Positions 1 through 36,373 of a stretch of 36,373 bases of DNA are shown piece after piece. A program made the position numbers and the translations under genes. Position 1 is the first letter of the stretch. Every line of letters begins with the position of its first letter. The notes beneath the pieces were generated by a model. It was not told the DNA's origin and did not search any database. It worked only from the letters and a program-made list of their open reading frames with translations. The stretch is from Solirubrobacterales bacterium. GTDB taxonomy: Bacteria; Actinomycetota; Thermoleophilia; Solirubrobacterales; Solirubrobacteraceae. The stretch is from assembly GCA_013815355.1 (NCBI GenBank), contig JACDGG010000010.1:1-36373 (forward strand), written 5' to 3'.

Positions 1-943
1 CGGCGGCGCAGTCGCCGATCGCCCAGACCACGCCCGCCGCCGGCCCGCCGCCGGGTAGAGGCCGATCGACGCGCATCGTGCGGTTGACCAGCACGCGCCC
101 CCCGCGGTCGAGCTCCAGCCCCAGGCGAGCGACCGCCGGGCTTGGCTTCACGCCCGCCGTCCAGACGACGGTCCGCGCCGAGATCCGCTGGCCGGCCGAG
201 AGGCTCACCCCGCGCTCTGTGACCTCGGTCAGCGTGGTGGCGGTCAGGACCTCGATGCCGCGCCCTCGCAGCTCCGCTTCGGCGAACTCGGAGAGGCTCG
301 GGGGAACCTCCTGCATGATGCGCTCCTTGGCCTCGACGAGCACCCAGCGCATGCCCTGCGCGCGGCATCGCGGGTACAGCTCGATCGCCTGCACGGCGAA
401 GTCCTGCAGCTCGGCCAGGCCCTCGACACCGGCGTAGCCGGCGCCGACGAAGACGAAGCCGAGATACTCGCTGCGGCGCGCGGGGTCCTCGATCGACTCC
501 GCGATGTCGAGGCAGTTCAGCATCTGGTTGCGCAGCGCGGTCGCGTCGGGCAGCGACTTCAGTCCGGTTGCGTGCTCGGCCAGCCCGGGGATCGGCAGCG
601 TGCGCGAGACCGAGCCCAGCGCGACGATCAGATGGTCATAGCCAAGCTCCAGCTGCTCACCGTCGATCCGGCTCACGCCGAGCACGCCGCGGGCGGGATC
701 GGCGTGCGTCACGCTGCCGATCATCAGGTCGGTGCGGCGCAGCTGGGAGCGCAGCGGCACGACCACGTGGCGCGGATCCAGGGTGGCGCCGGCGGCGCCC
801 GGAAGCAGCGGCGTGTAGAGCAGGAAGTTGCCCTCGTTGACGAGTGTCACATGTGCGCTCTGGGCCGGCAGCAGGCGCTCCAGGGCGCGTGCTGCATAGA
901 AGCCTCCGAAACCGCCGCCCGCGACTACGACTTGCCATGCCAT
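1..943 (-). CDS. Type II NADH dehydrogenase-like FAD/NAD(P) oxidoreductase, partial (3' end outside window)
   Basis: The frame stays open from an ATG at 943 to the window edge, about 314 codons, so the C-terminus is missing. The N-terminus reads VVVAGGGFGGFYAAR, a Rossmann FAD-binding GxGxxG loop. A second dinucleotide-binding loop, FVFVGAGYAGVE, lies near residue 150 and fits an NAD(P)H site. Toward the edge, TVVWTAGVKPSPA and VWAIGDCAA match the conserved C-terminal FAD-contact motif of this superfamily. Family knowledge: NDH-2 enzymes are monotopic membrane proteins that pass electrons from NADH to quinone without pumping protons. The start follows a TATTGT hexamer by 6 bases, so the mRNA is probably leaderless. 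Other pyridine nucleotide-disulfide oxidoreductases cannot be excluded without the C-terminal membrane anchor. Confidence 0.85.
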   Translation of the reverse strand, partial: MAWQVVVAGGGFGGFYAARALERLLPAQSAHVTLVNEGNFLLYTPLLPGAAGATLDPRHVVVPLRSQLRRTDLMIGSVTHADPARGVLGVSRIDGEQLELGYDHLIVALGSVSRTLPIPGLAEHATGLKSLPDATALRNQMLNCLDIAESIEDPARRSEYLGFVFVGAGYAGVEGLAELQDFAVQAIELYPRCRAQGMRWVLVEAKERIMQEVPPSLSEFAEAELRGRGIEVLTATTLTEVTERGVSLSAGQRISARTVVWTAGVKPSPAVARLGLELDRGGRVLVNRTMRVDRPLPGGGPAAGVVWAIGDCAA

Positions 944-966
944 GTGGACACAATAGGGTGCATCGC
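932..966. promoter_or_regulatory. Overlapping divergent leaderless promoters
   Basis: Only 23 bases separate the two divergent start codons (ATG 943 on minus, GTG 967 on plus). On plus, TTGCCA (932-937), a 16-base spacer and TAGGGT (954-959) are followed by 7 bases and GTG. On minus, TATTGT (955-950) is followed by 6 bases and ATG. The two -10 hexamers share bases 954-955. Promoter activity is inferred from spacing only. Confidence 0.5.
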
Positions 967-2103
967 GTGAACCACTCTCTCTACGGCGAGGCCCTGGCCC
1001 CGTTCCTCGCCGAGGTGCGCCGGCTGCGCCCGCCCGACACCGAAGTCATCGACGCGCACACCCATCTCGGCCTCGACGAGGACGGGCGCTCGCTGACGCT
1101 CACGCAACTGCTCGGCGAGCTCGACGAAGCCGAGGCGCGGCGCGCATGCGTGTTCCCGCTGCACGATCCCGCGCGCCGCCCCGCCTACAGCCTGCCCAAC
1201 GACCGTGTGCTCGCGTGGGCGGGCGAAAGCGAGGGACGGCTTTTGCCGTTCTGCCGCCTGGACCCCGCCGAAGACGCGCTCAAGGAGGGCGAACGCTGCC
1301 TTGCGGCGGGTGCGCGGGGGATCAAGCTGCACCCGAGGGCGCAGGAGTTCGGCTTCGAGAGCCGCGAGATGAACGACATCTTTGCGCTTGCGGAAAGCGC
1401 CCAGGTCCCGGTCCTGATCCATGCCGGGCGGGGTCTGCCCCCGCTCGCCGACGGGCTGGTCGACCTGGCCCTCAGCCATCCCGGAGCCGTCCTGATCCTC
1501 GCTCACGGCGGGATCTGCGACCAGGGCATCCTCACGACGCGCCTCGCCGATCATCCGGGCGTCCTCTATGACATCTCCTGCTTCTTTCCGCTCGACGTGA
1601 TCGAGCTGTTCGCACGCGTGCCAGCCGAGCGGATCGTGTTCGCCTCAGATCCCCCCTACGGGCTGCCGGCGACCTCGCTGTATATGGCCCTGCGCGTGGC
1701 CGCTCAGGCCGGCCTCGACGAGGCAGCCATCAAGGCGGTGCTCGGCGGCACGATCGCCGGCCTGGTCGACGGGCAGGGCCTGCCGCCGGTCACGCCGCCG
1801 CGACGCGGCTCCTCGATCGTGCTCGCCGGGCGCCTTGCGCGGGTCTACAACTACGCAAGCCTCGTCGGCCCGGCGCTGTTCACCGGCGTGATCGAGCAGG
1901 CACGGGCGATGCTCGACATGGCGATCGCCGCGTGCCGCGACCCCGACCCGGGAAGCGTCGGCGAGGCGATGGAGGCGATCGGGCGGGCGCTCAGCACGGC
2001 TGACATGCTGATGGACGAAGAGGGCGGTGTGCGCCCCGCGATCGATCTGCTGTTTCGCGCGATCGTCTGCGCAGCCACCGAGATACCCGACGCCCCTCGC
2101 TGA
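967..2103 (+). CDS. Amidohydrolase-2 family metal-dependent hydrolase
   Basis: The product is 378 residues from GTG 967. It begins with an amidohydrolase metal motif, VIDAHTHLG (HxH). GIKLHP, VLIHAG, LAHGG and FASDPPYG follow in order and supply the usual Lys/His/His/Asp ligands of a TIM-barrel hydrolase or decarboxylase. The last ~110 residues (after LGGTIAGLVDG) are a helical extension beyond the barrel. The substrate is unknown. The frame extends further upstream, but that part lies inside the divergent oxidoreductase gene. GTG 967 sits exactly 7 bases after a TAGGGT hexamer, which decides the start. The stop is 6 bases from the convergent prmA stop. Confidence 0.8.
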   Translation: MNHSLYGEALAPFLAEVRRLRPPDTEVIDAHTHLGLDEDGRSLTLTQLLGELDEAEARRACVFPLHDPARRPAYSLPNDRVLAWAGESEGRLLPFCRLDPAEDALKEGERCLAAGARGIKLHPRAQEFGFESREMNDIFALAESAQVPVLIHAGRGLPPLADGLVDLALSHPGAVLILAHGGICDQGILTTRLADHPGVLYDISCFFPLDVIELFARVPAERIVFASDPPYGLPATSLYMALRVAAQAGLDEAAIKAVLGGTIAGLVDGQGLPPVTPPRRGSSIVLAGRLARVYNYASLVGPALFTGVIEQARAMLDMAIAACRDPDPGSVGEAMEAIGRALSTADMLMDEEGGVRPAIDLLFRAIVCAATEIPDAPR

Positions 2104-2109
2104 GGAGCC

Positions 2110-3000
2110 TCAGCGGCTCAGCCAGATCGCTGCCCACTCGCCCTCGGCGCGCCGCTCGCGCTCGCGCATGCCGAGGCGCTCCTGGAAGGCGGCGAGCACC
2201 TCATCGACCTCCGCGCGCAGCAGCCCCCCGGCGATGAGCTGTGCTGGCGGACGAACGATCGTGCGGGCGAGCTCGATCAGCAGCGGACGCAGGAGATTGG
2301 CGAGCATCACGACCGGCTCGCCTCCGGCGTCCGCCTCTGCGAACCACGGCAGCGGCTCGTTGCGCAGGTCATAGCGGCGCACCTCGAGCTCGACGCCGTT
2401 GACGAGCGCGTTCTCGCGTGCGGCCTCGACGCTCTCCTGCTCGTTGTCCAGCCCGAGCACCGGCGCGAAGCCGAGTCCCGCCGCCGCGATCGCGAGCACG
2501 CCCGAGCCGGTGCCGAGGTCCAGCAGCGCTCCCCGCTGCGGCCCGCGGGCGGCAAGCTCGAGCAGCAGCGCCAGGCACAGTCGCGTGCTGGGGTGCCCGC
2601 CGGTGCCGAAGGCCTGACCGGGGTCGATCACGATCTCGCGCACGGCCGGCGCCGGCGAGGCGCTCGCGGGCTCCCAGGGCGGACGGATGCGCAGGCCGGG
2701 CACGAGCGTCTCGCCACCGGCGCCGCGTGGCGCCTCGACGAGCACAGGACGGTGAAACTCCCGCCAGCGCTCGTGCCAGTCATCGGAGATCTCCGTGGTC
2801 GATATCTCAAGCAGCGCAGAGCCGGACATCGCCTTCAGGGCAGGCAGGCTGGGCAGCTCACCGGGCGCGCCGTAGACGGCGTACTCGACCGTCTCGGCGG
2901 CTGCGGCGACCTCTTCGACCCCCGCAGGGGCGAGCTCCAGAAGCTCGGCCAGAACGAGCTCGGAGTCGGCGCGGGCGACGCGGACGGCGAGCCGGATCAC
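2110..3000 (-). CDS. prmA: Ribosomal protein L11 methyltransferase
   Basis: This 296-residue SAM-dependent methyltransferase should trimethylate ribosomal protein L11. The N-terminal ~60 residues match the PrmA substrate-binding domain. IDPGQAFGTGGHPSTRLCL (about 125-143) is the family signature, and LLDLGTGSGVLAIAA (about 159-173) is the SAM-binding loop. VMLANLLRPLLIELA matches the catalytic NxL region. The GTG start overlaps the dnaJ stop by four bases (GTGA, 3000-2997), so translation is probably coupled. It is the last gene of the hrcA-dnaJ-prmA unit and ends 6 bases from the convergent amidohydrolase stop. Confidence 0.93.
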   Translation of the reverse strand: MIRLAVRVARADSELVLAELLELAPAGVEEVAAAAETVEYAVYGAPGELPSLPALKAMSGSALLEISTTEISDDWHERWREFHRPVLVEAPRGAGGETLVPGLRIRPPWEPASASPAPAVREIVIDPGQAFGTGGHPSTRLCLALLLELAARGPQRGALLDLGTGSGVLAIAAAGLGFAPVLGLDNEQESVEAARENALVNGVELEVRRYDLRNEPLPWFAEADAGGEPVVMLANLLRPLLIELARTIVRPPAQLIAGGLLRAEVDEVLAAFQERLGMRERERRAEGEWAAIWLSR

Positions 3001-4109
3001 GCGGCCTGGCTGCCGAGCGCGCGCCTGAGCTTTGCGAACATCGATTCCTGGGAGCGCAGGTTCTCCTCGGTGAGGCTCTCGCTCAGACGCTCGAGCAGCT
3101 CGCGCTGCTCGGGGGTGAGGCGGCGGGGGATGACGACGTTGACGAGCACGCGCAGATCGCCGTGCCCGCGCCTGAGCCCCGGCATCCCGGCGCCGCGCAC
3201 GCTCAGCACCTCACCCGGCTGGGTGCCGGCGGGCAACTCGATCGACGCGCTGCCCTCGAGCGTCGGCACCTCGAGCGTCGCGCCGAGCGCAGCCAGCGGC
3301 GCGGCGACGTCGAGCGCGGTGATCAGGTCGTCGCCTTCGCGCACGAAGCGCTCGTCCTCGCGCACGCCGACGACGACATACAGATCGCCGGCCGGGGCTC
3401 CCGCCTCGCCCTCGTGACCGCGACCGCTGAGCCGGATGCGCTGTCCGTCGGAGATGCCGGCGGGGATGTCCACGTCGAGCTCCTGCCGGACGGTGAGGCG
3501 TCCGCGCCCGCGGCACTCGCCGCAGGGCTCCTTGGGCACGCGGCCGTCGCCGTGGCAGACGTCGCACACGACCGTGCGCACCATCTGGCCGAACGGCGTT
3601 CGAGTGCTGCCCTGCAACTGCCCGGCGCCCCCGCAGCGCTCGCACGTCTCGATCGGCGTTCCGGGCTCGGCGCCGTTGCCGTGGCAGCGCTCGCAGCGCT
3701 TGACCGCGTCGTAGGCCACTCCCACCTTCGCGCCGTGCGCGGCCTCGATCAGCTCGATCTCCACGGCGACGCCGATGTCGCCCCCCTGCGCCGGGCCCGT
3801 CCGCCCTGCCCCCGCGCCGCCGAAGAAGGCGTTGAAGAGGTCGCTGATCGAGCCGAAGCCCTCGAAGTTCGGCGCGTAGCCGCCGGAGCGCAGCCCGTCG
3901 TGGCCGTAGCGGTCATAGGTCGCGCGCCGCTCGGCGTCGGAGAGGATCTCGTAGGCCTCGGCAGCCTCCTTGAACTTCTCCTCGGCGTCGGGGTCGTGGG
4001 CGTTGACGTCGGGGTGCAGCTCGCGGGCCAGGCCGCGGAAGGCCTTCTTGACCTGCTGCTCGTCGGCGTCGCGCTCGACGCCGAGCACCTCATATGGGTC
4101 GCGGGGCAT
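2997..4109 (-). CDS. dnaJ: Chaperone protein DnaJ
   Basis: This is a complete 370-residue type I J-protein, co-chaperone of DnaK. The J domain covers about residues 4-66 with HPD at 32-34. A Gly/Phe linker (NFEGFGSISDLFNAFFGG) follows. Four zinc-finger repeats come next: CERCHGNG (139), CERCGGAG (156), CDVCHGDG (182) and CGECRGRG (196). The C-terminal substrate-binding domains fill the rest. The gene starts 10 bases after the hrcA stop and overlaps prmA by four bases. Linkage to HrcA but not to grpE or dnaK here suggests heat-shock control through HrcA. No strong Shine-Dalgarno is visible, so it may be translated by coupling. Confidence 0.95.
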   Translation of the reverse strand: MPRDPYEVLGVERDADEQQVKKAFRGLARELHPDVNAHDPDAEEKFKEAAEAYEILSDAERRATYDRYGHDGLRSGGYAPNFEGFGSISDLFNAFFGGAGAGRTGPAQGGDIGVAVEIELIEAAHGAKVGVAYDAVKRCERCHGNGAEPGTPIETCERCGGAGQLQGSTRTPFGQMVRTVVCDVCHGDGRVPKEPCGECRGRGRLTVRQELDVDIPAGISDGQRIRLSGRGHEGEAGAPAGDLYVVVGVREDERFVREGDDLITALDVAAPLAALGATLEVPTLEGSASIELPAGTQPGEVLSVRGAGMPGLRRGHGDLRVLVNVVIPRRLTPEQRELLERLSESLTEENLRSQESMFAKLRRALGSQAA

Positions 4110-4119
4110 TCGGCTCGGC

Positions 4120-5148
4120 TCAGGTCTCGGCGTATGCGTCCTCGACGAAACGCGACAGCTCGTGCGCCGCCTCGCGCACGGTCGCGATCGCGCCGGCGTA
4201 GTCCATCCGCACCGGCCCGATCAGCGACACGGTACCGAGCTTGCGGCGCGCCATTCCGTAGCCGGTTGCGACCAGCGCCAGCGAGTGCATCGCGGGAAGC
4301 TCGTTCTCATGGCCGATCCGCACGTACACGCCCGGCTCGGCGAGCGCGGTGCGCAGCACGCTGAGCAGCGCAACGCGTCGCTCCAGCAGGCCGATCAGCT
4401 CGTTGACGTTGGTCGCGTCGGCGAGCTGCGCCGCCTCGAACAGACGAGCGGTGCCCTCGACATAGAGAGCATCCTCCCCCTCGGCCGCGAGGTCGCTGAA
4501 GGCGGGGGCGAAGCGCTCGAGGAACGCCAGCTCGCGCGCCGTCAGGCTGGGGTCGAGCAAGCGCTGTCCCAGCATCCGCGCTCCGAGCACGAGACCCACG
4601 AGGCGGTCGTTGAGATACTCCGCCGCCCATGAGACGAGCCCGGAGTCGACGGCCCGGTCAAAGCTCGCGAGCATCTTTGAGACGCTGCCCGTGGAGGTGA
4701 TCACGACCACCAGCACCAGCTGCGGCTGCAGCGCGAGCACCTCGACGTGGCGGATCGTCGCGCTGGTCATCGAGGGCGCGGAGACCACCGCGAGCAGATT
4801 GGTCATCTGCGAGAGCGTCTCTGTGGTGGCGCGCATCGCCTCGTCGAGCTCGCGGCGGATCAGAGAGAGCTCGAGCGGCTGGCGGGGCGCGGGAAGGGTC
4901 TGTTCTCTGCTGAGCATGCGGTCGACGACGTAGCGGTGTCCGGCGTCGGTCGGGACGCGCCCGGCCGACACGTGCGGGTGCGCGAGCAGGCCGTGCTCCT
5001 CGAGCAGCGCCAGTTCGTTGCGCACCGTGGAGGGGCCGCAGTCGAGCTCGGGGTCGGCGGCGATAACGCGCGAGGCAACCGGCTGAGCGGTCCTCAGGTA
5101 ATCGTCGACCACCATGCACAGAATCCGCTCCTGGCGGGAGGTCAGCAT
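4120..5148 (-). CDS. hrcA: Heat-inducible transcription repressor HrcA
   Basis: The product is 342 residues, the usual HrcA size. The N-terminal winged helix (LTSRQERILCMVVDDYL, then GPSTVRNELALLEEHGLL and HVSAGRVPTDAGHRYVVD) is the HrcA signature. The rest matches the GAF-like dimerisation domain, ending IGPVRMDYAGAIATVREAAHEL. Family knowledge: HrcA binds the CIRCE operator and represses chaperone operons. The start is decided by a TACAAT hexamer (5160-5155) six bases before the ATG, giving a leaderless transcript. I could not find a convincing CIRCE; only one half resembling GAGTGC lies in the -35 area. Confidence 0.95.
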   Translation of the reverse strand: MLTSRQERILCMVVDDYLRTAQPVASRVIAADPELDCGPSTVRNELALLEEHGLLAHPHVSAGRVPTDAGHRYVVDRMLSREQTLPAPRQPLELSLIRRELDEAMRATTETLSQMTNLLAVVSAPSMTSATIRHVEVLALQPQLVLVVVITSTGSVSKMLASFDRAVDSGLVSWAAEYLNDRLVGLVLGARMLGQRLLDPSLTARELAFLERFAPAFSDLAAEGEDALYVEGTARLFEAAQLADATNVNELIGLLERRVALLSVLRTALAEPGVYVRIGHENELPAMHSLALVATGYGMARRKLGTVSLIGPVRMDYAGAIATVREAAHELSRFVEDAYAET

Positions 5149-5154
5149 GTGGTG

Positions 5155-5160
5155 ATTGTA
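5155..5160 (-). promoter_or_regulatory. -10 hexamer of a leaderless hrcA promoter
   Basis: TACAAT on the minus strand ends 6 bases before the hrcA ATG, so transcription would start at or next to the A of the start codon. No Shine-Dalgarno fits between them. A GAGTGC about 18 bases upstream could be half of a degenerate CIRCE, but the partner half is poor. Confidence 0.5.
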
Positions 5161-5193
5161 GGCGGCGTGCGCGGCGGCACTCGCGCCCCGGAG

Positions 5194-5583
5194 CTAGAGC
5201 TCGAGCTCCGCCTCGGCGTTGCGGATGATCTGCTTGCCCGCCTGCTCGGCCACCGTGTCGATCAGCACGTGCCCGTCGGAGCGCTCGCGAACGACTCCGC
5301 TGACGAGCACCTCCTGCTCGGGCACGCCCATGCCGCGGAACTGCACCGAGAGCCGCTTGAGATGCTCGGGTCCGCCGGCCGCCTCCGTCTGCGCTCGGGC
5401 CACCTGGGCCATTGTCCAGAGGCCGTGCAGGATGCGTCCAGGCAGCCCGACGCCGCGCGCGAGCTCCTCGTCGATGTGGATCGGGTTGTAGTCGCCCGAG
5501 GCACCCGCGTAGCGAACCGTGAGGTACTTATCCGGCGTGATCCTCAGCTCGGGGATCGCCTCGCCCGTCTTTATCTCGGCCAT
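5194..5583 (-). CDS. MaoC-like (R)-specific dehydratase, HadB-like
   Basis: This is a 129-residue hot-dog fold protein. YAGASGDYNPIHIDEELA (about residues 25-42) is the hydratase 2 motif with its catalytic Asp and His, and GLPGRILHGLWTMAQ follows. Start choice: ATG 5583 has a GAGGAG Shine-Dalgarno inside the end of the upstream gene, and conserved sequence begins there (MAEIKTGEAIPEL). It lies 4 bases after the stop of the HadA-like gene, so the two form an operon. In mycobacterial FAS-II, HadB is the catalytic subunit paired with HadA. A role in fatty acid elongation or another acyl-CoA pathway is inferred. Confidence 0.85.
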   Translation of the reverse strand: MAEIKTGEAIPELRITPDKYLTVRYAGASGDYNPIHIDEELARGVGLPGRILHGLWTMAQVARAQTEAAGGPEHLKRLSVQFRGMGVPEQEVLVSGVVRERSDGHVLIDTVAEQAGKQIIRNAEAELEL

Positions 5584-5587
5584 CAGC

Positions 5588-6028
5588 TCACACTCCTCGG
5601 ACGATGTTCGTCCACGTTCCGCGGCAGACCTGCTCGCCACGCTGGTTGGTCGAGATCGACTCGAACACGTAGTAGCCGCGACCGTCGCTTTCGGAGATGT
5701 CCTTGACGCTCGCCGTCGTCGTCACCTCATCGCCTGCGATCACCACGGGGCCCCACACGAACTCCTGCCCGCCGTGCACCATCATCGCGAAGTTCAGTTC
5801 GATCTCGGGGTCGAAGATCGGCGGCCCGACAGCCGGCGCGCTGTAGACGACAGCGAACATCGGCGGCGCGACGAGGTCGCTGTGGCCCGCGGCACGAGCC
5901 GCGTCCACGTCCAGATGCACGGAGTCGCTCTCGCCGACCGCACGCGCGTACTCCCTGATCTTCTCCCGGCCCACGGCGTAGGTCACGGGCTCGTAGGACT
6001 TGCCGATCGCTTTGGTGTTGACGGGCAT
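5588..6028 (-). CDS. MaoC-like dehydratase N-terminal domain protein, HadA-like
   Basis: The product is 146 residues and matches the FAS1/MaoC N-terminal dehydratase group: YAVGREKIREYARAVGE, then VAPPMFAVVYSAPAV, and EFVWGPVVIAGDEVTT. The catalytic Asp-Asn-His pattern of the partner subunit is degenerate here (SDSVHLD), as expected for the substrate-binding HadA-type subunit. The start ATG 6028 has a good Shine-Dalgarno (AAGGAG, 6040-6035). Heterodimerisation with the downstream HadB-like protein is inferred from pairing and order. Confidence 0.82.
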   Translation of the reverse strand: MPVNTKAIGKSYEPVTYAVGREKIREYARAVGESDSVHLDVDAARAAGHSDLVAPPMFAVVYSAPAVGPPIFDPEIELNFAMMVHGGQEFVWGPVVIAGDEVTTTASVKDISESDGRGYYVFESISTNQRGEQVCRGTWTNIVRGV

Positions 6029-6160
6029 CGAGCGCTCCTTGTGCCGCTGGCGGGTTTGGCTCGCGCGGCTGGCCTCGCGCGGCGCGCCAGTCTATGCGGA
6101 CCGCGCACGGGACTGCGCTGCGCCCGCGGCGCCTCTCCCCGCCGGGTGGCCTGTTAACGC

Positions 6161-6187
6161 AAAAAGCCCGCATCGAAGCCGCAGGGC
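6161..6187 (-). terminator. Rho-independent terminator downstream of ssb
   Basis: Read on the minus strand, GCCC-A-bulge-GC pairs with GCGGGC (6187-6166) and is followed by five T residues (6165-6161). It lies 136 bases past the ssb stop and before the HadA-like gene, so it would end the leftward 6.3-16.5 kb transcript. Confidence 0.5.
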
Positions 6188-6213
6188 GCGGGTGTGCCCA
6201 GCGCGCAGCGGCT

Positions 6214-6246
6214 ATGCGAGGACGCTCGGGCGAAGCGTCCTCGCAT
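6214..6246. repeat. Perfect 13-bp inverted repeat (long hairpin)
   Basis: ATGCGAGGACGCT (6214-6226) pairs perfectly with AGCGTCCTCGCAT (6234-6246) around a 7-base loop. It sits between ssb and the terminator at 6161. No T-run follows on either strand, so it may be an mRNA 3'-end stabiliser or a protein site rather than a terminator. Confidence 0.75.
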
Positions 6247-6322
6247 GATCCGGCCCTCAGCGCGAGAGCCCGGCCGTCCTCGCGAGATCCAGCCGTCGCG
6301 GGCACGGCCGGCGCCGCTACGG

Positions 6323-6733
6323 CTAGAAATCCAGGCCGTCGTCGGCCCCACCGGCGCCGACACCCGCCAGCTCTCCGCCCTCCTCGGCCCGACGCTCGCC
6401 TGGGGAGTCGAGGAACATCACGCTGTCGGCGACGATGCTCACAGCCTGGCGCTTCTTCTGCTCGGCCTCCCACTCGCGCCACTCCAGGCGCCCGTCGATG
6501 GCCACCCGGCTGCCCTTGCGCATGAACTCGGCGACGTTCTCGCCCGCCGCCCCGAAGGAGCTCACGTCGAAGTAGTTGGGCCGCTCGGAGTAAGTGCCGT
6601 CGGCGTCGCGCTGACGGGAATTACAGGCTATGCGCATCGCGCAGACGCTGGTCCCTGAGGGCAGGGCGCGCAGCTCGGGATCCTGCGTCAGGCGGCCGAC
6701 CAAGACCACCCTGTTGATCGAGTACTGGGACAT
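6323..6733 (-). CDS. ssb: Single-stranded DNA-binding protein
   Basis: The product is 136 residues with an OB fold: NRVVLVGRLTQDPELRALPSG, FDVSSFGAAGENVAEFMRKG and SRVAIDGRLEWREWE are the SSB core. The tail ends in ADDGLDF, an acidic tip that keeps the terminal Phe needed to contact partner proteins. The start ATG 6733 is chosen because conserved sequence begins there and GGAG precedes it by 6 bases. Reading direction and position put it at the end of the conjugation-like cluster, 50 bases after the replication-relaxation-like gene. Its short length and this context suggest an accessory rather than the housekeeping SSB, but this is inference. Confidence 0.88.
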   Translation of the reverse strand: MSQYSINRVVLVGRLTQDPELRALPSGTSVCAMRIACNSRQRDADGTYSERPNYFDVSSFGAAGENVAEFMRKGSRVAIDGRLEWREWEAEQKKRQAVSIVADSVMFLDSPGERRAEEGGELAGVGAGGADDGLDF

Positions 6734-6783
6734 GTGGGCTCCATTTTCACTAGATGGTTGACCCCCCTCCGGCAGGCTAGATC

Positions 6784-7509
6784 TCAATGGGGATGGTTCT
6801 CTATGCAGGCCAGCGAAGCAGCGTCGAATCCGAGGCCGCCGGGGGCGATCAGCGTTACGCGCTCAGTCGCCTGAGCGTCTGAGATCGCGCGCTCGAGCGC
6901 TCCTCGGACCTCGGCAGGAGCGATGTAGATGACGCCCGCGACACATGCACAGCGCGCCCATGCTCGGCAGATCGATGCGAGTCGCCGGGGCGCCTTGATC
7001 GTCAGCTCGACCTCGACCGCGACCGGCAGCCCGCGAGTCGCCGGCGGCCAGATGACGAGGTCGGGGCGGTGGAGCAATGCAGTCCCATCCGGGACGGCGC
7101 CGAGGCAAGCGCTGGCCAGGGCGGCGCCCCGCTCGTGCTCATCGCGGCGCAGCTCGCGCTCCCCCATCACCTGGTGATCGGGGTATGCGCGCTCGAGCGC
7201 GGCCGCAGCCCCCGCGCAGGCGATCGCATGTTGCGCGTTGGCCGCGCTGATGCGCGCCGGCTGCAACCCGCGCGCTCCCGCCAGGCGCATGCCCGAGTGG
7301 GTGGTTGAGAACAGCGCGGGCCTGCCGAGGAGGGGCTGTGCTCGCAGCAGCAGTCCCTCGCGCACTGCGACGAGCAGACGTGCACGCGCCGAGGCCACAC
7401 TCGCCTGCTCGCGATGCGCGAGCGCCTCCGCTGTGACGGCGCCCATCTGCGCCGTCCATCTGACGATCTCCAAGCGCGCGACCGGGTGGATTGTTCTTGG
7501 CGAGACCAT
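6784..7509 (-). CDS. Replication-relaxation-like protein (winged helix plus possible PD-(D/E)XK-like core)
   Basis: The product is 241 residues from ATG 7509 with Shine-Dalgarno AGGAG. The first ~75 residues look like a winged helix (LEIVRWTAQMGAVTAEALA, then SVASARARLLVAVREGLLL and a ST-THSGMRLAG wing). The second half contains RPDLVIWPP followed by PVAVEVELTIKAPRRL. This is a PD...ExE..K pattern as in restriction-like nuclease folds and in replication-relaxation proteins of plasmids and integrative elements. The domain order matches the C-terminal part of the 1263-residue protein at 11652-15443. Whether it cuts DNA is unknown. It lies between the coupling ATPase gene and ssb. Confidence 0.6.
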   Translation of the reverse strand: MVSPRTIHPVARLEIVRWTAQMGAVTAEALAHREQASVASARARLLVAVREGLLLRAQPLLGRPALFSTTHSGMRLAGARGLQPARISAANAQHAIACAGAAAALERAYPDHQVMGERELRRDEHERGAALASACLGAVPDGTALLHRPDLVIWPPATRGLPVAVEVELTIKAPRRLASICRAWARCACVAGVIYIAPAEVRGALERAISDAQATERVTLIAPGGLGFDAASLACIENHPH

Positions 7510-7600
7510 GAGTTCTCCTGTCTTTTGATGTCGAGCGCCGACCCCCCAGCCGCCCGCCGGCAGATGAAGGGGCCGGCGAGGTGTGGTGTGCTCCGCGCGT

Positions 7601-9226
7601 TCAGCTCAGCGCCGGCGCGGCCTGGATCTGCGTGATGCGTGCCTGCCCTGCGGCGCCGAGCACGAGCACCGCGCCCCAGCCGGTGCCCAGGCCCATGATC
7701 CGATCCGGCTCGAGCACACTGCGCTTGCTACGGGTGCGCGTGCTCCTGCCGTCGCTGTGCTGGGAGACCTTCCATGTGCCTTCGCTTCCGGCCACGGCAG
7801 CGATCAGCTCGGCCGAGGCCGGGACGACCTGGCGGTGGGCGATCAGCAGTGAGAGATTGCCCATCACCTGCTCGAGCAGACGCTCGCGTCCCGGCAGACG
7901 CAGATCTGAGATCTCCTGGGTTCCCAGCATCAGGCTGAAGCCGGCCGATCGCGCTCTCCCGAACAGCCGCACGACCTGCTCCGCCGCGACGGCGGAGAAC
8001 TCATCGATGATCACCGCCGTCGGCACCGGGCGGCCCTGGAGCGCCGCGACCGTCGTCTGCAGATCCTGCACGATCGCCGCACCGATCATCTGAGCCAGCA
8101 ACGGCCGGGTGTCGGATTCCAAGCGGAAGTACACGACCGCCCGTTCAGCGACCGCCGCCGGCAGCGCCAGCTGAGAAGCCCCCGCGGTGCTCGGCTCAAG
8201 CCACGGCCCGACGTCTGACTCCACGAGGATCGCGAGCCGGTCACGAACCCCGGCCAGGTCTCGCTGCTGGCGGCTCGTGAGCGAATCGAGGTAGGCGAAC
8301 GTCGCGGCGGCCGCGGGCTCGGGCAGACGGCGGGCGAGCAGCTCCAGCCGGGAGGGGTCGAGCTGAGCCACGATCTCGCCCAGGCTGATCTCCTCGCCGC
8401 TGCGACGCAGCGTCCGAACGACATGGCCTAGGTAACGCTGTGCCTGGCGCAGGTAGTGCGGCTCGGTGAACAGCTCGCCGGCCAGCACCTTGTCGGCGAT
8501 CTCGGTGTCGCTGCCGATCGCATACGGGTTATAGACACATCCCCCGCGCGGGGTCCATTCCGTGAATTGGCGCTCGGAGATGCGAGCAGCGTGCTGCAGT
8601 TGCTCGCGCATCGCCTCATCGCCCTTGGGGTCCACGACGATCACTCCCATCCCACGGGCTATCGCGGCGAGCGCCATCGCTGTCTGTGTGACCGTCTTGC
8701 CTGAACCGGTGGCGCCGACGATCAGGGTGTGCATCGCTCCGGCGGGTCCCGCGAACGGCACGCGCACGTCGCGGTGCTGCTCGTCGTGGCCGATCAGCAT
8801 CCCCGGCTCGGCCGCTCGGGAGCCAGGGACGCCCAGCTCGCCTGCGAGGAGCTTCAGCCGCGGGCGGGCGATCGAGGCCAGATATGTCGACGGCCGGCTC
8901 CCGCGAGCTGCGATCTCTGCGAGATCGCCACCGGCCTGGAGGTCTTCTCGGTGCCAGCGCCGTGCCCGCACCGTTGCGGCGAGAGCGGTGGCAGCGAGCG
9001 CGAGCTGCAAGGAGCCGAGAAGGGGGCCAATCAGCAGGATCACCGGCAGCGAAACTGCACTCCAGCTCCAGTGCAGATGACGGGTGCGTATCAGGCGAGC
9101 GCCCAGCAGTCCGATCATCACTGCGAGCGCGAGCTCGAAGATCGATCCGGTCAGGACGTGCAGGAGCTGCTCCGGGTAGGCCAGCAGGTCTTCCCGAGGT
9201 TCGGTGGTTGCATCGGATGAGGGCAT
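7601..9226 (-). CDS. TraD/TraG-type type IV coupling protein (conjugative DNA-transfer ATPase)
   Basis: The product is 541 residues. Start ATG 9226 has Shine-Dalgarno AAAGGAG. Two hydrophobic segments (about 21-46 and 54-86) form the N-terminal membrane anchor typical of coupling proteins. Walker A is GATGSGKT (171-178), VVDPKGD is at 197-203, Walker B is AVIIDEF (404-410) and the sensor region is MLGTQEISDLRLPG (433-446). Family knowledge: these hexameric FtsK-like motors deliver relaxase-bound DNA to a type IV secretion channel. No relaxase or channel gene lies in the same cluster. Sizes and motifs are normal, so the ATPase should be active. Confidence 0.85.
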   Translation of the reverse strand: MPSSDATTEPREDLLAYPEQLLHVLTGSIFELALAVMIGLLGARLIRTRHLHWSWSAVSLPVILLIGPLLGSLQLALAATALAATVRARRWHREDLQAGGDLAEIAARGSRPSTYLASIARPRLKLLAGELGVPGSRAAEPGMLIGHDEQHRDVRVPFAGPAGAMHTLIVGATGSGKTVTQTAMALAAIARGMGVIVVDPKGDEAMREQLQHAARISERQFTEWTPRGGCVYNPYAIGSDTEIADKVLAGELFTEPHYLRQAQRYLGHVVRTLRRSGEEISLGEIVAQLDPSRLELLARRLPEPAAAATFAYLDSLTSRQQRDLAGVRDRLAILVESDVGPWLEPSTAGASQLALPAAVAERAVVYFRLESDTRPLLAQMIGAAIVQDLQTTVAALQGRPVPTAVIIDEFSAVAAEQVVRLFGRARSAGFSLMLGTQEISDLRLPGRERLLEQVMGNLSLLIAHRQVVPASAELIAAVAGSEGTWKVSQHSDGRSTRTRSKRSVLEPDRIMGLGTGWGAVLVLGAAGQARITQIQAAPALS

Positions 9227-9245
9227 TGCGCCACTCCTTTCATGA

Positions 9246-9360
9246 GCCTGCGCGGGCAGGCGGATTTGAGCCGGCGCTCGCCGGCCATTGACACGCAGGC
9301 CGCGCCGGCCGAAGGGCCGGTATCGGTGCCTGCGCGTTGGGCATGGCAGGCCCGAAGGCC
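9246..9360. repeat. Cluster of four short GC hairpins before the coupling-ATPase gene
   Basis: Four strong hairpins lie in the 190-base gap between the response regulator stop (9417) and the ATPase start (9226): GCCTGC/GCAGGC (9246-9261), GCCGGC/GCCGGC (9272-9287), CCGGCC/GGCCGG with a GAAG loop (9305-9320) and GGCC/GGCC with a CGAA loop (9349-9360). Read leftward, two loops become TTC-containing tetraloops. They may tune readthrough or stability of the operon mRNA. Confidence 0.6.
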
Positions 9361-9416
9361 CGTCCAAGTTCTTCGCGGGGCGAGAGCGCGCCACCGCTAC
9401 CGAGCAGCGGCGCGCG

Positions 9417-10127
9417 TCAGATCAGCCGATAGCCGACTCCCCAGACGTTGATGACCCAGCGCCGGGTCTGATCGACCTCGAGCTTGCGCCGCAGGCGACT
9501 CGCATGACTGTCCACGGTGCGTGTGGAGCCTCCGGAGCGATAGCCCCAGACGCCGCGCAGCAGCTGATCGCGCGTGAACACGCGCGAGGGCTCCCGGGCA
9601 AGATGGATGAGCAGGTCGAACTCCATGCGGCGCAGCATGAGCTCGCGACCGTGGAGGGTCGCGAGGTGAGCGTGACTGTCGATCACGAGGCTCTCGACTG
9701 CGAGCCAGCGCGTGGCGTCTCCCGAGTTTCTGACACGGCGCAGGAGCGCCCTCACGCGCGCACGCAGCTCGAGGTAGCCGCAGGCCCGTGTGAGGAAGTC
9801 ATCGGCGCCCGCTTCAAAGGCGCGGAGCATCTCCAGCTCATGCCCCTTGGCGCCGAGGACGATCGTCGGCATCGCGCGGTCCCACGGGGCGCAACCGGGC
9901 GGCGCTCGACGAATCTCCTCCAACAGCGTGAGCGCTCCGCGCGGGGCGTCTAGGTCGCCCAGAAGCGCGACCTCCGGCGCCCGGGCCCGAGCGAGGATGC
10001 GAGCGTGCTCGCTCGTGCGCGCGACCTCCACGCCGAAGCCGTCGGCGACGAGCTGATCGGCCAGTGCGCAAGCGCGCTCCCGGTCGGCCTCGACGATCAG
10101 GACCGGCCCCTCGGGGCGAGCGCTCAC
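9417..10127 (-). CDS. OmpR/PhoB-family response regulator (orphan, atypical receiver)
   Basis: The product is 236 residues. The receiver domain (about 10-120) reads VLIVEADRERA with LLGDLDAPRG, where the Asp before LDAP is the likely phosphoacceptor. The switch Lys of the usual TKPF motif is replaced by Arg (FLTRACGYLELRARVRALLRR). The C-terminal winged helix is complete: RRMEFDLLIHLAREPSRVF, RDQLLRGVWGYRS, then TVDSHASRLRRKL and VWGVGYRLI. The GTG start overlaps the stop of the upstream gene by four bases (GTGA). No histidine kinase is nearby. It probably controls the conjugation-like cluster in which it sits; the target sites are unknown. Confidence 0.85.
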   Translation of the reverse strand: MSARPEGPVLIVEADRERACALADQLVADGFGVEVARTSEHARILARARAPEVALLGDLDAPRGALTLLEEIRRAPPGCAPWDRAMPTIVLGAKGHELEMLRAFEAGADDFLTRACGYLELRARVRALLRRVRNSGDATRWLAVESLVIDSHAHLATLHGRELMLRRMEFDLLIHLAREPSRVFTRDQLLRGVWGYRSGGSTRTVDSHASRLRRKLEVDQTRRWVINVWGVGYRLI

Positions 10128-11080
10128 GCCACTTCCACCTCCCGGGGAGTCAAGCCGAGACCGCGACGGGCGATCAGGGCCAGCACGTCGCTGTGCACCC
10201 AGGGAGTCGGCGCGCCTCGTCCCCCCTCGGCGAGCAGCCCGACGCGGCGGGCGAGCCAGCTCGTCTCGCCACTCTCGTTGCCCTTGCGGTCGCGCTTCAC
10301 ACGCCCGCAGAGCCGTGCGATCTCGCTCATGCTTCGCCTTTCATTTGCGACGTGCGCGAGCACCGCCTCGCGGAGCCTACGGTTGAGCACGATCGGGCTC
10401 TCGCGGACACGCACGAGCTCCGCCTCGAGGACGCTCGTCGAGATCTCACCGTCGCCCTTGTGCAGCGCGAGCATCCCTTCTGTCAACGAGCAGGCCGGCT
10501 CGTAGTGCTCGAGATTCCCAACGACCTCGCGGAGACTGAGGGTTCGCATCGCAGGGGCGCCGTCTGCTGTCTCACAGCCCCACCGCAGCTCGGGGATCGC
10601 GACGCGTCCCGCGACCAGGCGCAGCGCGTAGGCGTGCCCCTCGCGATCGCGAGGCATGCTCGCAGAGGCGAGCGCCGTGATCTGCGCGGCGTCGCACCCG
10701 AGCGGGGCGAGCGGATCGATGCGCGCGTCCTGCTCGGTGAGAGCCCGGCAGCGAGCCGGATCGGGGGGATCGCTCTGAAGGTAGTCGCGGCAGATCAGCG
10801 CGGCGTTCTCTGGGGGCTCATCCGCGGCGAGGTGCGCCAGGAGCCTGCGGTCTGCGCTCGTGGCAAGGTCGCGGTCGATGACGAGCACCGAGCCCAGCGA
10901 TCCGGTGCGCGCGACGATCTCGCGATCGTGTCCGGAGCTGTCGGTGTAGAGCGCGAGCGCTTGCGGAGCTCCTCCGGCCGGGTCCGAGACGCGCCGGCAT
11001 CCACCGGATCGGCGGTGGCGGGCAGGCTCGCGCTCGGTGTTGCGGTGTCGGGCGATCGTGTCGGATGAGCTGGCGGGCAT
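10124..11080 (-). CDS. Unknown protein with C-terminal helix-turn-helix-like region
   Basis: I do not recognise a named family for these 318 residues. The start ATG 11080 is firm: AGGAGG precedes it by 4 bases. The first ~35 residues are basic and disordered-looking. The middle includes LVIDRDLATSADRRLLAHLAAD (about 85-106). The C-terminal third (SMSEIARLCGR, then SGETSWLARRVGLL and PTPWVHSDVLALIARRGLGL) resembles a DNA-binding helix-turn-helix followed by a conserved tail. The four-base overlap with the response regulator gene means the two are made together. A DNA-binding partner of the cluster is a guess from this context. Confidence 0.6.
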   Translation of the reverse strand: MPASSSDTIARHRNTEREPARHRRSGGCRRVSDPAGGAPQALALYTDSSGHDREIVARTGSLGSVLVIDRDLATSADRRLLAHLAADEPPENAALICRDYLQSDPPDPARCRALTEQDARIDPLAPLGCDAAQITALASASMPRDREGHAYALRLVAGRVAIPELRWGCETADGAPAMRTLSLREVVGNLEHYEPACSLTEGMLALHKGDGEISTSVLEAELVRVRESPIVLNRRLREAVLAHVANERRSMSEIARLCGRVKRDRKGNESGETSWLARRVGLLAEGGRGAPTPWVHSDVLALIARRGLGLTPREVEVA

Positions 11081-11651
11081 GTTTCCTCCTGGGGTGCGTT
11101 TGGCGGCGGTGGGGGCGGGCGTCGATGGGAGCGCACGCGCAGCTCGTCAAGCCGCTGGCGTGGATGCTCCGGGGCTTCTCGAGGGACTCCGAGAGCTCCC
11201 AAAGGGCGTCTCGGACCTCGGTGTGCACGCGGGCGAGCGGGGGATGAAGCTGGCGCGCAAGCGCTCGCGACCATCACATCCACGACCCGAAGCTCTCGGC
11301 GTCGCGCGGTGGCTGCTCGTTGCTCACTCAGACGAGCGAGGTATGTGTGGGCGAGGCGGAGAGATCTGGGGTAAGGAGGTGGGGCGGCGCACACTAGCCC
11401 GAGTCTGCGATTGGATCGCGGGCGCATCGCGCTGCGCGCTTCTGCGCCCGCAGTCGCCTCCCGTCGCGTGCTGCAATTCCGCTCTGCAATGCTGGATCTC
11501 GTGATGAGGTGATGCATTTGCGTGGCTCCTGGCACGGGGGGCGACGGCGTCACGCTGCGTGCCGGAACAGTGGTGACTGCACGGCGTGACCGGGCGACTG
11601 CGCGATGCGGCGGGCGAACGCATGAACGGCTGCGTGCCAAAGCGGCGGGGG
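11081..11651. other. 571-base gap within the conjugation-like cluster
   Basis: No clear gene is present. On minus, a frame from about 11330 to 11100 has coding-like third positions and reads LARVHTEVRDALWELSES around 11228-11180. It is broken by a TGA near 11270 and runs into the next gene in another frame. It may be a decayed small gene. CTGCAAT occurs twice, at 11471-11477 and 11484-11490 (13 bp apart), as a possible operator half-site pair. The gap is the likely promoter region of the two regulator genes downstream. Confidence 0.4.
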
Positions 11652-14600
11652 TCACGGCAGCGCCTCGGAAGCGAGCAGAACGACGCTGCGCTGCTCGATC
11701 TGCGTCTCGGCCGCCCGGCGATCGCCGCGCGCCGCGGCAACCCGGAGGTGCGGGGGAAGCCGCGGGACTCCGTAGGCGCACAGCAGCCGCTCGTGGATGT
11801 CGCGCTCGGACACGAACAGCGTCTGCTCGCGCCCCTGGTACTCCCAGTCCTGGGGGTACTCCCCGGCATACGCGCGAGAGGCGCGCAGGACCGTGTCGGC
11901 CTGTCGTGCGCAAGCTCGCGAGCGAGCCCGGTCGCGGCAGATGAACACGACCAGAGGCGTGGCCAGCATGCGCTCGCCGTAGCGACGGGTGTGCGCTGCC
12001 CAACCTGTGAGGAAATGGTCGTAGCGCTCGAGCTTGGCGACGCCGCGCGCGTCGAGCAGGCGATCGTCGCGCTCGAGGATCAGATCGATCGCGTGAGCTT
12101 CCTTCGTGAGAGGCGCCTCGATCTCGACGATGGCGCCTGGGCGCAGCGAATCGAAGCGCTCCGCGGCAGCGGCGTTGCCGGCTGCATCGGTGCGCAGGAA
12201 GTCGTGGGCCGAGCGCCCGCCCGGGAGCCGCAGCTCTCCCGGTGAGAGCCTCGCGCGGCCGTGCGTCCGGGCAGGTTCGGGCACGAGCAGGCTCGCCTGC
12301 TCTGGACCGCGCACGACCGGCCCGGAAGAGGCGCCGACCACGTCGATCAGCGCGAGCACCCAGCCGGCGAGGTGAATGTCGCGGCGAGCCTCATGAAGTC
12401 GCGCCTCGCCGCCGCTAGGCGGCGCATCGACTGGCCGGGCATCGGCCGCCAGGGCGCTCTGGCCCTGAGCCTGGGCGCCCGCGAGCGCCCGCAGTCCCCC
12501 GGCGCTGAGCCGGTAGGCCATCGGCACGCCACCGCCGTCGCGACGATGAAACTGAAAGCGCTCGACGAGCCCCGCGTCCGAGAGCCGCTTCAACCGGCGC
12601 TGGGTCGTGCTGGGCGCGCGGCCCGGATTGTGATGGCGGTGGATCTGGCTGCTGAGAAGGTGGCGCAGCGAAGCGATCGAGGTGAGGATTTCGAGGTCCA
12701 GGGCATCCGGCTGATGGGCGCGAGCCGGCCGGGCGGGCCTCGCGACTCGAGCGCTGTGGGCTCTATCCAGATCGACGAGCTCGCGATAGCTCGGCGCGGC
12801 GATATCCGGCAGGCTCGTATCCGGCCCGACCGCCGAAACGAGCGGCGAGCGCTCTTGAGCGGGGCGCTCAGGCGGTGCCGGCGCGGTCCGGAGAATCCTC
12901 TGCGGATGATCCCAGTGGGGCTGTCGCAGGTCGCTGAGATGCCGTGCCCCGCGTTCCTGCTGGCGCGCGGCGTGAGCTGCGAGACGCTCGTGGTCGACGG
13001 CCATCGGCAGCGTGCGCGCGATGAACGAGCTCTGGCGCCCGCCGGCCGTAAGCCAGCTTGCGACCGCGTGATGCTTGGGGAGATGCAGGCGCACATCGGG
13101 GTATCCGAGCGCGGAGAGACGGCCGATCCCCGGTCTGACGGTATCTGAGAACTCAGCCATCGTGAGCGACACTGCCGAGCGAGCGTCCTTGACCGAGGAG
13201 GTGGCGAAGTACACGCGATGAGCAAAGAGGGCATCGAGCTGCTCGCGCACATCGCGGTCGATCCACTGAGAATCCGTCTGCCAGCACGCGACCGTCTCAA
13301 GGCCGGCGGAGCGCTTCAGCGCCATCGTCTCGGCGAAGCCGCGATTGATCACGAGCGGCGCCTCATCGATCTTGAGCGCCACCGCGATGCGCCGCTCACC
13401 TGCCACGAGGTCCTGCTGGCGGGCGAGGGCCGCGTCGAGCATCCCGACCAGCAGTTGCATCAGCACCGAGGTGTTGCCCGCGCCCATCGAGCCGAGCGCT
13501 CCCTTGACGACGAGCACCTCGGCGCCGGCGATCACGCGATCGAAGTCGACGCGCAGCGCGTCGTTGAGCAGGACGCGCTTGATCGACGGCGAGTTCAGCA
13601 GCCGCGCCAGCTTGTTGACGGGCGCGTCGAGCTTCGCGGTCGTCGTGGCGCGCGAGTCGGCGAGCTGCGCGGAGAGCTCGGCCGTGAAGAACGAGCTGAT
13701 CTCCTTCAGCTCAGGAAGCGTCCTGACGTGCGCTCCCACGCTCGCGCGGTAGGAGTACCCCTCCTCTCCTACCGAGAGCAGGCGCGCGGCATCCCACAGC
13801 GTCGAGCGTCGATCGTGCGCGAGCACGGCGATGATCGAGTTGCGCAGGTAGCGGTCTGAGGAGGCGCGGATGTCCGCGTCGGTAAACAGGTTCTTCAGCG
13901 CGGCCACGACGTAGTCGGCGATCACGTCCGCCGGCGCATCGACGGCGAGCGGGTTGAAGCCGCAGGTGGGATGGGCGAAGTCGAGAAGCGTGCAGGTGCG
14001 GTCGAGCGGCACGGCGCTCAGCGTGGCGTCGGCCGCGTCGCCCTTGGGGTCGAGCACGATCACGGCGCAGCGCTCGCGACGCACGTCCTCTGCGACGGTC
14101 GCGACCAGGTAGCTGGACTTGCCCTGCTCGACCGTGCCCGGGACCGCGGTGTTCTGCTTGCGCAGCTCCTCAGCGATTGTGACCGGGCCGACCGAGTCGC
14201 AGAGCGTGCCAGCGCCGGCAGGCCGCGAGATCCCCGCTGGCGCCGGCGCCAGCGGCAACCCCGAACGTGCGACGGGCACGTTGAGATAGTCGAGCGAGGG
14301 GAGCTGCCAGAGCGATGCCAGCTCACTCGTCGCGAACACGCCCTTACGGAAGGACGGCAATGGGTTGCCCTCTCCTCTCTGCACGCGGCGCGTGTAGAGC
14401 CCGAGCAGGCCGTGGCGTATGGCCGTCCCGCGCTCCACGAGCCTGTTCTCGGCGAGCTCGATACGCAGCTCTGAGGCGATCCGCTCGCAGGCGACGCGCT
14501 CGGCGGCGACGATCCTCAGCTCTGCGAAGAACAGGCTGTGGTGCTGAACATCCAGTCCTCCTCGAAGCTCCGCGTCGTCGAGCATCGAGCGGTCGTGCAT

Positions 14601-15443
14601 GACCGCTCCCTCGCGGCGCTCACGAGACAGTCGCGCCTCGCGACTCTTGAACGCGTGCCTTGCGAGCTTCTCAAACGCCGCCGGCGTGGGCGTGAGGGCG
14701 ATCTGCACGAAGGCAGGCGCTCCCCCGACGCCCATCACCGTGAGCAGACGGTTGACCGAGGGCTCGCGTTCGTGCTCGAAGCGATCCAGCGCACGCGCGC
14801 GCATGACGAACTCGCGGTGCTTCTTCAGACGCAGGACTGCCGGCGGATCACCCACACGCCACTCGCATGGGGCCAGACGGCAGCTGGGATATGCATTGCG
14901 CAGAGCTGCCTCCACAATCGACTCGAGGCCATGCGGGCAGCTCACCGCGAGCCAGCCCGCGGGAGCCCGCGGGTCGCCGCCGTAATGCACCTCGAGCGCC
15001 AGCGAGGGCTGCCCTTGCAGCAGGCGTCGCCACCATCGGTGCTGCAGCCGCCGGTGCAGTGCCTCGAACATCCGGGGCAGCGCATCAGCCTCGGCGTGAT
15101 CGCCCCGGTAAGGCTCGACGACGAGTCGCACGTAGCGGCGGCGGCGGCGCGCTCGCCCGCGAGCGAGCGCGATCAGGAGTGCGGCGAGGAGCGTCAGCGC
15201 CGCCAGCATCTGCAGCGGCGCGAGCGCGCCAAACAGCTTCCAGCCCCAGATCGCTCGCGCCTCGCGCCCGACCGCGCCTGCGACGGTTCTTCCGTGGGCT
15301 CGGGCTGCGTGCTCTCGGCTCTGACCACGCAGGATGCGCCCGGGGCCGCCGTCGAGAAACCACGCGAGCGAAGCGGCCCCGCCGATCGCCGCGAGCAGTC
15401 CAAGCATCCGCCACAGAAGGAAGCGCAGCACGTGCTGGCTCAT
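11652..15443 (-). CDS. TraG-like ATPase fused to a replication-relaxation domain
   Basis: The product is 1263 residues. Two N-terminal hydrophobic segments (about 5-30 and 70-95) anchor it in the membrane. A region of ~300 residues follows without a motif I recognise. The ATPase has Walker A GTVEQGKS (436-443), VIVLDPKGD (462-470) and Walker B ALKIDEA (689-695), as in TraG/VirD4 and HerA-type motors. From about 914, LEILTSIASLRHLLSSQIHR and TTQRRLKRLSDAGLVERF form a winged helix. A C-terminal core (IDLILERDD, AKLERYDHF, TPLVVFICRD) matches the replication-relaxation family. The same domain types appear as separate genes at 6784 and 7601. No Shine-Dalgarno is obvious before ATG 15443. Fusion of motor and DNA-binding domain suggests a DNA-translocating machine. 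Confidence 0.75.
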   Translation of the reverse strand: MSQHVLRFLLWRMLGLLAAIGGAASLAWFLDGGPGRILRGQSREHAARAHGRTVAGAVGREARAIWGWKLFGALAPLQMLAALTLLAALLIALARGRARRRRRYVRLVVEPYRGDHAEADALPRMFEALHRRLQHRWWRRLLQGQPSLALEVHYGGDPRAPAGWLAVSCPHGLESIVEAALRNAYPSCRLAPCEWRVGDPPAVLRLKKHREFVMRARALDRFEHEREPSVNRLLTVMGVGGAPAFVQIALTPTPAAFEKLARHAFKSREARLSRERREGAVMHDRSMLDDAELRGGLDVQHHSLFFAELRIVAAERVACERIASELRIELAENRLVERGTAIRHGLLGLYTRRVQRGEGNPLPSFRKGVFATSELASLWQLPSLDYLNVPVARSGLPLAPAPAGISRPAGAGTLCDSVGPVTIAEELRKQNTAVPGTVEQGKSSYLVATVAEDVRRERCAVIVLDPKGDAADATLSAVPLDRTCTLLDFAHPTCGFNPLAVDAPADVIADYVVAALKNLFTDADIRASSDRYLRNSIIAVLAHDRRSTLWDAARLLSVGEEGYSYRASVGAHVRTLPELKEISSFFTAELSAQLADSRATTTAKLDAPVNKLARLLNSPSIKRVLLNDALRVDFDRVIAGAEVLVVKGALGSMGAGNTSVLMQLLVGMLDAALARQQDLVAGERRIAVALKIDEAPLVINRGFAETMALKRSAGLETVACWQTDSQWIDRDVREQLDALFAHRVYFATSSVKDARSAVSLTMAEFSDTVRPGIGRLSALGYPDVRLHLPKHHAVASWLTAGGRQSSFIARTLPMAVDHERLAAHAARQQERGARHLSDLRQPHWDHPQRILRTAPAPPERPAQERSPLVSAVGPDTSLPDIAAPSYRELVDLDRAHSARVARPARPARAHQPDALDLEILTSIASLRHLLSSQIHRHHNPGRAPSTTQRRLKRLSDAGLVERFQFHRRDGGGVPMAYRLSAGGLRALAGAQAQGQSALAADARPVDAPPSGGEARLHEARRDIHLAGWVLALIDVVGASSGPVVRGPEQASLLVPEPARTHGRARLSPGELRLPGGRSAHDFLRTDAAGNAAAAERFDSLRPGAIVEIEAPLTKEAHAIDLILERDDRLLDARGVAKLERYDHFLTGWAAHTRRYGERMLATPLVVFICRDRARSRACARQADTVLRASRAYAGEYPQDWEYQGREQTLFVSERDIHERLLCAYGVPRLPPHLRVAAARGDRRAAETQIEQRSVVLLASEALP

Positions 15444-15469
15444 CCGACCGAACGGCAGCGATGGGACGG

Positions 15470-15522
15470 GTCGCCGCGGCGCGCCCGGCGGCGCCCGGGC
15501 ACCTGGCGGTGCCCGCGGCGAC
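15470..15522. repeat. Nested palindrome (possible cruciform) before the large ATPase gene
   Basis: An outer 10-bp inverted repeat, GTCGCCGCGG (15470-15479) and CCGCGGCGAC (15513-15522), encloses a second hairpin with CGGGCACC/GGTGCCCG arms around TGGC. It fills the 109-base gap between the TetR-MarR stop (15553) and the ATPase start (15443). It could be a terminator-like block after the regulator gene or an operator. Confidence 0.65.
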
Positions 15523-15552
15523 GTGTTGTGAGGCTAGGTGCTGCTCAGGCGC

Positions 15553-16539
15553 TCAGCGCGGCCGTGTGGCGCGCTCGACCTGCGCGCCTCGCGCCGTCAG
15601 ATGCCAGGCGTTCGCAGCACCCTTCTCCTGGCCCTCGCCTCGGTTCTCGACGAGGTTCAGCCGGCCCAGGCGGTTGAGGAGCTTTGAGATCTGTCCCTGG
15701 TCGATGATGCCCGAGCCTTCCGCGATCTCGCGGTTGCTCGCGCCGGGATGCTCGGCGATGACCATCAGCACCCGCACCGTGCGGTAGGTGAGGCGCATGT
15801 TGAGACCTTCGAGTGGGTCCCTGCTGCGCGTCTGTGAGCGAGTCTGCCGGTCGCGCGCGACCTCCATCGCGGGCCTGGCGAGTTCGCGGCTCGCCGCGCG
15901 CGCGCCGAGGTAGGGCAGCACGATCATGCTCATCAGCGGTCCGAGCAGGTCCGTCAACGGCTCGTCTGCCTCATCCAGCAGGCGCGTGTGCAGCACCGCA
16001 AAGATGCCGCCGACGATCCCTTCGGCGGTGACCGCGGGCGGTTCGCGTGTGGTGTTCGTGAGGTGGCGACCCTGATCGATCACGGCTGCGATCTCATCGA
16101 GCAGCTGCGCACGCCGTTCGAGCACCTTCTCACCGGCCGCGAGCGCCTCCACGACGCACAGCTTGGCCAGACCCGGCTCTTCGTCCATGAACATCAGGAG
16201 CCGGCCGAGCGCGGCGCGAACTCCCTCGCGCCAGACGTCTCCCTCGCGTTCGTATGCCTCCCGCGCGATCAGCCGCGTCTGGGAGACAGCCTGTTCAAAG
16301 GCAGCCAGGAAGCAGTCCTCGCGATCGGCGAACACGTCATAGAAGGTCTTGCGCGAGACGCGGGCGCGGCTGATGACCTGGGCGACGGTCATGCGCGCGT
16401 AGCCGACCTCCTCGACCGCGTCCACCGCCGCAGCGAGCATTCGACTGCGTTGAATCTCGGTGACCTGGCCGCGCGGCAGGCCGTTGGGGCCCGGGCGTAG
16501 CCTTGGTGTCGCGGCACGTGTCTTGTACATAAATGCCAT
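15553..16539 (-). CDS. TetR-family regulator fused to a MarR-type winged helix
   Basis: The product is 328 residues. Residues about 28-80 are a TetR helix-turn-helix: SRMLAAAVDAVEEVGYARMT, then ISRARVSRKTFYDVFADRE. A TetR ligand-binding core continues to about 215. After a linker rich in Arg/Ser/Thr, a second DNA-binding domain begins at about 238: MRLTYRTVRVLMVIAEHPG, ASNREIAEGSG, GQISKLLNRLGRLNLVEN. This is the MarR layout. TetR proteins alone are about 200 residues, so this is a true fusion. It is the first gene of the leftward cluster and the likely repressor of it. The ATG overlaps the stop of a possible 63-codon ORF (TAATG). Confidence 0.85.
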   Translation of the reverse strand: MAFMYKTRAATPRLRPGPNGLPRGQVTEIQRSRMLAAAVDAVEEVGYARMTVAQVISRARVSRKTFYDVFADREDCFLAAFEQAVSQTRLIAREAYEREGDVWREGVRAALGRLLMFMDEEPGLAKLCVVEALAAGEKVLERRAQLLDEIAAVIDQGRHLTNTTREPPAVTAEGIVGGIFAVLHTRLLDEADEPLTDLLGPLMSMIVLPYLGARAASRELARPAMEVARDRQTRSQTRSRDPLEGLNMRLTYRTVRVLMVIAEHPGASNREIAEGSGIIDQGQISKLLNRLGRLNLVENRGEGQEKGAANAWHLTARGAQVERATRPR

Positions 16540-16730
16540 TAGTTTCCCGCCTCGTCGTCCGTTTCGCCAGTGTCTGAAGGGTGCTTCTGCCCGTTCGGCT
16601 CAGGGCCCCCGGCGGACAGATACGCATGAACCGGGCCCACACCCGCAAATGCACCCACCGAAGATTCATGGGTCTGGACGCTTAAGTCGAGGTGCGTCTC
16701 CGACTTTTTTCCATTAGTTCGAATAGTCAT
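16539..16730 (-). CDS. Possible 63-residue leader ORF upstream of the TetR-MarR gene
   Basis: The frame runs from ATG 16730 to a TAA that overlaps the regulator ATG by one base (TAATG), a layout typical of coupled translation. The peptide starts MTIRTNGKKSETHLDL and is hydrophilic and acidic at its end. I do not recognise it. Third-position GC is much lower than in neighbours and no Shine-Dalgarno is visible, so it may be only an untranslated AT-richer leader. CCATTAGTT occurs at both ends (16533-16541 and 16711-16719) and could be an operator for the regulator. Confidence 0.3.
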   Translation of the reverse strand: MTIRTNGKKSETHLDLSVQTHESSVGAFAGVGPVHAYLSAGGPEPNGQKHPSDTGETDDEAGN

Positions 16731-16858
16731 CCCAGCGTTCGATTCGCCAAACGGCGCGCGATACGTACACCTGATCGTCGGTCAGCACCCGGACGGAATC
16801 GCCCCGCGCGGAGCACGCCCGCTCAAGCCCCCCGCCACCCGCGCCGATTACCTGGGCT
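16731..16858. other. Divergent intergenic region before the lipoprotein gene
   Basis: The whole gap from 16540 to 16858 is 319 bases if the small ORF is not real. It is less GC-rich than its surroundings and holds the divergent promoters of the regulator and lipoprotein genes. I see no firm -10/-35 pair for either. Confidence 0.35.
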
Positions 16859-17149
16859 ATGAACGCCTCGCGCAAGAGCCTCGGCCTCAGCCTGGCTCTC
16901 GCTGCGCTCGTTTTGCCCGTGCTCTCGGGCTGCGGTGCCGGGGCCTCGAGCGGCTCTGCAGCGGCCGAGGCCGGGGTGATCGGCGAGTTCTATGAACAGA
17001 TCGAAAGCGAAGACGACGCATCCGAGGAGCGTCAGCGCGCGGCCCTGAACGAAGGCGGGCCGCAGGCCCTCGAACCGGGCCAGCGACAGCTCGAAGTCAC
17101 CCAGAACAAGCGCGAACAGGAAGCCGAACAGGAACAGGAATGGCAATAG
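16859..17149 (+). CDS. Small predicted lipoprotein
   Basis: The product is 96 residues. The N-terminus is a type II signal peptide: basic MNASRKS, a hydrophobic core (LGLSLALAALVLPV) and a lipobox LSGC at about 22-25, so it should be lipid-anchored on the outer face of the membrane. The mature part is short, Gly/Ser/Ala-rich and then strongly acidic and Gln/Glu-rich, ending EQEQEWQ. There is no recognised domain. No Shine-Dalgarno precedes the ATG. The stop lies 12 bases from the convergent GNAT stop. The opposite strand is also open but has no comparable features. Confidence 0.65.
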   Translation: MNASRKSLGLSLALAALVLPVLSGCGAGASSGSAAAEAGVIGEFYEQIESEDDASEERQRAALNEGGPQALEPGQRQLEVTQNKREQEAEQEQEWQ

Positions 17150-17161
17150 CTAAGAGAATTC

Positions 17162-17755
17162 TCATCGTGTTGGGCGCCGCCAGAAGGATGCCGCCGGCCT
17201 GAGCGTCTCCTCAGCGGCGTGACGCAGCAACCGGTGAAGCGAGCCCACCGCGCCGCGCCTGTCGCGAAGCTCGATCTGCACCTCGACCTCGCCGCCGCGG
17301 TTGACAACCTCGGCCTCGCCAAGCCGCTCGATCAACGCCAGCGCACCCGCGTTGTCCGCGAGCACATGGGCCGAGAACGTTCGGATGCCCTCCTCGCGTG
17401 CGCGGTCGGCGAGCTGATCCAGCAGCAGCTTGCCCACCCCCATGCGCTGCCAGTCATCGGCGACCGCAATGGCCGGTTCGGCGAGCGCCTCTCCGATGCG
17501 CACGTAGCGAGCCACACCGACTCCGTTGCCGGTTTCCTCATCCACGGCGACGAGCGCCTCGTGGTCGCGATGGTCGATGTCGGTGAGGTACTCGAGCTGA
17601 CTCTCGCTCAGGTGCGCGACCGGGGCGAAGAATCGCATGTAGCGCGACTGCGGGCCGAGACGCTCGAATCCTTGCGCGAGCGCGCTGCGGTCGCCGGCCC
17701 CCAGCGGGCGGATGTGAATGCGGCGCCCGCTCGCGAGCTCGATCGGTGTAGCCAT
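17162..17755 (-). CDS. GNAT-family N-acetyltransferase
   Basis: The product is 197 residues. The acetyl-CoA binding motif A is IAVADDWQRMGVGKLLLDQLADRA in the middle (about 93-116), with the Q/RxxGxG/A loop as QRMGVG. The N-terminal RIHIRPLGAGDRSALAQGFERL is typical of the single-domain GNATs also found at the end of acyl-CoA synthetase-like protein acetyltransferases. HVLADNAGALALIERLG is the motif B region. The C-terminal ~45 residues are less conserved. The substrate is unknown; protein lysine acetylation is one possibility. The start is preceded by TAGCGT at 9 bases, a possible near-leaderless promoter. Confidence 0.8.
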   Translation of the reverse strand: MATPIELASGRRIHIRPLGAGDRSALAQGFERLGPQSRYMRFFAPVAHLSESQLEYLTDIDHRDHEALVAVDEETGNGVGVARYVRIGEALAEPAIAVADDWQRMGVGKLLLDQLADRAREEGIRTFSAHVLADNAGALALIERLGEAEVVNRGGEVEVQIELRDRRGAVGSLHRLLRHAAEETLRPAASFWRRPTR

Positions 17756-17925
17756 GGGCGACGGACGCTAGCGCGAGACATCGAGCGGCGTCCGGTGGTG
17801 ACTCAAGCGCTCGGCAGCGAGCGCCGATAGGCCCCCGGAAGGCCAGTCAGGTCATCCGGGTAGGGGGCGGCCGCGGAGCCAGTTCTCATCCTCAGGCTCC
17901 GGCGCCCTGATACCGGAGCAACGAC

Positions 17926-18117
17926 TCAGGCGGCGGCGGGATCCTCGGGCTTCAGGCGCTTGCGGCCGTTCTGGTCCACTCGCCCGGTCCCGATGCAATC
18001 GCGGCAGACGATCCACTTGTCCTCGGCTCCCGCCTCTGGCGACCACCACGTCCAGCCCGCGCCCTTGCATGTCGGACAGCGGTCCTTCTCAGGTATCTGC
18101 CTGTCGCCCTGGGCCAT
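17926..18117 (-). CDS. DnaJ-type zinc-finger mini-protein
   Basis: The product is 63 residues with two CxxCxGxG motifs, CPTCKGAG (14-21) and CRDCIGTG (38-45), as in the zinc domain of DnaJ and in small stand-alone zinc-ribbon proteins. One zinc site is expected. A longer frame begins at ATG 18129, but ATG 18117 lies exactly 7 bases after TATGCT (18130-18125), which would overlap the longer start, so the shorter protein is preferred. The function is unknown; protein binding or folding assistance is inferred from the fold only. Confidence 0.65.
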   Translation of the reverse strand: MAQGDRQIPEKDRCPTCKGAGWTWWSPEAGAEDKWIVCRDCIGTGRVDQNGRKRLKPEDPAAA

Positions 18118-18124
18118 GCGCCCG

Positions 18125-18130
18125 AGCATA
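18125..18130 (-). promoter_or_regulatory. -10 hexamer of a leaderless promoter (zinc mini-protein)
   Basis: TATGCT is followed by 7 bases and ATG 18117. No Shine-Dalgarno is present. It fits the pattern seen at other genes of the window. Confidence 0.45.
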
Positions 18131-18158
18131 ACGGTTTAGGGATATCCGGCCCTCAACG

Positions 18159-18183
18159 AAAAAGGCCCGCGCAACACCGGGCC
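18159..18183 (-). terminator. Terminator of tRNA-Glu
   Basis: On minus, GGCCCG and CGGGCC arms (18183-18164) form a hairpin followed by TTTTT (18163-18159). It lies 10 bases past the tRNA 3' end. Confidence 0.75.
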
Positions 18184-18193
18184 GACACACGAG

Positions 18194-18266
18194 TACCGCT
18201 ACCGGGATTCGAACCCGGGTTTCCGCCATGAGAGGGCGGCGTCCTAGTCCCCTGGACGATAGCGGC
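18194..18266 (-). tRNA. tRNA-Glu (anticodon CTC)
   Basis: The 73-base cloverleaf has acceptor arms GCCGCTA and TAGCGGT (one terminal G-T pair), D-arm GTCCAGGGGACTAGGAC, anticodon stem CCGCC/GGCGG around loop CTCTCAT (anticodon CTC), and T-arm with GGTTCGAATCC. The discriminator is A and CCA is not encoded. It diverges from tRNA-Leu 148 bases away and is followed by a clear terminator. Confidence 0.93.
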
Positions 18267-18414
18267 GCGCTTTACGGACGACTCGAGGCTAGCAAAGTGA
18301 CCCTCCAGCTTGCCGCCGAGGAGCCGGGCGAGCGGGCGCGAGGCGCCGGGCATCGATGCCAGGCCAGAGGCCGCACCTGCGCGGGTGCGATATCTTCGCA
18401 TCGTCGACCAGCAT

Positions 18415-18498
18415 GCGGATGTGGCGGAATTGGTAGACGCGCACGGTTCAGGTCCGTGTCTGGGCAACCAGGTGGAGGTTCGAGTCCTCTCATCCGCA
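18415..18498 (+). tRNA. tRNA-Leu (anticodon CAG), integration target
   Basis: The 84-base class II tRNA has acceptor GCGGATG/CATCCGC plus A73, anticodon stem CACGG/CCGTG around TTCAGGT (anticodon CAG), a variable arm CTGGGCAACCAG and T-arm GGTTCGAGTCC. CCA is not encoded. Its 3' part from the anticodon loop onward is repeated at 31225 and 32178, so it is the attachment gene of the elements to the right. The copy here is intact, so function is kept. Confidence 0.95.
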
Positions 18499-18499
18499 T
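18447..18499 (+). repeat. att copy 1 (inside tRNA-Leu)
   Basis: This 53-bp segment, from the anticodon loop to one base past the tRNA 3' end, is identical to 31225-31277 and differs at one base from 32178-32230. It is the left boundary of element A. Confidence 0.9.
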
Positions 18500-18566
18500 A
18501 GCAAGAAAACCCTGGAAATCGGCTTCTCTTGAGTTTCGTCGCAGGCGGCGGGTAGACTCTGGGCAT

Positions 18567-18620
18567 GGACGTAATGTTGTCATTTGGCAAATGCGTCCAC
18601 TCGTACGTCCATTTGCGTCC
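18567..18620. promoter_or_regulatory. Candidate arm-type integrase sites, left end
   Basis: Between att copy 1 and the integrase start lie GGACGT (18567-18572) and three GTCC-containing boxes (GCGTCC 18593-18598, ACGTCC 18605-18610, GCGTCC 18615-18620), plus the palindrome CATTTG-G-CAAATG just before them. Similar boxes precede the other two att copies, so they probably bind Int or Xis. Confidence 0.5.
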
Positions 18621-18656
18621 GCCCTGTTGCCAGCCGACGTACGGCGGGGTCTTGAC

Positions 18657-19997
18657 ATGAGCGTCAGGCAGGATCGGGGCGCCTGGGAGGTGCGGTGGCG
18701 CGACGGATCGGGCCGCAGACGAGCCAAGCGCTTCGACGACGAGCAGGCGGCGCGCGCATTCGACGAAGCCCTCGGTGAGGTCGCCCCAATCGAGCGGCGC
18801 TCGGACACGGCCACCTACGGTGCCAAGGGCGGCGTCTACTCGTACGACACCGCGCAGGGAACGCGCTGGCGCTACGTATTCCGGCGAACCGACGGGACGC
18901 AAACGAGCAAGCGCGGATTCAGTAGCCAAGCGGCTGCGCGGACCGCTTTGCGTCGCCTCACTGAGCAGATGGACCGGGGCGAGGTGCGCCACACGACGCA
19001 GACATTCGGCAGCTGGTGGGAGACCTGGCTTCAGCGGCGCAAGCCATATCTCGAGCCGAACGCCTGGAGGGCTTACGACGTCGACGGGCGTAAGCGGCTG
19101 CTCCCGGCTTTCAGAGACGTGCGACTCGACAAGCTCGAGATCGAGAACGTCCGCGCATGGATGCAGGAGCAGGGCGAACGGGTCGAAGCCCAAGAGGTCG
19201 CGGCCAAGACGATCAACAACACGCTGGGGACGTTGGTCGTCTGTCTCAACGCGGCGGTCAAGGACCGAGTGACAGCGAGCAACCCCGCCATCGGGATCGA
19301 GCGCCTGCCTCCGGCGCACATAGAGCACGATTATCTGCGCCTCCAGGAGATCCCCGCCTACCTCGACGCCTGCTTGTCCGTGTACCGACCGCTCGCCGAG
19401 GTTCTGGTGCGGGCGGGCCTGCGTATCTCCGAGGCAATCGCCCTCCAGATCGCCGACGTCGAGCTTGAGGCCACCGGCGGCTTCATCGTCGTGTACCGAT
19501 CGCACAAGAAGGCGCGGACCCGAAAGACAACCAACGGGTCGACGAAGGGCGACCGATTCCGCAGCGTTGAGATCGGCCCTGGGCTCAGCCGCACGCTTCA
19601 GGAGCAACTCGCGCGCAGGGCGGAGATGGCCAGCGGCGACCAGAAGAGCTCGCCGGTCTTCGTGATGCCGCTGCGAACGCGCAAAGCCGACCGCGGACGC
19701 TGGTCGAGCGCTGGCGACCCAGAGCCGTTTGACCGCAACACCGTCTCGCAGGACTGGCACAAGGTTGGCCTGCAGGACGCGGCGCTGCGAGACATGCCGC
19801 TGCACGCATTGCGCCATACCGCCGCAGCAGCGTGGCTTGCGGGCGGTAACTCGTTGATGTATGTGCAGCGTCAACTCGGTCATGCGGACATCGGGACGAC
19901 CGAGCGCTATTACGGGCATCTGGAGCGTCACGTGCTCGCGGCGGGTGCGATCGCGACTGAAGAAGTGATCGCTCGCGCTGTGGCGGCGAACAGGTAG
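18657..19997 (+). CDS. int: Tyrosine recombinase/integrase
   Basis: The product is 446 residues. Start ATG 18657 is chosen because conserved sequence (RGAWEVRWRDGSGRRRAKRF) begins there; the upstream frame runs through the tRNA genes. N-terminal arm-binding, AP2-like segments (1-45 and 58-100) precede a SAM-like core-binding domain (about 115-215). The catalytic residues are all present: Arg256 in AGLRISEA, His383 and Arg386 in HALRHT, His409 in LGHADIG and Tyr418 in TTERYYGH. It should cut and join the tRNA-Leu att core. It lies 158 bases from the att copy, reading into the element, and is convergent with the excisionase-like gene 6 bases away. Confidence 0.95.
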   Translation: MSVRQDRGAWEVRWRDGSGRRRAKRFDDEQAARAFDEALGEVAPIERRSDTATYGAKGGVYSYDTAQGTRWRYVFRRTDGTQTSKRGFSSQAAARTALRRLTEQMDRGEVRHTTQTFGSWWETWLQRRKPYLEPNAWRAYDVDGRKRLLPAFRDVRLDKLEIENVRAWMQEQGERVEAQEVAAKTINNTLGTLVVCLNAAVKDRVTASNPAIGIERLPPAHIEHDYLRLQEIPAYLDACLSVYRPLAEVLVRAGLRISEAIALQIADVELEATGGFIVVYRSHKKARTRKTTNGSTKGDRFRSVEIGPGLSRTLQEQLARRAEMASGDQKSSPVFVMPLRTRKADRGRWSSAGDPEPFDRNTVSQDWHKVGLQDAALRDMPLHALRHTAAAAWLAGGNSLMYVQRQLGHADIGTTERYYGHLERHVLAAGAIATEEVIARAVAANR

Positions 19998-20003
19998 CGC
20001 TGC

Positions 20004-20294
20004 TCAGCGTCGCGCGCGGGCGCGGGCGCGCGAGTGGATTGGTGGGATCTCGGCGGCGAGTCGCGTGGCACGGGTCGAGCGGCCTGGCGTCCATTGCGCG
20101 CGCGCGTCGTCGAGCCATTGCTGTACGTCCTCGGGTACGAACCTGAGCGGCCCGTCCTCTCCGCCGATGCGGATCGAGGGTATGCGCCCGGTCTTCGCTG
20201 CTTCGTAGAGCCATGAGCGCGAGACACCGAGTTGTGCCGCTAGCACGGTGGGCTTCAGCAGGGCCAACGTTGTCTGTGATTGAGCATCTTCCAT
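20004..20294 (-). CDS. Excisionase-like helix-turn-helix protein
   Basis: The product is 96 residues (101 if ATG 20309 is used). LLKPTVLAAQLGVSRSWLYEAAKTGRIPSIRIGG is the winged HTH-17/MerR-like fold of small excisionases, followed by LRFVPEDVQQWLDD. The basic tail is rich in Arg/Ala. Family knowledge: such proteins bend DNA at att sites to favour excision, and some also repress int. It lies tail to tail with int, as in many actinobacterial integrative elements. Which ATG is used is not settled. Confidence 0.75.
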   Translation of the reverse strand: MEDAQSQTTLALLKPTVLAAQLGVSRSWLYEAAKTGRIPSIRIGGEDGPLRFVPEDVQQWLDDARAQWTPGRSTRATRLAAEIPPIHSRARARARR

Positions 20295-20359
20295 GTCGTT
20301 AATGAGCATGGATCGTCCGCTCCGGCCAGCGAGTTCCGAGGAGTCCGTCGAGTCGGGCG

Positions 20360-20809
20360 CTAGTCGAGCCAGTCAACGGGCGGTGGGCCAGGGGTCCAGG
20401 TGCTTCGGACGCCGCCGCCTTGGCTGCGGAGGGTCTCGCGGTACTCTCCGAGTTGAGCGTGGAAGGCGAGCTCTTCGCGGGGGTCCTGGCCGTGCTCGTC
20501 GAGTGCAGCGCGCCAGGCAGAGAGCGCGCTGAGCTGCTCGGCTTCGGCCTCGTCGTTCCACCAGCCGTCTTTGAGGTGTTCAAGGTGGCGTGGATAGCGG
20601 CCGTGAAGCGCGACGATCGCGCCCCACGTTTGCCGGCGCCACTCCGAGTCGCCACCGTAGGGCTCAAGCCAGACGGGGCGCCCGGAGCCGGGTGCGGCGC
20701 GAGCCGCACGCGGGCTTGCGGATCTGCGTTTGGCTGCCCTGGTTCGCGATCTCGTTGCGGACGAGTGTCGCGGCGAGAGTCGATGGCGATTCGCCAGCGG
20801 CGTCTGCAA
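20360..20809 (-). CDS. Hypothetical protein of the relaxase operon (start uncertain)
   Basis: The frame is 149 codons from a TTG at 20809, overlapping the RHH gene by 146 bases. The convincing protein part begins about residue 45: RPVWLEPYGGDSEWRRQTWG, then HGRYPRHLEHLKDGWWN and LSAWRAALDEHGQDPREELAFHAQLG. It is Trp- and Glu-rich and ends TPGPPPVDWLD. I do not recognise a family. The N-terminal 45 residues are Arg/Ser-rich and may be an artefact of overlap; a start inside the RHH gene is more likely. It could be a relaxosome accessory protein because it follows the relaxase and RHH genes. Confidence 0.5.
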   Translation of the reverse strand: MQTPLANRHRLSPRHSSATRSRTRAAKRRSASPRAARAAPGSGRPVWLEPYGGDSEWRRQTWGAIVALHGRYPRHLEHLKDGWWNDEAEAEQLSALSAWRAALDEHGQDPREELAFHAQLGEYRETLRSQGGGVRSTWTPGPPPVDWLD

Positions 20810-20867
20810 GATCAGTGAGTTCTCGCGCGACCTGGTCGGGGATGACGATGTGGATGCGTCGGCTCAT
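20664..20867 (-). CDS. Ribbon-helix-helix-like accessory protein
   Basis: The product is 67 residues. MSRRIHIVIPDQVARELTDLADAAG followed by SPSTLAATLVRNEIANQ is the beta-strand plus two-helix layout of RHH repressors and mobilization accessory proteins. The ATG overlaps the relaxase stop by four bases (ATGA, 20867-20864). The C-terminal 25 residues are basic and overlap the next gene. A likely role is binding near oriT and helping or limiting the relaxase; this is inferred from position. Confidence 0.6.
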   Translation of the reverse strand: MSRRIHIVIPDQVARELTDLADAAGESPSTLAATLVRNEIANQGSQTQIRKPACGSRRTRLRAPRLA

Positions 20868-23515
20868 CGCTCGAGATCCGGGGCGCGGTCAGGAGTGCGC
20901 GCCGGCCGGATGCTCCGCACAAGCCCGGGCAGCGGGTTGCGGCTAGGGGCGAGCGTCCGGTCAAGCTCGGGCGCCAGGTCCGGGTGACGTGTCTCCGCGT
21001 GTTGGAGGGTGGGTGTGTGCGCGCGGCTGGTTCGCATCTTGTTGGCTAGTTGCTCGATGCGGTGCTCGTCTTGGCCGTCGGTGCCGAGCTCGTCGCGTGC
21101 GAGGAACCACTCGGTGCCTTGCCGGGCGCGGCTGGCTTGGACGTAGGAGCTCTCCTTGCTGGTGTGCCAGCCACCGGTCACGACGACCGACCGGTCGACG
21201 GTCGCGCCCTGCTGGCGGTAGACGAGTTGGGCATAGGCCAGGCGCAAGTCCTGGAGGTCCTCACCGGCGATGGTGATGTCGCGGTCTGAGCCGTCGAGTG
21301 TCACGGCCAGGGCCTCTCCATGTTCGCTGACGTGGGTGACTTCGCCGCGTGCGCCGTTCTCAACGCGCGGCTGGCCGGACGGGTGGTGTTGTGCGGTGAA
21401 GGTGATGAGGTCGCCTTCATGCAGGCCATAGTGCTGGTGCGGCAGCGGAACCTCGGCGTCGCCGAGTTCGCCGCGTTCTGCGCGGAGGTGCTGGGCGCGG
21501 GCGTTGAGCCGGTCGATCTCGACGTTCGAGGCGTCAGCGATCAGGGCAACGTCACGCATCTCGCGTGTCTCGGTCAGCTGCGCCCAGCGCTTGACCGCGG
21601 CCTCGCCGGCCTGGTCGCGGGTGTCCGTGAAATAGAGCTGGCCTTGGGCGCGGTAATGAGCCATCGCACGCTCGGGCTCCCCCGCCCGCAGCGCCGCCCA
21701 CGCCTTTCGCTCCTCGGGGTCGCTCGTTCGATGGATGTCCGTGAGCTCGGCCGTGTGCGCGTGCCGTGCGATCCGGTCGAACATTCCGCCGGGTCCGATC
21801 GAGGGGAGCTGCTTTCCGTCACCGACCACGACGAGCTTGGCGCCTGTGCGCTCGATCACCTCGGTGAGGGCGTCCATTCGTTTGTGGTCGACCATCCCGG
21901 CCTCATCGAGGATCACTCTCGTCGCCGCGTTGACCGCGAGGCGCCCGCTGTTTGCTCGCGCCACGAACGCGTCCAGCGTCAAGGTGCTTCCGGCGAGCGC
22001 CGGGCTGTCCGCGCCGAGACGCTCAGCGGTCGAACCGGACACGGCGATCCCGATCACGTCGTGTCCGACCAGCTGCTCGGCCCTGGCCCCAGCGTCGATC
22101 ACGACTCCCTTCCCGGTACCCGCCGGCCCGACGAGGACTCCCAGGCGCTCGGGTCCGCCGATCGCCCGGAGTGCCTGCTGCTGCTCGCGCGAGAGTGGAG
22201 CCGCTATGCGCTCTGCGACCTCACGGCTCGCGTGCTCTCTTGCCTGCGCGCCGACATCAATGTTCGCGGGCCGCGCGAGCTCATCGGCGCGACGCTCGAT
22301 CGCTTCCTCCTGCGCCCGGACAGCAAGCGTCGTCATCCGCCCGCCCTCCAACGTCAGGACCCGTCGTTCACTGACCATCGCGCGGGCGGTCTCGAGCGCC
22401 GCCCCGGGAGCGAGCTCCCCTGCTGTCTGCTCCAACGCGACCGCGCGCAACAATCCGGCCTCGAAGACCGCCTCGCGCTCCACGAGGCGCGCCTCGATCC
22501 GATCCTCCACCGGCCGATCATCGCGAACAGGTGCAGGAGCGCCGACTAGATGCACCGCCTCATCCGCCCCGAACGCGTGGCGTTGCCCTGTCTGCTGCCA
22601 GACGCCCAGTAGGTCTGCGCGGGTCGATAGCTCCTTCGCGCGGCGGTTCTCGAGCGCGAGCGCGCGCAGCTCCCCGCGTTCCGCCGCGCGACCATGCTTT
22701 GAGCGGAACCGCTCCGCGGCCTTCGCGATCTCACGGTGGCGTCCTGAGAGCGCGTCCAGCAGGCCGCGCGGTACCCCGGCGATCTCGAAGTACTTGCCTC
22801 CGTTTCCGGTGCCCTGCTCGATCGGGTAGCCCTCCCCCGCGAGCTCTTGAGCGAGCGCTGAGCGGTAGAACGCGCCGACCTCCCGCGCGCCACGGAACAC
22901 CGGCCGTGAGGCGACCGCGACGAACCGGCCATCCTCACAAACGGCGCCCGTCAACACGACGTGCGTGTGCAGTTGCGGGTCAGGGGCCTCGGCGCCGGAG
23001 ACGCCTCTCGCGGTTGTGTGGCCGTAGGCGGTCGCAATCACGTCCTTCGCGTGCTCGTCGACCACCTGGCCGTGATAGCGACGACGTACCACGGGGACCC
23101 GCTCCTTCAGGTAGTCGACGGCTCGCTCGACGGCGCGCGCGTGCGCGGCTTCGATCTGCTCGCGCTGCCACGGGTCCCCCAGCGCCCACACGACCGACAC
23201 CGACTTCGGCGCGCTGAACGTCACATCGATCCCACCACCACGCGTCCCATCAGCACCCGCCGGACGCAGCCACGCACCCGTCCCGGGATGCCGGCCCTCC
23301 ATCAGCGCGATGAAATCCTCACCCGCCACCGGCGCGTCCGGGTCGATGCCGAGACGCGCCAGCGTGTCCGCCCCTGAGAGCCACCGGCCGGGTGCCTCGG
23401 TCAGGTCCCCGTCGGGGGTCAGGTAGTAGTCGCCGCGCTCCGAGGCGATCGTCTTACCCTCCAGATACCGGGCGTAGCCACCACCCGCCCCTGAACCGAT
23501 ACTCGACGCGGTCAT
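20864..23515 (-). CDS. MobF-family conjugative relaxase-helicase (TrwC/TraA-like)
   Basis: The product is 883 residues; ATG 23515 is preferred over GTG 23518 because AAGGGG is 4 bases before it. The relaxase domain (1-300) has N-terminal tyrosines (GGGYARYLEGK; GDYYLTPDG) and the metal-binding histidines in AYGHTTARG (His166) and QLHTHVVLTG (His183, His185). The helicase has Walker A GPAGTGKG (463-470), Walker B RVILDEAG (533-540), GDGKQLPSIGPGG and a C-terminal UvrD-like motif (LVYRQQGATVDRSVVV, YVQASRARQG). The last Walker A residue is Gly instead of Ser/Thr. It should nick oriT and unwind the strand for transfer. No coupling protein is encoded in the same element. Confidence 0.92.
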   Translation of the reverse strand: MTASSIGSGAGGGYARYLEGKTIASERGDYYLTPDGDLTEAPGRWLSGADTLARLGIDPDAPVAGEDFIALMEGRHPGTGAWLRPAGADGTRGGGIDVTFSAPKSVSVVWALGDPWQREQIEAAHARAVERAVDYLKERVPVVRRRYHGQVVDEHAKDVIATAYGHTTARGVSGAEAPDPQLHTHVVLTGAVCEDGRFVAVASRPVFRGAREVGAFYRSALAQELAGEGYPIEQGTGNGGKYFEIAGVPRGLLDALSGRHREIAKAAERFRSKHGRAAERGELRALALENRRAKELSTRADLLGVWQQTGQRHAFGADEAVHLVGAPAPVRDDRPVEDRIEARLVEREAVFEAGLLRAVALEQTAGELAPGAALETARAMVSERRVLTLEGGRMTTLAVRAQEEAIERRADELARPANIDVGAQAREHASREVAERIAAPLSREQQQALRAIGGPERLGVLVGPAGTGKGVVIDAGARAEQLVGHDVIGIAVSGSTAERLGADSPALAGSTLTLDAFVARANSGRLAVNAATRVILDEAGMVDHKRMDALTEVIERTGAKLVVVGDGKQLPSIGPGGMFDRIARHAHTAELTDIHRTSDPEERKAWAALRAGEPERAMAHYRAQGQLYFTDTRDQAGEAAVKRWAQLTETREMRDVALIADASNVEIDRLNARAQHLRAERGELGDAEVPLPHQHYGLHEGDLITFTAQHHPSGQPRVENGARGEVTHVSEHGEALAVTLDGSDRDITIAGEDLQDLRLAYAQLVYRQQGATVDRSVVVTGGWHTSKESSYVQASRARQGTEWFLARDELGTDGQDEHRIEQLANKMRTSRAHTPTLQHAETRHPDLAPELDRTLAPSRNPLPGLVRSIRPARTPDRAPDLER

Positions 23516-23787
23516 CACACCCCTTCAGAGCGCGAACCGCGAAAGACGGCCAAGCAATCAGGCAGCACCCGCACGGGCGTGCATCTGGTGTGGTTGGGCA
23601 GTAGCGGAGCGAAGCGACGCGCAGCCGTTGTTGTGGCGCGGTTGGACGCGAACGCCGCGAACGGTAGGCGTTGGGATCGGCGAGACGAGTCCGGCGCGGG
23701 ACGTCTGGCAGGTCGACTGGGCGGACCGGCGATAACTCAGGTGGCAGCTGCGGTCGGTGAAAAGGGCGTCGAGTCTGACGGACCTCA
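23516..23787. other. Intergenic region upstream of the relaxase, possible oriT
   Basis: These 272 bases hold no convincing gene. A GCAC-GGGC-GTGC hairpin lies at 23571-23582. Relaxase origins usually lie just upstream of such genes, so an oriT here is plausible, but I see no known nic sequence. A short frame resembling a TetR helix (ITQVAAAVG, near 23730) may be a remnant. Confidence 0.3.
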
Positions 23788-24468
23788 TCATCCCGAAGGG
23801 CATCCGGCCGGCACAGACGCAGCTTCGAGACGGCTACCCCGTCGGTGACCCAGCGGCTGCGCGGACCAGCTCGACCAGATCTGCGGCGCCTTGACTGGCG
23901 AGCCGCAGTCGAACGGTGGCTGGGGGTCGTACTCGATGCTTAGCTGGATCGCTTGGGCGATCTGCTCGCCAGCGATCCGCTCGGCGAGGATGAGCGCCAT
24001 GTCGATGCCGGCGGAGACGCCCGCCGCGGTGATCACCTTGCCCTGCTCGACCACACGCTCTGAGACAGGGTGGGCGCCGTAGCGCGCGAGCGTGTCAAGC
24101 GCCAGCCAGTGGGATGTCGCTCGCAGCCCGTCGAGGATGCCCGCCGCGGCGAGCAGCAGCGAGCCGGTGCAGACCGAGGTCGTCCACGCCGAGCTCTCGT
24201 GCGCGCGGCGCAGCCAGCCGACAGCCTGATCGTCGCCCATCAGCTCGGAGGTGATATGACCGCCCGGAACCACGATCACGTCGGGGTCGCCAAGCTCATC
24301 GAACGTCAGGTCGGCGAGCAGGGCCAGCATCCCGTTCTGGGTGCGGACTGGGCCCTTCTCAGCCGCAAGGAACCGCACGTTCGCGTCGGGTAGCCGCGAG
24401 AGCACCTCGTAGGGCCCAACTGCGTCCAGCGCAGTAAGGCCGTCGAAGATCGGGATCGCTACGTTCAT
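23788..24468 (-). CDS. DJ-1/PfpI family protein with a frameshifted C-terminus
   Basis: The frame is 226 codons. VAIPIFDGLTALDAVGPYEVL at the start and TTSVCTGSLLLAAAGIL (nucleophilic Cys in the elbow, about 99) are typical of DJ-1/PfpI proteins of the isonitrile hydratase/GlxA N-terminal type. IEYDPQPPFDCGSPVKAP near 180-197 is also family-like. After that the reading frame is odd, while the other frame continues as ADLVELVRAAAG and stops at TAG 23836-23834. So a one-base deletion near 23885 probably replaced the native tail with ~30 unrelated residues. The ATG overlaps the stop of the racemase remnant by four bases. It may still fold. Confidence 0.75.
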   Translation of the reverse strand: MNVAIPIFDGLTALDAVGPYEVLSRLPDANVRFLAAEKGPVRTQNGMLALLADLTFDELGDPDVIVVPGGHITSELMGDDQAVGWLRRAHESSAWTTSVCTGSLLLAAAGILDGLRATSHWLALDTLARYGAHPVSERVVEQGKVITAAGVSAGIDMALILAERIAGEQIAQAIQLSIEYDPQPPFDCGSPVKAPQIWSSWSAQPLGHRRGSRLEAASVPAGCPSG

Positions 24469-24790
24469 GCTGCAGACCCATGGACCTTGGTAGGCGGCGG
24501 CGCAGCGAGTCGCAGCGCGGCTTCTACTGCGGTCTCGGGGCTGCTCAGGACGACACGCCCGCCCTTCACGAGGGCTGCGGCGCCAGCCATCGACGCTTGG
24601 GCCAGCACCACCACGTCGATCTTCGGCTCCAGGGCGTCAACGCACTCCGCGACTACGCGATGGTAACCGCCGATATCGCCCTGCTCCAACCGCCTCCACG
24701 CGTCAAAGCACGGCGCGTCGAGAAGCGTGATGTCTCTGCGCGCCGCCGAGGCAACTTCGAGCAGTAGATCGCGCGTCACCGTTTCGTCCC
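24465..24790 (-). pseudogene. Asp/Glu racemase-like C-terminal remnant
   Basis: The last ~105 codons of an open frame read LLDAPCFDAWRRLEQGDIGG, then IDVVVLAQASMAGAAALV and VVLSSPETAVEAAL. These match the C-terminal half of Asp/Glu/hydantoin racemases, including a loop where the second catalytic Cys of the family is replaced (AQASM). The N-terminal half is missing; upstream of about 24790 the same frame is only the reverse of the rightward gene at 24807. It stops by a four-base overlap with the DJ-1 gene, so the two were once an operon. Confidence 0.65.
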
Positions 24791-24806
24791 GTTGGGAGCG
24801 GACGAC

Positions 24807-25274
24807 ATGACGAAGTCGCTCTTTGGAAAGACCGACGTGATCCAGATGCCAATCAGAGGGCCGGCGCTCCCCCATCGCGTTTCGATGGGTGAGGGGGCGC
24901 TGGTCGACTTCGACGAGGCGGGCAACGCCTTCAACCCGCACCCTTACGTCTCGGCCGTCGTCGTCGTCCACGCGCGAGAGAACGCGCGCGACTACATCGA
25001 TCGCGAGCTCGCGAACTGCCGACCCCCCGACGCTCTATCGCCGACCGCCCAGCACGCGCGAGCGGTTGCGACGCTCACGGCCCTCAACGCCGCCGAGCGC
25101 GAGGGCCGCGTGCCGGACGGGGAGTACGAGTGGGTGGAGGTTTTCGACCTCAGCGGCTTGGGCGCAGCGTTCAGCGGCATGCCTCTCCCTCCCAACATCT
25201 TCGACGGAGCCCGCGACCGATGGTACGTTCTGGACTGCAACGGCTTCGTTGAGCGTCCCGCGGAGCGCGGCTGA
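24807..25274 (+). CDS. Hypothetical protein
   Basis: The product is 155 residues from ATG 24807, preceded by GGGAG at 8 bases. I do not recognise it. It begins MTKSLFGKTDVIQMP and contains NPHPYVSAVVVVHAREN, RVPDGEYEWVEVFDLSGLG and a C-terminal RDRWYVLDCNGFV. It looks like a small soluble alpha/beta protein with no signal or membrane segment. It replaces the 5' part of the racemase gene and runs opposite to it, so it probably came in with the rearrangement. Its third-position GC is lower than that of core genes. Confidence 0.6.
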   Translation: MTKSLFGKTDVIQMPIRGPALPHRVSMGEGALVDFDEAGNAFNPHPYVSAVVVVHARENARDYIDRELANCRPPDALSPTAQHARAVATLTALNAAEREGRVPDGEYEWVEVFDLSGLGAAFSGMPLPPNIFDGARDRWYVLDCNGFVERPAERG

Positions 25275-25336
25275 CTAAAGCCGGACGTCATGTTCTGGCA
25301 GACAAGCCATGCGGCCCGCTTGAGACGTGCGGTGCC

Positions 25337-25732
25337 TCAGTCGCCCTCTGGCTCGACAAGAGCCGCGACCCACTCGATAGCCGTCGCGGCCCATCTCAGC
25401 GCCTGATCGCGATCGAGGCCCGAGCCGTGACTCGTTCCGTAGCGCATGTGCACACCGTAGGGCGCAAGGCGATCCACGCCGTCCAGCGCACCCGGCACCT
25501 TGAGCCCGCTCCTCTCGCAAAGCTCGAGTAGACCGGCGAGGTCGTGGGTGTAAGGGAACTCGACACCGCGCGACGCAATCGCCGCCTTAAGCGACTTCTC
25601 GACCGCCTGCTGACAATGGAACCCAAGGATCGAATCCGCAACGCCTGCAACGGGCAGTAGCGACCTTGCGGCGAACTCGTCATCGCGCGCGAGGCCGAGC
25701 AGGACCTGCGGAAGATCAGGCGTGCCAGCCAT
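25337..25732 (-). CDS. HEPN-domain protein (toxin partner of MNT)
   Basis: The product is 131 residues. FHCQQAVEKSLKAAIASRG is the HEPN helix-1 signature and MRYGTSHGSG (near 95-104) holds an Rx4H motif that forms the RNase site in active HEPN toxins. TAIEWVAALV closes the helical bundle. The ATG overlaps the MNT stop by one base (TGATG, 25734-25730). Family knowledge: HEPN/MNT pairs are type VII-like toxin-antitoxins in which the MNT partner AMPylates the HEPN toxin. The canonical Tyr after the motif in HepT (HxY) is not evident here, so the regulation may differ. Confidence 0.82.
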   Translation of the reverse strand: MAGTPDLPQVLLGLARDDEFAARSLLPVAGVADSILGFHCQQAVEKSLKAAIASRGVEFPYTHDLAGLLELCERSGLKVPGALDGVDRLAPYGVHMRYGTSHGSGLDRDQALRWAATAIEWVAALVEPEGD

Positions 25733-26043
25733 CACGCCGCAACGGGACGGCCTTCGGAAAGCGCCGAGTGGATCAGGCTGCCGCGGACCTCGCGCCATTC
25801 CTCGGCTTCACGTTCACTCACGACGACAACGTCAGCGAATACGCCCAGGCCACGGAGCGTCCTGCGAAGGCGAACCGACTCCTCAGCCGGATCATCGACC
25901 GCAGGCTCGACGACCAGGAAGTCCAGGTCGCTGCCGGGTCGGGCATCTCCTCGCGCGTGGGACCCGAAAAGGATCACGCGTGCCTGCGGAGCCGCCGCGG
26001 ACAGCCGCCGGGCGGCCTCGGCTATGAGCTGCTCATCGAACAT
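25732..26043 (-). CDS. Minimal nucleotidyltransferase (MntA-like antitoxin)
   Basis: The product is 103 residues. VILFGSHARGDARPGSDLDFLVV is the pol-beta GSx10DxD motif with both metal-binding aspartates, and ADVVVVS supplies the third acidic residue. ATG 26043 is six bases after TACGGT (26055-26050), supporting this start over longer frames. It precedes and overlaps the HEPN gene, the usual order for MNT-HEPN modules. It probably modifies and silences the HEPN toxin and so stabilises the element. Confidence 0.82.
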   Translation of the reverse strand: MFDEQLIAEAARRLSAAAPQARVILFGSHARGDARPGSDLDFLVVEPAVDDPAEESVRLRRTLRGLGVFADVVVVSEREAEEWREVRGSLIHSALSEGRPVAA

Positions 26044-26049
26044 GGGATT

Positions 26050-26055
26050 ACCGTA
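26050..26055 (-). promoter_or_regulatory. -10 hexamer of a leaderless MNT-HEPN promoter
   Basis: TACGGT on minus, a 6-base spacer and ATG 26043. No Shine-Dalgarno is seen. Confidence 0.4.
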
Positions 26056-26078
26056 GCGCCAGGGCCAGATCCATCGCT

Positions 26079-26105
26079 GCCCGCACCACCGTGACGGGTG
26101 CGGGC
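26079..26105 (-). terminator. Hairpin after the element SSB gene
   Basis: A perfect 9-bp stem, GCCCGCACC (26079-26087) and GGTGCGGGC (26097-26105), lies 13 bases past the SSB stop. The T-run is weak on both strands, so termination is likely but not certain. Confidence 0.5.
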
Positions 26106-26117
26106 AGCTTTGGTGGC

Positions 26118-26492
26118 TCACGCCGCTACCGGCACCTTCCTCTTGCGGGCCGGCTTCGCCTCAGCCTCGTGTTCCGGCTCCATCGGACGGGGGGCAGCGA
26201 GGAACTCGACGTTCCCCACGATCGTGTAGTCGTGGCGCTTGGTTCCCTCGGTCTCCCACTCGCCGTACTCCAAGCGGCCATCCACCGCTACCAGCCAGCC
26301 CTTCGCCAGGTACTCCGCGGCGGCTTCGCCGCCCTTTCCGAACACGCTCACGTTCACGTAGCCGACCTCGCGGCCACGGCCCATCGCGTCCACTGCCAGA
26401 CGCAGCTGGCAGACCTTCATCTCCTCCGACACCGACCGGAGCTCGGGGTCCTTCGTCAGACGGCCCGTGCAGATGACCTTGTTGATGTTCAT
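26118..26492 (-). CDS. Element-encoded single-stranded DNA-binding protein with a basic tail
   Basis: The product is 124 residues from ATG 26492 (Shine-Dalgarno AAGGAG). The OB fold is clear: NKVICTGRLTKDPELRSVSEE, VNVSVFGKGGEAAAEYLAKG and WLVAVDGRLEYGEWETEG. The C-terminus is ARKRKVPVAA rather than the acidic Phe-ended tip used by SSBs to recruit partners, so it may only coat DNA. It probably protects the transferred strand after entry. It lies alone between the MNT-HEPN pair and the IS. Confidence 0.88.
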   Translation of the reverse strand: MNINKVICTGRLTKDPELRSVSEEMKVCQLRLAVDAMGRGREVGYVNVSVFGKGGEAAAEYLAKGWLVAVDGRLEYGEWETEGTKRHDYTIVGNVEFLAAPRPMEPEHEAEAKPARKRKVPVAA

Positions 26493-26753
26493 GACGTTCT
26501 CCTTCGGTTGGTGGCTGCTAGTGACGCAGCCCAAGAACGGCGCTGACCGGCGCGCGGAACCGGAGCGCCCGAAGGGCGCGCAGGGGAACCCCCGTTGCGG
26601 GGGTTGAAGCGCTAAGCCGGCACGTGTCGATACTGGGGCAAGACACGCAAGCGGACACCAGACGACGGAGACCCGAACAGTCGGCACGAAGCATCGTGAT
26701 GCTTGAGTTGGGTCCGGCCGGGCTCAGATCTTCCGACAGGCTGTGGGCGAGGT
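26493..26753. other. Hairpin-rich region between the SSB gene and the IS
   Basis: These 261 bases hold no gene. Visible structures are GCGCCC-GAA-GGGCGC, AACCCCC-GTTGC-GGGGGTT and AAGCATC-GT-GATGCTT (26689-26704). They may be a promoter with operators or an origin of replication or transfer for the element. Confidence 0.4.
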
Positions 26754-26786
26754 TAGCTACTTCCCCCGGATAAACGACTGAACCAA

Positions 26787-26818
26787 AACGGCCGCGTGGA
26801 GTGCTCGACGCGGCCGTT
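26787..26818 (-). terminator. Terminator just inside the left end of the IS
   Basis: A perfect 11-bp stem, AACGGCCGCGT (26787-26797) and ACGCGGCCGTT (26808-26818), is followed on minus by TTTTGGTT. Its direction fits a transposase reading leftward across the whole IS, the original state before the inversion. Confidence 0.7.
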
Positions 26819-26873
26819 GCGGGCAAATGGTTTCTGCTCTGATCGAGCGATCATCATGCTCTCAAGCAGCCCG

Positions 26874-27505
26874 GATGGCGAGCGTGTCAAGGTACGGGCC
26901 CGGGGCCGTGGCGCGCAACGCAAGCTGGCCGCGATCGCGAAGCTGCAAGAGGTGGCCGACCGCGCCGAGCGGGTCGCGGCGCAGATCAAGCAGCGGCTCG
27001 CCGGCGAGCCGATCACAGAACGCCTGGTCTCGATGTTCGACCCCGACGCGCGTCCAATCCGCAAGGGCAAGCTCGGCAAGCCCAACGAGTTCGGCTACGT
27101 GCTGCAGATCTGCGAGGTCACGCAGAACACCCGCCGGGGCGCGCGGGGATTCATCCTGCCGGCTCCCACCTTGCCGGGCAACCCGCCCGAGAGCAAGCTG
27201 CTGCCCACTACGACAGCGGAGCTGGGGCGCCTTGGCCTATGCCCACGCGAGGTCGCGCTCGACGGTGGCTTCGAGAAGGGACCGACCTCCGAAGCTCTCC
27301 AGGAGCTCTCGCCCGAGCGCGTGTTCATCGCCGGGCCGTCAGCAGCCCGGCTCAAGACGCACCCAGCGCCGGCTCGCCAAATACCGCACAGGAGCCGAGG
27401 GCAGGATCAGCCACCTCAAGCGCAGCTACGGACTGCGGCGATCGCGCCTGAAGGGCCAGGCCGGGACGAAGGCCTAGAGCGCCTGGGCGATCCTCGCCTA
27501 CAGTG
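26874..27505 (+). pseudogene. C-terminal half of the IS transposase, inverted and frameshifted
   Basis: The fragment reads ARGRGAQRKLAAIAKLQEVA, RLVSMFDPDARPIRKGKLGK, NEFGYVLQICEVT and EVALDGGF, the DDE-region sequence of this transposase type. Near 27336 one extra base shifts the frame: PERVFIAG continues as RQQPGSRRTQRRLAKY in the other frame, then GRISHLKRSYGLRRSRLKG. A TAG replaces the usual Trp codon before WAILAY. It runs opposite to the N-terminal half, so the gene is dead. Confidence 0.75.
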
Positions 27506-28238
27506 CATGCGCTGCACGCGCGAGCCTCCTGGCCTCCCTGACCGAGCGTGACAGCAGCTCGCCGGCCTGCTCGGTCAGCGCGAGCACCTGTGCCTTGCGC
27601 TCCCCGGTGCGTCGCCCGATCGTGCGCGAGATCGCCCGCAGGCGACGCCCCAACGCTCGGGAGCGATCCTGCACCCGCCCAGCGTCCCGACCGACCAGCG
27701 CGCTCAGCCTGCGAGCCTCGCGCGCCAGCGTCCTCGCGCCGTCCAAGCTCAGCGCCGCGTCGCTCGGATAGCGCACGTCGGCCTCCAGCACCGTCGAGTC
27801 GATCCTCACGGCCCTGGCCCTGAAGCGCGTCTCGCGCTGGGCCTTTGCGATCACGCACCGCGTCAGCTCGTCCACCACCGCGCCTCCGAGCCGGCGGGTG
27901 AGCTTGCGCACCGTCGACTCGTGCGCCACACGCTCGCCGAGCGCGATCAGGCAGAAGCGGCGCAGGTGCAAAGAGTCTGAGACCTCCCGCATGAGCGTCT
28001 CGTATCCCCAGCCCGTGCGCGCCTTGATCACCATCAAGCGCACATAGACCTCCATCGCGATCGTCGGGCGACCCTGGGAGACGGCCTCTGAACGCCAATG
28101 CGCCGCGATCGGCTCTAGCAGCGCCGGGTCGGCCAAAAGCACATCCAAAGCTGCGAGATCCCGCGGCAGCTCCTTCACCTCGACCGGCAACACCTCGTCC
28201 CACAACGACTCGACCTGCCCACCCGACAGTCTCAGCAT
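27498..28238 (-). pseudogene. N-terminal half of the IS transposase
   Basis: The 246 codons read VESLWDEVLPVEVKELPRD, RPTIAMEVYVRLMVIKARTG, GYETLMREVSDSLHLRRFC and VRIDSTVLEADVRYPSD, the N-terminal transposase domain and first catalytic Asp region. It ends ARRLARAAHAL at the inversion junction; an intact gene would continue with the ARGRGAQRKL sequence now found on the other strand. The frame itself is undamaged. Confidence 0.75.
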
Positions 28239-28331
28239 AACCGTCCTCCTCGATCAGAAAAGCGCTCATTTGCAGGGCTCATTCTCTTAATCGCGGCGGA
28301 TGGAACGACCGACTATTTCCGGGGGAAGTAG

Positions 28332-29537
28332 CTAGGCGGCCCGGCTTGGCCGCAGGGGTGTCACGCGGGCTGTCTGGAGGGCGAGCTTGCTCGCTTGCGC
28401 GGCGCTGGCCCAGGCGACCTCGCCGAGCATGCCGGGCGCGGCCATCATGTCGCCAGCCACGTAGACCCCGTCGCCGCGGTCGATCGCGGGGCGGTCCTGC
28501 CAGCTCGTTCCCGGCATGTCGAGCGCCCCGGTACGACCATCCATGAGGAGGCGTCTGCGCCACGTCTCACGTGCGCGCCAGTCTGGGATCGAGAGGTCGA
28601 GCAGACCCTCCAAACGCAAGCAGGCCTGATCGGCGCTCTCAGCCGGGCGTATCGGCATCTGCGCCTGGATCAGCTCCTCGCCCTCGGGCGCGAGGGACGA
28701 GTCAGCGGCGGTGAAGCGCTCCACCCAGCCCGCCTCGTCCAGGTCGCACACGATGAACGGGTCGCCGCGACGTTGGCGCAGCGCGAGGTCCAGGCAGACG
28801 GTGTTCCCGCTCGGCCACGTGAGCGTCTCATCGCCGAGCAGCCGCCGGGCCTGGGCGAGCTCAACCGCAAGGATCACCGGCCGGTCGGGAAGCTCATCGA
28901 CGCTGTGGCCGGTTTGGATGTCAACACCGAGATCCTGGGCGCGCCGTGCGAGCGCGGCCACCAGCGTGCTCCAGCCGCCGATCGGATAGCGGGCAGCGGG
29001 AGGCGGGGTGAGAAAGACACGGACGTTGCGCGGCCACACGAACGCGGCGGACAGCTCGCCTGGGTCGTGATGGAAGGTATAGACGCCGGCCGCCGCGGAC
29101 AGCATTGCCGCCGTTCGCCCGTCGGTGTGGCGGGTGGCCCAGGCGCGGAAGCTTTCATCTACAGGCGCCTCGCGCCCGCGCAACCGCAACACCGACGGGA
29201 CGGCGCCGAGCGGAGGCATACGTCGCACCGCGCCCTCCCAGCGAAACCGGAACCCCGCGAGCGGCGCGTGCGCTGAGGGGGGAAGCAGGTCGCGTTCTGC
29301 CAACCATCGCCACAGGCCACCATCTTTATAGATCGCGTGGGGGCCGAGGTTGGCCTTGTACGGGCCCTCGGTGCTGCGGGCGCGACCACCGACCGCGTCA
29401 TGAGCCTCCATCAGAGTGACGGGCGCCTCGGCCTCGGCGCACTCAATTGCGGCCGTCAGGCCAGCGAGACCCCCGCCGACGATCGTGACGCGGCTCGCGT
29501 TGGCACTCATCCGTGATCCACCTGCTCGACTGCTCAT
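28332..29537 (-). CDS. FAD-dependent oxidoreductase (amine oxidase/phytoene desaturase-like)
   Basis: The product is 401 residues. VTIVGGGLAGLTAAIECAEAE with VTLMEAHDAVGGRARS is the dinucleotide-binding and GG doublet signature of flavin amine oxidase/desaturase proteins. GDGVYVAGDMMAAPGMLGEVAWASA near the C-terminus is the second FAD-contact motif. ATG 29537 is chosen because AAGGAG precedes it by 7 bases; ATG 29510 is an alternative. The substrate is unknown. The stop codon TAG (28334-28332) lies inside the right inverted repeat of the IS, so the IS may have set the C-terminus. It diverges from a MocR-type regulator that probably controls it. Confidence 0.82.
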   Translation of the reverse strand: MSSRAGGSRMSANASRVTIVGGGLAGLTAAIECAEAEAPVTLMEAHDAVGGRARSTEGPYKANLGPHAIYKDGGLWRWLAERDLLPPSAHAPLAGFRFRWEGAVRRMPPLGAVPSVLRLRGREAPVDESFRAWATRHTDGRTAAMLSAAAGVYTFHHDPGELSAAFVWPRNVRVFLTPPPAARYPIGGWSTLVAALARRAQDLGVDIQTGHSVDELPDRPVILAVELAQARRLLGDETLTWPSGNTVCLDLALRQRRGDPFIVCDLDEAGWVERFTAADSSLAPEGEELIQAQMPIRPAESADQACLRLEGLLDLSIPDWRARETWRRRLLMDGRTGALDMPGTSWQDRPAIDRGDGVYVAGDMMAAPGMLGEVAWASAAQASKLALQTARVTPLRPSRAA

Positions 29538-29580
29538 TCGGACGCTCCTTGGTTCGCTGGATTGACGAAACGTACCGCGC

Positions 29581-29606
29581 GACTGGTCCGATATACAGTG
29601 CCAGTC
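29581..29606 (+). promoter_or_regulatory. Leaderless promoter and inverted-repeat operator of the MocR-type gene
   Basis: TACAGT (29594-29599) is followed by 7 bases and ATG 29607. It lies inside an inverted repeat GACTGG (29581-29586) and CCAGTC (29601-29606), a likely binding site for the regulator itself that would block its own -10 and sit in front of the divergent oxidoreductase gene. Confidence 0.55.
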
Positions 29607-31034
29607 ATGGCATCCTCGACAGGGCCAGTTCTCGGACCTGGGCTTCTGGTCTCAGTGAACCGCACAAGCGGGGTCGCGCTGAACGAGCAGATCGAGTCGT
29701 CGATCCGCGATGCGGTCCGGGCGGGGCAGCTCGCGCCGGGCGCCCGCCTGCCTTCCTCGAGGGCGCTGGCCAGCGAGCTCGGCATCTCCCGCGGGGTCGT
29801 CAGCGAGGCATACGGACAGTTGGCCGCCGAGGGGTACCTGCAGTCGCGCCAGGGGGCACCGGTCACAGTAGCCAGGAGGGTGAGTAGCCCAGCGCCGCCC
29901 GCGCCAACCCTGCCGCTGCTTCCGACCTACGCCTACGACTTCCATCCGGGCATGCCGGACCTCGATGGGTTTCCTCGCGACCGCTGGCTGCGTTCGGTGC
30001 GCGCGGCAATACAAAGAGCGCCGGGAAGCGCGATGGGTCACGGAGATCCCAGGGGTCAGCCCGAGCTGCGCGAGGCCCTGTCGGACTACCTCGGCCGCGT
30101 GCGCGGCACCGCCAGCGATCCCGAGCAGACCGTGATGCGAAGCGGCTTCCGAGATGCGCTGGCGCTACTGTGTCGCTGGCTCGCCGGGCGAGGGGTGGAG
30201 CAGGTCGCGATCGAGGAGCCCGGAGCGCACGCCCACCGGCTCATCGTCGAGCAGGCGGGAATGTCGGTGGTCCCCGTCCCGGTCGACGGCCACGGACTGC
30301 GGGTGGATGCCCTGGCCCGGAGCGGAGCGAGCGCGGTGATCGTCACCCCCGCGCACCAGTTCCCGACCGGGTGCGTGCTCGCCACTGAGCGCCGCGCAGC
30401 GCTGATCGCGTGGGCAGAGGACGAAGGCCGCCTCATCATCGAGGACGACATGGACGGAGAGCTTCGATACGACGGAGCCAGGCCCGGCGCGCTGCAGGGC
30501 CTTGCCCCGGAGCGCGTGGTGTACATCGGTTCGGCTAGCAAGCGCCTCCTGCCCGGCCTTCGGCTGGGATGGATGCAGTTGCCCTCGTGGCTGACCTGGC
30601 CGCTCGTCTCTGCCGTGACAGTCGACGGAGGCGGTCCCGGTGCAATCAGCCAGCTCGCGCTCCAGGACTTCATCACACGAGGCGAACTGGACCGGCACCT
30701 GCGCCGAATGCGCCAGCGCTACGCACGACGTCGCGACACGCTGCTCGACGCCCTCGCGCACCATGTCCCGGACGCTGCGCTCAGCGCCGGGGCCGGGGCC
30801 GGGGCCGCCGGACTCTACGAGGTCGCCTACCTACCCGCCGACACGGACGACACCGGTTGGATCACCCGAGCCGGCGAGCGTGGCGTGGGAGTCCACGGGC
30901 TCTCACTTCATCACTTCGGCAGCCCGACCCGCAAGGGATTCATCCTGGGCTTCGCCGGCTTGTCAGAGCCAGCGATCGAACAGGGCATCCGCCTCTTGGC
31001 GGCAAGTCGCACTCGCGCGAGAGCGTCAAACTGA
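29607..31034 (+). CDS. MocR/PdxR-family regulator (GntR domain plus aminotransferase domain)
   Basis: The product is 475 residues. The GntR winged helix (about 20-85) reads LNEQIESSIRDAVRAGQLAPG, LPSSRALASELGISRGVVSE, AYGQLAAEGYL. The rest is a class I aminotransferase fold: MGHGDPRGQPELREALSDYL, VIVTPAHQFPTG, LIIEDDMDGELRYDG, and YIGSASKRLLPGLRLGWMQL with the PLP-binding Lys. Family knowledge: these regulators sense PLP or amino compounds. Start ATG 29607 follows TACAGT by 7 bases. It diverges from the FAD oxidoreductase, its probable target. It is the last gene of element A before the right att copy. Confidence 0.92.
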   Translation: MASSTGPVLGPGLLVSVNRTSGVALNEQIESSIRDAVRAGQLAPGARLPSSRALASELGISRGVVSEAYGQLAAEGYLQSRQGAPVTVARRVSSPAPPAPTLPLLPTYAYDFHPGMPDLDGFPRDRWLRSVRAAIQRAPGSAMGHGDPRGQPELREALSDYLGRVRGTASDPEQTVMRSGFRDALALLCRWLAGRGVEQVAIEEPGAHAHRLIVEQAGMSVVPVPVDGHGLRVDALARSGASAVIVTPAHQFPTGCVLATERRAALIAWAEDEGRLIIEDDMDGELRYDGARPGALQGLAPERVVYIGSASKRLLPGLRLGWMQLPSWLTWPLVSAVTVDGGGPGAISQLALQDFITRGELDRHLRRMRQRYARRRDTLLDALAHHVPDAALSAGAGAGAAGLYEVAYLPADTDDTGWITRAGERGVGVHGLSLHHFGSPTRKGFILGFAGLSEPAIEQGIRLLAASRTRARASN

Positions 31035-31115
31035 CGTGCGCCTCGGTCCTGCACCGCGTTGCCGTCGCGTCTGAGGTTGGCGCCCGTACGCTCACGAATC
31101 GAGGCCACTGCGTGA

Positions 31116-31203
31116 CAACAATTTGGCAACAGTGACCTCGCCAGATGCGTCCAGCGAGTACGCGAAGGCCCCCAAAATGGGAGGCCGAGACCGCGACGGA
31201 CGC
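31116..31203. promoter_or_regulatory. Right-end recombination region of element A
   Basis: CAACA-3-TGGCAACAGT (31116-31133) also occurs at 32071-32088, about 90 bases before each att copy. GCGTCC (31147-31152) and GGACGC (31198-31203) follow. These look like Int/Xis binding sites of the element's right end. Confidence 0.5.
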
Positions 31204-31224
31204 ATATCGAGGCCTTCTGCACGA

Positions 31225-31277
31225 TTCAGGTCCGTGTCTGGGCAACCAGGTGGAGGTTCGAGTCCTCTCATCCGCAT
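31225..31277 (+). repeat. att copy 2
   Basis: Identical over 53 bp to 18447-18499. It lacks the tRNA 5' half, so it is a junction, not a gene. Sequence after it (GCA-AGAAA-CCC-GG type) resembles that after copy 1, so it also starts the next element. Confidence 0.9.
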
Positions 31278-31563
31278 CGCAGAGAAAGCCCGGCACGGGG
31301 GGCTTAGATCGTGAGCGTCCCCGGCCTTCCACCCGCTCGACGACACGACGACACACCTTACTTGCAGCGTTCTGACTCGTGAAGCCACGCTGCTCGTCGG
31401 CGTCGGTGATCGACGACTGGGAGATTAGAGATGCGGAAGGGCGTCCCTCTGGGTGGTTTGCGACGCGACGTGACGCACATCGCTCTCCGCATCGAGGTTA
31501 GCCCACGAAGCTCTCGCTGGTTTGGTCAAGCGGGGTCCAGAGTGCCCAGAGCTGCGACGATCG

Positions 31564-31755
31564 TCAGCGCGGATTCAGTGGTACCGGCACCCGGAGCTGC
31601 TCACATATCGCTCGCACTAGGCCCGGCCCGATCTCCTTGTGACGTGGCAGCGCCGAGACCTCGCCGTTTGGTCCGCGCCACTTTGCGTGCTTTGAGCCGC
31701 CGACCTCGTGGCAGCCGTGATCGCGCAGATGGCGTTCGATGTCGCGGCGCTTCAC
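31564..31755 (-). CDS. hicA: HicA toxin (mRNA interferase)
   Basis: The product is 63 residues. KRRDIERHLRDHGCHEVGGSKHAKW is the HicA double-stranded RNA-binding-like fold with the catalytic His after GSK, and EVSALPRHKEIGPGLVRAICEQL is the conserved C-terminal part. The GTG start overlaps the hicB stop by four bases (GTGA, 31755-31752). Its size is typical. Antitoxin-first order with overlap is less common than hicA-first and fits repression by HicB. Confidence 0.88.
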   Translation of the reverse strand: MKRRDIERHLRDHGCHEVGGSKHAKWRGPNGEVSALPRHKEIGPGLVRAICEQLRVPVPLNPR

Positions 31756-31982
31756 GCTGCAGCGACGAACCGCAGATGCTCTAGATCCTCGCCGGAGTGT
31801 CGCCCGGCAAGCTCATCATCAGACGTGAGCACCGTGCGCAATGCATCGAGCACGTTCTCCCGTGCCTCCTCGCGCGTGCGACCCTGGCTGAGGGCGCCCG
31901 GGACCTCCAGTACGCGTGCGACAATCCAGCCCTGCTCGTCGGGCTCGTCGAAGGCGATCGTGAAGTCGATGGAGGGCGCCAC
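31752..31982 (-). CDS. hicB: HicB antitoxin
   Basis: The product is 76 residues from GTG 31982. IDFTIAFDEPDEQGWIVARVLEVPGALSQGRTREEA is the partial RNase H-like fold of HicB, and ARENVLDALRTVL is its conserved helix. A longer GTG at 31991 exists, but TACTGT (31995-31990) overlaps it and lies exactly 7 bases before GTG 31982. No C-terminal DNA-binding domain is present, so it is the short HicB type. It should neutralise HicA and hold element B in the chromosome. Confidence 0.85.
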   Translation of the reverse strand: MAPSIDFTIAFDEPDEQGWIVARVLEVPGALSQGRTREEARENVLDALRTVLTSDDELAGRHSGEDLEHLRFVAAA

Positions 31983-31989
31983 AGGGGAC

Positions 31990-31995
31990 ACAGTA
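31990..31995 (-). promoter_or_regulatory. -10 hexamer of a leaderless hicBA promoter
   Basis: TACTGT on minus, 7-base spacer, GTG 31982. It decides the hicB start. Confidence 0.45.
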
Positions 31996-32070
31996 GCGCC
32001 CAGGATGCCTTATTGGCATCGGCTTCTGCGATGGCCGCTGATCATCGCCTCAGACGGGGTCGCCCTGTGT

Positions 32071-32167
32071 CAACATCGTGGCAACAGTCATATCGTCCGA
32101 TGTGTCCGATGCGTCCGAAAACCGGACAGAACGGACGATCTGGACGCCGGCGGACGCATCTGGACGC
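32071..32167. promoter_or_regulatory. Right-end box and phased GTCC/GGAC array of element B
   Basis: After the CAACA-3-TGGCAACAGT box (32071-32088), GTCCGA occurs at 32095, 32104 and 32113, then GGAC in the opposite sense at 32124, 32133, 32142, 32152 and 32162. Spacing is 9-10 bases, about one helical turn, and the set points inward as an inverted array. It probably binds several copies of Int, Xis or a repressor. Confidence 0.65.
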
Positions 32168-32177
32168 CTGTGCACAG

Positions 32178-32230
32178 TTCAGGTCCGTGTCTGGGAAACC
32201 AGGTGGAGGTTCGAGTCCTCTCATCCGCAT
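32178..32230 (+). repeat. att copy 3
   Basis: It matches copies 1 and 2 over 53 bp with one change (GGGCAACC to GGGAAACC in the variable arm). It is the outermost right boundary of the element array. Confidence 0.9.
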
Positions 32231-32306
32231 CGAGACTGAGCTGCCGCTTCGCTCTCACCAGCAGGAGGTCCAGCTCAGGAGCCTTCAGCGCATATTCGGC
32301 ACTGGA

Positions 32307-32378
32307 ACGCAGCTGGTGGCATATCGCTCTGGTGAGGCCGAGGCCTATCTCGTTATGACGCGGGATGGCCGAGACCTC
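32307..32378 (-). pseudogene. hicA remnant beyond att copy 3
   Basis: Translated on minus, EVSAIPRHNEIGLGLTRAI followed by CHQLR matches the C-terminal part of HicA from the gene at 31564 (EVSALPRHKEIGPGLVRAI). The N-terminal part is gone and there is no hicB. It lies on the same side and in the same direction relative to its att copy as hicA of element B, so it probably belonged to a third element. Confidence 0.7.
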
Positions 32379-32426
32379 GCTCAGCCCGAGCGCCGGCGCC
32401 GGGCGGATCTGCCGCCCAAATAACGA

Positions 32427-32457
32427 AAGGCCGCCTACCCGGTGGGCAGACGGCCTT
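32427..32457. terminator. Terminator-like hairpin after the LPXTG gene
   Basis: AAGGCCG (32427-32433) pairs with CGGCCTT (32451-32457), extended inward by CTACCC/GGGCAG with one mismatch. On minus it is followed by TTTCGTTATTT. It ends the leftward surface-protein gene and separates it from the element array. Confidence 0.65.
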
Positions 32458-32487
32458 CGTGCGCAGCTGTTTGGGGGCGAGCTTCGC

Positions 32488-33009
32488 TCAGCGGCCGTCC
32501 TGGCGGCGCTGGCGGCGCTGCACTGCGACGATCGCGAAGCCCGCGCCCATCAGGACGAGACCGAAGCCGATGCTCCAGCGCAGGTCAAAGCCTGTGAACG
32601 GCAGCGTGCCCGATTTCTCGGTTTCTGTCGTGCTCGTCGGCGTTGAGCTCGTTTTCGACGGGGAGGTTTCGTTGGTGCTCGTCGGCGTGGAGGTTTCTTT
32701 TTCAGGTGAGGTGCCCGTGCTCGGCGTCGTCGGCGTGGTGGGCGTCGTCGGCGTGGTGGGCGTCGTCGGCGTCGTCGGCGTGGTGGGCGTCGTCGGCGTC
32801 GTCGGCGTGGTGGGCGTCGTCGGCGGAGGCGGCGTCTGGCTGTAGCCGGTCGTCGCTTCTCCCGCGGCGAGCGCCGCGGTCGGTCCAACGAGTGCGATCG
32901 TCAAGACGAGCGCAAGCGGCGCGAGCGCCAGCCGGCGCGATTTCCTGCCATGCGGCACTGCACGTACTGCCTGTGGCCTGCTCGAGGCCATGACATCGGT
33001 CCGAGTCAT
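32488..33009 (-). CDS. LPXTG-anchored surface protein with Thr-Thr-Pro repeats
   Basis: The product is 173 residues. ATG 33009 has GGGAGG 5 bases upstream. A signal peptide (RKSRRLALAPLALVLTIALVG, cleavage near ALA-AG) is followed by about 11 Thr-Thr-Pro units, a Ser/Thr/Glu-rich stalk, then LPFTG (near 140), a hydrophobic segment (IGFGLVLMGAGFAIVAVQ) and a basic tail RRQRRQ. This is a complete sortase signal, so the protein should be covalently fixed to peptidoglycan. It has no globular domain and is probably a glycosylated stalk or coat. No sortase gene is in the window. Confidence 0.85.
   Translation of the reverse strand: MTRTDVMASSRPQAVRAVPHGRKSRRLALAPLALVLTIALVGPTAALAAGEATTGYSQTPPPPTTPTTPTTPTTPTTPTTPTTPTTPTTPTTPTTPSTGTSPEKETSTPTSTNETSPSKTSSTPTSTTETEKSGTLPFTGFDLRWSIGFGLVLMGAGFAIVAVQRRQRRQDGR
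32721..32823. repeat. 9-bp tandem repeats encoding Thr-Thr-Pro
   Basis: Two alternating 9-bp units, GGCGTCGTC and GGCGTGGTG on plus, are repeated about 11 times. Unit length is a multiple of three, so copy-number change alters protein length without a frameshift. Confidence 0.85.
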
Positions 33010-33043
33010 GCCAACCTCCCATTGATGGTGTGGTGAATGCTTC

Positions 33044-33153
33044 GGCTCTGCGCGAGAGCCTCTTCAGTACTGGTCCTGACCTTGCTTCGCGGCAAAAGCA
33101 TCGTCCTTCTTCGCCGTTTCGGCGCCAAAGCCTGCCCGATGCTGGCTCAAGGT
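33044..33153 (-). ncRNA. Candidate structured leader RNA of the LPXTG gene
   Basis: Upstream of the gene on minus, three nested stems can form: ACCTTG/CAAGGT (33153-33148 with 33084-33079), GCATCG/CGATGC (33142-33137 with 33103-33098) and CGCCG/CGGCG (33124-33120 with 33116-33112). A separate GGCTCT/AGAGCC hairpin (33060-33044) lies nearer the start. The gap 33010-33232 has no gene. I do not recognise a known riboswitch class. Confidence 0.35.
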
Positions 33154-33232
33154 GTATCACTCACCACGGTCGCAACGGGCTACACAGCGTCAGTTCCCGT
33201 CATCAACGCCGCTCAAACCGCGCAAAACCTGC

Positions 33233-34876
33233 TCAGGAGAGCTGCACGCGCCCCTCGAGCTCGTCCTCGGCGAGCCGTGCCCGCAGCACCTTCTTGTCGA
33301 ACTTCCCCACGCTCGTCTTGGGAATCTCCGCGACGAAGGCGAACTCGTCGGGCAGCCACCACTTCGCGACCCTGCCCCGCAGGTGCTCGGTCAGCTCCTG
33401 CGCCCCCGTTTCGCACTCCTCGCGCAGCACGACACAGCAAAGCGGGCGCTCTGACCAGCGCTCGTCGGGCTTGGCGATCACCGCCGCCTCGACCACATCT
33501 GGATGGCTCATCAGCTCGTTCTCGAGCTCGACCGAGGAGATCCACTCGCCGCCCGACTTGATCACGTCCTTGGCCCGGTCTGTGATCTGCACGAAGCCGT
33601 GCTCGTCGACCGCCGCAATGTCTCCGGTACGCAGCCAGCCGGCGTCGAAGTTCTCATCGCTTGACTCGTCGCGGTAGTAGCCGGCCGCGATCCACGGGCC
33701 GCGGACCTCGATCTCACCCGTCGAGGAACCGTCCCACGGCACCTCCGCGCCGGCGTCGTCGGTGAGGCGCAGCTCGACCCAGGGCAGCGGGCGTCCCTGC
33801 TTGGCACGCTGATCCCAGTAGGCGTCGTCGTGCTCACCCTCGGCCGGCCGCGAGAACGTCGCCACCGGGCTCGTCTCGGTCATGCCCCAGGCCTGGAAGA
33901 TGCGCACCTTGTGGCGCTCCTCGAAGTCCTTCATCAGCTGCCGAGGCACCGCCGAGCCGCCGCAGGTGGCGTTCGACAGCGAGGAGAGATCGAGCTCGGG
34001 GTTGGCCTCGGCGTGGCGCAGTAGGTCGGCAAAGATCGTCGGCACGCAGCCCATCAGCGTCGGGCGCTCGGCGCTGATCAGGCTCGCCAGCGGCTCGGCG
34101 CCGAGATGGCGGTCGGGCAGGATCAGATCGGCCCCCGCCAGCGCAGCGCCGTGGGGCAGCCCCCAGGCGTTGGCGTGGAACATCGGCACGATCGCCAGCA
34201 CGCGGTCGGCGCGGCCCAGCCCGAGACCGTCCTTGACGAGCGTCGCGGTCGAGTGCAGGCTGATCGAGCGGTGCGAGTAGAGCACCCCCTTGGGGTTGCC
34301 GGTCGTGCCACTCGTGTAGCAGAGCGCCGCGGCCTGGCGCTCGTCCACCTCCGGGTAGTCGAACTCGCCCGCTCCCGCTTCCTCGAGCAGCTCCTCGTAG
34401 CGCAGCGCACCCGGCAGCGAGCCGGCGTCGCCGTCGCCCATCACCACGTACTGCTTGACCGTCTGAAAGCTCGGCGCGAGTTTCTCGAGGATCGGCACCA
34501 GCGAGTCATCGACGAAGATCAGCTTGTCCTCGGCGTGATTGACGATGTAGGTCAGCTGCTCCTCGAACAGACGGATGTTGAGCGTGTGCAGCACCGCCCC
34601 CAGACAGGGGATCGCGAAGTACAGCTCGAAGTGGCGCTGGTTGTTCCAGGCGAAGGTCCCGACCCGCTCACCGGGCTCGACGCCGAGGCGCTTGAGCACG
34701 CGCGCGAGCCGGTCGACGCGCTCGTGCACCTCGGCGAACGTCGCCGAGGTCACGGTGCCCGGCTCGACGTGCGTGACGACGCGCGCGTCGGGGCTCTTCG
34801 TGCGCAGCGCGCGGCGGATGTGGTGCAGGTTCAGCGGAAAGTCGTCCTGCATCAGGCCCTGAAGCATCTGTGTCAT
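33233..34876 (-). CDS. Long-chain acyl-CoA ligase (AMP-forming)
   Basis: The product is 547 residues. AALCYTSGTTGNPKGVLYSH (about 187-206) is the AMP-binding P-loop, MTETSPVATFSRP the adenine site, and WLRTGDIAAVDEHGFVQITD with RAKDVIKSGGEWISSVELE the hinge and A8 region. KTSVGKFDKKVLRARL carries the catalytic Lys of the C-terminal domain. It matches the fatty-acid or medium-chain ligase branch (FadD-like). The ATG overlaps the stop of the glycosyltransferase gene by four bases (ATGA, 34876-34873), so both are made from one mRNA. The exact chain length used is unknown. Confidence 0.9.
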   Translation of the reverse strand: MTQMLQGLMQDDFPLNLHHIRRALRTKSPDARVVTHVEPGTVTSATFAEVHERVDRLARVLKRLGVEPGERVGTFAWNNQRHFELYFAIPCLGAVLHTLNIRLFEEQLTYIVNHAEDKLIFVDDSLVPILEKLAPSFQTVKQYVVMGDGDAGSLPGALRYEELLEEAGAGEFDYPEVDERQAAALCYTSGTTGNPKGVLYSHRSISLHSTATLVKDGLGLGRADRVLAIVPMFHANAWGLPHGAALAGADLILPDRHLGAEPLASLISAERPTLMGCVPTIFADLLRHAEANPELDLSSLSNATCGGSAVPRQLMKDFEERHKVRIFQAWGMTETSPVATFSRPAEGEHDDAYWDQRAKQGRPLPWVELRLTDDAGAEVPWDGSSTGEIEVRGPWIAAGYYRDESSDENFDAGWLRTGDIAAVDEHGFVQITDRAKDVIKSGGEWISSVELENELMSHPDVVEAAVIAKPDERWSERPLCCVVLREECETGAQELTEHLRGRVAKWWLPDEFAFVAEIPKTSVGKFDKKVLRARLAEDELEGRVQLS

Positions 34877-36099
34877 CCCCTCCTCGCTCCTTGACGCGCG
34901 GCCAGCTGGCCGACGCCATCGTAGATGCCCCGGGTCCGCACCGCGATGTCATCCCAGTCGAAGCTGAGCACGTGCTCTGAGGCCTCGGTGACGAGCCTGT
35001 CACGCAGCCCATCGTCGACGAGCAGCCGTTCGATCATCACGCCGAGATGCTCGGCGTCGCCGCCGTTGAAGCGCAGCCCGACGCGCTCGCCGCCGGGCAC
35101 CACCTCGCGCAGCCCGCCCGTGTCGGCGACGATGCAGGGACAGCCCGAGGCCATCGCCTCGAGCGCCACGAGCCCGAAGGGCTCATAGATCGAGGGCACC
35201 ACGCAGAGGTCGGCGATGCGGTAGAGCGAGTGCAGCACGTCGTCGCCGATCCAGCCGAGGAACGTGCCGTGCTCGTCGAGGCCGAGCCGCGCGGCCTGGG
35301 CCTTCAGCTCGCACTCGTGCGTGCCGCTGCCGGCGACGAGGAAGCGCACCTCGCCGACGTTTGCGATCACCCCGGGCAGCGCGTCGAGCGCGAGCTGGAA
35401 GCCCTTCTCATAGACCAGGCGCCCGACCAGCAGCACGAGCTTCTCGTGCGGTGCCGCGAACTCGCTGCGCAGCGCCTGCAGGTCGCCGCTGGGACGCAGT
35501 TCGCTCGGGTCGACCCCGTTGGGGATCACCGCGACGTGGCGCTCGTCGATGTCGAAGATGTCGGCCACGTGGCCGCGCATGTAGTAGGAGCACACGATCA
35601 CCGCCTCCGCGCGCTGGGCCATCCAGCGCTCTACGGAGTGGATGTGCGCCTGCGGCTCGTCGGTGACCCAGCCCTGGTGGCGCCCGTGCTCGGTCGCGTG
35701 GATTGTCGTCACGTAGGGCACCTCGAGCCGCTCCGCGAGCTCCGCCGAGGCCTTCGCGACGAGCCAGTCGTGGCCGTGGATCAGCTCGTAGGAGTGCTCC
35801 TGCGACAGCGCCTCGCCCGCGGCGAGCATGTCCTCGTTCATCTGATCGACCCAGGCGACGAAGCGGTCGAGGTCCCGTGGCCAGCTCGGCTCGCGCACCC
35901 GGTGCACGGTCACACCGCCGCGCTCCAGGGGCCCGGGCGTACCGTCGAGCTCGAATTCCGCACCCACGCCGCGGGTCAGCACGTCGACTGTGACCCCCTG
36001 GCGCACGAGCGCCTCGGCGAGCTTTCGCACATGCCGCGCCAGGCCGCCCTCGATCACCGGCGGGTACTCCCATGAGAGGATGAGCACGCGGTCGCTCAT
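34873..36099 (-). CDS. GT4-family glycosyltransferase
   Basis: The product is 408 residues. The N-terminal Rossmann domain begins RVLILSWEYPPVIEGGLARHV, the glycogen-synthase-like GGLARH loop. LIHGHDWLVAKASAELA and VTTIHATEHGRHQG follow. The C-terminal domain has VAVIPNGVDPSELRP, LVLLVGRLVYEKGFQLAL and PSIYEPFGLVALEAMASG, the E-x7-E nucleotide-sugar motif of GT-B enzymes. It probably builds an alpha-glucan, glycolipid or polysaccharide; close relatives include glycogen synthases of actinobacteria. ATG 36099 follows TAGGGT by 7 bases, which rejects a longer frame to 36201. Confidence 0.9.
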   Translation of the reverse strand: MSDRVLILSWEYPPVIEGGLARHVRKLAEALVRQGVTVDVLTRGVGAEFELDGTPGPLERGGVTVHRVREPSWPRDLDRFVAWVDQMNEDMLAAGEALSQEHSYELIHGHDWLVAKASAELAERLEVPYVTTIHATEHGRHQGWVTDEPQAHIHSVERWMAQRAEAVIVCSYYMRGHVADIFDIDERHVAVIPNGVDPSELRPSGDLQALRSEFAAPHEKLVLLVGRLVYEKGFQLALDALPGVIANVGEVRFLVAGSGTHECELKAQAARLGLDEHGTFLGWIGDDVLHSLYRIADLCVVPSIYEPFGLVALEAMASGCPCIVADTGGLREVVPGGERVGLRFNGGDAEHLGVMIERLLVDDGLRDRLVTEASEHVLSFDWDDIAVRTRGIYDGVGQLAARQGARRG

Positions 36100-36106
36100 G
36101 GCCTTG

Positions 36107-36112
36107 ACCCTA
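36107..36112 (-). promoter_or_regulatory. -10 hexamer of a leaderless glycosyltransferase promoter
   Basis: TAGGGT on minus, 7-base spacer, ATG 36099. The hexamer and spacing are the same as before the amidohydrolase gene at 967. Confidence 0.5.
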
Positions 36113-36185
36113 TCTATCCGGAGGCGGCGATCGCGCTTTGAGACCCTCGGGGTGCCCGAGAGGGCGGATGCGCAAGCATTCGCAC

Positions 36186-36373
36186 ATGAACGCATCGTCA
36201 CCCGTCTTCTACTTCGGCGCGATGTCCCCCTACTCGTGGCTCGCCGCCGAGCGCATCGAGCAGCTCCTGCCCGAGGCGCACTGGCGCGGGGTCCTCGCCG
36301 GGGTGATCTTCGCAGCGCACGGGCGCACCTCGTGGGGCCTGACCGAGGCCCGCGCCGCGGGGCTGGCCGACTG
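36186..36373 (+). CDS. DsbA-family, 2-hydroxychromene-2-carboxylate isomerase-like protein, partial
   Basis: Only the first 62 codons are in the window. SPVFYFGAMSPYSWLAAERIEQLLPEA is the thioredoxin-fold start of HCCA isomerase/DsbA-like proteins, with SPYSW in place of the redox CxxC, and WRGVLAGVIFAAHGRTSWG continues the family. Such proteins are glutathione- or thiol-dependent isomerases or of unknown function. It diverges from the glycosyltransferase gene across 86 bases. The end is missing, so function and length cannot be judged. Confidence 0.75.
   Translation, partial: MNASSPVFYFGAMSPYSWLAAERIEQLLPEAHWRGVLAGVIFAAHGRTSWGLTEARAAGLAD

What the first reader, a model, noticed from the sequence alone, without database searches (positions are those of the whole stretch)
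6323..16539. Conjugation-like gene cluster with two coupling-type ATPases but no relaxase or channel
Seen: ssb, a replication-relaxation-like protein, a TraD/TraG ATPase, a response regulator, an unknown HTH-like protein, a second TraG-like ATPase and a TetR-MarR regulator, all leftward. Known: such ATPases normally serve a relaxase and a type IV channel. None is present, nor an integrase. Inference: this could be a chromosomal DNA-translocation, uptake or defence system, or the core of an unknown transfer element.
Basis: partly seen in the sequence, partly recalled or inferred. Interest (0 to 1): 0.85.

Follow-up and report, generated by a model that had tools for sequence, protein, structure and literature searches.

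The report
Chromosome-fixed MOB_C relaxase–coupling-protein module
Soil bacteria of the order Solirubrobacterales carry, at a fixed place in the chromosome, a DNA-nicking relaxase and its DNA-pumping partner of a kind otherwise known from mobilizable plasmids, but no transfer channel, so their chromosomes may be built to be exported when a channel is supplied.

Summary
The seven leftward genes exist as described, but two statements about them are wrong. (1) A relaxase is present: the "replication-relaxation-like" protein (6784-7509) is a MOB_C-type relaxase homologue, with a winged-helix N-terminus and an HRPD...VAVEVELTxK motif shared by these chromosomes and Firmicutes plasmids typed MOBC. 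The next gene (7601-9394) is its VirD4/MobB-like coupling ATPase, the pairing known from CloDF13. (2) An integrase and a MobF relaxase lie in the same window at 18-24 kb, on a separate integrative element in tRNA-Leu (53-bp exact att repeats 18447/31225). The cluster is not part of that element. Comparison of about 25 relatives shows it is chromosomal: traG-like–hyp318–(RR)–T4CP–relaxase–SSB sits beside hrcA-dnaJ-prmA in this genus and two others, is absent from that site in other genera, and its trees correlate with the hrcA tree. In another genus the relaxase–T4CP pair is fixed beside relA-recJ-secDF. VirB4 is missing from the window's genome and most relatives. Catalytic motifs are kept and dN/dS is 0.23-0.33 in a g17 pair. 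Best reading: a domesticated, channel-less mobilization module, probably mobilizing chromosomal DNA through a helper channel. The transfer function is inferred, not shown.

The parts
6323..6787 (-). ssb1, single-stranded DNA-binding protein, retained even in relatives that lost T4CP and relaxase
   Evidence: PF00436 1.1e-29; 52-75% identical next to hrcA in relatives
6784..7509 (-). MOB_C-type relaxase homologue: N-terminal winged helix, C-terminal PD-(D/E)xK-type motif HRPDLVIW...VAVEVELTIK
   Evidence: NF041423 MobC family 1.3e-4; motif invariant (P149, D150, E166, E168, K172) in 21 aligned sequences including plasmid relaxases; family HMM hits plasmid MOBC proteins end to end, 2e-31 to 3e-12
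7601..9394 (-). VirD4/MobB-like coupling ATPase (T4CP), N-terminal TM segments, intact Walker A (GATGSGKT) and Walker B (IDEF)
   Evidence: PF12696 7e-9; TIGR03743 4e-29; best solved match DotL, then FtsK and TrwB; motifs conserved; TM scan
9417..10127 (-). orphan OmpR-type response regulator; paralogues lie beside or near TrwC relaxases in integrative elements
   Evidence: PF00486, PF00072; 56%, 39% and 37% paralogues near trwC in L155, L166, L167
10124..11080 (-). hyp318, unknown protein with conserved C-terminal VLNRxLREAV...GETSWLARR...PWVHSDVLALIAR region; paralogues in integrative elements
   Evidence: no Pfam/NCBIfam/PHROG match; 23 of 24 genus genomes; alignment A1; element paralogues beside ArdC, SSB, ParB, integrase
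11652..15443 (-). traG1263: TM segments, TraG/VirB4-like ATPase (Walker A GTVEQGKS) and a C-terminal Replic_Relax (MOB_C-type) domain; PD reads RPG in this copy
   Evidence: PF13814 4e-11 at 920-1038; TIGR03743 1e-7; alignment A2; homologues in other genera sit beside VirB4 and TrbL
15553..16539 (-). TetR+MarR two-domain regulator, neighbour in about half of the relatives; probably not core
   Evidence: PF00440, PF12802; tree does not follow hrcA
4120..5148 (-). hrcA, chromosomal anchor of the locus (with dnaJ 2997-4109 and prmA 2110-3000)
   Evidence: PF01628 1e-45; syntenic in relatives
18447..31277 (.). separate integrative element in tRNA-Leu(CAG): tyrosine integrase (about 18591-19997 +), Xis-like (20004-20309 -), TrwC/MobF relaxase (20864-23518 -), ssb2 (26118-26687 -); not part of the cluster
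   Evidence: tRNAs; 53-bp exact att repeat 18447-18499 / 31225-31277; PF00589, PF08751 3.5e-61; the same tRNA pair without int/trwC before acs-gt4 in G109

Best explanation
The locus is a chromosome-fixed mobilization module of the MOB_C type. The MOB_C-like relaxase (6784-7509) would bind a cis origin through its winged helix and nick it with its PD-(D/E)xK-type centre. The membrane-anchored T4CP (7601-9394) would take the nicked strand and pump it, and SSB would protect the strands. The response regulator and hyp318 would control the module or assist the relaxosome. traG1263, a coupling/VirB4-like ATPase fused to a second MOB_C-type domain and related to ATPases of real T4SS loci, would be a second motor. 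With no channel encoded, export would use a T4SS supplied by a resident ICE or plasmid, as CloDF13 does, and would mobilize flanking chromosomal DNA in the manner of an Hfr, or serve the MobF integrative elements that lack a T4CP. Shown here: gene identities, motifs, fixed position, age, selection, absence of a channel. Inferred: nicking, an oriT, DNA export, the helper.
For: Relaxase: NCBIfam MobC; the motif PD-x(n)-VA[VLI]E[VL]EL[TS]xK is kept in nearly all orthologues at both chromosomal loci, in elements and in Carboxydocella and Paenibacillus plasmids typed MOBC, and by eye in the CloDF13 region (PDRLAELDGRTVAFEVERTVKSR). A family HMM recovers the plasmid relaxases over their whole length. 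The N-terminus matches MarR-type winged helices, as described for TraX of pAD1 (PMC12857230). Partner: T4CP next door, best solved match DotL/FtsK/TrwB; the few mobilizable plasmids with their own VirD4 also carry MobC (PMC5704250); MobB of CloDF13 works with a helper T4SS (PMC7431656). Fixed locus: hrcA-linked in g1, g4, g18, absent from the same site in 7 genomes of other genera, relA-recJ-linked pair in g17, Mantel r 0.57-0.90 against hrcA for module genes. Selection: dN/dS 0.23 (T4CP) and 0.33 (relaxase) in a g17 pair, like recJ 0.22; Walker motifs kept. No channel: no VirB4 in the own genome, 4-5 of 24 in the genus, against 21/24 T4CP and 23/24 hyp318.
Against: No oriT-like sequence was found; intergenic regions are not conserved. 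Relaxase and T4CP are lost in G090, G095 and G100 while ssb1 (and RR/hyp318 in two of them) stays, so the module is dispensable and its parts may have other roles. VirB4 is so rare in the genus that a helper channel is often lacking. traG1263 in the window has PD changed to PG. The CloDF13 sequence held is frameshifted and scores only weakly (E about 0.009). No experiment on any chromosomal member was found.
Confidence: 0.6

Rival explanations
1. The module has been repurposed for a cellular job other than transfer (DNA-end processing, segregation or anti-phage defence), with the nuclease-like protein and the FtsK/HerA-superfamily ATPase acting on the cell's own or invading DNA.
For: Vertical retention beside housekeeping genes without a channel; PADLOC mad8 matches the T4CP at 9.5e-19; nuclease plus HerA/FtsK ATPase pairs act in repair and defence (general knowledge; NurA-HerA in PMC5365140).
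Against: mad8 matches genuine plasmid T4CPs equally well (5e-19) and no other MADS component was matched. The relaxase motif is the MOB_C one and the partner keeps T4CP features and TM anchors. Related relaxase-T4CP pairs occur next to integrases in other genomes.
Confidence: 0.2
2. It is a slowly decaying relic of an old ICE/IME inserted beside hrcA, without present function.
For: Partial losses in G090, G095, G100; PD changed in traG1263; no att sites or oriT found.
Against: Walker and relaxase motifs are kept in nearly all of about 35 copies; dN/dS 0.23-0.33 in a g17 pair; present in 18-23 of 24 genus genomes.
Confidence: 0.15
3. It exports DNA without any T4SS, the membrane ATPases forming the pump themselves, as TdtA of Thermus or TraB of Streptomyces do.
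For: The own genome and most relatives lack VirB4 although motors and relaxase persist; TdtA with a neighbouring nuclease donates DNA without a T4SS (PMC5365140).
Against: The T4CP is of the VirD4/DotL type, whose known members need a T4SS; no channel candidate was found.
Confidence: 0.12
4. The locus belongs to the neighbouring tRNA-Leu element and is ordinary ICE baggage.
For: Integrase and MobF relaxase lie 1.7-7 kb away.
Against: The att repeats exclude the cluster; relatives have the cluster without that element and the tRNA site without int/trwC.
Confidence: 0.03

Closest known systems
MOB_C mobilization module of plasmid CloDF13 (MobC relaxase + MobB T4CP)
   Same: Relaxase with PD-(D/E)xK-type motif beside its own VirD4-type membrane T4CP; no channel encoded
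   Different: Chromosomal and vertically inherited rather than plasmid-borne; adds SSB, response regulator, hyp318 and a T4CP-MOB_C fusion; no oriT identified
MOBC-typed plasmids of Paenibacillus polymyxa and Carboxydocella (L189, L187)
   Same: Adjacent relaxase and T4CP of the same two families, same motif
   Different: Those are plasmids; the Paenibacillus one also has TcpE-type channel genes
Streptococcus IMEs with MobC and VirD4 (PMC5704250)
   Same: Integrated mobilizable module with own coupling protein, needs a helper
   Different: No integrase or att sites here; fixed position across genera
Actinobacterial T4SS loci in G134, G139, G005
   Same: Encode homologues of traG1263 with a Replic_Relax domain, fused or in the adjacent ORF
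   Different: Those loci include VirB4, TrbL/VirB6 and (G139, G005) lytic enzymes; this one has none
Thermus TdtA/ICETh1 transjugation
   Same: FtsK/HerA-superfamily DNA pump plus nuclease, no T4SS
   Different: TdtA is HerA-like with NurA, on an excisable element; here the nuclease is MOB_C-like and the locus is fixed

Membership tests
MOB_C relaxase | PD-(D/E)xK-type catalytic motif shared with MobC/TraX | tested here: met
   HRPD...VEVELTxK: P149, D150, E166, E168, K172 invariant in A5, shared with plasmids typed MOBC; CloDF13 match weak because that record is frameshifted; TraX itself was not compared
MOB_C relaxase | N-terminal winged helix | tested here: met
   A5 positions 2-70 match MarR-type winged helices of solved structures, weak E-values of 0.003-0.05
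MOB_C relaxase | site-specific nicking at an oriT | not testable with these tools
   needs biochemistry; no conserved oriT candidate found
VirD4-type coupling protein (T4CP) | membrane-anchored ATPase with Walker A/B and TraG-D_C domain | tested here: met
   PF12696 7e-9, TM segments, invariant motifs, best PDB match DotL
Conjugative element (ICE) | VirB4 and mating-pore genes in the locus | tested here: not met
   none in the locus or own genome
Integrative mobilizable element (IME) | integrase and att sites bounding the module | tested here: not met
   no integrase between the anchors in syntenic relatives; the window's integrase and att bound a different segment
MADS anti-phage defence | co-occurrence of the other mad genes | tested here: not met
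   only the mad8-like ATPase matches, and plasmid T4CPs match it too

The most novel reading that the evidence does not exclude
An actinobacterial lineage has domesticated a MOB_C relaxase and T4CP as a host-controlled DNA donation system that exports chromosomal DNA without its own, or any, type IV channel, twice fixed beside housekeeping genes (hrcA and relA).
Probability: 0.2. Interest if true: 0.85.

Novelty: new variant of a known kind. Interest (0 to 1): 0.56.

Why it matters
Guglielmini et al. (PMC3158045) noted that actinobacteria show many relaxases but surprisingly few T4SS or coupling proteins. Here a relaxase with its own coupling protein is a near-core chromosomal locus in several genera where VirB4 is rare. 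If it works, the chromosome itself is the mobilizable replicon, which bears on how gene exchange happens in these mostly uncultured soil bacteria. It also shows how a relaxase can be overlooked when it is a MOB_C protein annotated as a replication-relaxation protein.

Tried and rejected
Cluster as part of the tRNA-Leu element: rejected by att positions and synteny. Defence system: only mad8 matched notably, not specifically. AlphaFold models: traG1263 (pLDDT 49; best Foldseek hit TrwK/VirB4 at E 0.003) and hyp318 (pLDDT 60; no hit) are too poor to use. oriT search in intergenic regions: nothing conserved. Sequence search of traG1263 against solved structures: none. Plasmid search for traG1263: six weak hits. 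Viral contigs for hyp318: two partial relatives, not followed. A 27-bp 78% repeat at 6248 and 18144 flanking the cluster was considered as an att pair and rejected, as it lies outside the tRNA-Glu gene and the flanks differ in relatives. Many weak phylum-wide hits of A5 (E above 1e-6) are winged-helix matches only.

Full report
What was checked. The window is contig C196 (36,373 bp) of a 3.2-Mb, 305-contig assembly, 91% complete. Named relatives are nearly all Solirubrobacterales/Solirubrobacteraceae MAGs. All seven ORFs of the finding are present at the stated coordinates. Domain searches give SSB, a T4CP, an OmpR-type regulator, an unknown 318-aa protein, a 1263-aa ATPase whose C-terminus is a Replic_Relax domain (PF13814, 4e-11), and a TetR+MarR protein.

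In the same window a tyrosine integrase ORF (18228-19997 +) and a TrwC/MobF relaxase-helicase (20864-23518 -, PF08751 3.5e-61) lie upstream. A tRNA-Glu and a tRNA-Leu stand at 18193-18499. The tRNA-Leu 3' end is repeated exactly over 53 bp at 31225-31277, and again with one mismatch at 32178-32230. This bounds an integrative element of about 12.8 kb that does not contain the cluster. In G109 the same tRNA pair is followed, without int or trwC, by the o32488-acs-gt4 genes that follow the element here.

The cluster is chromosomal. Mapping the window proteins on relatives shows traG1263-hyp318-(RR)-T4CP-relaxase-ssb1 next to o5519-o5194-hrcA-dnaJ-prmA in this genus and in genera g4 and g18. Order is disturbed by rearrangements: the hrcA block is inverted in G092, traG1263 is flipped in G110 and lies apart in some genomes; the RR gene is missing in several. 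In seven genomes of other genera the o5519-o5194-hrcA block is present without the cluster (L196-L202), so it was probably gained before the split of g1, g4 and g18. Tree distances of the module genes correlate with hrcA (r 0.57-0.90, p at most 0.007), about as well as prmA does (0.70); the TetR-MarR gene does not. Within the genus alone, rrl241 and hyp318 correlate only weakly with dnaJ. hyp318 is in 23 of 24 genus genomes, the T4CP in 21 (one of them weak), a strong relaxase match (E below 1e-40) in 18, a strong traG1263 match (E below 1e-170) in 19. MobF relaxases are in 12. VirB4 is in 4-5 and not in the window's own genome.

A second fixed locus. In genus g17 the relaxase-T4CP pair without the other genes lies between a 347-aa gene and relA-recJ-(97-aa gene)-secDF in 12 of 13 loci examined, as far as each contig reaches; the thirteenth contig does not show relA. 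hrcA is elsewhere in the two complete g17 genomes looked at. The T4CP was found in all 28 g17 genomes and a strong relaxase match in 25. For the pair G079/G082, dN/dS is 0.23 (T4CP) and 0.33 (relaxase), against 0.22 for recJ and 0.04 for relA. These g17 genes are under purifying selection.

The relaxase. MOB_C relaxases have a winged-helix N-terminus and a catalytic domain related to PD-(D/E)XK endonucleases, and form no detected covalent intermediate (PMC12857230; PMC8152469). rrl241 has a weak but correctly placed NCBIfam MobC match. Its motif HRPD...VAVEVELTxK is conserved at both chromosomal loci, in integrative elements and in Firmicutes plasmids that MOB-suite types as MOBC; P149, D150, E166, E168 and K172 are invariant in 21 sequences. 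A family HMM finds the Carboxydocella, Paenibacillus and Bacillus plasmid proteins over their full length (2e-31, 3e-18, 3e-12; small database). On those plasmids the next gene is the T4CP homologue. The CloDF13 record is frameshifted, but the mob region reads PDRLAELDGRTVAFEVERTVKSR.

The T4CP and traG1263. The 597-aa ATPase has two predicted N-terminal TM segments, invariant Walker residues, and DotL, FtsK and TrwB as best solved relatives. traG1263 has TM segments and a TraG-like ATPase fused to a MOB_C-type domain whose PD is RPG here but RPD in most relatives. In G134, G139 and G005 its homologues stand with VirB4 and TrbL/VirB6, with lytic enzymes in G139 and G005, so it is related to parts of real transfer systems. 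Its AlphaFold model is too poor to say whether it is VirD4- or VirB4-like.

The other genes. Paralogues of hyp318 and of the response regulator are found in integrative elements with SSB, ArdC, ParB and integrase, or near TrwC. They look like element control or maintenance proteins. hyp318 has no known family and its model gave no structural match.

Mechanism and verdict. Shown: a MOB_C-type relaxase homologue with its coupling ATPase, SSB and regulators, fixed in the chromosome, old, conserved, without a channel. Inferred: it nicks a chromosomal origin and feeds the strand to a channel supplied in trans, as MobB/MobC of CloDF13 do (PMC7431656; PMC5704250). A T4SS-free pump as in Thermus transjugation (PMC5365140) is not excluded. 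Partial losses in G090, G095 and G100 show that it is dispensable. The kind is known; its fixation in the chromosome at two sites, and the T4CP-MOB_C fusion beside it, I did not find described in the papers searched, which are open-access papers only.

Noticed in passing
window 18447-32230: Two tandem att copies of the tRNA-Leu 3' end downstream (31225-31277 exact 53 bp; 32178-32230 one mismatch). A HicA-like 63-aa ORF (31564-31755 -) lies between them, and a 73-nt stretch of it is repeated at 74% at 32308, suggesting two successive insertions.
   Followed up: partly
window 25337-25798: HEPN-domain protein (PF05168, 5e-15) inside the MobF element, possibly a toxin-antitoxin or defence cargo.
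   Followed up: no
L132-L135 (G092): One genome carries several integrative elements sharing hyp318, SSB and ArdC-like or metallopeptidase-like genes, some with ParB, with cargo such as a TIR-domain protein: a possible element family that I did not find described.
   Followed up: partly
L155, L166, L167: OmpR-type response regulators related to RR236 sit next to or near TrwC relaxases in MobF elements, hinting at a shared control of transfer.
   Followed up: partly
G000 contigs C44, C189, C252, C14 (L152, L153, L155): The genome has several further MobF relaxases, two on contigs that also carry a TraG-D_C match, yet no VirB4 was found; how these elements move is open.
   Followed up: partly
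window 15553-16539 and L048:654-1634: The TetR+MarR regulator is 90% identical to that of G097 while neighbouring cluster genes are 54-67%, suggesting recent exchange or stronger constraint.
   Followed up: no
window 6280-6315: A 36-bp stretch downstream of ssb1 recurs at 92% at an unrelated place in L063, possibly a dispersed repeat.
   Followed up: no
L190 (NC_002119.1): The CloDF13 record appears to contain frameshifts in the mobB/mobC region, which may be why MOB-suite calls it non-mobilizable.
   Followed up: no

What the first reader, a model, noticed from the sequence alone, without database searches (positions are those of the whole stretch)
11652..15443. TraG-like motor fused to a replication-relaxation domain
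The 1263-residue protein joins membrane segments, a Walker A/B ATPase and a C-terminal winged helix with a nuclease-like core. The same two parts exist as separate genes at 7601 and 6784 in the same cluster. This suggests that motor and DNA-binding partner act together and may form a hetero-complex.
Basis: partly seen in the sequence, partly recalled or inferred. Interest (0 to 1): 0.7.

Follow-up and report, generated by a model that had tools for sequence, protein, structure and literature searches.

The report
Conjugation motor fused to relaxase-like domain
A soil bacterium's chromosome carries a DNA-pumping motor fused to a DNA-nicking-type domain, and in its relatives this gene belongs to what looks like a complete DNA-transfer machine that is inherited with the chromosome instead of jumping between cells, which would make it a rare bacterial case of domesticated conjugation.

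Summary
The fusion is real. The 1263-aa gene lies on the minus strand and is full length and in frame in many independent genomes. Residues 1-860 are a coupling-protein (T4CP, VirD4/TrwB) type ATPase with two N-terminal membrane helices. Residues 920-1150 are a Pfam Replic_Relax domain, the family of MOBC relaxases. The two separate genes are also as described: 7601 is a second T4CP, 6784 a short MOBC-like protein. The new point is context. This is not an integrative element. The cluster (P6-P1-P5-P4-P2-P3-SSB) sits beside maoC-hrcA-dnaJ-prmA in many genomes of an uncultured Solirubrobacteraceae genus and is inherited vertically. A second fixed locus elsewhere encodes a Tcp-type channel (TcpC, pilin-like protein, TcpE, VirB4, VirB6-like protein, transglycosylase). 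The genus therefore appears to carry a split, domesticated conjugation system. In the window copy the fused domain has lost its catalytic Asp (PD to PG), as in 10 of 22 cluster copies, while P3 keeps PD...EVEL..K in 14 of 14. I infer that P1 is motor plus DNA-binding (pseudo-relaxase) domain, that P3 cuts, and that DNA leaves or enters through the channel. Transfer, nicking and complex formation are untested.

The parts
11652..15443 (-). P1: fused T4CP-type motor + Replic_Relax/MOBC-like domain, 1263 aa
12864..15443 (-). P1 residues 1-860: two membrane helices, N-terminal alpha/beta region, T4CP/VirB4-type ATPase
   Evidence: AF2 pLDDT 85.2; TrwB Z 27.9 over 379 residues, VirB4 Z 26.1; hhalign to P2 family probability 98
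11694..12731 (-). P1 residues 905-1250: winged helix + nuclease-like core, catalytic Asp replaced by Gly (residue 1103)
   Evidence: Pfam; AF2 pLDDT 92.0; MarR-like wHTH Z 12.9; motif table
7601..9394 (-). P2: separate T4CP-type ATPase (true start probably near 9226; relatives align from about residue 51-57)
6784..7509 (-). P3: separate short MOBC-like protein with invariant PD...EVEL..K
6323..6787 (-). single-strand DNA-binding protein (SSB)
   Evidence: PF00436 1.1e-29; conserved position in cluster
9417..10127 (-). P4: OmpR/PhoB-type response regulator
   Evidence: kept in part of the genomes
10124..11080 (-). P5: cluster-specific protein without a Pfam family, HTH-like C-terminus
11188..11215 (.). 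imperfect copy of a conserved palindrome (consensus TCCGAGACCCCTTAAGGGGTCTCGGA) upstream of P5; candidate operator or oriT-like element
15553..16539 (-). P6: TetR-type + MarR-type regulator directly upstream of P1
2110..6028 (-). chromosomal anchor: prmA, dnaJ, hrcA, two MaoC-like genes (names by my reading of the proteins; not scanned against Pfam)
   Evidence: synteny in relatives

Best explanation
P1 is a type IV coupling protein (VirD4/TrwB kind) with a MOBC-relaxase-derived domain fused to its C-terminus. It works in a chromosomally fixed, vertically inherited conjugation-like system. Shown: domain make-up, conservation, fixed location, active-site status, and a second fixed locus with a Tcp-type T4SS channel. 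Inferred: the wHTH and dead nuclease core of P1 hold DNA at the membrane-bound motor; P3, with its intact site, makes the cut; SSB coats the freed strand; P1 and/or P2 hexamers pump it through the TcpC/TcpE/VirB4/VirB6/pilin channel. The likely purpose is exchange of chromosomal DNA between cells. P4, P5 and P6 are probably regulators.
For: PF13814 in P1; PF13814 is what CONJscan calls MobC, and those elements carry a VirD4 T4CP (PMC5357655, passages); MOBC TraX has wHTH + PD-(D/E)XK (PMC12857230 section 17). Motor fold like TrwB and profile closer to P2 than to VirB4. Related P1 proteins elsewhere in the order have VirB4 within the fetched stretch in 9 of 13 non-cluster loci (Pfam). Strong P1 orthologues in 19 of 24 genus genomes (my count). 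P5 lies near P1 in 16 of 23 cluster-type loci and MaoC in 13 of 23 (my count). Channel: VirB4, TcpE and the pilin-like gene in 12 of 12 fetched loci, TcpC and VirB6-like in 11 of 12 (Pfam); chromosomal-type VirB4 in 19 of 24 genus genomes (my count). Pairwise identities track HrcA: VirB4 r 0.82, P1 r 0.78 (Mantel p 0.005 and 0.018, 8 genomes). G146 lost P1, P2 and P3 and has TcpC cut to about 43 residues. P3 site invariant in 14 of 14.
Against: No transfer, nicking or interaction data. The link between the two loci rests on co-conservation inside one genus: of 24 genomes 16 have both, 3 only P1, 3 only VirB4, 2 neither, which is no significant association by itself. G048, of another genus, keeps the P1 cluster without this VirB4 at 1e-20. 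No oriT was shown. Window P1 itself has no T4CP Pfam hit. Most genomes are MAGs. One TcpC-truncated, P1-P3-less genome is a single case.
Confidence: 0.6

Rival explanations
1. A decaying remnant of an old integrative conjugative element: it once transferred itself, lost integrase and oriT, and is now slowly eroding.
For: One or more active-site residues of P1's MOBC domain are lost in 12 of 22 cluster copies; P1, P2 and P3 are gone from G146; relatives of P1 and of P2-P3 occur in loci with integrase and VirB4 (L129: integrase-like frame, P2, P3, SSB and a large ATPase frame).
Against: Frames of 1230-1490 aa stay open in many genomes; third codon positions change about 4 times as often as second positions in the motor (0.50 vs 0.12, one genome pair); P3's site is invariant; the channel genes keep their order in the 12 fetched loci.
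Confidence: 0.15
2. A motor-nuclease pair for defence or DNA repair, like HerA-NurA or HerA-DUF4297, that destroys incoming DNA or resects ends, not for transfer.
For: P2 matches the PADLOC model mad8 of MADS (9.5e-19) and weakly HerA models; the motor fold is also near HerA (Z 22.7); a P3-P2 pair without P1 is fixed beside genes that look like relA, recJ and secDF in another genus (4 of 4 checked); SSB is part of the cluster.
Against: P1 and P2 have membrane helices; P1 relatives sit in T4SS loci (9 of 13); P1, P3, P5 and SSB have no convincing defence-model hit (P1 only Csa3-type wHTH matches at 0.012 and 0.022); a T4SS channel is conserved in the genus.
Confidence: 0.17
3. A mobilisable element that borrows the channel: P1-P3 mobilise themselves and only look fixed.
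For: P1 is apart from P5-P2-P3-SSB in some genomes (G081: same contig, about 25 kb apart); MOBC elements in streptococci carry their own T4CP (PMC5357655).
Against: Same chromosomal anchor in genomes whose HrcA is only 58-87% identical; no integrase in the conserved cluster (the window's integrase and MobF are not found at the other cluster loci compared).
Confidence: 0.08

Closest known systems
CloDF13 MobB (T4CP) + MobC (MOBC relaxase)
   Same: A T4CP and a MOBC relaxase act together; MobB has a dual role in relaxation and transfer (PMC7431656, passages)
   Different: There they are separate plasmid genes; here fused, chromosomal, with a second unfused pair, and the fused domain is often inactive by motif
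TraX of pAD1 (MOBC prototype)
   Same: N-terminal winged helix plus PD-(D/E)XK-type core (PMC12857230 section 17)
   Different: No motor domain is described for TraX; its active site is functional by mutagenesis as reported there; window P1 lacks the Asp
Archaeal Ced/Ted systems
   Same: Chromosomally encoded, domesticated conjugation machinery with VirB4, VirB6 and pilin homologues (PMC9905601, passages)
   Different: Archaea; no recognisable relaxase there, whereas here T4CPs and MOBC-type proteins are retained
Patescibacteria chromosomal T4SS
   Same: Widespread chromosomal monoderm-type T4SS (PMC12102498, passages)
   Different: Most lack a relaxase; here a fixed MOBC/T4CP locus accompanies the channel
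Tcp-type conjugation systems (Tn916/pCW3 type)
   Same: TcpC (PF12642), TcpE (PF12648, below cut-off) and VirB4-type ATPase (PF12846) at the channel locus
   Different: Those are mobile and use TcpA and other relaxases (recalled); here VirD4-type T4CPs and MOBC

Membership tests
VirD4/TraG type IV coupling protein (P1 motor) | two N-terminal membrane helices before the ATPase | tested here: met
   hydropathy 5-23 and 70-98; AF2 helices 2-30 and 74-101
VirD4/TraG type IV coupling protein (P1 motor) | RecA-like ATPase with Walker A and B, TrwB-like fold | tested here: met
   invariant G441, K442, D693 in 15 sequences; TrwB Z 27.9, 379 residues, 3.6 A; VirB4 Z 26.1 so fold alone does not separate the two
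VirD4/TraG type IV coupling protein (P1 motor) | closer to T4CPs than to VirB4 by sequence profile | tested here: met
   hhalign to P2 family probability 98.1, 351 columns; to VirB4 set 78.7, 118 columns
VirD4/TraG type IV coupling protein (P1 motor) | match to a curated T4CP model | tested here: inconclusive
   window P1 motor none at E 0.1; PF10412 in 8 of 33, PF12696 in 6 of 33 aligned relatives; SXT_TraD 1.3e-7, below cut-off
VirD4/TraG type IV coupling protein (P1 motor) | ATP-driven DNA transfer through a T4SS | not testable with these tools
   needs experiment
MOBC relaxase (P1 C-terminal domain) | Replic_Relax PF13814 above cut-off | tested here: met
   43.7 bits vs 25.3; 33 of 34 relatives at E 0.1
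MOBC relaxase (P1 C-terminal domain) | winged helix preceding the core | tested here: met
   AF2 pLDDT 92.0; MarR-type chains Z up to 12.9
MOBC relaxase (P1 C-terminal domain) | PD-(D/E)XK fold of the core | tested here: inconclusive
   predicted strands 200-206, 213-221, helix 228-242, strand 257-265 fit, but PDB matches cover only the wHTH
MOBC relaxase (P1 C-terminal domain) | intact catalytic residues | tested here: not met
   window D1103 is G; D, E, D/E and K all kept in 10 of 22 cluster copies and 10 of 13 others
MOBC relaxase (P3) | intact PD...ExE..K motif and wHTH | tested here: met
   P149 D150 E166 E168 K172 invariant in 14 of 14; wHTH-type Pfam hits in some members
MOBC relaxase (P3) | PF13814 or MobC model above cut-off | tested here: inconclusive
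   PF13814 at E 0.1 or better in 3 of 14 members (best 9.8e-7), not the window copy; NF041423 1.3e-4 below cut-off; hhalign to P1 domain probability 94
Integrative conjugative element | integrase and mobile location | tested here: not met
   cluster anchored at maoC-hrcA-dnaJ-prmA across genomes; the window's integrase and MobF were not found at the other cluster loci
Domesticated chromosomal T4SS (as Ced/Ted) | VirB4, VirB6-like and pilin-like genes fixed on the chromosome | tested here: met
   VirB4 and pilin-like 12 of 12, VirB6-like 11 of 12 fetched loci in fixed order; pilin and VirB6 by topology and position only
Domesticated chromosomal T4SS (as Ced/Ted) | moves cellular DNA | not testable with these tools
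   needs mating or uptake assays
MADS defence (mad8) | mad8-like ATPase together with other mad genes | tested here: inconclusive
   P2 matches mad8 9.5e-19; P1, P3, P5 and SSB match no mad model; the rest of the genome was not scanned

The most novel reading that the evidence does not exclude
An uncultured Solirubrobacteraceae genus carries a bacterial counterpart of the archaeal Ced/Ted systems: a vertically inherited, two-locus conjugation machine for exchanging chromosomal DNA. Unlike Ced/Ted it keeps its coupling proteins and MOBC nuclease. One relaxase domain has been fused to the motor and turned into a non-catalytic DNA-loading module while a small paralogue (P3) took over cutting.
Probability: 0.4. 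Interest if true: 0.86.

Novelty: new variant of a known kind. Interest (0 to 1): 0.7.

Why it matters
MOBC relaxases form no covalent link to DNA as far as reported (PMC12857230 section 17), so how DNA reaches the pump is open. A natural T4CP-MOBC fusion says directly that relaxase and pump can be one molecule. If the split system transfers chromosomal DNA, conjugation has been domesticated in a bacterial lineage with its DNA-processing proteins kept, which would give soil Actinomycetota an unrecognised route of gene exchange. The relaxed active site in P1 beside an invariant one in P3 gives a clear, testable division of labour.

Tried and rejected
Assembly error at the junction: rejected, because the fusion recurs in frame in independent genomes. 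Integrative element: I first took the window's integrase (18648-19997 +) and MobF relaxase as parts of one ICE; synteny showed they are not in the conserved cluster. 'No channel in the genus': I first concluded this from PF19044 (5 of 24, own genome none) and PF04610 (7 of 24, own none). A profile built from local VirB4 proteins overturned it and the loci confirmed it.

PDB sequence search with P1 found nothing at E 1. Viral contigs found no relative. Plasmid records match only the ATPase-containing part at 22-28%. The PDB fold search of the C-terminus ranked only the winged helix, so the nuclease fold of the core is not shown by structure matching; among viral models Bacillus phage G gp146 matches along most of it. 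CloDF13 was fetched as a MOBC yardstick, but its record has no annotated MobB or MobC and was not used. The TraX paper is not held. The VirB4 comparison had G109 on the wrong strand; one search corrects it. Repeats in the P1-P5 gap gave no clear oriT; the shared-word test found the palindrome instead.

Literature: searches listed no paper on a T4SS or a fused T4CP-MOBC in Solirubrobacterales; no bioRxiv preprints and few subscription papers are held, so this is no proof of absence.

Rows dropped: alignment A2 used 33 of the 37 motor pieces printed (two L099 pieces, L082 and L043:4094-6802 left out); A3 used all 34 C-terminal pieces printed. The active-site count of 'other' copies has 13 rows, one of which (L049) has no aligned domain; seven of the 42 proteins aligned lack the domain and are not counted. 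Counts of strong orthologues (19 of 24), of chromosomal-type VirB4 (19 of 24) and of cluster linkage (16 and 13 of 23) are mine from the listings; VirB4 orthology was checked by synteny for 12 of the 19.
Full report
OBSERVATION. The frame 11652..15443 encodes 1263 aa on the minus strand. Pfam finds Replic_Relax (PF13814) in the C-terminal part at 43.7 bits against a cut-off of 25.3, and nothing at E 0.1 in residues 1-860 of this copy. The cluster also holds SSB (6323-6787), an OmpR-type regulator P4, an unfamiliar protein P5 and a TetR/MarR-type regulator P6.

MOTOR. AlphaFold2 on an alignment of 33 sequences gives a confident model of residues 1-860 (pLDDT 85.2, pTM 0.80) with two membrane helices. 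In the structural re-alignment the best match is the coupling protein TrwB (Z 27.9, 379 residues, 3.6 A), with a VirB4 close behind (Z 26.1). Foldseek's top whole-chain matches come from the R388 T4SS and include VirB4/TrwK chains (best E 2e-13), so residues 104-400 may be VirB4-like; this part was not tested alone. By sequence profile the ATPase is closer to P2 (hhalign probability 98) than to VirB4 proteins of the same order (79). I therefore call it a T4CP-type motor with an unusual N-terminal region.

C-TERMINAL DOMAIN. The model of residues 905-1250 is very confident (pLDDT 92.0, pTM 0.90): a MarR-like winged helix (Z 12.9) and a strand-helix core. 33 of 34 relatives match PF13814. A survey of streptococcal elements equates PF13814 with the MobC class of CONJscan, and notes that such elements carry a VirD4 coupling protein (PMC5357655, passages seen). 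A review describes MOBC relaxases as winged helix plus PD-(D/E)XK core without a detected covalent intermediate (PMC12857230, section 17 read). The conserved motif in relatives is PD ... VExD ... K; the window copy reads PG ... LERD ... K. Among 22 cluster copies 12 keep the Asp and 10 keep all four residues; among 13 other rows 11 and 10 do. Asp is replaced by G, Q, C, T, A, A, H, H, N and S, which suggests relaxed selection. P3, in contrast, keeps P, D, E, E and K in 14 of 14 orthologues, including two genomes (L041, L096) whose P1 domain has lost Asp, the first Glu and Lys.

NOT AN ICE. The genome-contig scan placed the relatives mostly in Solirubrobacteraceae and Solirubrobacterales MAGs, with one Conexibacter and one Solirubrobacter isolate; the genus is probably GTDB Palsa-744, inferred only from a record title. 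In the genus 22 of 24 genomes have a match and 19 a strong one (my count). Of 23 cluster-type P1 loci (window plus 22 of the 27 loci) 16 have P5 in the fetched stretch and 13 reach MaoC next to hrcA-dnaJ-prmA; in the other seven the contig ends or P1 lies apart. P1 identities follow those of the neighbouring HrcA (r 0.82 over 66 pairs; r 0.78, Mantel p 0.018, 8 genomes). The P1 tree and the HrcA+DnaJ+MaoC tree both join the window with L074 on starred branches, but most other branches are unresolved. Third codon positions change about four times as often as second positions in the motor (0.50 vs 0.12, one genome pair).

FUSION STATES. Elsewhere in the order the fused form occurs next to T4SS genes (L044: TcpE and VirB4; L048: VirB4 and TrbL; L050: VirB4 and cell-wall hydrolase). 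In L045 and L046 motor and Replic_Relax are two adjacent genes, and in L051 and L052 the N-terminal region is separate. VirB4 lies in the fetched stretch of 9 of 13 non-cluster P1 loci and of none of the cluster loci (the VirB4 profile was built from five of those nine, which Pfam recognises independently). P2-P3 has its own history: an element-like locus with an integrase-like frame and SSB (L129), and a P3-P2 pair fixed beside genes resembling relA, recJ and secDF in another genus, 4 of 4 checked.

THE CHANNEL. Pfam models suggested that most genus genomes lack VirB4 and VirB6. A profile from local VirB4 proteins showed the opposite: 23 of 24 genomes match, 19 with a chromosomal-type copy by my count. 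Twelve such loci were fetched. They share one order: Lon - BrkB - 211-aa protein - TcpC - small pilin-like protein - TcpE - VirB4 - VirB6-like protein - SLT transglycosylase - FAD reductase. VirB4, TcpE and pilin-like are found in 12 of 12, TcpC, the 211-aa protein, BrkB and VirB6-like in 11, Lon and FAD reductase in 9, SLT in 8, partly because contigs end. TcpC, TcpE (below cut-off), VirB4 (AAA_10), BrkB and SLT are named by Pfam; Lon and FAD reductase are my reading of the proteins; the pilin and VirB6 labels rest on topology and position: the small protein has a leader-like helix and two helices around a basic loop. The window genome's own locus is contig C146 (L145), which ends just beyond VirB4. 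VirB4 identities track HrcA (r 0.82, Mantel p 0.005, 8 genomes) and P1 (r 0.59, p 0.042, 12 genomes).

LINK BETWEEN THE LOCI. Of 24 genus genomes 16 have strong P1 and chromosomal-type VirB4, 3 only P1, 3 only VirB4, 2 neither; incompleteness blurs this and it is not significant alone. In 151 genomes of the order VirB4 at 59% identity or more occurs in 10, nine of which have a strong P1, but this is confounded by kinship. G146 is the most telling: its cluster lacks P1, P2 and P3 but keeps SSB, P4, P5 and P6, and its TcpC is reduced to about the first 43 residues. G048 is a counter-example: cluster present, this VirB4 absent.

INTERPRETATION. P1 is best seen as a coupling protein that carries a MOBC-derived DNA-binding module, working with P2 and the catalytically intact P3 in a domesticated conjugation-like system. 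CloDF13, where the T4CP MobB also takes part in relaxation (PMC7431656, passages), shows that T4CP and MOBC proteins cooperate. The archaeal Ced/Ted systems (PMC9905601, passages) and Patescibacteria (PMC12102498, passages) show chromosomal T4SSs, but there relaxases are missing or rare. The defence reading stays open because P2 matches mad8 and P3-P2 pairs occur without P1.

NOVELTY. The parts are known kinds; the fusion, the split fixed loci and the decayed-versus-intact pair of MOBC sites are a new variant. My searches listed no report of it, within a library that lacks most subscription papers and all preprints.

Noticed in passing
window 11188-11215; L074, L085, L078, L079, L076, L087, L088, L092, L136: A palindrome TCCGAGACCCCTTAAGGGGTCTCGGA (imperfect in the window) lies roughly 105-140 bp upstream of P5 in 10 of 18 genomes with a cluster P5 (my count); exact 12-base cores were not found in the channel or other loci. 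Operator, hairpin or oriT-like element.
   Followed up: partly
window 18193-23518: tRNA-Glu, tRNA-Leu, a tyrosine integrase (18648-19997 +) and a MobF relaxase-helicase (20864-23518 -): a separate integrated or mobilisable element beside the cluster.
   Followed up: partly
L086 (about 2077), L087 (about 4332), L092 4090-4419: In two genomes P1 is interrupted at the same codon (about residue 521) by unrelated DNA whose borders share a few bases; a third carries an extra P1 fragment (residues 586-684, 88% identical). P1 may be an integration site of some element.
   Followed up: partly
L132, L133, L134, L144: An unfused P3-P2 pair fixed beside genes resembling relA, recJ and secDF in another genus of the family, without P1: possibly an independent domestication of T4CP + MOBC.
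   Followed up: partly
L137, L138, L139, L140, L142: Extra copies of P5 with a divergent SSB nearby occur elsewhere in G127, and a P5 with a divergent SSB in G143; P5-SSB looks like a recurring module.
   Followed up: no
window 25340-26121: HEPN gene (PF05168) next to what reads like a nucleotidyltransferase gene: a likely HEPN/MNT pair.
   Followed up: no
L150 7500-8750 (G146): TcpC remnant: only about the first 43 residues remain, in the genome that also lost P1, P2 and P3.
   Followed up: yes
model of window 11694-12731: The predicted fold of the C-terminal domain matches Bacillus phage G gp146 and a phage JL protein along most of its length (E 2.7e-9 and 2.3e-8): Replic_Relax-like proteins in phages.
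   Followed up: no
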